This document shows, piece after piece, positions 1-34,229 of a stretch of DNA of 34,229 bases. The position numbers and the translations under genes are program-made. Every line of letters starts with the position of its first letter. The first letter of the stretch is position 1. This DNA comes from Sphingomonas sp. (lineage in GTDB: Bacteria; Pseudomonadota; Alphaproteobacteria; Sphingomonadales; Sphingomonadaceae), in the NCBI GenBank assembly GCA_025356055.1, contig JANXUU010000068.1, forward strand, positions 1-34,229. Direction: 5' to 3'. The notes below the pieces were generated by a model. It had not been told where the DNA came from and searched no databases. It saw nothing but the letters and a program-made list of their open reading frames with translations.

Positions 1-1
1 C

Positions 2-304
2 CATGGCGGCTTGACGTCAGCCACTGTACGCGAGCTCGCCCGGCTGGCGAAGCAGCTCGAGCGGTCGGGCGAGCTCGACGTCGAGCGGCAGCTCAGCCTC
101 AAGATCGGCACGCGACTGGTGCGCGAGTGGCATGGCCGGACGGTCAACGTCATGGTGGTCGAGAACGGGTTTGAGTATGAGCAGCGCCGGTTCGCCTCGC
201 TCACCCATGTGGCCCGCCACATCACCGGTACTAACTGGTCGGGTCCCCGCTTCTTCGGCCTTCGTCAGCGCGCCCGTCCCGTGACCGAGCGGCTTGATGC
301 GTAG
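2..304 (+). CDS. DUF2924 family protein, 3' part (5' end outside window)
   Basis: The reading frame is open to the left edge, so the gene probably starts before the window. A TTG at 11 could in principle start a 97-residue product. However, the residues encoded just before it (His-Gly-Gly-Leu) fit the conserved segment that usually continues into this family, which favours a truncated view of a longer gene. The visible part carries the family's C-terminal signature: a GTRLVREWHGR strand, a VVENGFEY strand, then ITGTNWSGPRFFGL. DUF2924 proteins have no firm biochemical role, but they are regularly encoded directly upstream of large serine recombinases in Alphaproteobacteria. That is the arrangement here, with a few bases of overlap with the recombinase. 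A helper role in recombination is inferred from context only. Confidence 0.85.
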   Translation, partial: HGGLTSATVRELARLAKQLERSGELDVERQLSLKIGTRLVREWHGRTVNVMVVENGFEYEQRRFASLTHVARHITGTNWSGPRFFGLRQRARPVTERLDA

Positions 305-1979
305 GGGAGGGAGACCGGACAATGGTCCGGCCCGACAGATTCGCTGCGCCATCTATACCCGCAAGTCGACCGAGGAGGGGCTGGAACAGGAGTTCAACAG
401 TCTCGATGCGCAGAAGGAAGCCTGCGCGGCCTACGTCACCAGTCAGCGGCACGAGGGATGGGCGCTTATCCCCGGCGATTATGACGACGGCGGTTTCTCG
501 GGCGGCACGCTCGAGCGCCCCGCCCTCAAACGATTGCTCGCCGAGATCTCCGCGGGCAGGATCGATGTGATCGTCGTCTACAAGGTCGACCGGCTGACGC
601 GCAGCCTTGGCGACTTCTCGCGGATCGTCGATGTGCTCGACGAGGCGCCAGCGAGTTTCGTCTCGGTGACGCAGGCGTTCAACACCACCACCAGCATGGG
701 CCGGCTGACGTTGAACGTGTTGCTCTCGTTCGCCCAGTTCGAGCGAGAAGTGACCGGCGAGCGGATCCGCGACAAGATTGCCCAATCGAAGGCGAGGGGC
801 ATGTGGATGGGCGGCGTGGTCCCCCTTGGCTACCGGGTCGAGGCGAGGAAACTACTTATAGACGAAACCGAGGCCGAGACCGTCAGGTTCATCATGCGGC
901 GCTACCTTGAACTGGGTTCGGTATCGGCGTTACATGAGGACCTCTGCCGGCAAGGCATCAGGGGCAGGGCGCGGATATTGTCGGGCGAACTCGTGCCCCC
1001 GAAGGAAATGAGCCGGGGCGCGCTGTCCCTTCTTCTCACGAACCGCATCTACTGCGGCGAGATCACCCACAAAGGTAAAAGCTATCCCGGCGAGCACCAG
1101 GGGATCGTGACGCCCGAGCTGTTCGATCAGGTCCACGCGCTGCTTGTCGCCAACCGCAACAACCATCACGTGATGACCGGGGTGTCGAACGTGAGCCTGC
1201 TTGCCGGCATATTGTGGGATGCGCATGGCCGGAAAATGTCGCCGAGCCACTCGGTCAAAAGTTCGGTCCGGCGCTATCGCTACTATTGCTCGCGAACCGA
1301 TGGACCGGCCAAAGACCGGCCAGTCTGGCGCGTTCCCGCGGGCGACCTTGAGGCCCTGGTCGTTGGCCGCGTCCGCGCCCTGCTGCTCGATGAAGGCCAG
1401 CTGCTTGATAGCTTGGGCAACCAGGAGCTCGACACAGAGTCGGTCCATACGCTGATGTTTGAAGCCAGGAGGTTGGCCGACAGACTCGTCTCCCTGCCGG
1501 CAGGCGAATTGCGACAGACCATTATCGGCATGCTGAGCCGCGTAGAGCTTCATGCGACCGATGTACGCATTGTTGTAAGATGGAGCGCAGTCCAAGGCCT
1601 GGCCGGCGACCACACGGTCGGCCGCGTCCCCGGATCCGACATCGAACTCAAAGTCCCAGCAACGCTCGCACGCATTGGGCGGGAAATGAAGCTGGTTGTG
1701 CCTGCGGCGATAAGCACCACGCACGCCCGCCGCGATCCGAGCCTCATCAAGCTTATCGTAAAGGCGCATGCGGCGCGCGCGGCGCTAGAAGCCCATGACG
1801 GCCGTACGGTCGAGGAGCTTGCCAAGGCGCAAGGGCATGATCGGGACTATTTCGGAGTGCTGCTTCGGCTAAGCTACTTTCCGCCGGGAATCACGAGCGC
1901 GATCCTTGAAGGCGCGCAGCCTGCACGCTTTACGCGGCAATTGCTCGTCCGAAGTAGCGGTCAATCGCTGGGATGGTAA
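297..1979 (+). CDS. Large serine recombinase (site-specific integrase/resolvase type)
   Basis: This is a DNA strand-exchange enzyme of the large serine recombinase family, about 560 residues. The N-terminal resolvase domain (about residues 15-160) shows the catalytic serine in YTRKSTEEG near residue 24 and the arginine-bearing VYKVDRLTRS motif. It is followed by a Recombinase domain with GYRVEARKLLIDETEAETVR, and by a zinc-ribbon-like region around HGRKMSPSHSVKSS and YYCSRTDG. The C-terminal tail contains RDPSLIKLIVKAHAAR and a helix-turn-helix-like stretch. A TTG at 294 directly precedes the chosen ATG at 297. It overlaps the DUF2924 frame, so the two genes are likely co-transcribed. It reads toward the metabolic island, and its stop lies about 60 bases from the convergent iorB stop, with no obvious hairpin between them. 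It may belong to an integrated element; no attachment site was identified. Confidence 0.93.
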   Translation: MRRGGRPDNGPARQIRCAIYTRKSTEEGLEQEFNSLDAQKEACAAYVTSQRHEGWALIPGDYDDGGFSGGTLERPALKRLLAEISAGRIDVIVVYKVDRLTRSLGDFSRIVDVLDEAPASFVSVTQAFNTTTSMGRLTLNVLLSFAQFEREVTGERIRDKIAQSKARGMWMGGVVPLGYRVEARKLLIDETEAETVRFIMRRYLELGSVSALHEDLCRQGIRGRARILSGELVPPKEMSRGALSLLLTNRIYCGEITHKGKSYPGEHQGIVTPELFDQVHALLVANRNNHHVMTGVSNVSLLAGILWDAHGRKMSPSHSVKSSVRRYRYYCSRTDGPAKDRPVWRVPAGDLEALVVGRVRALLLDEGQLLDSLGNQELDTESVHTLMFEARRLADRLVSLPAGELRQTIIGMLSRVELHATDVRIVVRWSAVQGLAGDHTVGRVPGSDIELKVPATLARIGREMKLVVPAAISTTHARRDPSLIKLIVKAHAARAALEAHDGRTVEELAKAQGHDRDYFGVLLRLSYFPPGITSAILEGAQPARFTRQLLVRSSGQSLGW

Positions 1980-2041
1980 TTTAGCATTACAGTTGCGCTT
2001 TTGGGCACATGAGACGGCAACAGGTCGCTGCGTCCCCATCA

Positions 2042-3553
2042 CTAAACAGAAATTTTTGAATTAGCGGGTTGTTCAAGGCCTGCTACAGCACTCGCGAGAG
2101 CGCGACCCTCATCGTCTTTGAGCGCAGCCTCTCGCAGGACCTTCACAAGAGCCGCCGATCCGGGCTGCTGAACGATGTCCGTGAGCCTGCGCATTATCGT
2201 CGCAAAATTGTGGAGGCCGCGCACGTGGGTGCCGCCGTAGCCTTTGATCAGTCGCTGGCAACGGATGATCTCGATCGCTAGATCGGGATCTGTTCTCGCG
2301 GCGTTGAGGGCCGAAGCCAGCCACCCCATAATGCGCGTTTGTTCAAGGCGATAGCGAAGGGTTCCACGGCGCCAACGGCGGAGCGAAGCAATACAGTGAA
2401 GGAGCAGAAAACCGCCGAGCCGCGAAGAGGTGATGGTCCGGTCTTGCTCGAGAAGCGGGCCGAGCAGGCGCCGAGCTCGGTCGGACGCGAGTAAGCTCTC
2501 GCCAAGCCGCCATGGCAGGGTGTCGCAAAGTTCCTCGAAGCGGGGGTGCATATATTCGGTGACGTCGACGATTTGTTCGGGCTGCCCGCGCGCCTCGAGC
2601 AGTACGCGCGCTAAGCGGCTACCGCGGGTTTTGAGGTCGGCAACGCGGATGACGTCTTCGTAGGCCATCCACAAAGCCAGGTACCGTGCCGCCTCGCAAG
2701 TCAGCTTCCAGTTGGGATGCGGCGACAGCTGACGCTCAGCATCCGCCACAGCAGACAACCGGTCGAGATACAGTTCGGCATAGCCGCCATCTTGGTAATC
2801 GGCGAGCCGCTCAACGCCTAGCGTGGCGGTCGGCCACGCCGCCTCCGGCAGGCGGTGCGCAATAGCATTTCGGACGGTAGACAGGCCCGGCGCTGCACCC
2901 GACAAACGCTTCGCGTCGTCCTGTTCGGGCGGAGCGAGGGTCAGGTCGAAGGCTGCCGAGAAAGTTCGCAAACTTGATTCTACCCCTATCCCGCCAGCAC
3001 GAATGGCGTTCTCGAATGCAGCCCGTGGAAAGGGCAGCGCGCCTGATCCAGCAAGAGCACCAAATAAGGCCGCGCTGATCACGCTGCCGTTTCGTTCGGC
3101 AAGTGCCTGGTAGTCGTGAAGGACCAGCCGTCGTGCCGACGTCCTGCAGGCATCGAGCACCTTTGACGGGCTGGTGATGCCGTCGCCCATCGCCGATTTC
3201 TCAGCAATGGCAAAGATGCGGTGGCTTGAGGTGATCAACGTTGTCCGGTCGGGCGTCACCAAGCCACGGGCAATCGCCCGGCCGGCTTCCATCAATTCTG
3301 CCGCAACCACTATGTCAACATCGCCTGGGACCGGCATGAGCGCTTGCACCGGCACGCGGCCAGCAGGATCGGGCGGGCAGAATTCGAGATAATAAACCGT
3401 TGCGCCAGTGCGCTGGGCAACGCCTGGGACGGAGGTTGCCTGTACGAACCAGCCGCACGCGTCACCGGTGGCGACGAGCCAGTCTGCCAGCACGCCCCCG
3501 CCCTGCCCGCCGAGGGCATTGATCGACAGCCGGGTCGGCAAGGCCTCGCTCAC
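2042..3553 (-). CDS. iorB: 2-oxoacid:ferredoxin oxidoreductase (indolepyruvate type), beta subunit
   Basis: This is the partner subunit of IorA, which together decarboxylate aryl 2-oxoacids to acyl-CoA with ferredoxin as electron acceptor. The N-terminal half is the pyruvate-ferredoxin oxidoreductase gamma-type domain, beginning with SINALGGQGGGVLADWL and containing TSVPGVAQRTGATVYY. The C-terminal half (about residues 290-490) matches the DUF6537-like extension typical of the long, roughly 500-residue bacterial IorB. A start at TTG 3598 would overlap iorA by 49 bases. I prefer GTG at 3553, which forms a GTGA overlap with the iorA stop and has an AAGG-like site just upstream, giving 503 residues. 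It is last in the cyclase-iorA-iorB operon. The physiological substrate could be indolepyruvate, another arylpyruvate or, given the neighbour, isatinate. Confidence 0.9.
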   Translation of the reverse strand: MSEALPTRLSINALGGQGGGVLADWLVATGDACGWFVQATSVPGVAQRTGATVYYLEFCPPDPAGRVPVQALMPVPGDVDIVVAAELMEAGRAIARGLVTPDRTTLITSSHRIFAIAEKSAMGDGITSPSKVLDACRTSARRLVLHDYQALAERNGSVISAALFGALAGSGALPFPRAAFENAIRAGGIGVESSLRTFSAAFDLTLAPPEQDDAKRLSGAAPGLSTVRNAIAHRLPEAAWPTATLGVERLADYQDGGYAELYLDRLSAVADAERQLSPHPNWKLTCEAARYLALWMAYEDVIRVADLKTRGSRLARVLLEARGQPEQIVDVTEYMHPRFEELCDTLPWRLGESLLASDRARRLLGPLLEQDRTITSSRLGGFLLLHCIASLRRWRRGTLRYRLEQTRIMGWLASALNAARTDPDLAIEIIRCQRLIKGYGGTHVRGLHNFATIMRRLTDIVQQPGSAALVKVLREAALKDDEGRALASAVAGLEQPANSKISV

Positions 3554-5673
3554 GCCAGCCTTGCCTGACGGCGCCGTTCGCGGCCCGACTGCAGCCAACT
3601 GATCAGGTTGGCGGCTATGCGATGACGGAGTCGATCAAGTGCCGTGGGGTTGTGGACGATGTCAGCACGGAAGAAACTTGGGCAGAGCACGGCGGCATGA
3701 GCGATCTCGCCACACACCCCGCATCCAACGCAGTCATTGTTGACTGCCGCCACCGGATCCTCTCTCAAAGGATCAGGGTTGGGCTTGATCGTGAGCGACG
3801 GACAGCCGGACAGACGAATGCAACTATGGTCGCCCGTGCATAAATCCTCGTCCACGCCGAAGCGCTGCTTTACGATTCGTTTGCCCTCGTTTACTGCTTT
3901 TGCGAACAGTGGCTTTTCGCGGCGCTGGCGATTGAGCATGCATTCGGATTGCGCAATAATGACCTTCGGCCCGACATGCTTGGTCAACATCGCTTCTTTA
4001 AGAGTACTCTTCATCTTCTTGAGGTCGTAGGTTCGGACTGTTCGAACCCAGTCTACCCCAACTCCGCGGACGGCCCGCTCGATTTCGTGGCCAGTGCTTC
4101 GCACGCTGTTTTCGGCCCTAGACGATAGAAGATCCTGTCCGCCGGTTGCAGCCGAATACTCGTTATCGACGATGACGAGCACATTATCGTTTTTGTTAAA
4201 CACTGCATTGCCGACGCCGCTTGTCAGGCCGTTGTGCCAAAAACCGCCGTCGCCCATCACGCTGATCGTACGCCGCGCCGAGTTCTTGACGTTGAACGCA
4301 GACGCGCCGGCCCAGCCCAATCCGTAGCCCATAGTCGTATTACCGATGTTGAAGGGCGGCAGGATCGAGAACAGGTGGCAGCCTATGTCGCACGAGACGT
4401 GGATCGGCCCGAGCTCATTTTGCAACAGCTTCATGGCGGTGAACACCGGCCGTTCAGGGCAACCCGTGCAGAAACCCGCCGGCCGCTGCGGGACATCGGT
4501 CATCGCTAGGGGTATCGGCGCGGGCTTTGGTGGTGGTGCCCGACCTAGGGCACCGTTGAGAAATGCAGCTAACCCATCGGCGAATACTTGTCCGGTATAT
4601 TCACCAGCGCGTGGGAAAATGCTCTTGCCGGACAGAGACGCCGCAACACCGTGCTGGCGCAAAATCGACCCTATCGCTTGCTCGAGATACTCCGGTTGGC
4701 CTTCCTCAACAATCAGCACCGCGCGCTTGTCGTTGCAGAAGGTGGCAATCTCGTCGTCGACGAGCGGATAAGTGACGTTGAGCACGTAGATTGGGATCTG
4801 GGTATCGCCAAAGCGGTCAGCCAGTCCCGCAAGCTCTAGCGCTCGTATTAGAGCGTTGTACATTCCACCCTGGACGATGATGCCGATGTCCGGATGTTGC
4901 GCCCCATGAAAGGTCTCGTTGAGCTTGTGGCTGACGATGTAGTCAATCGCAGCGGGCCAGCGGGCTGCGATTTTCTCCTGCTCGTGGACAAAATTGGCCG
5001 GAGGCAGCACGATCCGGGCGGGGTCGCGGACCGGCGCCTCCATTGCCTGCTTGAGTGACATTGGCGAGCGGCGGTTGTCCCTGGCTTCGAATCGGCCGTG
5101 GAGGTGGCATGCGCGGATGCGAAGTTCCAGCATAACAGGAGTATTGGATGCTTCGGACAAGGCAAAGCCATGCTCGACCATGTCGACAATCATCGGCAGG
5201 TTGGGCCGCGGATCGAGCAGCCAGATTTGCGACTTCATCGCGAAGGCGTGGCTTCGCTCCTGCATGATCGAGGAGCCTTCGCCGTAGTCCTCACCAACGA
5301 TGATCAGCGCGCCGCCGGTTACCCCGCCGCTGGCGACGTTAGCGAGCGCATCGGATGCGACATTGGTGCCGACAGTCGATTTCCACGTCACCGCGCCCCG
5401 CAACGGGTAGTTTACTGATGCGGCCAACATCGCGGCCGCCGAAGCTTCCGAAGCAGACTGTTCGAAGTGAACACCAAGTTCCATGAGCAACGAGTTGGCA
5501 TCGGCGAATACATCCATCAAATGACTAATTGGAGCGCCTTGGTACCCGCCGACATAGGCAACGCCCGATTGCAGCAAGGCTTTGGTGACAGCCAAGATGC
5601 CTTCGCCGTGAAAAACATCCCCTGCGCCTAGCCGCAGTGACTCCACTTCCTTAGCAAAGGACCGCTCCGCCAT
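3550..5673 (-). CDS. iorA: 2-oxoacid:ferredoxin oxidoreductase (indolepyruvate type), alpha subunit
   Basis: This is the large thiamine-diphosphate and iron-sulfur subunit of an indolepyruvate-ferredoxin-oxidoreductase-type enzyme (707 residues, normal for the family). The N-terminal third is the pyrimidine-binding domain (GYQGAPISHLMD, HFEQSASEASAAAM). FCTGCPERPVF precedes the diphosphate/Mg domain, with GDGGFWHNG and VLVIVDNEYSAATGGQ at about residues 460-490. The C-terminus carries two ferredoxin-like cysteine clusters: CTGDHSC with GCP, then CVGCGVCGE with LCP (about residues 610-665). The frame is open much further upstream but runs into the cyclase gene. The ATG at 5673 lies one base after the cyclase stop (TGA-G-ATG), which indicates translational coupling. 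In the cell it would make an aryl- or arylacetyl-CoA from the 2-oxoacid and reduce ferredoxin. No ferredoxin gene is present in the window. Confidence 0.93.
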   Translation of the reverse strand: MAERSFAKEVESLRLGAGDVFHGEGILAVTKALLQSGVAYVGGYQGAPISHLMDVFADANSLLMELGVHFEQSASEASAAAMLAASVNYPLRGAVTWKSTVGTNVASDALANVASGGVTGGALIIVGEDYGEGSSIMQERSHAFAMKSQIWLLDPRPNLPMIVDMVEHGFALSEASNTPVMLELRIRACHLHGRFEARDNRRSPMSLKQAMEAPVRDPARIVLPPANFVHEQEKIAARWPAAIDYIVSHKLNETFHGAQHPDIGIIVQGGMYNALIRALELAGLADRFGDTQIPIYVLNVTYPLVDDEIATFCNDKRAVLIVEEGQPEYLEQAIGSILRQHGVAASLSGKSIFPRAGEYTGQVFADGLAAFLNGALGRAPPPKPAPIPLAMTDVPQRPAGFCTGCPERPVFTAMKLLQNELGPIHVSCDIGCHLFSILPPFNIGNTTMGYGLGWAGASAFNVKNSARRTISVMGDGGFWHNGLTSGVGNAVFNKNDNVLVIVDNEYSAATGGQDLLSSRAENSVRSTGHEIERAVRGVGVDWVRTVRTYDLKKMKSTLKEAMLTKHVGPKVIIAQSECMLNRQRREKPLFAKAVNEGKRIVKQRFGVDEDLCTGDHSCIRLSGCPSLTIKPNPDPLREDPVAAVNNDCVGCGVCGEIAHAAVLCPSFFRADIVHNPTALDRLRHRIAANLISWLQSGRERRRQARLA

Positions 5674-5674
5674 C

Positions 5675-6463
5675 TCAGGCGGGCACCAGCGCGAGTACGC
5701 GCAACGGGCTGCCCGAGCCGCGCACGATCTTGAGCGGCGGGGCGATGATGATTGCACCGGTCGGCGGCAGCTGATCGAGGTTTGTGAGGCTCGCCAGGCC
5801 AAACTTGTTCGCCCCATGCATGAGCGTGTGGCACGGATAGGCGGGATCGAGCGCGAAAGCCTGGCCGGCGTCCGTGCCGACCGTCTCGACTCCGACCCCC
5901 CGCACCTTGCGCTGTTCCGCAAGAAACGGGATCGTTGCCGGGTGCCAGCCGGGAGTATGAGCCCCGTCTTCGGCGAAATTAAGGAACTCCGTCGGGTCTG
6001 TACGCTTCGACCAATCGGTTCGAAACAGCACCCAGGCTCCCTCCGGGATCTGGCCGTGCTGCCGTTCCCATTTCTCAACATAATCGACCGTCACTAGGAA
6101 ATCAGGATTCTCACTTGCCTCGACTGAGGCATCAATGACGCACGCTGGACCAATGAAGCGCTCGACCGGAATGGTATCTGTTGCGTTATTCTCGTGATCC
6201 TTTCCGGTGATGAAATGGATCGGCGCATCGAAATGCGTCCCGGTATGCTCGCCGCACTTAAACCAGTTCCAGTACCAGGCAGGTCCACGCTCGTCATATT
6301 CGGACAGGACTTCGATCTCGAATGGAGGATTCTGTACAAACTCAGCGGGCAGCTGGAGCACTGGTGTAGAGGGCTCGAGGGGTTGAGTCAGGTCCACGAC
6401 CTTGACCGCGCCAGAGACCAGCGCAACCGCCAATCCATTGAGTATATCGCCGCCAACGGTCAC
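5675..6463 (-). CDS. Cyclase-family metal-dependent amidohydrolase (isatin hydrolase / kynurenine formamidase-like)
   Basis: This 262-residue member of the cyclase family (PF04199 type) carries the metal-binding signature HxGTHxDxPxH as HTGTHFDAPIH, with His73, His77, Asp79 and His83. The family contains isatin hydrolase, kynurenine formamidase and relatives that cleave cyclic or linear amide bonds using Mn or Zn. The aromatic stretch WYWNWFKCGE precedes the motif, and the length exceeds that of typical KynB (about 210). Start: GTG at 6463 has an ideal AGGAGG seven bases upstream, whereas an upstream in-frame ATG at 6490 has none. It is first in an operon with iorAB and divergent from a MarR gene. 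Because the hydrolysed form of isatin (isatinate, 2-aminophenylglyoxylate) is itself an aryl 2-oxoacid, coupling to IorAB is suggestive. The specificity is inferred. Confidence 0.85.
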   Translation of the reverse strand: MTVGGDILNGLAVALVSGAVKVVDLTQPLEPSTPVLQLPAEFVQNPPFEIEVLSEYDERGPAWYWNWFKCGEHTGTHFDAPIHFITGKDHENNATDTIPVERFIGPACVIDASVEASENPDFLVTVDYVEKWERQHGQIPEGAWVLFRTDWSKRTDPTEFLNFAEDGAHTPGWHPATIPFLAEQRKVRGVGVETVGTDAGQAFALDPAYPCHTLMHGANKFGLASLTNLDQLPPTGAIIIAPPLKIVRGSGSPLRVLALVPA

Positions 6464-6470
6464 GTATCTT

Positions 6471-6476
6471 CCTCCT
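6471..6476 (-). promoter_or_regulatory. Shine-Dalgarno site fixing the cyclase start
   Basis: On the minus strand AGGAGG lies seven bases before a GTG codon at 6463. This supports initiation at GTG rather than at the upstream in-frame ATG at 6490, which would place the ribosome site inside the coding region. Confidence 0.8.
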
Positions 6477-6513
6477 GTATTTAGGAGCATGAAGCTGCCT
6501 GATTTACGTGAAT

Positions 6514-6528
6514 TGTCAAGTGATGACA
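6514..6528. promoter_or_regulatory. Perfect inverted repeat TGTCA-N5-TGACA, candidate MarR operator
   Basis: A perfect 5-bp-arm palindrome lies in the gap between the divergent cyclase and MarR genes. On the minus strand the left arm is part of a TTGACA hexamer, so a bound protein would cover a possible -35 element reading toward the cyclase operon. I found no convincing -10 at standard spacing. Position between a MarR gene and its divergent neighbour is the classic layout for MarR autoregulation. The assignment is inferred. Confidence 0.5.
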
Positions 6529-6557
6529 GTAGAGCCGTGGCAGGTTAGATGGATTGA

Positions 6558-7040
6558 ATGGCTTCAAAGCGAGACGCCCTTTATCGAGCTGACCCAGCCT
6601 CCGCTGACTTCGAGCTAGCCGACTCGCCGCTTTATTGGCTGGCGCGCGTTGCAGGCCGCTACCGGCTCGACATGGACATGGTCTTGAAGCCGATTGGAAT
6701 GGACGTTCCTCGCTGGCGTGTGCTCGCTATTCTTACCGAGCACGAGCCGGCGAGCGTCACTGAGTTGTGCGATCACGCCGTTATCCGGCTGTCCACTATG
6801 ACCCGCATCGTCAGGCGACTCGCCGATGGCGAGCTGGTTACAACGCGAACGCGCGACTCCGACGCTCGGGTAACCGAAGTCAGGCTAACAGATGCAGGCC
6901 GCGAGGCGGCCGTGAGCGTTCATTCCCAAGCAAGCCGGATATTTCGACATGGCTTTGAAGATTTTTCCGCTGGCGAGGTTGCAACACTTAACGACATGTT
7001 ACAGCGTTTGTTCAGGAATTTCGGTCTGCCCTCGCGCTAG
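6558..7040 (+). CDS. MarR-family transcriptional regulator (first copy)
   Basis: This 160-residue protein has the MarR winged-helix layout. It has an N-terminal dimerisation helix (SPLYWLARVAGRYRLDMD), then RWRVLAILTEHEPASVTELCDH and a recognition helix LSTMTRIVRRLADGELV. The beta wing follows as TRTRDSDARVTEVRLTDAGREA, and the protein ends in a long helix. Such proteins usually repress the adjacent catabolic operon and release DNA on binding an aromatic acid or CoA thioester. It is divergent from the cyclase-iorAB operon, with an inverted repeat in the gap, so that operon is the likely target. The ATG at 6558 is the only good start; an upstream ATG at 6548 stops at once. No strong Shine-Dalgarno is seen. 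Its 3' end overlaps the convergent flavoprotein gene by 29 bases. Confidence 0.92.
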   Translation: MASKRDALYRADPASADFELADSPLYWLARVAGRYRLDMDMVLKPIGMDVPRWRVLAILTEHEPASVTELCDHAVIRLSTMTRIVRRLADGELVTTRTRDSDARVTEVRLTDAGREAAVSVHSQASRIFRHGFEDFSAGEVATLNDMLQRLFRNFGLPSR

Positions 7041-9384
7041 TCACCTCCAATTGCTTGTGGCGCTGCGACTTGGCCTTTTGCTGAAGTTCTGATTGCTTCG
7101 CCCGCGTTTTTGCGGTCTCCCGCATTAACTGAGCGGCCCCCGAAAGATAGGGCTTGGGTACCGCAACGGCACGGGTCGCATACCAAGCCGCAGCGCGCAG
7201 CGTGAAGTTTGGATCTGTGAGGTGAAGCCGGCCCAGCGCCACGAGGTCAGCCCGTCGACAAGCAATGATCGTGTTGACCTGCCCGGGCTCCGTGATTGCG
7301 CCTACGCACATGGTGCGAATGCCGACCTCGTTGCGGACTGTCTCGGAAAACGGCACTTGATACATTCGGCCATAGACCGGGGCTTGATCTGGAACGGTCT
7401 GGCCTGACGACAGGCTAATGAGGTCGCATTCGGCATCCTTGAAGGCGCGCGCGATGACGATGAGATCCTCCTCGCTAAGCCCACCCTCCCGCCAGTCGCT
7501 GGCGGAGAGGCGGACCGACATTGGTTTGGCCGCGGGCCAAGTGGCGCGCATCGCCGCAAACAGTTCAAGCGGAAATCGAAGTCGGTTTTCAATCGACCCG
7601 CCATATTCGTCCGAACGGCGATTGGTGAGCGGCGACAGGAAACTAGCGACAAGGTATCCGTGTGCGGCGTGAAGCTCTAACAAGTCGAAACCGGCTCGAT
7701 CCGCGCGCTGCGCTGCTTCAACGAAATCGGCGATAATGGCGTCCATCCCCGCGCGGTCCAATTCGGCCGGTGCCTGGCTTTCTCCCGGCAACCAAGGGAG
7801 CGGCGACGCGGACACGATTGGCCAATTGAGCGCAGGATCAGCAATCGGATGGTCTGCTGCTTCCCACCCAAGTTGGGTTGATGCCTTGCGCCCGGCATGG
7901 CCAAGTTGGATCGCCAGCTTGGCGGGCCCGTTTTTTTTGGCGAAATCGACGATCCGCTTCCACGCAATTTCCTGAATGTCATTCCACAGTCCCGGACAGC
8001 CCAAGGTAATCCGTGCATCTTTCGATGTGCAGGTCATTTCCACGTAAACGAGGCCTGCACCCCCTACCGCTCGGGCACCATAATGCATCAAGTGCCAATC
8101 GCCAGGCACGCCGTCGACGGCACGATACTGGGCCATGGGCGCTACGACGACACGATTGGGAATCGACAGGCCGCGAAGCGTCAACGGCGTGAACATTGGC
8201 GTCGGGCGTTTGGCGACAAGGTCGATTCCCGTTTCGGCATGGTAGCTTTGGTAGAAATCATCCTCGACTGCCGTAAGAAAGGCAGGGTCCCGCAATTCGA
8301 GATTATCCCACGTGATCGATTTTGCGCGTGACATAACCATCATTGCGAATTGCTGGGGAGGCATGTCCCAAGAACGCTCGACATGTTCGAACCAAGCCAG
8401 CGACACGGCGGCGTTATGTTGGGTGATTTCGATCGCGGTCGCACGGTTTTCTCGATAGGCGTCGAAAGCAGCCGGAACGTCCTGTTCATTCTCCAGCAGC
8501 GCATCGGCCAACGCAATCGCGCTCTCCATCGCCAATTTGGTGCCCGAACCGATTGAGAAATGGGCAGTCGCCATCGCGTCCCCAAGAAGCACGATCCGGC
8601 CATGGGACCAGCGCCGGCAACTAATCCGCGGAAAGTTGCGCCATAGCGACCGGTTGACCAACAAAGGGTGACCTTCGAGATCCTCGGCGAAAATAGCTTC
8701 CAAAGCCCGTGCAGCCTGGTTTTCGTCCATCGAGTCGAAGCCATTCCCTGCCCAGCATTCGGGAGTCGTCTCGATCACCCAAGTCGAACGATCGCGGTCA
8801 TATTGATAGCAGTGGGCGACAATGATCCCATGCGGGGTCTCGCGGAAAAAATAAGTGAAGTCTTTGAGTGGCCGGGTCGAACCCATCCATGTGAATTTGT
8901 TGCGGGTTGGGCTTATGAGCGGCTCAAAGGCGGCGGCGTGGGCATCGCGAATGCGGCTATTGGTCCCGTCGGCGGCTACGATCACATCGGACGAGGCAAG
9001 GTGTTGCTCGATTGTCGTCGGGTCGATCGTTACTCCGTAATGACTTATGACCCCGACTGCATCGGCTCGCGCTTGGAGAATTTGGAGCAACTTCAGCCGC
9101 GAGCAACCAGCGAACCCATTGCCGCCGCACCGGATGTCATGGCCTTTGAAGCGGATGCGGATGTCATCCCAGTAGGCAAAGGCATCGGCGATCATTGCGT
9201 AGGATTCGGGATCGCGGCTGAGGAATTCGCCAAGTGTCTCGTCCGAGAAAACGACTCCAAAGCCAAACGTGTCGTCGGGCTGGTTTTGCTCGAACAATTC
9301 GACGTGCCAGTCGGGTCGTGCCTTCTTTACAAGAATGCCGAGATAGAGGCCCCCTGGACCACCACCAATGATACTGATCCGCAA
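7012..9384 (-). CDS. Two-domain flavoprotein: 2-aminobenzoyl-CoA monooxygenase/reductase-like (FAD hydroxylase fused to old-yellow-enzyme domain)
   Basis: This 790-residue fusion matches the architecture of the 2-aminobenzoyl-CoA monooxygenase/reductase known from Azoarcus evansii, also annotated as bifunctional salicylyl-CoA 5-hydroxylase/oxidoreductase. The N-terminal half (about residues 1-385) is a class A FAD monooxygenase: dinucleotide motif IIGGGPGGLYLG, GFGVVFSDETLG, the AADGTNSRIRD motif and VLLGDAMATAHFSIGSG. The C-terminal half (from about residue 395) is an old-yellow-enzyme FMN domain with NRVVVAPMAQY and LGHAGRKAST. The known reaction hydroxylates 2-aminobenzoyl-CoA and reduces the ring to a non-aromatic 2-amino-5-oxocyclohexene carboxyl-CoA, using O2 and NADH. 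It lies downstream of the ornithine cyclodeaminase-family gene (78-base gap). The CoA ligase, hydratase, dehydrogenase and Rid genes in the window fit this role. A salicylyl-CoA substrate remains possible. Confidence 0.9.
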   Translation of the reverse strand: MRISIIGGGPGGLYLGILVKKARPDWHVELFEQNQPDDTFGFGVVFSDETLGEFLSRDPESYAMIADAFAYWDDIRIRFKGHDIRCGGNGFAGCSRLKLLQILQARADAVGVISHYGVTIDPTTIEQHLASSDVIVAADGTNSRIRDAHAAAFEPLISPTRNKFTWMGSTRPLKDFTYFFRETPHGIIVAHCYQYDRDRSTWVIETTPECWAGNGFDSMDENQAARALEAIFAEDLEGHPLLVNRSLWRNFPRISCRRWSHGRIVLLGDAMATAHFSIGSGTKLAMESAIALADALLENEQDVPAAFDAYRENRATAIEITQHNAAVSLAWFEHVERSWDMPPQQFAMMVMSRAKSITWDNLELRDPAFLTAVEDDFYQSYHAETGIDLVAKRPTPMFTPLTLRGLSIPNRVVVAPMAQYRAVDGVPGDWHLMHYGARAVGGAGLVYVEMTCTSKDARITLGCPGLWNDIQEIAWKRIVDFAKKNGPAKLAIQLGHAGRKASTQLGWEAADHPIADPALNWPIVSASPLPWLPGESQAPAELDRAGMDAIIADFVEAAQRADRAGFDLLELHAAHGYLVASFLSPLTNRRSDEYGGSIENRLRFPLELFAAMRATWPAAKPMSVRLSASDWREGGLSEEDLIVIARAFKDAECDLISLSSGQTVPDQAPVYGRMYQVPFSETVRNEVGIRTMCVGAITEPGQVNTIIACRRADLVALGRLHLTDPNFTLRAAAWYATRAVAVPKPYLSGAAQLMRETAKTRAKQSELQQKAKSQRHKQLEVTSARADRNS

Positions 9385-9462
9385 AACTCGTTCCTCGAAG
9401 CGTTCACGCAGGGGATAGACTAATCGCCGAAATGCTTCAAACCTAAAATAGTTCGCGCTTGA

Positions 9463-10464
9463 TCAGAAACTTACTTTTTGTCCGATCCCCCGAGCGCATG
9501 CTCGCTCATGGATTAGATGAGCCGCCGCAAGGTCTTGTGCCGCGATCCCGAGCGATTTGTATAGCGTGATGTCCTCCGGGGACGTCCTCCCGGCAAGGCT
9601 GCCGTTAGCGACGTCGCCGATCTCGCCGAGCAGATGGTCAAGACCGATCTTGCCGGAGTCAATCGCGCGACGAAGCTCGCCCGCCTCGTTGATTGCTGAA
9701 AGCCGAAGGTCAACAAAGTAGCGAACCTTAGTAACGAGCGAGACATCGGCTTCGGCGGTCGTAACGATGCTCGACCCAACGAGATTGACGTGAGTCCCCG
9801 GCCCCACATCGGTGCCAAACAAGACAGGATCGCGGGCCTTGCTGACAGTGCAAATAATGTCTGCTCCGGCGACACAGTCGCCGACATTGGCGACTGGTTC
9901 GACCATTAATCCGGTACGCTCTGACTGTTCCTGAGAAAAGCGTTCGGCGCTCGCAAGATTTGGCGACCAAGCGCGCACGCGGCGCAATGGCCGGACGCAT
10001 TGCATCGCCTCAAGGTGACTTACGGCCTGCTCGCCGGTACCCAGGATTGCCAGGTCTCCGGCATCGGGACGCGCCAGAAGGTCGGTGGCGAGCGCACTCA
10101 CGGCGGCGGTGCGGACGGCGGTGATCTCGCCCGCATCAAGGATTGCCACGGGGCGACCGTGCGCCGTCTCGAACAACAGGACTATGCCAAGGTGCGAGGA
10201 GTAGGCGGTCCCAACGTTGCGCGGGCTCAAGCTGACGATCTTGACGCCATAGCACTCCGGATCGGCGAGGAAGCCGCCCATGTTCCCCATCATTCCAATG
10301 TCACCAGGCATTTTTATGACCGTGCGCAAAGGAATTTCAGCGCGACCCTCGGAAACCGCGATCATCGTCCGGCGCATCAGGTCGATGCAATCCGCCATCG
10401 GGAGAAGTTCGCGGATCTCGGCGCCTCGAAGGATGCGTAAATCGACGCCTGGACGTTCGATCAT
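9463..10464 (-). CDS. Ornithine cyclodeaminase / mu-crystallin family NAD(P)-dependent imine reductase or amino acid dehydrogenase
   Basis: This 333-residue protein has the family marks: a substrate-binding half with AEIPLRTVIKMPGD and GVKIVSLSP, the hinge ILDAGEITAVRTAAVSAL, and a Rossmann domain starting LAILGTGEQAVSHLEAM. Family members include ornithine cyclodeaminase, ketimine reductase, alanine dehydrogenase and iminosuccinate reductase, so the exact reaction cannot be read from sequence. The frame extends to 10491, but the ATG at 10464 forms an ATGA overlap with the stop of the upstream class V PLP gene and starts the protein just before the first conserved strand. Coupling to a PLP enzyme suggests that it reduces or forms an imino/2-oxo acid related to that enzyme's amino acid. 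It is probably not a true ornithine cyclodeaminase, given the aromatic context. Confidence 0.85.
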   Translation of the reverse strand: MIERPGVDLRILRGAEIRELLPMADCIDLMRRTMIAVSEGRAEIPLRTVIKMPGDIGMMGNMGGFLADPECYGVKIVSLSPRNVGTAYSSHLGIVLLFETAHGRPVAILDAGEITAVRTAAVSALATDLLARPDAGDLAILGTGEQAVSHLEAMQCVRPLRRVRAWSPNLASAERFSQEQSERTGLMVEPVANVGDCVAGADIICTVSKARDPVLFGTDVGPGTHVNLVGSSIVTTAEADVSLVTKVRYFVDLRLSAINEAGELRRAIDSGKIGLDHLLGEIGDVANGSLAGRTSPEDITLYKSLGIAAQDLAAAHLIHERACARGIGQKVSF

Positions 10465-11606
10465 GAGGCAAAGCTGTCCTTTAGTTCGCACATCGCGTTG
10501 ATGAAGGCAGCGATGTCGTTTTCATTATTATAGAAATGGAAGGCCGCCCTAAGGTTTTGGTCACGGTGGGACACGACAATATTGCGCTTTTCCAAAGCAG
10601 CGGCGAGGCCGCCGCTGTCACGGGATGGTATCGCAATCATCGCGCCACGGCGAGAGTCGTCGCGCGGCGTGATCGCCGGCCATCCGATTTTGGCAAGCTG
10701 GTCCATGCATTGCCCTGATAGGCTGCGCACACGTTTCTCGATTGCATCGGTTCCGATTTCCGCGATGATCCCTAAAGCCGCTTCCGCTGCATAGCAGGCA
10801 ACGACCGGCGGAGTTCCCCCCTCGAACCGGCGTGCCGTTAAGGACGGGCAATTGCTCTTTATGTTCATCGCATTGATGTCGGCCTGCGCAAACCATCCGG
10901 AGACGGTTGGCAGGAGTTGTTGAATAAGCGAGCCACGGACATAAAGGAATCCGATACCCGCCGTTGCCAGCAGATATTTGTAGAGTCCACCAACCGCAAA
11001 ATCGACGTCGAGCGCGCCTACATCCACTGTCATTGAGCCAACCGACTGATAGCAATCTAGCATCATGAGCGCACCGCGGTCGTGAGCAATGCGGCCAATT
11101 GCCGCTGCGTCCAGCCGGGCGCCGTTCCTAAAGCCTACGTGGGTAACCGCCACTAACCGGGTACGCTCGTCGATGGCATCTGCGAAGCGCTCAGGTGAAA
11201 TCCAGCCATCGGCGCCTAACGGCACATGGACGACGCGTGCACCGCGCGTTTCTTGGGCGTGCCAAATCTGCGCATTGGTCGGGAACTCGAGGTCACTGGT
11301 GACGATGGTGTCGCGCTTGCCGCTAAAGTCGAGCGCACTTGCGACGGCATTGATCCCGGCTGTGGTGGAACTTGTCACTGCAATCTCGTCGGGCGTTGCC
11401 CTCAGGATAGTCGCGAGCCCGGACCGCACTGCTTCATTCTTCGCGACCCATACTTCCCAGTTGGCGCCGACTGCGAGCCGGTCGTCCAGGTAGCTTGAGA
11501 AAGCGGCCCGAACGGAGTCAGCCAAGGCTGCGTAGGAACCGCTATTGAGGTACGTCTTTTCGCCAAGCAGTGGAAAGCGACTGCGCAACGCTTCAAAATC
11601 AGTCAT
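10461..11606 (-). CDS. Class V PLP-dependent enzyme (aminotransferase / epimerase / kynureninase-like fold)
   Basis: This 381-residue class V PLP enzyme has the N-terminal TYLNSGSYAALADSV typical of the isopenicillin-N-epimerase and cysteine-desulfurase-like branch. It has an SSTTAGINAVAS cofactor-phosphate loop, MMLDCYQSVG with Asp184 for the pyridine nitrogen, and VGGLYKYLLA with the presumed Schiff-base Lys210. Class V includes alanine-glyoxylate aminotransferases, desulfurases and kynureninase, and the sequence does not settle which activity applies. In an anthranilate-related island a kynureninase-like C-C lyase or an aminotransferase is attractive, but this is inference. The start codon lies only 36 bases from the divergent PLP dehydratase start. 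The gene is coupled by ATGA to the ornithine cyclodeaminase-family gene. Confidence 0.88.
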   Translation of the reverse strand: MTDFEALRSRFPLLGEKTYLNSGSYAALADSVRAAFSSYLDDRLAVGANWEVWVAKNEAVRSGLATILRATPDEIAVTSSTTAGINAVASALDFSGKRDTIVTSDLEFPTNAQIWHAQETRGARVVHVPLGADGWISPERFADAIDERTRLVAVTHVGFRNGARLDAAAIGRIAHDRGALMMLDCYQSVGSMTVDVGALDVDFAVGGLYKYLLATAGIGFLYVRGSLIQQLLPTVSGWFAQADINAMNIKSNCPSLTARRFEGGTPPVVACYAAEAALGIIAEIGTDAIEKRVRSLSGQCMDQLAKIGWPAITPRDDSRRGAMIAIPSRDSGGLAAALEKRNIVVSHRDQNLRAAFHFYNNENDIAAFINAMCELKDSFAS

Positions 11607-11642
11607 GACTAGCTGTTCCCTACCTCAGCCCGGAGCGACTCA

Positions 11643-12605
11643 ATGTTCGCCAATGTCGAGCCGATCAGTCTTGCCGAAATACAAGCCGCACATCGGCGCC
11701 TCCGCGAAATTGCACTTCGCACCCCGGTCATTCGCTGTGACGCGGCGCAAGCGGGCCGCGATCTGTGGCTCAAGCTGGAAAATCTTCAGCAGATTGGATC
11801 GTTCAAGGTTCGGCCAATCGGGAATGCTGTCCTGTCGCGTGATTGCAGCGTGCTTGCCCGCGGCATTTACACTTCGAGCTCGGGAAATAGCGCACTTGGC
11901 TTGGCGTGGATGGCACGCAAGCTGGGTATCGGCGCGACCGCAGTGGTTCCGGAGAATGCCCCAGAGGCGAAACTTGTTGGCCTGCGCAAGCTCGGCGCGC
12001 AAATCATTATGCTTCCCTATGCTCAGTGGTGGCAGGTCATTGAAACGGGTCATCACGAAGGCCTCGATGGCCTCTACATCGACGCAGTACGCGATCCGGC
12101 CGCGCTCGCCGGGGACGGAACGATTGGCGTCGAGATCGCCGAGGATGCGGGCGAACTCGATGCGGTTTTCATCCCTTTTGGTGGTGGCGGGCTTGCCTGC
12201 GGGATAGCCTGCGCCCTCAAGGCACTGCGGCCTTCTGTCAAAATCGTGGTCTGCGAACTGGCCAGCGCGCAACCGCTTAAGGCGGCCTTGTCGGCGGGCC
12301 GTCCGGTAACCGTGCAAGCGGCCCCCGGTTTTGTCAGCGGGGTCGGCTATAGCCGAGTGCTGCCAGAAATGTGGACGTTGGTATCGTCGCTTGTCGACGA
12401 GGTAGTCACTGTCACTCTTGACCAGGTAAAGGCAGCGATCCGAGTGATGGTCGCCACCAATCACGTCGTCGCTGAAGGAGCTGGCGCCGTCTCCGTCGCA
12501 GCGGCGCTTTATGGCGCGCACTCCCACCGGCGGGTCTGCGCCGTGGTATCGGGCGGGAACCTTGACCCGGCCCAGCTCGCAGAAATAGTCACGTCAGGCG
12601 GTTAG
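11643..12605 (+). CDS. Threonine dehydratase-like PLP enzyme (fold type II)
   Basis: This 320-residue fold-type-II PLP protein resembles serine/threonine dehydratases and hydroxyaspartate dehydratase/racemase relatives. The Schiff-base lysine is in IGSFKVRPIGNA (Lys55), followed by the substrate loop SSSGNSALGLAW. The glycine-rich phosphate loop FGGGGLACGIAC comes near residue 180. Such enzymes remove water or ammonia from beta-hydroxy amino acids, or racemise them. The classic SFKxRGA motif is altered to SFKVRPI, with Pro where Gly is usual, so the specificity may be shifted. The ATG at 11643 has a GGAG eight bases upstream. It is divergent from the class V PLP gene and convergent with the permease, whose stop overlaps it by 12 bases. 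A beta-hydroxy amino acid substrate is an inference. Confidence 0.86.
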   Translation: MFANVEPISLAEIQAAHRRLREIALRTPVIRCDAAQAGRDLWLKLENLQQIGSFKVRPIGNAVLSRDCSVLARGIYTSSSGNSALGLAWMARKLGIGATAVVPENAPEAKLVGLRKLGAQIIMLPYAQWWQVIETGHHEGLDGLYIDAVRDPAALAGDGTIGVEIAEDAGELDAVFIPFGGGGLACGIACALKALRPSVKIVVCELASAQPLKAALSAGRPVTVQAAPGFVSGVGYSRVLPEMWTLVSSLVDEVVTVTLDQVKAAIRVMVATNHVVAEGAGAVSVAAALYGAHSHRRVCAVVSGGNLDPAQLAEIVTSGG

Positions 12606-14000
12606 ATCGGCTGAAAGCGCAAGCGGAACCGCGTCCCGATGGCTTCGCTTCCAGGCGAAGTAGGCCAGCGTGATGAAACCAAGCCACGGCACCCCCACGA
12701 TCCACGAGATATTCCAGAACTCCGTGTCCAGCCCCATTGTCACGAGGATCGCCCCGAGCAACGCCAGCCCTGTGATCTGCATGAAGGGAAATAGCGGCAT
12801 TCGGACGGGAAGGGCAGCCTTTCCGTGATGCCGACGGAAGCTCAAATGGCTGACCAAGATGGTTATCCAGACAACTATGGCTCCAAACAGCGCGACACCG
12901 AACAAGTAATTGTAAGCGAGCGGAGTCACCACCGAAAGTGCGGCGGCCGCGAGAATGCTTGCGCCCGATACGAGGATGGCCGCGACCGGCGTGCCATTTT
13001 TACTAAGCTTGCCCAGAAATGAGGGGGCGTATGACCCCCGCGACAAGGAAAAGAGCATCCTCGAGCAAAGGTAGACGTTGGTGTTCATGCTCGACAAGGC
13101 GGCGGTAATGACAACAAAGTTCATCATTCCTGCAGCATGGCGAATGCCGCTATGCGCGAACACTTTTACGAACGGGCTTTGGGTGATGACTTTGGCGCCG
13201 GTCTCCGTCCAGGGCACAAAACTGACGACGATTGCCAAGGCCAGGATGTAGAAAAGAAAGAGACGAAAAGCCATGGTTCGAAGCGCCGCGGGGATTGCCG
13301 TTACGGGATCTTTTGTCTCGCCCGAAGTCACGGCGATGACCTCGATCCCGTTGAATGAGAAAATTCCAATTAGGACGCCCATCCACACTCCGCCAAGACC
13401 GTGAGGAAGAAAACCGCCTGGTAGGCCAGTAAGATTGGCGGCGCCTGTCGCCGGCTGCCCGATGCCGAAGATAGTTGACGCGCCAACGATGATAAAAACA
13501 ACGATAGCGGCCACCTTGATGAAGGCGAACCAATATTCGATCGTCCCAAAATTGCCGACCGAGCGCGAGTTGAAATAGAGCAGGATGCTCGCGAAACCGA
13601 TCGACCATATCCACACCGGGAGCTCTGGAAACCAGTATCCCATGTAGAGACCAACGGCGACTGCCTCGCCGCCAACCGCGATGACCTGGGCCAACCAATA
13701 AGTGTAACGGACCATAAAGCCGGCCCATGGATTGAGGTAGGTTTCCGCATATATGCCAAAAGAACCCGCGGTTGGATGAACGACAGCCATTTCCGACAGG
13801 CTGAACACCATTACTACGGCGATGAAACCCGCGACAATGTAGCTGAGCAGGACGCCCGGCCCTGCATATCCAATCGCCAGCCCACTGCCGAGAAACAGCC
13901 CTGTCCCGATGGCGCCTCCAAGTCCGATCATCGTGATCTGGGCTTTGCTCAAAGACTGCTGCAGGCCCTGCTCGCCGATCGTGACCGGGTCCTTGTCCAT
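12594..14000 (-). CDS. Amino-acid permease, APC superfamily (copy A)
   Basis: This 468-residue inner-membrane transporter of the amino acid-polyamine-organocation superfamily is predicted to have about 12 membrane helices. The N-terminal signature ITMIGLGGAIGTGLFLGSG in helix 1 and SLSEMAVVHPTAGSFG after helix 2 are typical of AnsP/AroP/GabP-type proton symporters. MAIPAALRT-like sequence and LSSMNTNVYLCSRML are further family marks. Transport of an aromatic or other bulky amino acid is expected but not proven. The frame extends to GTG 14015; ATG 14000 has GGGAG about eight bases upstream and is preferred. It shares roughly two-thirds of its residues by eye with the second permease at 31709-33109, which makes the two paralogs. 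Upstream sequence contains a TGCTTTAAGCA palindrome. Confidence 0.92.
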   Translation of the reverse strand: MDKDPVTIGEQGLQQSLSKAQITMIGLGGAIGTGLFLGSGLAIGYAGPGVLLSYIVAGFIAVVMVFSLSEMAVVHPTAGSFGIYAETYLNPWAGFMVRYTYWLAQVIAVGGEAVAVGLYMGYWFPELPVWIWSIGFASILLYFNSRSVGNFGTIEYWFAFIKVAAIVVFIIVGASTIFGIGQPATGAANLTGLPGGFLPHGLGGVWMGVLIGIFSFNGIEVIAVTSGETKDPVTAIPAALRTMAFRLFLFYILALAIVVSFVPWTETGAKVITQSPFVKVFAHSGIRHAAGMMNFVVITAALSSMNTNVYLCSRMLFSLSRGSYAPSFLGKLSKNGTPVAAILVSGASILAAAALSVVTPLAYNYLFGVALFGAIVVWITILVSHLSFRRHHGKAALPVRMPLFPFMQITGLALLGAILVTMGLDTEFWNISWIVGVPWLGFITLAYFAWKRSHRDAVPLALSADLTA

Positions 14001-14047
14001 CCGTTGGGCTCCCACCAGGGCCGTGCAGTCCGCCGGCCATATATATT

Positions 14048-14062
14048 TGCTTTAAGCATAAA
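14048..14062 (+). promoter_or_regulatory. Palindrome TGCTT-T-AAGCA with AT-rich tail, candidate operator
   Basis: A perfect 5-bp-arm inverted repeat sits in the gap between the divergent permease A and SDR genes. The 15 bases from 14048 match the element upstream of the TonB receptor (24907-24921, other strand) at 14 positions. The core octamer CTTTAAGC recurs inverted at 14153-14160 in the same gap, close to the SDR start. Shared control of transport and lower-pathway genes is inferred. Confidence 0.4.
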
Positions 14063-14175
14063 CTTTTGCGACAATCAAAAGCAGCTGGCCGGGCCGGTGT
14101 CGCTTTTGCAAAAGCAGAAGACCATCTTGCATTCGCACGTCTAATACTTCAAGCTTAAAGTTGTTAGGGGGTGGC

Positions 14176-14982
14176 ATGGGTTCGGGTGACGGCGCGATAG
14201 TGGTGGAACGGCAGGGTGAACAGTTTGCTAGCGGTGCCCGGCATGCTGTAATCACTGGAGGCGGAACCGGGATTGGCGCGGCAATCGCCCGTTCGCTCGC
14301 CAAGGATGGCAACAACGTAACGCTTATCGGGCGCCGTCCTGCGCCAATCGCAAGTCTGGCCGAGGAAATCGGAGGGTTCTCATATGCCGCGGATGTGACC
14401 GAGCGTTTCTCTGTCAACGCGGCATTCGAGAAAGCGCGCGTCGCCTTGGGCCCAATTGAGATTCTGGTAAATTGCGCGGGGGACGCGCCAAGCGGCAAGT
14501 TTGCAACGATCTCGCTCGATCAATGGCGCGCAACCATGGCAGTGAACCTCGACGCGCTGTTTATTTGCGTCCAAGCTGCGTTGCCTGATTTACTGGCAGC
14601 AACAGCGGGGAGGATCGTTACGATCTCGTCGACCGCGGGCCTCAAGGGATACGCCTATGTTGCTCCCTATGTTGCGGCCAAGCATGGCGCAATCGGACTG
14701 ACTCGAGCGCTAGCGGCAGAATTCGCCTCAACTGCCCTTACGGTCAACGCGGTTTGTCCGGGCTTTACCGATACCGATATGGTGGCTCGTGCGGTCACTA
14801 CCATCGGCGCCTTAACTGGACGGGACGAGCAGGCAGCCCGCGCCGAACTGGCGCGCTATAATCCTCAGCGCAGACTGATCGCGCCCGAAGAGGTGGCAGC
14901 AGCCGTATCGTGGCTGTGCCGGCTCGACAGCCAGTCGATTACTGGCCAGGCAATCGCCGTGGCCGGCGGAGAAGTAACGTGA
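14176..14982 (+). CDS. Short-chain dehydrogenase/reductase (SDR)
   Basis: This classical SDR of about 268 residues has the nucleotide motif ITGGGTGIGAAIA, the structural LVNCAGDAPSG, and the catalytic Ser in TISSTAGLKG. The YVAAK of YVAPYVAAKHGAIG holds the catalytic Tyr and Lys, and VNAVCPGFTDTDM follows. It interconverts an alcohol and a ketone with NAD(P)H. First in an operon with MarR, enoyl-CoA hydratase-like, acyl-CoA dehydrogenase and Rid genes, it probably acts on a hydroxy- or oxo-acyl-CoA of the pathway, for example the ring ketone left by the flavoprotein. The frame also offers a TTG at 14161; ATG 14176 follows an AGGGGG-like ribosome site and is preferred. Its stop overlaps the MarR start as GTGA. 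Confidence 0.9.
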   Translation: MGSGDGAIVVERQGEQFASGARHAVITGGGTGIGAAIARSLAKDGNNVTLIGRRPAPIASLAEEIGGFSYAADVTERFSVNAAFEKARVALGPIEILVNCAGDAPSGKFATISLDQWRATMAVNLDALFICVQAALPDLLAATAGRIVTISSTAGLKGYAYVAPYVAAKHGAIGLTRALAAEFASTALTVNAVCPGFTDTDMVARAVTTIGALTGRDEQAARAELARYNPQRRLIAPEEVAAAVSWLCRLDSQSITGQAIAVAGGEVT

Positions 14983-15479
14983 GCAAAACGAAGATCCGCG
15001 AAATACATGATGGAAATCTCGGCGGTGGGCCGACGGACATTAGGTTGTGGCTGCGCTTGCTCGGCTGCTCGACAGTCATCGAAAAGCGATTGCGTCGCAA
15101 GCTCGCGGAGCGGTCGTCAACACTACCGCGGTTTGACGTGATGGCCGCACTTGTGCGCCATCCGGAAGGACTCACAATGTCGGCCCTGTCCCGCCAACTC
15201 CTAGTGTCCAACGGCAACATCACCCATCTTGTGCACTGGCTCGCTAAGGAGGGTCTCGTTGAGATCGAACAGTGCAGTCACGATGGTCGTTCGACTATAA
15301 CTCGCCTGGCGCCAAAAGGTGCAGAAGCCTTCGCCGTCCTTTCCCGAGAGCATCACCAATGGGTCGAGACGATGTTCGCCGGACTCGCCGCAAACGATAA
15401 AGAGAGATTGTTTGTCCTGCTCGGCAGGCTGCGGACCTCCGTTGAAGAATCGAAGGAGGACAGCGTCCGTGCAGCCTGA
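14979..15479 (+). CDS. MarR-family transcriptional regulator (second copy)
   Basis: This 166-residue MarR-type regulator has [21 protein letters not shown] (dimer helix), [30 protein letters not shown] (helix-turn-helix), the recognition helix [13 protein letters not shown], and the wing [24 protein letters not shown] at 14979 is preferred over upstream in-frame codons: it overlaps the SDR stop as GTGA and has GGAG about seven bases before it. It is embedded in the operon, not divergent, so it probably autoregulates the SDR-to-Rid unit. It binds a ligand that may be an aromatic acid or aryl-CoA, as known for MarR proteins of CoA-dependent aromatic pathways. It is only distantly similar to the MarR protein at 6558. 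Confidence 0.9.
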
Positions 15480-16278
15480 AGCCTTTACACCAGAACACTT
15501 CGCCTGGGCCTTTGAGCGGGGTGTAGGGACCGTCACCCTCAACCGGCCTGAACGCAAGAACCCCCTAACATTCGACAGTTATGCGGAACTGCGCGACCTG
15601 TTTCGTGACCTCTCGAGCAGTCCCGCCATCAAATCAATCGTCGTCTCGGGCTCGGGCGGAAACTTCAGCTCTGGCGGCGACGTGCATGAGATCATTGGCC
15701 CATTGACCCGCATGGCAATGCCTGAGTTGCTTGCCTTTACTCGTATGACCGGTGACCTCGTTAAGGCAATGCGCTCCTGTCCCCAGCCAATCGTCGCGGC
15801 TATCGACGGGGTATGTGCTGGCGCTGGTGCGATACTTGCTATGGCTTCGGACCTACGCTTGGCTACGCCGCGCGCAAAGACTGCCTTCTTGTTCACAAGG
15901 GTGGGGCTCGCAGGTTGCGACATGGGAGCCTGTGCCATCTTGCCAAGATTGATCGGCCAGGGACGTGCCGCCGACCTACTGTTTACTGGCCGGGTCATGA
16001 CCGCGGAAGAGGGTGAGCGCTGGGGCTTTCATAATCGGCTGGTCGATCCAGAAGCACTAGATCGCGAGGCCTTTGGGCTGGCTCAGTCATTGTCATCGGG
16101 ACCAACCTTTGCGCATGGGATTACGAAGACCATGCTCAATACGGAATGGAATGTCAGTCTCGAAACAGCGATCGAGATGGAGGCCCAAGCCCAAGCAATA
16201 TGCATGACAACCAATGATTTTCGTCGCGCCTTCGAGGCCTTTTCCGAAAAGCGCTCTCCAATTTTTGAGGGTAATTAA
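15469..16278 (+). CDS. Enoyl-CoA hydratase/isomerase (crotonase) family protein
   Basis: This 269-residue crotonase-fold protein has [21 protein letters not shown] at its N-terminus. The two oxyanion-hole segments are SSGGDVHEI and [17 protein letters not shown], and [20 protein letters not shown] follows. GTG at 15469 has AAGGAGGA eight bases upstream and overlaps the MarR gene by 11 bases; the longer frame start at 15319 is not supported. In eye alignment with classical hydratase, the two catalytic glutamates appear replaced, by Thr143 and Asp169. It may therefore catalyse a ring hydrolysis, C-C cleavage or isomerisation rather than simple hydration. It acts on CoA thioesters in the cytoplasm and is followed by acyl-CoA dehydrogenase with a TAATG overlap. 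Confidence 0.88.
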
Positions 16279-17444
16279 TGGCTGACACCAGCTTCCTAGA
16301 CTGGCCTTTTTTCGATGATCGCCACCGCGCAATAGCTCGTGATCTTGATGCGTGGTGCGCGAGCGAGCTCGACCATCACGAGCCCGAGGATGTGGATGCG
16401 GCCTGCCGCTCGCTTGTCGCGAAACTCGGCGCGGGCGGTTGGCTAAGATATGCGGTGCCGGCCGAATTCGGCGGGATGGACGAAACACTCGACGTTCGTA
16501 CCTTGTCGCTCATTCGCGAGACGCTTGCGCGCCATTCGGGCCTCGCGGACTTCGTGTTTGCCATGCAGGGCCTTGGCTCGGGCACGATAAGTCTGTTCGG
16601 GACGAATGAACAGAAACAGCACTATCTGCCAGCCGTTGCGCGCGGCGAGAAAATCGCCGCCTTTGCGCTTACCGAGCCTGGGGCGGGAAGCGACGTTGCA
16701 GCGTGCGAGACTAGTGCGACCGAGCACGAAGGCTCATTTCGCATCAACGGCGCCAAGACCTACATCTCCAATGGTGGCATCGCTGATTATTATATCCTCT
16801 TTGCTCGCACTGGCGAAGCGCCCGGGGCACGTGGACTCTCCAGCTTTATCGTCGACGCCGATGCCCGCGGACTGTCGATTGGCGCACGTCTGCGGGTCAT
16901 TGCTCCCCACCCTCTTGCCCAGATCGACTTTCATGATGTCGAAGTTAGCAGCGGCGCCTTGCTTGGCGTACGCGGCGACGGATTTCGTCAGGCAATGGCA
17001 ACACTTGATATCTTTCGTACGACGGTCGGCGCAGCTGCTCTTGGGTTCGCTCGGCGCGCGCTTGATGAAGCCACCGGGCGAGTACTTGAACGCCAGCTTG
17101 GTGGGGCTCTGCTGGCTGACAATGCCGTCGTCCAGGCGCAACTCGCCGAGATGATTCTCGCGGTCGATAGCGCGGCGCTGCTAGTCTATCGCGCTGGCTG
17201 GGTTCGCGATGTGCAGCAACGGCGAAATACCCGTGAGGCGGCACTCGCCAAGCTTCATGCCACAGAAGCTGCGCAGCGAGTCGTTGACCAAGCCGTGCAG
17301 CTATTCGGCGGGGCGGGCGTAACCCACGGTGTCATTGTTGAAGCGCTATACCGCGAAGTTCGCGCGTTGCGCATCTATGAAGGGGCATCGGAGGTGCAGC
17401 GCATGGTCATTGCTCGCCAGCATATCGCGGAGGCACGGTCATGA
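16278..17444 (+). CDS. Acyl-CoA dehydrogenase
   Basis: This 388-residue FAD enzyme introduces a 2,3 double bond into an acyl-CoA. It has the N-terminal helical domain, the middle-domain signatures [14 protein letters not shown] and [12 protein letters not shown], and the C-terminal [12 protein letters not shown] and [13 protein letters not shown]. The latter carries the presumed catalytic base Glu368. The start ATG overlaps the preceding stop (TAATG) and the end overlaps the Rid gene by four bases, so the stoichiometry of these gene products is probably linked. In the proposed pathway it would oxidise a cyclic or ring-opened intermediate after the flavoprotein step. Electrons would go to an electron-transfer flavoprotein that is not in the window. 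Confidence 0.94.
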
Positions 17445-17851
17445 GCATTCATCGTAGCCTACTTCCGCCCGGCTGGCCTCGCCCCCGTGGGTACGCGAAC
17501 GCCGTCCTAGCGCGCGGAACAACCGTCTTTACTGGAGGACTAGTCGGCTGGAACCAGTTCGAGCAATTTGCCACCGGCGGCATCACTGGCCAGTTTCGCC
17601 AAATCCTGGTCAACCTCGTTGCCGTGCTTGCGGAGGCAGACGCTAGACCCGAACATCTGGTGCGGATGACGTGGTACGTCGTTGACGTCGAAGCCTACCG
17701 CGGCGAGCTCCCAGCTATAGGCAAGGTCTATCGCGAGCTGCTTGGACGCAACTTTCCAGCAATGGCGGTTGTGCAAGTGCTTGCTCTAGTCGAACCTGAA
17801 GCCCTGATCGAGATTGAGGCAACTGCGGTTCTCCCAGACACTGGCCAGTAA
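17441..17851 (+). CDS. Rid (YjgF/YER057c/UK114) family protein, probable enamine/imine deaminase
   Basis: This 136-residue Rid-family protein has the fold marks [41 protein letters not shown] and [12 protein letters not shown]. RidA enzymes hydrolyse reactive enamines and imines to ketones plus ammonia. Here the residue at the position of RidA's substrate-carboxylate arginine is Met108 ([10 protein letters not shown]), so it is not a standard RidA. It belongs to a subgroup whose substrate may lack a free carboxylate, such as a CoA thioester. It is coupled by ATGA to the acyl-CoA dehydrogenase. Since the product of 2-aminobenzoyl-CoA dearomatisation is a cyclic enamine, a pathway-specific deaminase is a natural guess. 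The function is inferred from context. Confidence 0.88.
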
Positions 17852-18030
17852 CAACGGAAAGTCTTCCAAGTAACGCCCCCGCCCGAAGCTCACAGCGAGG
17901 CAGAAATCGACACCTGTGATAAAGCGTGGGCCCTCCCCTCAGCCGCTGTCGCTGACACGCTCTGCTTGGACATCCCCAGCCCGAAAGCCGTGCTCGCCGG
18001 CAAACCAGTCTCGACCACCAGGAATGCCCA

Positions 18031-19434
18031 TTGTCCGATTCTCAAATCCCACTGAATACGGGCCTTGCCGATCTGTTCGCCGAAGGACGAGCGTCAAAGT
18101 TTTGGTTCATTTGTCTCGCAGTTTGGCTGAACGCGGCCGATAGCCTGGTCACGGCAACGATCATGCCTAACGTTGGCGCTAACCTAGGGGGCTACGCTTT
18201 CTTTAGCTGGGCAGTAGCGGGGTTCCTATTAGGAGCGATTGTGGCCAGTGCGAGCGCCGGTCGCTTGTCTGAGTTATTGGGTCTGCAGTCAGCAACGACC
18301 ATCGCTGGCATCATCTTCGCTGCCGGGTGCGCTATGAGTGCACTTGCACCCAACATCGGCATGTTTCTGGTTGGGCGTGTCGTCCAAGGCGTCGGCAGCG
18401 GCTGGATCTCGGGCTTCGCAATGGTCGCAAGTGCGCTTATATTCCCAGCGCGACACTTGGCCCGGATGTTTGCCTCGACTGCCGGGGTGTGGGGCATCGC
18501 AACCGTCTTGGGGCCTTTGATTGGGGGAATGCTGGTTCAGGCAGGCAATTGGCGGGCAGTCTTCTGGCTGTTCGCCCTCCAGGCCCTCCTGTTCAGCGCG
18601 GCTGCGCCCTTTCTTTTGCGTGGCAGCGTTGGCAAACGAGACCACTCATCCATTCCCTGGCTTCAGCTCGCATTGCTCACCGTAGGCGTCGGGGCAATTG
18701 CGCTTGCAAACTTAGGTAGCAACTCGACGGTCGCGTTCAGCCTCGTCGCCACCGGCCTTATGGTGCTTTGCTTAATCCTTCGCATCGATGGCAAGGCCCG
18801 AATTCGGATGTTTCCGCATCGGACGGGAAGCCTGCGAACCACTGCAGGATTAGGCTATGCCGCGATGTTCGCCCTGTTTGCTTCTTCGATGGGACTGATC
18901 GTCTATGCTCCCCCAATCCTCCAAGTCACGCGGCAACTTTCTCCGATGTCGGCAGGCTATGTCGTAGCCGCCCAGGCACTGGCATGGACCCTAACTGCCT
19001 TTACCGTCGCCGCCGCCAGCGGTCCCGCGGAGAACCGCTGTATCCGGCTTGGTGGCGCGTGCATCTTTGCAAGTGTAGCCTGTTTGATGCTGGGACTCGG
19101 AGTGGCCCCGGTCGCGATGGTCATCGCTTCTGCGGCGCTCATGGGTGTCGGTTTCGGCCTTTGCTTCAGCCTTATAAACCGTCGAGTATTGGGCGTGTTG
19201 TCGGACGATGATCGAGCAATAGGCGCATCAGCCTTCATAGTTGTTCGCCAGACAGGAGGAGCTGTTGGCGCTGCGGTTGCAGGCGCAACAGCGAACCTAG
19301 CTGGGTTCAAGGCAGGCATGACGGTTCCGGCCGCACAATCAGCATCAACATGGGTGTTCGCAACCGCGCTGCCATTGGCCCTAGGAGGAGCCTGGGCAGC
19401 GTGGCGCCTTAGTACCAGGCCTGACCCACGGTAG
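18031..19434 (+). CDS. Major facilitator superfamily transporter (DHA2-like)
   Basis: This 467-residue multi-helix membrane protein of the MFS drug/proton or solute family has early ADSLVTATIMPNVGANLGG and FFSWAVAGFLLGAIVA. The loop LSELLGLQSATTIAG and helix 4 LVGRVVQGVGSGWISG match the DHA2 group. The C-terminal half contains LINRRVLGVLSDDDRAIG and VVRQTGGAVGAAVAGA, also seen in that group. The likely start is TTG at 18031 with AGGA upstream; no ATG gives a complete first helix. It lies 179 bases after the Rid gene on the same strand; that gap shows no clear terminator. It may export a toxic intermediate or import a substrate; the direction cannot be read. Confidence 0.88.
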   Translation: MSDSQIPLNTGLADLFAEGRASKFWFICLAVWLNAADSLVTATIMPNVGANLGGYAFFSWAVAGFLLGAIVASASAGRLSELLGLQSATTIAGIIFAAGCAMSALAPNIGMFLVGRVVQGVGSGWISGFAMVASALIFPARHLARMFASTAGVWGIATVLGPLIGGMLVQAGNWRAVFWLFALQALLFSAAAPFLLRGSVGKRDHSSIPWLQLALLTVGVGAIALANLGSNSTVAFSLVATGLMVLCLILRIDGKARIRMFPHRTGSLRTTAGLGYAAMFALFASSMGLIVYAPPILQVTRQLSPMSAGYVVAAQALAWTLTAFTVAAASGPAENRCIRLGGACIFASVACLMLGLGVAPVAMVIASAALMGVGFGLCFSLINRRVLGVLSDDDRAIGASAFIVVRQTGGAVGAAVAGATANLAGFKAGMTVPAAQSASTWVFATALPLALGGAWAAWRLSTRPDPR

Positions 19435-19506
19435 ATATCTGGGTTCAGTTCGCCATTCGACGCTCTGAAATAAGGTTACACATCGCGGTCCCCGTCCAAG
19501 AAGACG

Positions 19507-20709
19507 TCAGCTGAGCGCAGGTGCTAGCTTGTCCATAGCCTCGTGCAGTGAATCCGGTGAGCGACAGAAGCAAATCCGGAGGAAGCTTTTTGCATCGGGA
19601 CCGAAGAACACGCCTGGGGCCAGGCCCACATTGGTCTTGTTGAGGATATCAAGACAGGCGGCCTTCGAGTCCGGCATCCCTTCGATCTCGAAAAATGCAT
19701 ACATCGCCGCCTTGGGGCGTGTAGCCATGCGCACGCGAGGCATCCTTTCCAGCGCGGAACACACAATGTCCGCGCCTTTCGCGCAATAAGCATTCATCTC
19801 TGCAACGAACGGCTCGCCGTCCCTGAGTGCAGTGGCCGCGGCATATTGCAGAAACGTCGTCGTCCCGCTCGACGTATATTGGGTCATCATGGCCAATATT
19901 GGCGCCACCGAAGGTGGATGGACAAGCCAGCCAAGGCGCCAGCCTGTCATCGCATATGATTTCGAAAAGCTATTGATGACGAGCACCCGATCTTCAGGGT
20001 CAGAGATCGTCAAGATCGAGGGCGCGCATCGCTCACCAAAAACGAGCCGGTGATAGACTTCGTCAGCAATCAGCCAAATGCCCGCCGAGCGTGCAAAATT
20101 GAGCAACTCCCGCTGAACCTCCAATGGGATCATGGCCCCCGTTGGATTTCCCGGCGAGGCGTAAAAGATTGCTTTCGTCCGACTGTCACAGGCCGCACGG
20201 ACTTCGGCCACATCGAGGGTCCAGCCAGTATCGCCATTGCTCATTCCAACAGAACGGACTTCCCCGCCAGCAATTTTGACCATGCCAGTGATGTTGGGCC
20301 ATACCGGATCGATGACAATAATGTTGTCGCCTGCATTTACGAGCATCTGGACCGCAAGCATGATGGCCTGCATTCCGCCTGCCGTCACGGTCGTGCGATC
20401 GGTTCCAATCGGCAAACCATAAAGATCCTGGTAATATCTCGAAAGCGTCTCGCGAAGGTGGGGAACGCCACTTTGATGCGAATAAAAAGTCTGGCCAGCG
20501 GCGATCGCGTCGGACACAGCCTCTGCGAGAAACGCGGGGCTCGCAACGTCCCCCTCACCAAACCAAAGCGGCAGGACGCCACTACTCGGGTCAAAAGCTG
20601 CCTTGGCAATATTGGCGATGTTGTCTAAACTTATAGCCGCGATCTGCGCGCGAATATCGTGGATGGCCGGGCCAGGCGACGTCGGTGCCTCCCGTAAAAC
20701 GGCAGTCAT
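19507..20709 (-). CDS. Class I/II PLP aminotransferase (copy A)
   Basis: This 400-residue fold-type-I aminotransferase has LWFGEGDVASP at its N-terminus, AGGMQAIMLAVQML, and YASPGNPTGAM with Asn188. IADEVYHRLVF carries Asp216, and NSFSKSYAMTGWRLGW carries Schiff-base Lys250. The C-terminal FLRICF arginine binds the substrate carboxylate. It moves an amino group from an amino acid to 2-oxoglutarate or another acceptor. It is last in the TonB receptor-monooxygenase-aldolase operon, with an ATGA overlap to the aldolase. It is close kin (about 60 percent by eye) to the aminotransferase at 30486-31667, so the two may act on related substrates or have split roles. Aspartate-, alanine- or aromatic-type specificity cannot be decided. 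Confidence 0.93.
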   Translation of the reverse strand: MTAVLREAPTSPGPAIHDIRAQIAAISLDNIANIAKAAFDPSSGVLPLWFGEGDVASPAFLAEAVSDAIAAGQTFYSHQSGVPHLRETLSRYYQDLYGLPIGTDRTTVTAGGMQAIMLAVQMLVNAGDNIIVIDPVWPNITGMVKIAGGEVRSVGMSNGDTGWTLDVAEVRAACDSRTKAIFYASPGNPTGAMIPLEVQRELLNFARSAGIWLIADEVYHRLVFGERCAPSILTISDPEDRVLVINSFSKSYAMTGWRLGWLVHPPSVAPILAMMTQYTSSGTTTFLQYAAATALRDGEPFVAEMNAYCAKGADIVCSALERMPRVRMATRPKAAMYAFFEIEGMPDSKAACLDILNKTNVGLAPGVFFGPDAKSFLRICFCRSPDSLHEAMDKLAPALS

Positions 20710-21461
20710 TTTATTTCCTTTCCGACAGCGGACAGCGAGCGCGCTATTCCGTTTCTGGTTAGCCTGATGTCATCCTCGGCCACGACGAATGCAAACCCCT
20801 CTGAAATGCGGTTTCGAGCGTCTTCGACGCTTGGTGTGAATATGCCGCAAGGGACGCCGCTTGAGCGACAAAGGCCAAGGATCAGCTGGATAGCGTTTTC
20901 AAGTCCAGGGGCACCGTTCGGGCCAAGCGAAAGCGCCAAATCACCCGAGCCTATGAAGACCATGTCGATACCAGGAGTCGCGATAATCTCAGGCGCATTT
21001 GCGAGGCCAAGCTCAGTTTCGATCATGACAGAAACCATGACCTGAGTCGTGCAAGCCTTGCTGTAATTAGCGAAATCGGCCAGAGGCCTCACCCCTCCAC
21101 CCGATCGTTTGCCGTGAGGCGGATAATGGGCTGCGACAACGGCGGCCGCTGCTTCGGCAGCGCTTTCAACGAGCGGTACGATGACGCCGAGTGCACCGCT
21201 ATCCAGTGCTTCACCGATGTGATGGCTGTTATTTGTTGCAACCCGCACAACAGGCGTGCTCGCTTCGCCAACTGCCAGGATCCCTGCATGGAGCGTAGTG
21301 CGTTCCCACAGGCCATGCTGGCCATCGAAAACAATCATGTCTGGCGAGCATTCGGCCGCGATCTCAGCCAAGGCCACCGATCCCAGGCTGAGCCAAACGC
21401 AGGACACTGGCCTTCCATCACGAAGGCGCTGCAAGGCATGGTTCGTATACCGTCCGGTCAT
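20706..21461 (-). CDS. HpcH/HpaI-family class II aldolase
   Basis: This 251-residue member of the HpcH/HpaI (2-keto-3-deoxy sugar acid / 4-hydroxy-2-oxoheptanedioate) aldolase family is a TIM barrel. It has the expected catalytic positions: His in MIVFDGQHGLWE, Arg in PVVRVATN, Glu in MIETELGLAN as metal ligand, and Asp in VFIGSGDLALSLG. The family splits hydroxy-2-oxo acids to pyruvate plus an aldehyde with a divalent metal. The ATG overlaps the preceding monooxygenase stop (ATGA) and the stop overlaps the aminotransferase start in the same way. Lying before an aminotransferase, it may cleave the 2-oxo acid produced by deamination of a hydroxy amino acid. The aldehyde partner is unknown. Confidence 0.9.
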   Translation of the reverse strand: MTGRYTNHALQRLRDGRPVSCVWLSLGSVALAEIAAECSPDMIVFDGQHGLWERTTLHAGILAVGEASTPVVRVATNNSHHIGEALDSGALGVIVPLVESAAEAAAAVVAAHYPPHGKRSGGGVRPLADFANYSKACTTQVMVSVMIETELGLANAPEIIATPGIDMVFIGSGDLALSLGPNGAPGLENAIQLILGLCRSSGVPCGIFTPSVEDARNRISEGFAFVVAEDDIRLTRNGIARSLSAVGKEIK

Positions 21462-22558
21462 TCGTCGTTCCGGCCCCTAAGCCCGGCCTCCTCGAGCAAA
21501 GGAAGCACTTTCGACGCAAAGTAAGGGAGTTCACCTAGATAGTCGACGAAGCTCAACGCTACACCAGCAAATCCTGCCTTATGAAGCGATACCAACGTGT
21601 CCGCGATGTGCTGCGGAGTTCCTACGAGGGGATACGTCCCCGCCCCGGCAGCAAATCTCTTGCGGTGGCGCGCATAAGCTTCTGCATCATGCGAGCCAGA
21701 CATGGCCATCTTCATAGCCATGTGTGTGTCCACGGCCGCATGGTCGGCCTCCCTTACCGCGAAACGTTCATAATAGTCATCAGCCTCGCCTTGCGTTGGC
21801 CGGCACACCACGTGGCAGGCCGTGAATACGCCGACTTCGCGATCATGATCCGCTGCTCGGGCCCGCATGTCGGCGATGGTTGCCGCCCCGTCGGAAATCT
21901 CGACAAAAGTTGTAAAGATGAAATCGCTCGTCCGGGCGGCGAAGTCACGTCCTGGCGGCGAAAAGGCAGCAGACATGGTAATTGGGCGCGGTCGCTGCAA
22001 CGAGAGTGGCCGCCCCTCCACCGCGCGAAGCTTGTAATGGGGTCCCGGGGTGTCGAACACTTCTTCGCCCGCGAGAATGCGCGCGAACACGTCATACCAT
22101 TCATTTCCCTGGGCGTAGGGTTCGCGGCTCTGGGGAATGCCGAACATCTCGAACTCGGGCCCATTCCATCCGCACACGATGTTGAGACCGGCCCGGCCAC
22201 CACTCACGTGATCGATGGTCGCCATCGCCTTGGCTGCGAACACCGGATGGACAAATGGTGCATGAACCGTTGCAAACACCGTGATCTGGCGCGTCGATAC
22301 GGCAAGCGCCGAAGCGAGTGTTAAGGTCTCAAATGAATGATGCCGCGCGTTCGTCTGGCCGCCGAATCCCTTCCAACGAGCAATTGGAAGAAAAAACTCG
22401 AGTCCAAGTTCATCGGCCATCTGGGTGACAGCCTGGATGTCCGCCCAACGCGCTGCCCATCGCTCAGGCACAGTCGTAACAGCTAGGCCGCCATCCGCGT
22501 TCGCACCGAACAGTCCGAGCTTGAACGTGTTCAGGCGGCCCATCCCACCATTAGCCAT
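21458..22558 (-). CDS. LLM-class flavin-dependent monooxygenase, RutA-like
   Basis: This 366-residue bacterial-luciferase-fold (TIM barrel) protein shows the order typical of the RutA/dimethyl-sulfone monooxygenase branch: ADELGLEFFLPIARWKGFGG, HHSFETLTLASALA, AAKAMATIDHVSGGRAGLNIVCGWN and EMFGIPQ. Later come ACHVVCRPTQGEADDYYERF and LVGTPQHIADTLVSL. RutA splits the uracil ring amide using a flavin-oxygen adduct and free reduced FMN. Relatives cleave C-S, C-N or C-halogen bonds, so cleavage of a lactam or amide is plausible here. No flavin reductase gene is in the window, and a generic one would be needed. Its start overlaps the TonB receptor stop by one base (TGATG) and its stop overlaps the aldolase start (ATGA). 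Confidence 0.9.
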   Translation of the reverse strand: MANGGMGRLNTFKLGLFGANADGGLAVTTVPERWAARWADIQAVTQMADELGLEFFLPIARWKGFGGQTNARHHSFETLTLASALAVSTRQITVFATVHAPFVHPVFAAKAMATIDHVSGGRAGLNIVCGWNGPEFEMFGIPQSREPYAQGNEWYDVFARILAGEEVFDTPGPHYKLRAVEGRPLSLQRPRPITMSAAFSPPGRDFAARTSDFIFTTFVEISDGAATIADMRARAADHDREVGVFTACHVVCRPTQGEADDYYERFAVREADHAAVDTHMAMKMAMSGSHDAEAYARHRKRFAAGAGTYPLVGTPQHIADTLVSLHKAGFAGVALSFVDYLGELPYFASKVLPLLEEAGLRGRNDE

Positions 22559-24885
22559 CAGAATTTACGAGTGACGGACAATCCGTAGCTCCGCGGCCGA
22601 ATAGTCAGCAAAGCAAGCGGATCTTGGCTTGAGGAAATTGCATCGATCTGCGCACGGGCATTGAAGAGATTGTTGACGAAAAGCGAGGTGGACCAGGTCC
22701 CGGAGGTCGCAGATGCCCTCAAGTTGACGGCGACATATTCGTCGAGCGGCACATTGAACGGGCTTGAAGGGTTAAATTGCGTCTTCGTGCGTCCCCGATA
22801 ATTGGCGTCAGCACGCAAAATTCCTTCAAACTCTCCCGCAAGTGGAAAGCGGTAACTTACTGAAGCGTTGGCCTGCAGTTTCGGCACATTCGGTAGCGTA
22901 TCGCCGGCCCGACCAAGGTTCGGATTTCCTGGAATAAAAGGCTGATTATCTCTTAACCGCGCGCGCTGGTAGGAAGCGCCAAGATCGACCTCGACGCCCT
23001 TTGCAACGCTTGCATAAAGCTCAGCCTCTGCCCCATCGATATTCACCCGCCCAGCATTAGTGGTAAACGGGAACGCGCCAGTGGCGTCGACCGAGCGGAC
23101 CTGTGTATTTGTCCAGCGGATAGCATAAGCCGCCACGTTTAGCCGCAAGCGATGGTCGAAAAACTGAGTTTTGGCACCTGCTTCGTAATTCCACAGAGTG
23201 TCCGGCGTGTATCCGCGGGGAATGTTCGACGTGAACGGAAGATCGGCCGCGTTGACGCCTCCGGTCCGAAATCCCTGAGCCGCAGTGGCGTAAAGCAGCA
23301 AGTCAGGCTGTGCTTGGTAGGCGACGTTGAACTTGTACGTGACTTTGCTGTTTTTGGATGAGTTATACAGCACCCCGACCGGCGATGAGCTAAATCCACC
23401 AAAGGGATGGGTCGTCTCCTGGGCAGCAGTCTGCCTTGACCGGAAATAACGAGCGCCCACGAGGCCGGTGAGTTTATCCGTAAATTTGAACGTCACTTCT
23501 CCGAACAAGGCTTCCTGGCTGACCTTCTGATTATCGGTACGACCAAAAAATGTGTTTCCGTTGGGCGTCGATAATGCGTCGTCCGAGTTCAGGCGACTGA
23601 ACGGTCCGGCCGCAACGCCGTCCGGGGTCGAACGAATAACTTGAACCTCAAAATTTGACTTCTCGCGCTGCAGAAAGCCGCCGATTACGAAATTGAGTGG
23701 CCCGTCAAAGTGCGAGGCATATCGCAGTTCGTTTGACCAGACCCGGCGATACTGTGGCTCTTTCGTGATGCCCGGAATCGGCACTCCAAAAGAAAAGAGA
23801 ATCGCCGAGCTGTCGAAATTATAGTCAAACCGCCTACCGTACCAATTCGTCGTGGCGGTGATCGTGCCAAATGGTGCGCTATATTCGCCAGTCAGGCTGT
23901 AGATGCTGAGCTTATCGGTCAGCGGGCTTCGCGTCAGGTCGGTATTGATCAAGTCTCCACCCGGAATAGAAGGGTAGCCCGTTGTACCGAACGACGTTGT
24001 CCCCGGCGGTGTGTATCGCGAGGAGCCATGGGACTTGAGTTTCTGGGTAGTCGCCGACGCGGTAAGCGTGAAGGCATCCGATGGCCGAAACCGCAGCAAC
24101 GCCCGCCCACCTGTAACACGTTCGTCGTTGACATTTTTGACCCGGCCCGTTGCTAAGCGCGTCTGGTCAATGAACCCACTTTCATGATCAAGCCAGCCCG
24201 TCACGCGAAGGGCAAGGACGTCCTTGACGATGGGAACGTTGACCGTTCCGTGGAGATTATAATTTAGTCCGCCTTTTTCGGTCGCGCCGATTTCGGTGGT
24301 TACATTGCCTTCGAAGACATTGAACCGCGGCTTATTCGTAATGTACCTGATCGTGCCGCTCATCGAACTTGCGCCGTACAGGGTCCCTTGGGGTCCCTTG
24401 AGAACTTCGATGCGCTCTAGGTCGTAGAGGCGGATATCGGCGTTACGACCACCGCCATCATTCGCGTTCGATGCACTGATGACGGCTTCGTCATAATAGA
24501 CGCCGACCGTCGAAGCGCCCGTCGAGGTTACGCCACGAATGATATATTTCTTGTCGCCCGGCCCAAGGTCGTCAAACTGGAGGCTAGGCACCGACCCGGC
24601 AAATTTTGCAAAGTTATCGGCGCCACGCGCGTTTAACGTTTCACCGCTGATTGCCTGGATTGCGATTGGCACCTTTTGGAGTGAGGCAGCGCCACTCTTG
24701 GTCGCCGTGACGACAATCTCCTCGAGCCCGCCCGCATCTGCCGACTTCTGGGAACCAGTCTCTTTAGGTGATCCGGACTGCTGCTGGGCCGAGGCCGCGC
24801 TTGCCGGCAAGGCCAGCGTCGCAATCAAGCCGGTGGCGATTAGGCTTGGTCGATAGCCCGCCTTGCGAATGTGCCCCGTCAGCAT
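22558..24885 (-). CDS. TonB-dependent outer-membrane receptor
   Basis: This 775-residue outer-membrane active transporter has a signal peptide at residues 1 to about 35 (hydrophobic core SLIATGLIATLALPASA, then SAQQ). The TonB box is EEIVVTATK. The plug domain contains VPIAIQAISGETLNARGADNF, KYIIRGV and LERIEVLKGPQGTLYGASSMSG. A long beta-barrel ends in SYGLSVTRKF with the C-terminal Phe required for barrel assembly. The frame extends to 24969, but ATG 24885 gives the signal peptide directly and follows a GGAGGGG site, so it is preferred. Similar receptors are abundant in sphingomonads and import bulky or scarce organic substrates as well as iron chelates. Because it heads a catabolic operon and not an iron operon, it probably imports the pathway substrate. 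Confidence 0.95.
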   Translation of the reverse strand: MLTGHIRKAGYRPSLIATGLIATLALPASAASAQQQSGSPKETGSQKSADAGGLEEIVVTATKSGAASLQKVPIAIQAISGETLNARGADNFAKFAGSVPSLQFDDLGPGDKKYIIRGVTSTGASTVGVYYDEAVISASNANDGGGRNADIRLYDLERIEVLKGPQGTLYGASSMSGTIRYITNKPRFNVFEGNVTTEIGATEKGGLNYNLHGTVNVPIVKDVLALRVTGWLDHESGFIDQTRLATGRVKNVNDERVTGGRALLRFRPSDAFTLTASATTQKLKSHGSSRYTPPGTTSFGTTGYPSIPGGDLINTDLTRSPLTDKLSIYSLTGEYSAPFGTITATTNWYGRRFDYNFDSSAILFSFGVPIPGITKEPQYRRVWSNELRYASHFDGPLNFVIGGFLQREKSNFEVQVIRSTPDGVAAGPFSRLNSDDALSTPNGNTFFGRTDNQKVSQEALFGEVTFKFTDKLTGLVGARYFRSRQTAAQETTHPFGGFSSSPVGVLYNSSKNSKVTYKFNVAYQAQPDLLLYATAAQGFRTGGVNAADLPFTSNIPRGYTPDTLWNYEAGAKTQFFDHRLRLNVAAYAIRWTNTQVRSVDATGAFPFTTNAGRVNIDGAEAELYASVAKGVEVDLGASYQRARLRDNQPFIPGNPNLGRAGDTLPNVPKLQANASVSYRFPLAGEFEGILRADANYRGRTKTQFNPSSPFNVPLDEYVAVNLRASATSGTWSTSLFVNNLFNARAQIDAISSSQDPLALLTIRPRSYGLSVTRKF

Positions 24886-24906
24886 ATCGATCCCCTCCAT
24901 ATGTTT

Positions 24907-24921
24907 TATCCTTAAAGCATT
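24907..24921 (-). promoter_or_regulatory. Shared TGCTTTAAGGATAAA element upstream of the TonB operon
   Basis: Reading on the minus strand, this 15-mer matches 14 of 15 bases of the element at 14048-14062. It ends about 22 bases before the receptor start, so it would lie in the 5' untranslated region or at the -10 region. Either a common operator or an AT-rich promoter element would explain it. Confidence 0.4.
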
Positions 24922-25124
24922 TTTGATTGAGTTTTCCACTATTGCAAGCACCAAATGCTCGCTCGGCAAAATAACCTCGACGCAGTGGCGCCGCGTCGGA
25001 CCACTTGCCTAGGCGAAGTAGCACCCAGGTTTCCCGGATATTGCCAAGCAAATGCGCCTGAAGACTAAATCACCTCTCAAGTTGACCATGCCGATAGAGC
25101 CTCCTCGGCCTAGCTTATGGAATG

Positions 25125-25146
25125 CCCAGAAGATTCCCAGATGATT
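25125..25146. repeat. Tandem 11-bp repeat CCCAGA(A/T)GATT
   Basis: Two adjacent copies differ at one base, and the repeat period is one DNA helical turn. It lies between the divergent TonB-operon and CoA-ligase starts, where an activator or repressor could bind both copies on the same face of the helix. The function is inferred. Confidence 0.55.
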
Positions 25147-25437
25147 GAGGCTTGAAGCAATTGCAGGGGGCGTGTACTTTTCGCGTTGAATTTGGAGAAG
25201 TCATGAGTACGGCGGACATCCGGGGACGACCAATTCACCGTCACCTCACAGCTAACGTCGTCGCTCGTCGATGGGATCAAGAGCGCGGAGCTCCCGCAAC
25301 CCACACGACGGGAAAGTCGGCCGACACCGTCCGGACTCTCTTGCAGCAAACTCATGCCATGGCTCGGTCTACGATCAAGTCTGCGCAGGCTCATGGGGAT
25401 TGACGCGCGTTAGCAACCTCGACCGATTGGCTCCGTT

Positions 25438-27048
25438 ATGACGGTGGTCAACGAAATATATGATGACTTCGTCCGCCGCCAATTGCCTCCCCTCGAGGAA
25501 TGGCCCGATTTCCAGCTCGACGACTTTATTTACCCTGAGCGCCTAAACGCGGCGGTGGACCTGCTCGACAAAGCAGTGGCCGAGGGCGAGGGAGAACGCC
25601 CCGCCATTCGCAATGATGTCGGCGAAACCAGCTACGCGACTTTGAAAGACAGGTCTGACAGGATCGCGCGTATTCTAGTAGAGCAGGAAGGCCTCATACC
25701 CGGCAACCGAGTAATGTTGTGCGGGCCGAATAGCGCCATGCTCATCACAGCCTGGTTTGGCATATTAAAGGCCGGTGGCGTTGCGGTTGCGGCCATGCCG
25801 ATGCTACGCAAGAGCGAAATCGAGGCCCTGGTCGCGAAGGCCCAAGTCAGTCATGCGATCGTTGATTTTGGGTGCCGGGGACCAGCGTCCGCAATAGCCG
25901 AGAGTGAACTTGGCTCAATCATGTTCTACCACGGCGACGTGGGATCCGGCCCCTTGGAGGCGCGGATGGCCAAGGCCGCACCCGGCTTTCCTCCTGTCGA
26001 AACGGGACGAGACGATCCTGCAATCATTGCCTTCACCTCGGGAACCACGGGAGTTCCAAAGGGCACAATTCACTTTCATCGGGACTTGTTGATACCTGCC
26101 GACGCCTTCGCTGCAAAGGTTCTTCGCCCGCCGCGAGGCGCAAGTTGGAGTGCAACCCCTCCCCTCGCATTCACTTTCGGGCTGGGCGCTCTGGTCTTGT
26201 TTCCTTTTCGATTTCGCGGAACGAGCGTGACAATTTCCAACACTTCGGCACAAGGAGTTCTCGACGCGATCGCGCGACACCGCATCTCGGTGTTGTTCAC
26301 TGCCCCGACGTCATACAAAGCGATGCTTGCGACAGGCATCAAGAGCCATGACTTGTCGAGCCTGGAAATATGCGTTTCCGCGGGGGAGCATCTTCCTTCC
26401 GAAACCTGGCATGAATGGCACGAGGCAACTGGCCTGCGCATCGTCAACGGTATTGGCGCCACGGAGTTGATGCACATCTTCATTTCGGCCGCCGATGACG
26501 ACATCCGCCCCGGCGCGACGGGTCGTGTCGTCCCGGGGTACACTGCTTGCGTTCTTTCCAAGGACGGCGACGTGCTGAAGGAAGGCGAAGGGCGACTGGC
26601 TATCAAGGGTCCAACTGGTTGCCGCTATCTAGATGACGCCCGCCAGGCGAGTTATGTTGTTAATGGCTGGAACGTCACCGGTGACACCTATCGGCTCGAT
26701 TGCGACGGCTATTTCTGGTATGTCGCGAGAGCGGACGACATGATTGTTTCTTCAGGCTATAATATCGCACCGCCCGACGTTGAATTCGCACTCTCGACCC
26801 ATCATGCAGTCGCAGAATGCGCGGTCATCGGAGTTGCGGATGAAGCGCGCGGGCAAATCGTCAAAGCCTTCGTGGTCCTTGCCGCCGGCACAAGTCCCGA
26901 TCAGTCGCTGAAGCGAGATCTGCAAAATCATGTGAAGGCATCGATTGCGCCCTACAAATACCCCCGTGCGATCGATTTTGTGGAATCCCTGCCCCGCACT
27001 GCAACCGGGAAACTGCAGCGTCATCTCCTTCGCGATGCACTGCCTTGA
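25438..27048 (+). CDS. Aryl-CoA ligase, 2-aminobenzoate/benzoate-CoA ligase-like
   Basis: This 536-residue ATP-dependent acid-thiol ligase of the ANL superfamily opens with QLPPLEEWPDFQL, characteristic of 2-aminobenzoate- and benzoate-CoA ligases. The AMP-binding loop is IIAFTSGTTGVPKGTIHFHRD (about residues 195-215), of which only the core is diagnostic. NGIGATELMHIF supplies the aryl-adenylate pocket. GDTYRLDCDGYFWYVARADD and MIVSSGYNIAPPDVEFAL are the hinge region, and PRTATGKLQRH holds the C-terminal catalytic lysine. It would convert anthranilate or a related aromatic acid to its CoA thioester, the substrate of the two-domain flavoprotein. The ATG at 25438 has only a weak ribosome site. 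It is convergent with the NahE-like aldolase (16-base gap). The acid specificity is inferred. Confidence 0.92.
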   Translation: MTVVNEIYDDFVRRQLPPLEEWPDFQLDDFIYPERLNAAVDLLDKAVAEGEGERPAIRNDVGETSYATLKDRSDRIARILVEQEGLIPGNRVMLCGPNSAMLITAWFGILKAGGVAVAAMPMLRKSEIEALVAKAQVSHAIVDFGCRGPASAIAESELGSIMFYHGDVGSGPLEARMAKAAPGFPPVETGRDDPAIIAFTSGTTGVPKGTIHFHRDLLIPADAFAAKVLRPPRGASWSATPPLAFTFGLGALVLFPFRFRGTSVTISNTSAQGVLDAIARHRISVLFTAPTSYKAMLATGIKSHDLSSLEICVSAGEHLPSETWHEWHEATGLRIVNGIGATELMHIFISAADDDIRPGATGRVVPGYTACVLSKDGDVLKEGEGRLAIKGPTGCRYLDDARQASYVVNGWNVTGDTYRLDCDGYFWYVARADDMIVSSGYNIAPPDVEFALSTHHAVAECAVIGVADEARGQIVKAFVVLAAGTSPDQSLKRDLQNHVKASIAPYKYPRAIDFVESLPRTATGKLQRHLLRDALP

Positions 27049-27064
27049 GCCGCGGCCAGAAAAG

Positions 27065-28102
27065 CTAGCCGCCTTCCCAGCTATTTGGGTGGGGCAATGC
27101 AAGGATCTCGTGGCGCAGTTGCGCCCAGCGCCGGCCCGTCTCGCGCCCGCCTTCCCAATAATCATCCGGGGCGTAGAGATAGGGTGGTCGCGGAGGGCCC
27201 GATTTCACCAATCCAGAACCTTCAAGTCGCGCACGTGCGATAGGAACATTATAATCGACGAAGTTCTCGATTTTTCCGTCCGGGAACATCGCCGACTGGG
27301 CCCACTCGAGCCGCGCGCAAATACGATCGGCCCGCCCCCAGTCGCGAGCGACGATGGCCTGTTCGAGCAGTAACAACGGCTCTGGACCGTCAGCGACATT
27401 GCCGCTCCAGCAGGCTACGGACTCGTCAGGGAAGTCGCGCGCCAGGGCGGCCCATTGGGAGTCCACCGGAAGGACCCGCATGGATTTCCCGACCGCCCGC
27501 AGGTCATCAGCCATTGCCGGGCCGCCGATGTGCTTAGTTGCGACGATTGCCGGGTTCCGTGCGAGCGAAGTGTATGTGGCCGTGGAAATCTTGGCCTTGA
27601 AGGCGAGGGCATTGTCATAGATGATTATCGGCACGCCGGGCAGCGCCTCCGCCACGTCTGCGTAAAACTTTACGATGTCGACTTGGTCGAGTGACATCCA
27701 CATTGGCCGCCCAAGGAATAAACCGTCCGCACCCATCGCGATGAGCCCGCGCCCCCGCTCGATCGTGTCGCGGGTATTGAGCGTCGTCGCGCCAGCAAAG
27801 ATCAGGCTTCGTCCACCCACACTTTGAACGAGACAGTCGGTAAGGAGCTGATGTTCGCTCCAAGTGAGCGAGGCGCCCTCGCCAAAGGAGCCTGCGGTCA
27901 TTAAAATCGAAATACCCGCATCGACGACCATGTTTGCCATGCGCTCGGTCTCATCAAGGTCGACAGATTGCGTGCAAGCCCAGTGATCCGCATCCGCCGT
28001 GGCCGGGGTCGGCAACATCCCCAACACACCTCTGATTGCGTCAGCGGACACCTGCTTCGACAGCTTTGACACGTGGCAGCCAGCCTTTCCCTTGATTTTC
28101 AT
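27065..28102 (-). CDS. NahE-type hydratase-aldolase (DapA/N-acetylneuraminate lyase superfamily)
   Basis: This 345-residue class I aldolase resembles trans-o-hydroxybenzylidenepyruvate hydratase-aldolase of naphthalene degradation much more than dihydrodipicolinate synthase. Shared segments are MLPTPATADADHW, SFGEGASLTW, TTLNTRDTIERGRGLIAMGADG, GRPMWMSLDQ, IIIYDNALAFK with Tyr162, ATKHIGG with Schiff-base Lys190, and a C-terminal GPPRPPYLYAPDDYWEGG. Such enzymes hydrate an arylidene-pyruvate and release an aromatic aldehyde plus pyruvate. The frame starts at GTG 28129; ATG 28102 has GAGG six bases upstream and is preferred. It is divergent from the GntR regulator. The aldehyde dehydrogenase and CoA ligase nearby would complete conversion of the aldehyde to the aryl-CoA. 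The aryl group is unknown; 2-aminophenyl is an inference. Confidence 0.9.
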   Translation of the reverse strand: MKIKGKAGCHVSKLSKQVSADAIRGVLGMLPTPATADADHWACTQSVDLDETERMANMVVDAGISILMTAGSFGEGASLTWSEHQLLTDCLVQSVGGRSLIFAGATTLNTRDTIERGRGLIAMGADGLFLGRPMWMSLDQVDIVKFYADVAEALPGVPIIIYDNALAFKAKISTATYTSLARNPAIVATKHIGGPAMADDLRAVGKSMRVLPVDSQWAALARDFPDESVACWSGNVADGPEPLLLLEQAIVARDWGRADRICARLEWAQSAMFPDGKIENFVDYNVPIARARLEGSGLVKSGPPRPPYLYAPDDYWEGGRETGRRWAQLRHEILALPHPNSWEGG

Positions 28103-28283
28103 GAGTTGCCTCGCCTCGGTTGCCCGCACGACACAGCTTCTAAAGTAGGTCTAACCGAATACTGTTGTCAGCGTCAATCAGAGGGCATCACCAGCAAATT
28201 CTACGGATCAAGTTCCTTATAACTAAACGGTTCTTGGGCGTATTTTCAAAAATCCGAGTTCGGCCTAGCTCAGACCGCTTGAC

Positions 28284-28308
28284 TTGACATGGTCATAGGA
28301 CGTGACAA
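28284..28308. promoter_or_regulatory. Imperfect inverted repeat with nested GTC-N4-GAC, candidate GntR operator
   Basis: TTGACA and TGACAA arms flank a centre that contains GTC-ATAG-GAC. GntR/FadR-type sites often have a GT(C)-N-(G)AC core. The element lies between the divergent NahE-like gene and the GntR gene and overlaps the upstream in-frame ATG at 28289, which favours the later GntR start. It was judged by eye only. Confidence 0.3.
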
Positions 28309-28339
28309 ACTGTATACGGAACCAAGGATCAGTTTCTTG

Positions 28340-29056
28340 ATGAGCGTGAGAATTTATGCAGACGTCTTCCCGCTGGCTCGATCCACGAGCGCACGCGAGC
28401 GTATCTACCTTGACCTCCGCGGAAAGCTGCAGCGGTGCGAGCTTAGCTCAAGAGACCGTTTGGTCGACGTAGACTTGGCCGCTCGCTTTGGCACGTCCCG
28501 CATGCCGGCGCGCGAGGCACTGCTGCAGCTGGTCCACGAGGGATATCTAGTAAGCACAACCCGCGGCTTCATGGTCCCAATACTTACCCTCGACGACGTG
28601 CGTGACAGTTTTGAAGTTCGAAAGCTTCTGGAGCCTCGGGCGGCCGCCAGCGCGGCGCGTGAGATGGGGGAAGAGGGACAGGCGGCGCTGTGCGCTGCAG
28701 CTGGCAACGCTCGCATAGCCGCCAACAGCCAAGATTTTGAGAAACTAGTGTTGGCTATGATAGACTTTCGCGCTGTCTGGCTTGGCTCGGTGCGCAACGC
28801 CAGACTTGCCTCTACCATTGCTCGCTTTGCGGACCACGTTCAGACAGTTCGGCTTGCCACGCTGCGTGACGCAACCACGCAAGCCGTCGCAGCCGACGGA
28901 TTATGCGAGCTCTACTCGGCATTCTTAAGCCGCGATTTGATTGCGGTCAGCGATCGAATGGCAACACATATTGCCATCGCGGAACATGCTTTTTTGGCAC
29001 TCCACCAGTACGGAGATGCGGCCGCCCGCACGGAGGCAGTTTGTTGCAGCAACTAA
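28340..29056 (+). CDS. GntR-family transcriptional regulator (FCD/FadR-like subfamily)
   Basis: This is a regulator of about 238 residues. Its N-terminal winged helix contains ARERIYLDLRGKLQRCELSSRDRL, VDVDLAARFGTSRMPAREALLQLVHEGYL and STTRGFMVPIL. A helical ligand domain follows, with VRDSFEVRKLLEPRAAASAAR, typical of the FCD group. The frame opens at ATG 28289, but ATG 28340 gives the normal family length and leaves room for a promoter; AAGGA lies 11 bases before it. The usual metal-ligand histidine after the DxxF position seems to be Arg here (DFRAVW), so effector binding may differ. It heads the aldehyde dehydrogenase-aminotransferase-permease operon and is divergent from the NahE-like aldolase, the probable targets. 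Confidence 0.88.
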   Translation: MSVRIYADVFPLARSTSARERIYLDLRGKLQRCELSSRDRLVDVDLAARFGTSRMPAREALLQLVHEGYLVSTTRGFMVPILTLDDVRDSFEVRKLLEPRAAASAAREMGEEGQAALCAAAGNARIAANSQDFEKLVLAMIDFRAVWLGSVRNARLASTIARFADHVQTVRLATLRDATTQAVAADGLCELYSAFLSRDLIAVSDRMATHIAIAEHAFLALHQYGDAAARTEAVCCSN

Positions 29057-30489
29057 CAATGCGCATCGGCGGGAAGCCGGTCGAGGCCCTGGACGGCCGC
29101 CGGTTCAATTCGATCGATCCGTTCACAGGCCTTGCCTGGGCATCAATCCCTCGTGCTGGACCGGCCGATGTAGATGTTGCCGTCAATGCTGCGCACAATC
29201 AATTCGAAAGTGGCCAATGGTCCCAAACGAATGCGGCGGAGCGCGGGCGATTGCTCAACGCAATTGCTGCGTTGGTTGCTGCCGAGGCCATGCAGCTTGC
29301 TGAAGTAGAAGTCCGAGACAACGGAAAGCTTTTGGCGGAAATGCTCGGCCAAGTCCAAGCCATGGCGGGATGGTTCACGTATTTTGGCGGACTTGCCGAC
29401 AAGGTTGAAGGGGTTGTGACACCCACCGATCAATCCGGGCTTTTCCACTACATCCGCTATGAGCCATTAGGGGTCATTGCGGCGATCATTCCTTGGAATG
29501 CGCCCCTCCTCCTGACAACGTTCAAACTGGCACCAGCGCTTGCTGCCGGAAACACGATCGTAATCAAGCCATCAGAGCACGCTTCTGCGTCGATCCTGGC
29601 GCTTGCAGATTTGTGCGAACGGGCGGGAATTCCACCGGGCGTCATTAATGTCATCACCGGATATGCCACGGAAGCAGGTCAACCGCTCGTTTCGCACCCA
29701 CTCGTGTCCAGAGTGGCATTCACGGGTGGTCAGGATGGAGGCCGGGCGGTATACCAAGCAGCGGCCCATTCGCTAAAAGCGGTCAGCTTGGAACTGGGCG
29801 GCAAGACCCCCTGCATCGTGTTCGAGGATGCCGACCTTGAGGAGGCCGCGGCCGGCGTAATCCGCGGTATATTCGCCGGCGGCGGGCAAACCTGCATGGC
29901 AACTTCGCGAGTGCTAGTGCACTCCTCGATCCACGACGCTTTCGTCGCGCGGCTTGTTGTGCTCGCCGAAGCAATGAACCTCGGTGATCCGCGCCTGCCA
30001 GACACTCACATGGGGCCAATCGCAACCCGACACCAGTTCGACAAAGTCTTAGCATACATCGCGGACGCCAAGGCGGAAGGCGCAAATTGTGTGACCGGCG
30101 GAAAGCGTTCGTCGCGACCAGCAACTGCGGCGGGCTGGTACGTCGAGCCCACGATTTTCACGCACGTCAGCAATTCCATGAAAATTGCTCGCGAGGAAGT
30201 ATTCGGCCCGGTTTTGGCAGTCATCAAGTTCGAGTCGGAAGAAGAAGCGGTCGACATCGCCAACGACTCGCCGTTTGGCCTAGCCGCGGCGATTTGGACC
30301 CGCGACCTTCGGCGCGCCATGAAGCTGCCCTCGAGGCTGAGGGTCGGAACGGTTTGGGTCAACACCTGCCGCGTCACCAGCCACATGGCGCCCTTTGGCG
30401 GTTTCAAGCGATCCGGCATTGGCCGCGAAGGCGGCCAGGAAGGTATTCGCGAATATATGGCAGCCAAGAGTGTCTTCGTTTCATCATGA
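29044..30489 (+). CDS. Aldehyde dehydrogenase (NAD(P)-dependent)
   Basis: This protein of about 481 residues belongs to the aldehyde dehydrogenase superfamily. It has PWNAPLLLTTFKLAPALAAG with Asn152, VIKPSEHAS with Lys175, VAFTGGQDGGR, SLELGGKTPCIVF with the general base Glu250, and GGGQTCMATSRV with the nucleophile Cys284. EEVFGPVLAVI and MAPFGGFKRSGIGREGG close the family pattern. TTG at 29044 lies seven bases after GGAGG and overlaps the GntR gene by 13 bases. ATG at 29059 is the alternative but has no well-placed ribosome site. It oxidises an aldehyde to its acid. The neighbouring NahE-type aldolase suggests an aromatic aldehyde, as NahF does for salicylaldehyde. It is coupled to the next gene by ATGA. 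Confidence 0.93.
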   Translation: MQQLTMRIGGKPVEALDGRRFNSIDPFTGLAWASIPRAGPADVDVAVNAAHNQFESGQWSQTNAAERGRLLNAIAALVAAEAMQLAEVEVRDNGKLLAEMLGQVQAMAGWFTYFGGLADKVEGVVTPTDQSGLFHYIRYEPLGVIAAIIPWNAPLLLTTFKLAPALAAGNTIVIKPSEHASASILALADLCERAGIPPGVINVITGYATEAGQPLVSHPLVSRVAFTGGQDGGRAVYQAAAHSLKAVSLELGGKTPCIVFEDADLEEAAAGVIRGIFAGGGQTCMATSRVLVHSSIHDAFVARLVVLAEAMNLGDPRLPDTHMGPIATRHQFDKVLAYIADAKAEGANCVTGGKRSSRPATAAGWYVEPTIFTHVSNSMKIAREEVFGPVLAVIKFESEEEAVDIANDSPFGLAAAIWTRDLRRAMKLPSRLRVGTVWVNTCRVTSHMAPFGGFKRSGIGREGGQEGIREYMAAKSVFVSS

Positions 30490-31667
30490 CGGTAGCATCG
30501 AGATGCGCGGTGGATGGCATCCGTCACTGCATCAGTGAAATTGCGCCCGACAACATTGCGAGCATGATCAAAGGGGCGTTCGAGGCGCGCGGGGATAAGA
30601 TTCCCTTATGGTATGGCGAGGGCGACGTCGGAACCCCCTCTTACGTCGGCAAAGCCGCAAAAGATGCGATCCGCGCGGGAGAGACTTTCTACACACACCA
30701 GAACGGTACGCCGGAATTGCGCGAAGTGCTGGCGGATTATCATTCCAAGCTCACAGGAAAGCAGGTCAACACCAACCGAATCACAGTGACCTCGGGGGGG
30801 ATGCCCGCCATCATGCTCACGGTCCAAATGCTCGTCAGTGAAGGCGATAATGTGGTCGTCATCGATCCCGTGTGGCCCAACCTTGGAAACGCTGTCCGAG
30901 TTGTTGGCGGTGAGGTGCGCTCGGTCAAAATGGACCTCGGTGAACAAGGCTGGGTGGTCGACCCGGATCGCGTTGCGTCAGCCTGCGACGCGCGGACAAA
31001 ACTAATCTTTTACGCTTCTCCGGGAAATCCGACGGGCGCGATTCTCCCGCATTCAACGCAAGCCCGACTGCTTGCCCTCGCGCGGTGTCACGGCCTCTGG
31101 ATCGTAGCTGACGAAGTTTACGGGCGGATGGCCTTTGGTGAGCTCGCTGCTCCTTCGATCCTAGAACTTGCTGAGCCTGAGGACCGCGTGATCGTGGTAA
31201 ATAGCTTCTCCAAGTCATGGGCGATGACCGGCTGGAGACTTGGCTGGGTCGTACATCCTCCTTCGCTCGTCGGCACGTTCGCGATGATGACACAGTACAC
31301 GTCAAGCGGCACGGCGACCTTCCTCCAGCACGCTGGCGCAGTTGCGATCCTAGAAGGCGAGCCATTCGTCGCATGGATGAGGGATTATTGCGCCGGCGGG
31401 ATGGATATAACCTGCTCTGCCCTCGAAACCATGCCACGCGTTCGGATTCGCACACGTCCAAATGCTGCGATGTACGTGTTTTTTGAAGTCGAGGGCATGC
31501 CGGACTCCCGGTCGGCCTTTATTGAGATTTTTGAGCGTACGGGCGTCGGTCTGGCGCCGGGATGCTTCTTCGGCCCAGGGTCGGAAAGCTTTCTTCGCAT
31601 CTGCGTGTGCCGCAATCCTAAAGCCCTTCAAATCGCTGTGGATCGGCTCCGGCCAATCTTCGTCTGA
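30486..31667 (+). CDS. Class I/II PLP aminotransferase (copy B)
   Basis: This 393-residue aminotransferase is paralogous to the one at 19507-20709. It has LWYGEGDVGTP, SGGMPAIMLTVQML and YASPGNPTGAI. IVADEVYGRMAF carries Asp209 and NSFSKSWAMTGWRLGW carries Lys243; FLRICV follows near the end. Start: the ATG at 30486 overlaps the aldehyde dehydrogenase stop by four bases; the longer open frame upstream lies inside that gene and is not real. It sits between an aldehyde dehydrogenase and an amino-acid permease, so it probably deaminates the imported amino acid to the 2-oxo acid used by the aldolase. The specificity is not known. Confidence 0.93.
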   Translation: MTVASRCAVDGIRHCISEIAPDNIASMIKGAFEARGDKIPLWYGEGDVGTPSYVGKAAKDAIRAGETFYTHQNGTPELREVLADYHSKLTGKQVNTNRITVTSGGMPAIMLTVQMLVSEGDNVVVIDPVWPNLGNAVRVVGGEVRSVKMDLGEQGWVVDPDRVASACDARTKLIFYASPGNPTGAILPHSTQARLLALARCHGLWIVADEVYGRMAFGELAAPSILELAEPEDRVIVVNSFSKSWAMTGWRLGWVVHPPSLVGTFAMMTQYTSSGTATFLQHAGAVAILEGEPFVAWMRDYCAGGMDITCSALETMPRVRIRTRPNAAMYVFFEVEGMPDSRSAFIEIFERTGVGLAPGCFFGPGSESFLRICVCRNPKALQIAVDRLRPIFV

Positions 31668-31708
31668 TGACACGCTTCAAACAGCGAATAGGAAAGTAGA
31701 CAAACGCG

Positions 31709-33109
31709 ATGAACAAACCTGAGATTCTGGCTCGAGAGTCCGGGCTCGCCCACACGCTAACCAAGCGCCAGATTACGATGATTGGGATGGGGGGCGCGAT
31801 TGGCACGGGACTCTTCATGGGTAGCGGCATTGCCATCGGCTATGCGGGGCCCGCTGTTCTTATCAGCTACGCAATCGCAGCCTTGATCGCCATTGTCATG
31901 GTCATCAGCCTCAGCGAAATGGCCGTAGCACACCCCGCGGCAGGTTCATTCGGCGTCTACGCCGAGATCTATATCTCCCCTTGGGCCGGTTTCGTTGTGC
32001 GATACACATATTGGGCCGCTCAGGTCATCGCGATCGGGAGCGAGGCGGTCGCGGCCGGTGTTTACATGGGTTATTGGTTTCCCAACGTCCCAATTTGGTT
32101 GTGGTCGATCGCTGCAGCTGCAGCACTGGTCGGGGTCAACGCAAGGTCCGTGGCGAGCTTTGGTACGCTCGAATACTGGCTCGCGCTTATCAAGGTCGTC
32201 GCAATCGTCCTCTTCATCGTCTTTGGCTTGAGTACGATCTTCGGGCTTACTGGAGAGCCTGTCGGGGCTCAAAACCTGACAGGGCTCGCTGGCGGTTTCA
32301 TGCCTCACGGTTGGACCGGGGTCTGGTTTGGGGTACTGATGGCGCTCTTTTCCTTTTATGGAATAGAGTTAGTAGCAGTAACCTCCGGGGAAGCGGAAAA
32401 TCCGAAGGTCGCCATTCCGGCAGCGCTTCGTACCTTAGCCGCCCGACTCATCTTATTTTATCTGCTTGCAATCGGTATCATGGTTACTTTGATACCCTGG
32501 ACCGAGGTCGGCACCGACGTCGTAACGCAAAGCCCATTTGTTCGGTTATTTTCCAATCTCGGGGTGCGCGAAGCCGCGGGAGTCATGAACTTCGTTGTTA
32601 TAACTGCCGCGTTGTCGACGATGAACAGCTCACTGTACTTGGCATCTCGAATGGTCTTCTCGCTCGCGCGCGGCGGCCACGCGCCACGCCAATTCGGGCA
32701 ACTCTCACGCAGCGGATCACCAGTCGCAGCGACTCTTTTTTCGGGTCTTTGCGTCCTCGCGACAGCGAGTGTCGCCATGTTCACCCCTAAGGCTTACAAT
32801 TATTTGACCGGCATCGCTTTGTTTGGCGGCATTCTGGTATGGATCGCCATTCTCGTTAGTCACCTGCGATTTCGCTCGCGCAATCTCGCTTCGGATCGAG
32901 CGGTGAGCGCCCCCTTCTTTCCATACGCCCAGATCCTCGCAATCGGGCTGCTAATTGCGATTTTGGTGACCATGGCGTTCGACACTAATTTTTGGAATGT
33001 TGCATGGCTTGTAGGCGTGCCTTGGCTTATATTCTTGACGCTATTGTACTATTGTTCTGGAAAATCCCGCAAATTTGCGTCTCCGCTCTCTCCGTTAACT
33101 GAAGAATAG
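31709..33109 (+). CDS. Amino-acid permease, APC superfamily (copy B)
   Basis: This 466-residue inner-membrane symporter has about 12 helices and is paralogous to the permease at 12594-14000. The signatures are ITMIGMGGAIGTGLFMGSG in helix 1, SLSEMAVAHPAAGSFG, RYTYWAAQVIAIGSEAVAAG and FYGIELVAVTSGEAENP. IPAALRTLAARL and LSTMNSSLYLASRMVFSLARGG follow. It ends the GntR-ALDH-aminotransferase operon, 41 bases after the aminotransferase, with a GGAAAG-like ribosome site further from the ATG than usual. It probably imports the amino acid that copy B aminotransferase acts on. No terminator hairpin is evident after the stop. Confidence 0.92.
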   Translation: MNKPEILARESGLAHTLTKRQITMIGMGGAIGTGLFMGSGIAIGYAGPAVLISYAIAALIAIVMVISLSEMAVAHPAAGSFGVYAEIYISPWAGFVVRYTYWAAQVIAIGSEAVAAGVYMGYWFPNVPIWLWSIAAAAALVGVNARSVASFGTLEYWLALIKVVAIVLFIVFGLSTIFGLTGEPVGAQNLTGLAGGFMPHGWTGVWFGVLMALFSFYGIELVAVTSGEAENPKVAIPAALRTLAARLILFYLLAIGIMVTLIPWTEVGTDVVTQSPFVRLFSNLGVREAAGVMNFVVITAALSTMNSSLYLASRMVFSLARGGHAPRQFGQLSRSGSPVAATLFSGLCVLATASVAMFTPKAYNYLTGIALFGGILVWIAILVSHLRFRSRNLASDRAVSAPFFPYAQILAIGLLIAILVTMAFDTNFWNVAWLVGVPWLIFLTLLYYCSGKSRKFASPLSPLTEE

Positions 33110-33196
33110 GGGAAAAAGTGCAGAACTTTGTTGGCGAAAGACGTTACAAGGTTGGAAAGTAAAGATGTAAGAACCTGTTTCGAAAACTAGCGACAA

Positions 33197-33255
33197 TACT
33201 AGCACTTCCATCAGTGTCGAGATGTCTTCGTCGCAGGAAACAACTTACTAGCACT
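33197..33255 (+). repeat. 10-bp direct repeat TACTAGCACT, two copies 49 bases apart
   Basis: Identical decamers begin at 33197 and 33246, in the AT-richer gap between permease B and the transposase. Each contains CTAG, the kind of tetranucleotide used as target by IS701-family elements. They could mark a target-site scar or an older IS end, but this is uncertain. Confidence 0.4.
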
Positions 33256-34229
33256 ACTTTGGCAGAAATGTGATTTTTAGGATTCCCAAGAGGGGATTTC
33301 CCTGATTCATGGGGAGCCAGCTTTATGGGAGGCTGGCGATGACCGAGATTTGGCGCAGCGATCTGGAGAATTGGTTGGCGCCATTTCTGGCGGCATTTCG
33401 GCATAAAACAGGGAGGCAGGTATGTCCGGCATATATCGCAGGCCTGATCGGCCCCGGTGACCGCAAGAGCGTGCAGCCGATGGCGGCTCGTAGCGGTGAG
33501 TTTGGCTATGACCAATTGCATCATTTTGTCGCGGACGGGGTGTGGGATAGTGCGCCACTCGAGGCCGTTCTCCTGAAGGAGGCCGACCGCCTGGTTGGAG
33601 ACGAGGCTGGATATCTGGTCATCGACGACACGGCGTTGCCGAAGAAGGGGCACCACTCGGTTGGTGTCGCGCCACAATATGCCTCATCGCTCGGGAAGAC
33701 ATCCAACTGCCAGTCGCTGGTGTCGGTGACGCTGGCTTCGCGCGAGGTGCCGGTGATGGTGGGTCTGCGGCTCTTTCTGCCCGAGAGCTGGACGGATGAT
33801 GCCGAGCGCATGACGCGGGCGCGCGTCCCGCTGGATCGAAGGCAGGCTCTGACGAAGCCCGAGATCGCGATCGAGGAGATCGATCGGGTCATTGCTTCTG
33901 GAGCGCGGTTCGGCTGCGTGCTTGCCGACGCGGGATATGGATCGAGCGGTCCTTTCCGCCAGGCGTTGAGCGAGCGCGGCCTGCTGTGGGCCGTCGGGCT
34001 CTCGCGACGCCAGAATGTCTACCCGGCCGATGTTGGCCTGACCTTCCCGATCGCCAAGACCGGCAGGCGCCGCCAGTACCACATGCCCGACCGGCCACCG
34101 GTGTCCACTGAGGTGATGCTGTCCGGCGAGAGATGGCGCAAGATCAGCTGGCGGCGCGGCACCAAAGGTCGGCTCACCTGCCTATTTGCGGCTCGCCGCG
34201 TCCGCATCGCGGAAGGTCATAAGCACCGG
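33256..34229 (+). mobile_element. IS701-like insertion sequence, left part (left boundary approximate, right end outside window)
   Basis: The region contains an IS701-family transposase gene running off the window and about 80 bases of upstream sequence with short self-complementary stretches (GGATTCCC, then GGGGATTTCC). The true terminal inverted repeat could not be fixed because the right end is missing. The boundary given follows the second TACTAGCACT copy and is a guess. Confidence 0.5.
33339..34229 (+). CDS. IS701-family DDE transposase, 5' part (3' end outside window)
   Basis: The frame is open for 297 codons from ATG 33339 to the window end. It starts MTEIWRSDLENWLAPFLAAF and continues PAYIAGLIGPGDRKSVQPM, the usual N-terminus of IS701-type transposases. 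VIDDTALPKKGHHSVGVAPQY holds the first catalytic Asp (about residue 96), and CVLADAGYGSSGPFRQAL the second (about 197). The catalytic Glu and C-terminus lie beyond the edge. An ATG at 33325 is in another frame and stops at once. Full family length is about 400 or more residues, so roughly a third is missing from view. The visible part shows no frameshift. The element lies directly against the catabolic island and could have helped to assemble or bound it. Confidence 0.93.
   Translation, partial: MTEIWRSDLENWLAPFLAAFRHKTGRQVCPAYIAGLIGPGDRKSVQPMAARSGEFGYDQLHHFVADGVWDSAPLEAVLLKEADRLVGDEAGYLVIDDTALPKKGHHSVGVAPQYASSLGKTSNCQSLVSVTLASREVPVMVGLRLFLPESWTDDAERMTRARVPLDRRQALTKPEIAIEEIDRVIASGARFGCVLADAGYGSSGPFRQALSERGLLWAVGLSRRQNVYPADVGLTFPIAKTGRRRQYHMPDRPPVSTEVMLSGERWRKISWRRGTKGRLTCLFAARRVRIAEGHKHR

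Follow-up and report, generated by a model that had tools for sequence, protein, structure and literature searches.

A candidate isatin hydrolase-IorAB operon proposed to supply 2-aminobenzoyl-CoA in Sphingomonas sp.

The operon running from position 6463 to position 2042 of the 34,229-nt stretch of Sphingomonas sp. DNA analysed here (the window) is probably best explained as an isatin hydrolase with a dedicated isatinate oxidoreductase, IorAB, together yielding 2-aminobenzoyl-CoA for a catabolic module encoded in the same window. The hydrolase would open isatin to isatinate (2-aminophenylglyoxylate), and IorAB, using TPP, CoA and Fe-S clusters, would convert isatinate by oxidative decarboxylation to 2-aminobenzoyl-CoA, CO2 and reduced ferredoxin. 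A flavoprotein resembling 2-aminobenzoyl-CoA monooxygenase/reductase (ACMR) and a module comprising SDR, enoyl-CoA hydratase, acyl-CoA dehydrogenase and RidA could then carry the thioester to central metabolism. We infer the reactions and the electron acceptor from sequence, and the thioester product from the enzyme class. The original prediction that IorAB performs this conversion without ATP gains comparative support from gene linkage, from the replacement of IorAB by another TPP enzyme, from a missing ligase and from an IorA clade.

Genes of the hydrolase-IorAB operon

The first gene (5675–6463, minus strand) encodes a cyclase-family protein (PF04199) of 262 aa from a GTG at 6463 with AGGAGG ahead of it; an alternative in-frame ATG lies at 6490. 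By sequence the product is an isatin hydrolase and not a KynB formamidase. Its best PDB matches are isatin hydrolases (5nmp, 360 bits; 5nna, 317 bits; 4j0n, 302.5 bits), as against 31.5 bits for the KynB structure 4cob and 41.1 bits for the KynB model TIGR03035, which is under the curated cut-off of 223. The isatin hydrolase metal motif HxG[T/A]HxDxPxH, given in PMC6117287, occurs as HTGTHFDAPIH. At the position of the Gln219/Ala224 pair, where isatin hydrolases have GLAS or GLQC, the protein has GLAS, and the alanine of this motif occupies the LaIHA Gln219 position, at which, according to PMC6117287, a glutamate is conserved in all verified KynB enzymes. The scores, the motifs and the missing glutamate bear out the predicted isatin-hydrolase identity, and on the scores and the glutamate the KynB reading was rejected, though the genome holds no other TIGR03035 match.

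The TPP subunit of a 2-oxoacid:ferredoxin oxidoreductase, IorA, is encoded at 3550–5673 (minus strand) and is the proposed isatinate oxidoreductase alpha subunit. It carries a PF02775 match (62.9 bits) with a GDG...DN stretch, which we take to be the TPP site, and a Cys-rich C-terminal region in which Cys 612, 618, 624, 648, 651, 654 and 664 are presumably the Fe-S cysteines. Against the indolepyruvate:ferredoxin oxidoreductase alpha model TIGR03336 (IOR_alpha) IorA scores 294.9 bits, far under the equivalog cut-off of 650.9, and so does not qualify as a standard indolepyruvate oxidoreductase. IorB (2042–3553, minus strand; 503 aa) consists of a POR domain and DUF6537 and scores 639.3 bits against NF006179, above the curated cut-off of 348. 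Both subunits are thus present, as had been predicted, and so is their translational coupling to the hydrolase: a single G separates the hydrolase TGA from the IorA ATG (TGAGATG), and the IorB start overlaps the IorA stop (GTGA). A MarR-type regulator gene (6558–7040, plus strand), named from its translation and from similarity (41% identity to a gene in L039), is divergent from the operon. Scans of the window for tRNA genes and Rfam families returned no matches.

Comparative evidence for an isatinate oxidoreductase

Isatin hydrolase was found at E ≤ 1e-60 in 13 of 385 alphaproteobacterial genomes and the IorB family over its cut-off in 59, including all 13 with the hydrolase, a co-occurrence that exceeds chance (Fisher 7.6e-12). 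The two genes lie on different contigs in six of the 13, where the hydrolase is lower-scoring, and also in a seventh (G294). Among the best 80 isatin-hydrolase loci, IorA/IorB were present in 52, and in 26 they were within 600 bp of the hydrolase gene; single-strand arrangements include ACMR-hydrolase-IorA-IorB (L099) and ECH-ACAD-hydrolase-IorA-IorB-RidA (L095). In L120, L121, L126 and L135 a thioesterase-like gene (4HBT_2 in L135) separates IorB from the hydrolase gene. For the remaining 28 loci, 23 genomes were searched whole: 11 carry IorA elsewhere (67–72% identity, two matches being partial) and the other 12 had no IorA at E ≤ 1e-80.

In a quick tree, which covers the 34 hydrolase-locus IorA proteins that gave a row, these 34 fall into one clade (SH-aLRT 100) together with nine others (43 in total, most of them sampled via the hydrolase), and the IorA of the window belongs to this clade. 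Most genomes compared were MAGs. Four of the six alphaproteobacteria with a lower-scoring, unlinked hydrolase have an IorA in the tree, all outside the clade. The nine clade members from loci without a hydrolase include that of G294, whose hydrolase is on another contig; the other eight come from seven genomes in which no isatin hydrolase was found at E ≤ 1e-60, so that members of the clade may act on further arylglyoxylates.

A split TPP enzyme (PF02776 and PF02775, scanned in L132) is encoded directly ahead of the hydrolase in 9 of the 12 IorA-less genomes, and in a tenth (L170), where the contig breaks off, its second subunit can still be seen. Neither ORF was found in any of the 52 loci with IorAB (Fisher 8e-6 and 6.7e-5). 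In L172, a MAG, one ORF encodes a fusion of this second subunit with isatin hydrolase; L131 has neither IorA nor the TPP pair, and L147 has the pair, no IorA, and a ligase inside the ACMR gene row. Since the TPP enzyme adjoins the hydrolase where IorA is missing, the hydrolase product is its likely substrate, and a split TPP decarboxylase may substitute for IorAB in some Chloroflexi, Planctomycetota, Gemmatimonadetes, Bacteroidetes and Fraserbacteria.

The flavoprotein predicted at 7012–9384 (minus strand) is also borne out. 2-aminobenzoyl-CoA monooxygenase/reductase unites FAD monooxygenase and FMN old-yellow-enzyme halves in one chain, and the predicted protein likewise has both halves (FAD_binding_3 and Oxidored_FMN) in one chain; it reaches 1016.6 bits, just under the cut-off of 1078, against the salicylyl-CoA 5-hydroxylase model NF006101. 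The beta-oxidation-like module (14221–17851, plus strand) encodes an SDR (14221–14982), a MarR-type protein (14970–15479), an enoyl-CoA hydratase (NF006107; 15466–16278), an acyl-CoA dehydrogenase (16278–17444) and RidA (17441–17851), and similar sets accompany the ACMR gene in L039, L094, L096, L101, L105, L107, L117 and L147. The module was present in the same locus in 12 of 52 loci with IorAB and 3 of 28 without, an association that is not significant (p 0.24); the three are L147, which has the TPP pair, and L154 and L164, whose genomes contain IorA outside the locus.

A likely 2-aminobenzoate-CoA ligase, which the original prediction overlooked, is encoded at 25438–27048 (plus strand), its best PDB match being anthranilate-CoA ligase 4wv3 (283 bits, versus 242 for the next, 2v7b). 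Orthologues (E ≤ 1e-100) occur in 56 of 62 alphaproteobacteria that carry the marker of the module, and in 45 of these 56 ligase and marker lie no more than 10 kb apart. In contrast, none of the 12 genomes that combine hydrolase, IorAB and module genes at a single locus yielded a close relative, their best matches being at most 37% identical (Fisher 1.7e-9); the match is 37% in the L107 genome and 34% in the L099 and L101 genomes, and activation in the 12 could fall to a more distant ligase. The ligase is present in the L146 and L167 genomes, as it is in the window, and three of the six marker-positive, ligase-less alphaproteobacteria are also without IorB over the cut-off (G182, G292, G320). 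L079 and L084, where IorAB lies near a TDO-like gene, a class V PLP gene (27–29% identity to that of the window) and ACMR, were rejected as support; their IorA is outside the clade and their genomes have the ligase. The lack of a ligase orthologue in the 12 genomes supports the suggestion that the operon offers an alternative to re-activation of anthranilate; the ligase of the window means that ATP-dependent activation is also possible in the source organism.

Alternative readings and the source of isatin

Two of the alternatives draw on the iad (indole-3-acetic acid degradation) loci. In a Variovorax preprint, a strain lacking the iad locus and supplied with iadC-K2 strongly accumulates C8H7NO3 and C7H7NO, and MS/MS shows that C8H7NO3 is not N-formylanthranilate. 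We read C8H7NO3 as isatinic acid, and its accumulation would be expected if an isatinate-consuming enzyme were missing. The same preprint reports that iadC-K2 alone, with no iadA/iadB, fully restores anthranilate, so that isatinate can reach anthranilate another way in Variovorax. This result would suit a scheme in which isatinate is converted to anthranilate and activated by the ATP-dependent ligase at 25438–27048, while IorAB forms an arylacetyl-CoA from another 2-oxoacid, e.g. indolepyruvate or dioxindolylpyruvate from aminotransferases of the window. Ligase and aminotransferases are indeed both present, and IorA is related to indolepyruvate oxidoreductase models; however, its score lies far under their equivalog cut-off, the 12 comparable genomes yielded no ligase orthologue, and a TPP enzyme adjoins the hydrolase where IorA is missing, making this scheme unlikely. 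Somewhat less improbable, and overlapping with the best explanation, is that IorAB of the clade is a general arylglyoxylate oxidoreductase for which isatinate is one substrate and the hydrolase link one setting; the eight clade members from hydrolase-free genomes are consistent with it, and the 34 of 43 in hydrolase loci argue against it, although most rows were sampled through the hydrolase.

It is very improbable that the cyclase is the N-formylkynurenine formamidase of the genome and that the operon works together with the TDO gene of contig C150 in degrading tryptophan. The genome has TDO and no other TIGR03035 match, the TDO gene adjoins an ORF, perhaps a kynureninase, 24% identical to the class V PLP enzyme of the window, L122 shows the order TDO-class V PLP-hydrolase-IorAB with a TDO-family gene, and iadI is annotated as kynurenine formamidase in the Variovorax preprint. 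Yet the KynB model gives 41 bits against a cut-off of 223 and the KynB glutamate is missing, TDO is on another contig, the MS/MS data on C8H7NO3 speak against N-formylanthranilate, and no role would be left for IorAB or for the aldolase fusions described below.

The hydrolase-IorAB operon is part of a larger gene set, other members of which may make isatin. An HpcH/HpaI-type aldolase gene (20706–21461, minus strand) forms an operon with a class I aminotransferase gene (19507–20709, minus strand; start/stop overlap). A luciferase-like flavin monooxygenase gene (SfnG/RutA-like; 21458–22558, minus strand) overlaps the aldolase gene in the same direction, in which a TonB-dependent receptor gene (22558–24969, minus strand) is also read. 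In L111 and L115 a relative of the aldolase forms a fusion with isatin hydrolase, and in L137 one is encoded 78 bp ahead of the hydrolase gene. With less support than for the isatinate step, we infer that isatin probably arises from an amino acid such as dioxindolylalanine (oxidised tryptophan), which would be taken up and transaminated (19507–20709) to dioxindolylpyruvate, from which the aldolase would release isatin and pyruvate. Alternatively, the kynureninase/SufS-like class V PLP enzyme (10461–11606, minus strand; under both cut-offs), relatives of which recur next to isatin hydrolases, might split free dioxindolylalanine into isatin and alanine. Nearby are genes for an ornithine cyclodeaminase/archaeal alanine dehydrogenase-like protein (9463–10491, minus strand; under curated cut-offs) and an amino acid permease (12594–14015, minus strand), relatives of the latter recurring next to isatin hydrolases in L096, L102, L104, L140 and L168. 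That the window encodes the whole route for oxidised tryptophan, from dioxindolylalanine through isatin and isatinate to 2-aminobenzoyl-CoA, with the split TPP decarboxylase standing in for IorAB elsewhere, is a tentative proposal; no such catabolic route was found in the literature searched.

Implications and comparison with known systems

If correct, the assignment of IorAB as isatinate oxidoreductase would provide a role for iadA/iadB, the gene pair of the auxin-degrading iad loci, and would mean that breakdown of isatin, itself a breakdown product of indole compounds, gives a CoA thioester directly, sparing the ATP of re-activation. It would also explain use of the 2-aminobenzoyl-CoA module in genomes without a recognisable ligase. 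Through the fusions of aldolase and of decarboxylase to isatin hydrolase, the enzymes acting on either side of isatin hydrolysis would become open to testing; the fusions also suggest that bacteria grow on oxidised tryptophan. A search that fell short of most subscription journals found no literature pairing isatin hydrolase with indolepyruvate ferredoxin oxidoreductase, or on isatinate degradation with CoA.

The cyclase shares family and motifs with the isatin hydrolases of Labrenzia aggregata and Ralstonia solanacearum, which PMC6117287 treats as enzymes, the word "operon" being absent from its text. The iad loci of Variovorax, Achromobacter and Bradyrhizobium, like the window, encode IorA/IorB-family proteins, iadA/iadB, which PMC9613470 gives as markers exclusive to iad-like operons; isatin has been detected in iad systems, as have isatinic acid and anthranilate, and the parts of the iad literature examined assign no reaction to iadA/iadB. 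Gene order in Achromobacter/Variovorax loci, e.g. L124 and L130, suggests that iadI is an isatin hydrolase of the window type. Pseudomonas LY1 iadA/iadB mutants (PMC8383072) were set aside as evidence; that cluster is described as organised like iac-type loci and its gene letters differ. The iad loci pair an iadDE oxygenase with iorA/iorB. An indoleacetate reading was rejected because the genome of the window has no close iadD relative; in place of such genes the window carries the 2-aminobenzoyl-CoA module. The iadD-like protein of L039 gave five matches in this genome, the best by E-value at 29% identity and one of 34% spanning 102 residues. No Rieske or thiolase gene was found among the 20 window proteins scanned.

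Phenylglyoxylate:acceptor oxidoreductase, a multi-subunit enzyme of anaerobes, converts an aryl 2-oxoacid to an aroyl-CoA by oxidative decarboxylation in anaerobic benzoyl-CoA formation. IorAB, likened to it by reaction only, would work alike but has two subunits, and the monooxygenase proposed downstream needs O2. With the aerobic 2-aminobenzoyl-CoA pathway, the original gene list of which comprises a ligase, ACMR and beta-oxidation-like genes, the window shares the ACMR architecture, similar companion genes and a ligase orthologue; the difference would lie in entry through oxidative decarboxylation of isatinate, replacing or operating besides the ATP-dependent ligation of anthranilate.

The isatin hydrolase operon and its surroundings

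The nearest solved structures to the cyclase-family hydrolase encoded at 5675-6463 on the minus strand are isatin hydrolases (5nmp, 360 bits; 5nna, 317 bits; 4j0n, 302.5 bits); a KynB structure scores 31.5 bits and the KynB model 41 bits, versus a cut-off of 223. The isatin-hydrolase/KynB metal motif described in the original prediction is present (HTGTHFDAPIH), together with GLAS. Judged by the isatin hydrolase motif, GLAS/GLQC pair and KynB glutamate criterion given in PMC6117287, the protein is without the KynB glutamate, because GLAS is at that site, and GLAS and the structure scores favor isatin hydrolase. The proposed translational coupling to both IorAB subunits is also borne out: the operon runs on the minus strand from 6463 to 2042, with the junctions TGAGATG before IorA (3550-5673) and GTGA before IorB (2042-3553).

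Divergent from the operon is a gene (6558-7040) identified as MarR-type by its translation, followed by a two-part flavoprotein (7012-9384) with FAD_binding_3 and Oxidored_FMN domains that resembles 2-aminobenzoyl-CoA monooxygenase/reductase (ACMR). Distal to this are SDR, MarR, enoyl-CoA hydratase, acyl-CoA dehydrogenase and RidA genes (14221-17851), which together with the flavoprotein are termed the ACMR module. Ornithine cyclodeaminase-like, class V PLP and threonine dehydratase-like genes adjoin one another at 9463-12605. Serine-recombinase-like (294-1979) and transposase-like (33309-34229) genes, named from translations, lie near the two contig ends. In the four genomes of the source's family that were searched, neither the IorB family nor the hydrolase nor the likely 2-aminobenzoate-CoA ligase (25438-27048, plus strand; closest to anthranilate-CoA ligase 4wv3) was detected at the cut-offs used; for these reasons the cluster may have been acquired.

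IorAB and a split TPP enzyme beside the hydrolase

IorB belongs clearly to NF006179 (639 bits), and IorA, at 295 bits, falls far below the indolepyruvate oxidoreductase equivalog cut-off of 651. Of 385 alphaproteobacterial genomes, 59 have an NF006179 match above the cut-off and 13 have an isatin hydrolase, called by profile A2 at E ≤ 1e-60; all 13 contain the IorB family. In six of the 13 (G065, G185, G187, G279, G281, G357) the hydrolase is lower-scoring (386-397 bits) and on a different contig from IorB. In a tree of 83 length-filtered IorA proteins, 34 of them from hydrolase loci and 49 from elsewhere (quick method, midpoint root), all 34, most of them sampled by way of the hydrolase, fall within one clade of 43 (SH-aLRT 100), with 5 label changes versus about 26.6 in shuffles. 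The four IorA of those six genomes that entered the tree lie outside this clade, L053 and L056 having no row. Nine other IorA are within it (L034, L038, L041, L043-L047, L091); G294, the source of L041, has a hydrolase on a different contig, and none was detected at E ≤ 1e-60 in the seven genomes supplying the other eight.

Among the best 80 of 587 confirmed isatin hydrolase stretches from a scan of genome contigs, of which 30 have incomplete flanks, IorA/IorB were found within the locus in 52 (tblastn, set thresholds), iad-type genes in 24 and module genes (ACMR, or enoyl-CoA hydratase with SDR, acyl-CoA dehydrogenase or RidA) in 15, 12 of these also with IorAB. In L039, an alphaproteobacterial locus additional to the 80, iadDE-like Rieske genes, hydrolase, IorA and IorB adjoin, on the opposite strand, RidA, acyl-CoA dehydrogenase, enoyl-CoA hydratase, MarR-type, SDR and ACMR genes.

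Two small ORFs directly precede the hydrolase in nine of the 28 loci without IorAB among these 80. The L132 pair matches N- and C-terminal TPP domains, the ORFs of the other loci are 55-77% identical to it, and in a tenth locus, L170, the second ORF is visible at the cut contig end; neither ORF occurs in any of the 52 loci with IorAB. A whole-genome search of 23 of the 28 genomes (all but L098, L157, L161, L162 and L169) located IorA elsewhere in 11, at 67-72% identity (two matches partial), and detected none at E ≤ 1e-80 in 12, ten of which are the ten with TPP ORFs (Fisher 6.7e-5), the others being L131 and L149 (contig starts at hydrolase). The second TPP subunit was unmatched at E ≤ 1e-20 in 25 pair-less genomes (21 with IorAB at the locus), apart from 33-39% matches in those of L099 and L167, and in a single MAG (L172, 9398-10774) the second TPP-binding decarboxylase subunit and isatin hydrolase form one 458-residue ORF. 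Since two different TPP-dependent 2-oxoacid enzymes alternate beside the hydrolase, its product, isatinate (2-aminophenylglyoxylate), is, on this gene arrangement, the likely substrate of both.

Possible sources of isatin

A sodium:neurotransmitter-type transporter (assigned by Pfam scan in L132), the TPP pair and the hydrolase stand in one row in L132 (6456-10768, which also holds a class V PLP enzyme), L125 (1271-4565) and L172 (7496-10774), which suggests an amino acid as the isatin source. iadD has no close relative in the window's genome. From 24969 to 19507 on one strand, genes for a TonB receptor, a flavin monooxygenase, an HpaI aldolase and an aminotransferase follow one another. L111 (9203-10768, Afifellaceae MAG, 521 aa) and L115 (9188-10774, Microvirga antarctica, 528 aa) each encode an aldolase relative and isatin hydrolase as a single fusion protein, and in L137 an aldolase relative is located 78 bp upstream of the hydrolase. 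The row IorA-IorB-hydrolase is preceded in L140 and L168 by genes for an aldolase, an aminotransferase and a permease. Of the best 80 hydrolase loci, 19 contain a relative of one or more of four enzymes (the class V PLP enzyme, the aldolase, the aminotransferase and the flavin monooxygenase), whereas 0 of the 54 IorB loci used as controls do (Fisher 2.3e-5).

HpaI family aldolases release pyruvate from 4-hydroxy-2-oxoacids. The relevant 4-hydroxy-2-oxoacid would be dioxindolylpyruvate, the 2-oxoacid of dioxindolylalanine, which such an aldolase would cleave to isatin and pyruvate; among the listed papers naming oxindolyl- or dioxindolylalanine, titles and abstract openings revealed no bacterial degradation route. 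In L122 (7927-9785), a short TDO-family protein (PF03301, 95 bits) adjoins a class V PLP enzyme, hydrolase and IorAB, and might, speculatively, be an oxindole-forming MarE relative instead of TDO. A GMC oxidoreductase (assigned by Pfam scan in L105) with a small partner gene lies near TonB receptor, hydrolase and IorAB in L105, L113, L117 and L119, and could oxidize dioxindole to isatin.

Thioester or anthranilate as the product of isatinate

The original prediction that IorAB makes 2-aminobenzoyl-CoA from isatinate stands as the best-supported reading and is, on genomic grounds, probably correct, qualified by the window's ligase and by anthranilate formation in Variovorax. Counting the window's genome, 62 of 385 alphaproteobacteria have the module marker hydratase NF006107 above its cut-off and 76 have a ligase orthologue (E ≤ 1e-100); the two occur together in 56 and are within 10 kb of each other in 45 of these. 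In six the marker occurs but the ligase does not, three with IorB (G193, G202, G294) and three without (G182, G292, G320). Among 16 genomes reached via their loci and searched for the ligase, all 12 whose locus combines hydrolase, IorAB and module genes (L039, L093, L094, L095, L096, L099, L101, L105, L107, L117, L119, L141; the ACMR gene itself outside the stretch seen in L093, L095 and L119) gave no match above 37% identity; likewise none was found for L154 (module; IorA elsewhere in the genome), and those of L146, L147 and L167 have a ligase of 50-52% identity. Ligase presence was 0/11 versus 55/60 with G202 and the window excluded (Fisher 1.7e-9), and 2/14 versus 55/60 with the window, L039 and L167 counted (Fisher 2.2e-8), in comparisons that pool clades and MAGs and have non-independent rows. 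In genomes without such an orthologue, a less closely related ligase could act instead. L147, without IorA, has TPP pair, hydrolase, ACMR, SDR, enoyl-CoA hydratase, acyl-CoA dehydrogenase, ligase and RidA in one row. A thioesterase-like gene between IorB and hydrolase in Paraburkholderia loci L120, L121, L126 and L135 (domain scanned in L135) fits a thioester that is afterwards hydrolysed to anthranilate. The window also has DapA-related aldolase, GntR-like regulator, aldehyde dehydrogenase and second aminotransferase genes (27065-31667), which could, speculatively, feed anthranilate to the ligase via 2-aminobenzaldehyde.

In the Variovorax iad system, a preprint (PMC12633357) reports that a strain lacking the locus regains anthranilate when given the iadC-K2 region; anthranilate is thus obtainable without IorAB, which counts against IorAB as indispensable. 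Because genes 77-53 were deleted and iadA is gene 72, iadA was lost, as, we infer, was iadB; the preprint's text makes no mention of iadA, iadB or indolepyruvate, and describes iadI as a possible broad-specificity amidase. It further reports strong build-up of C8H7NO3 and C7H7NO only where the whole iadC-K2 region was overexpressed (PMC12633357). By formula these fit isatinic acid and 2-aminobenzaldehyde, respectively, and their accumulation is consistent with the absence of IorAB.
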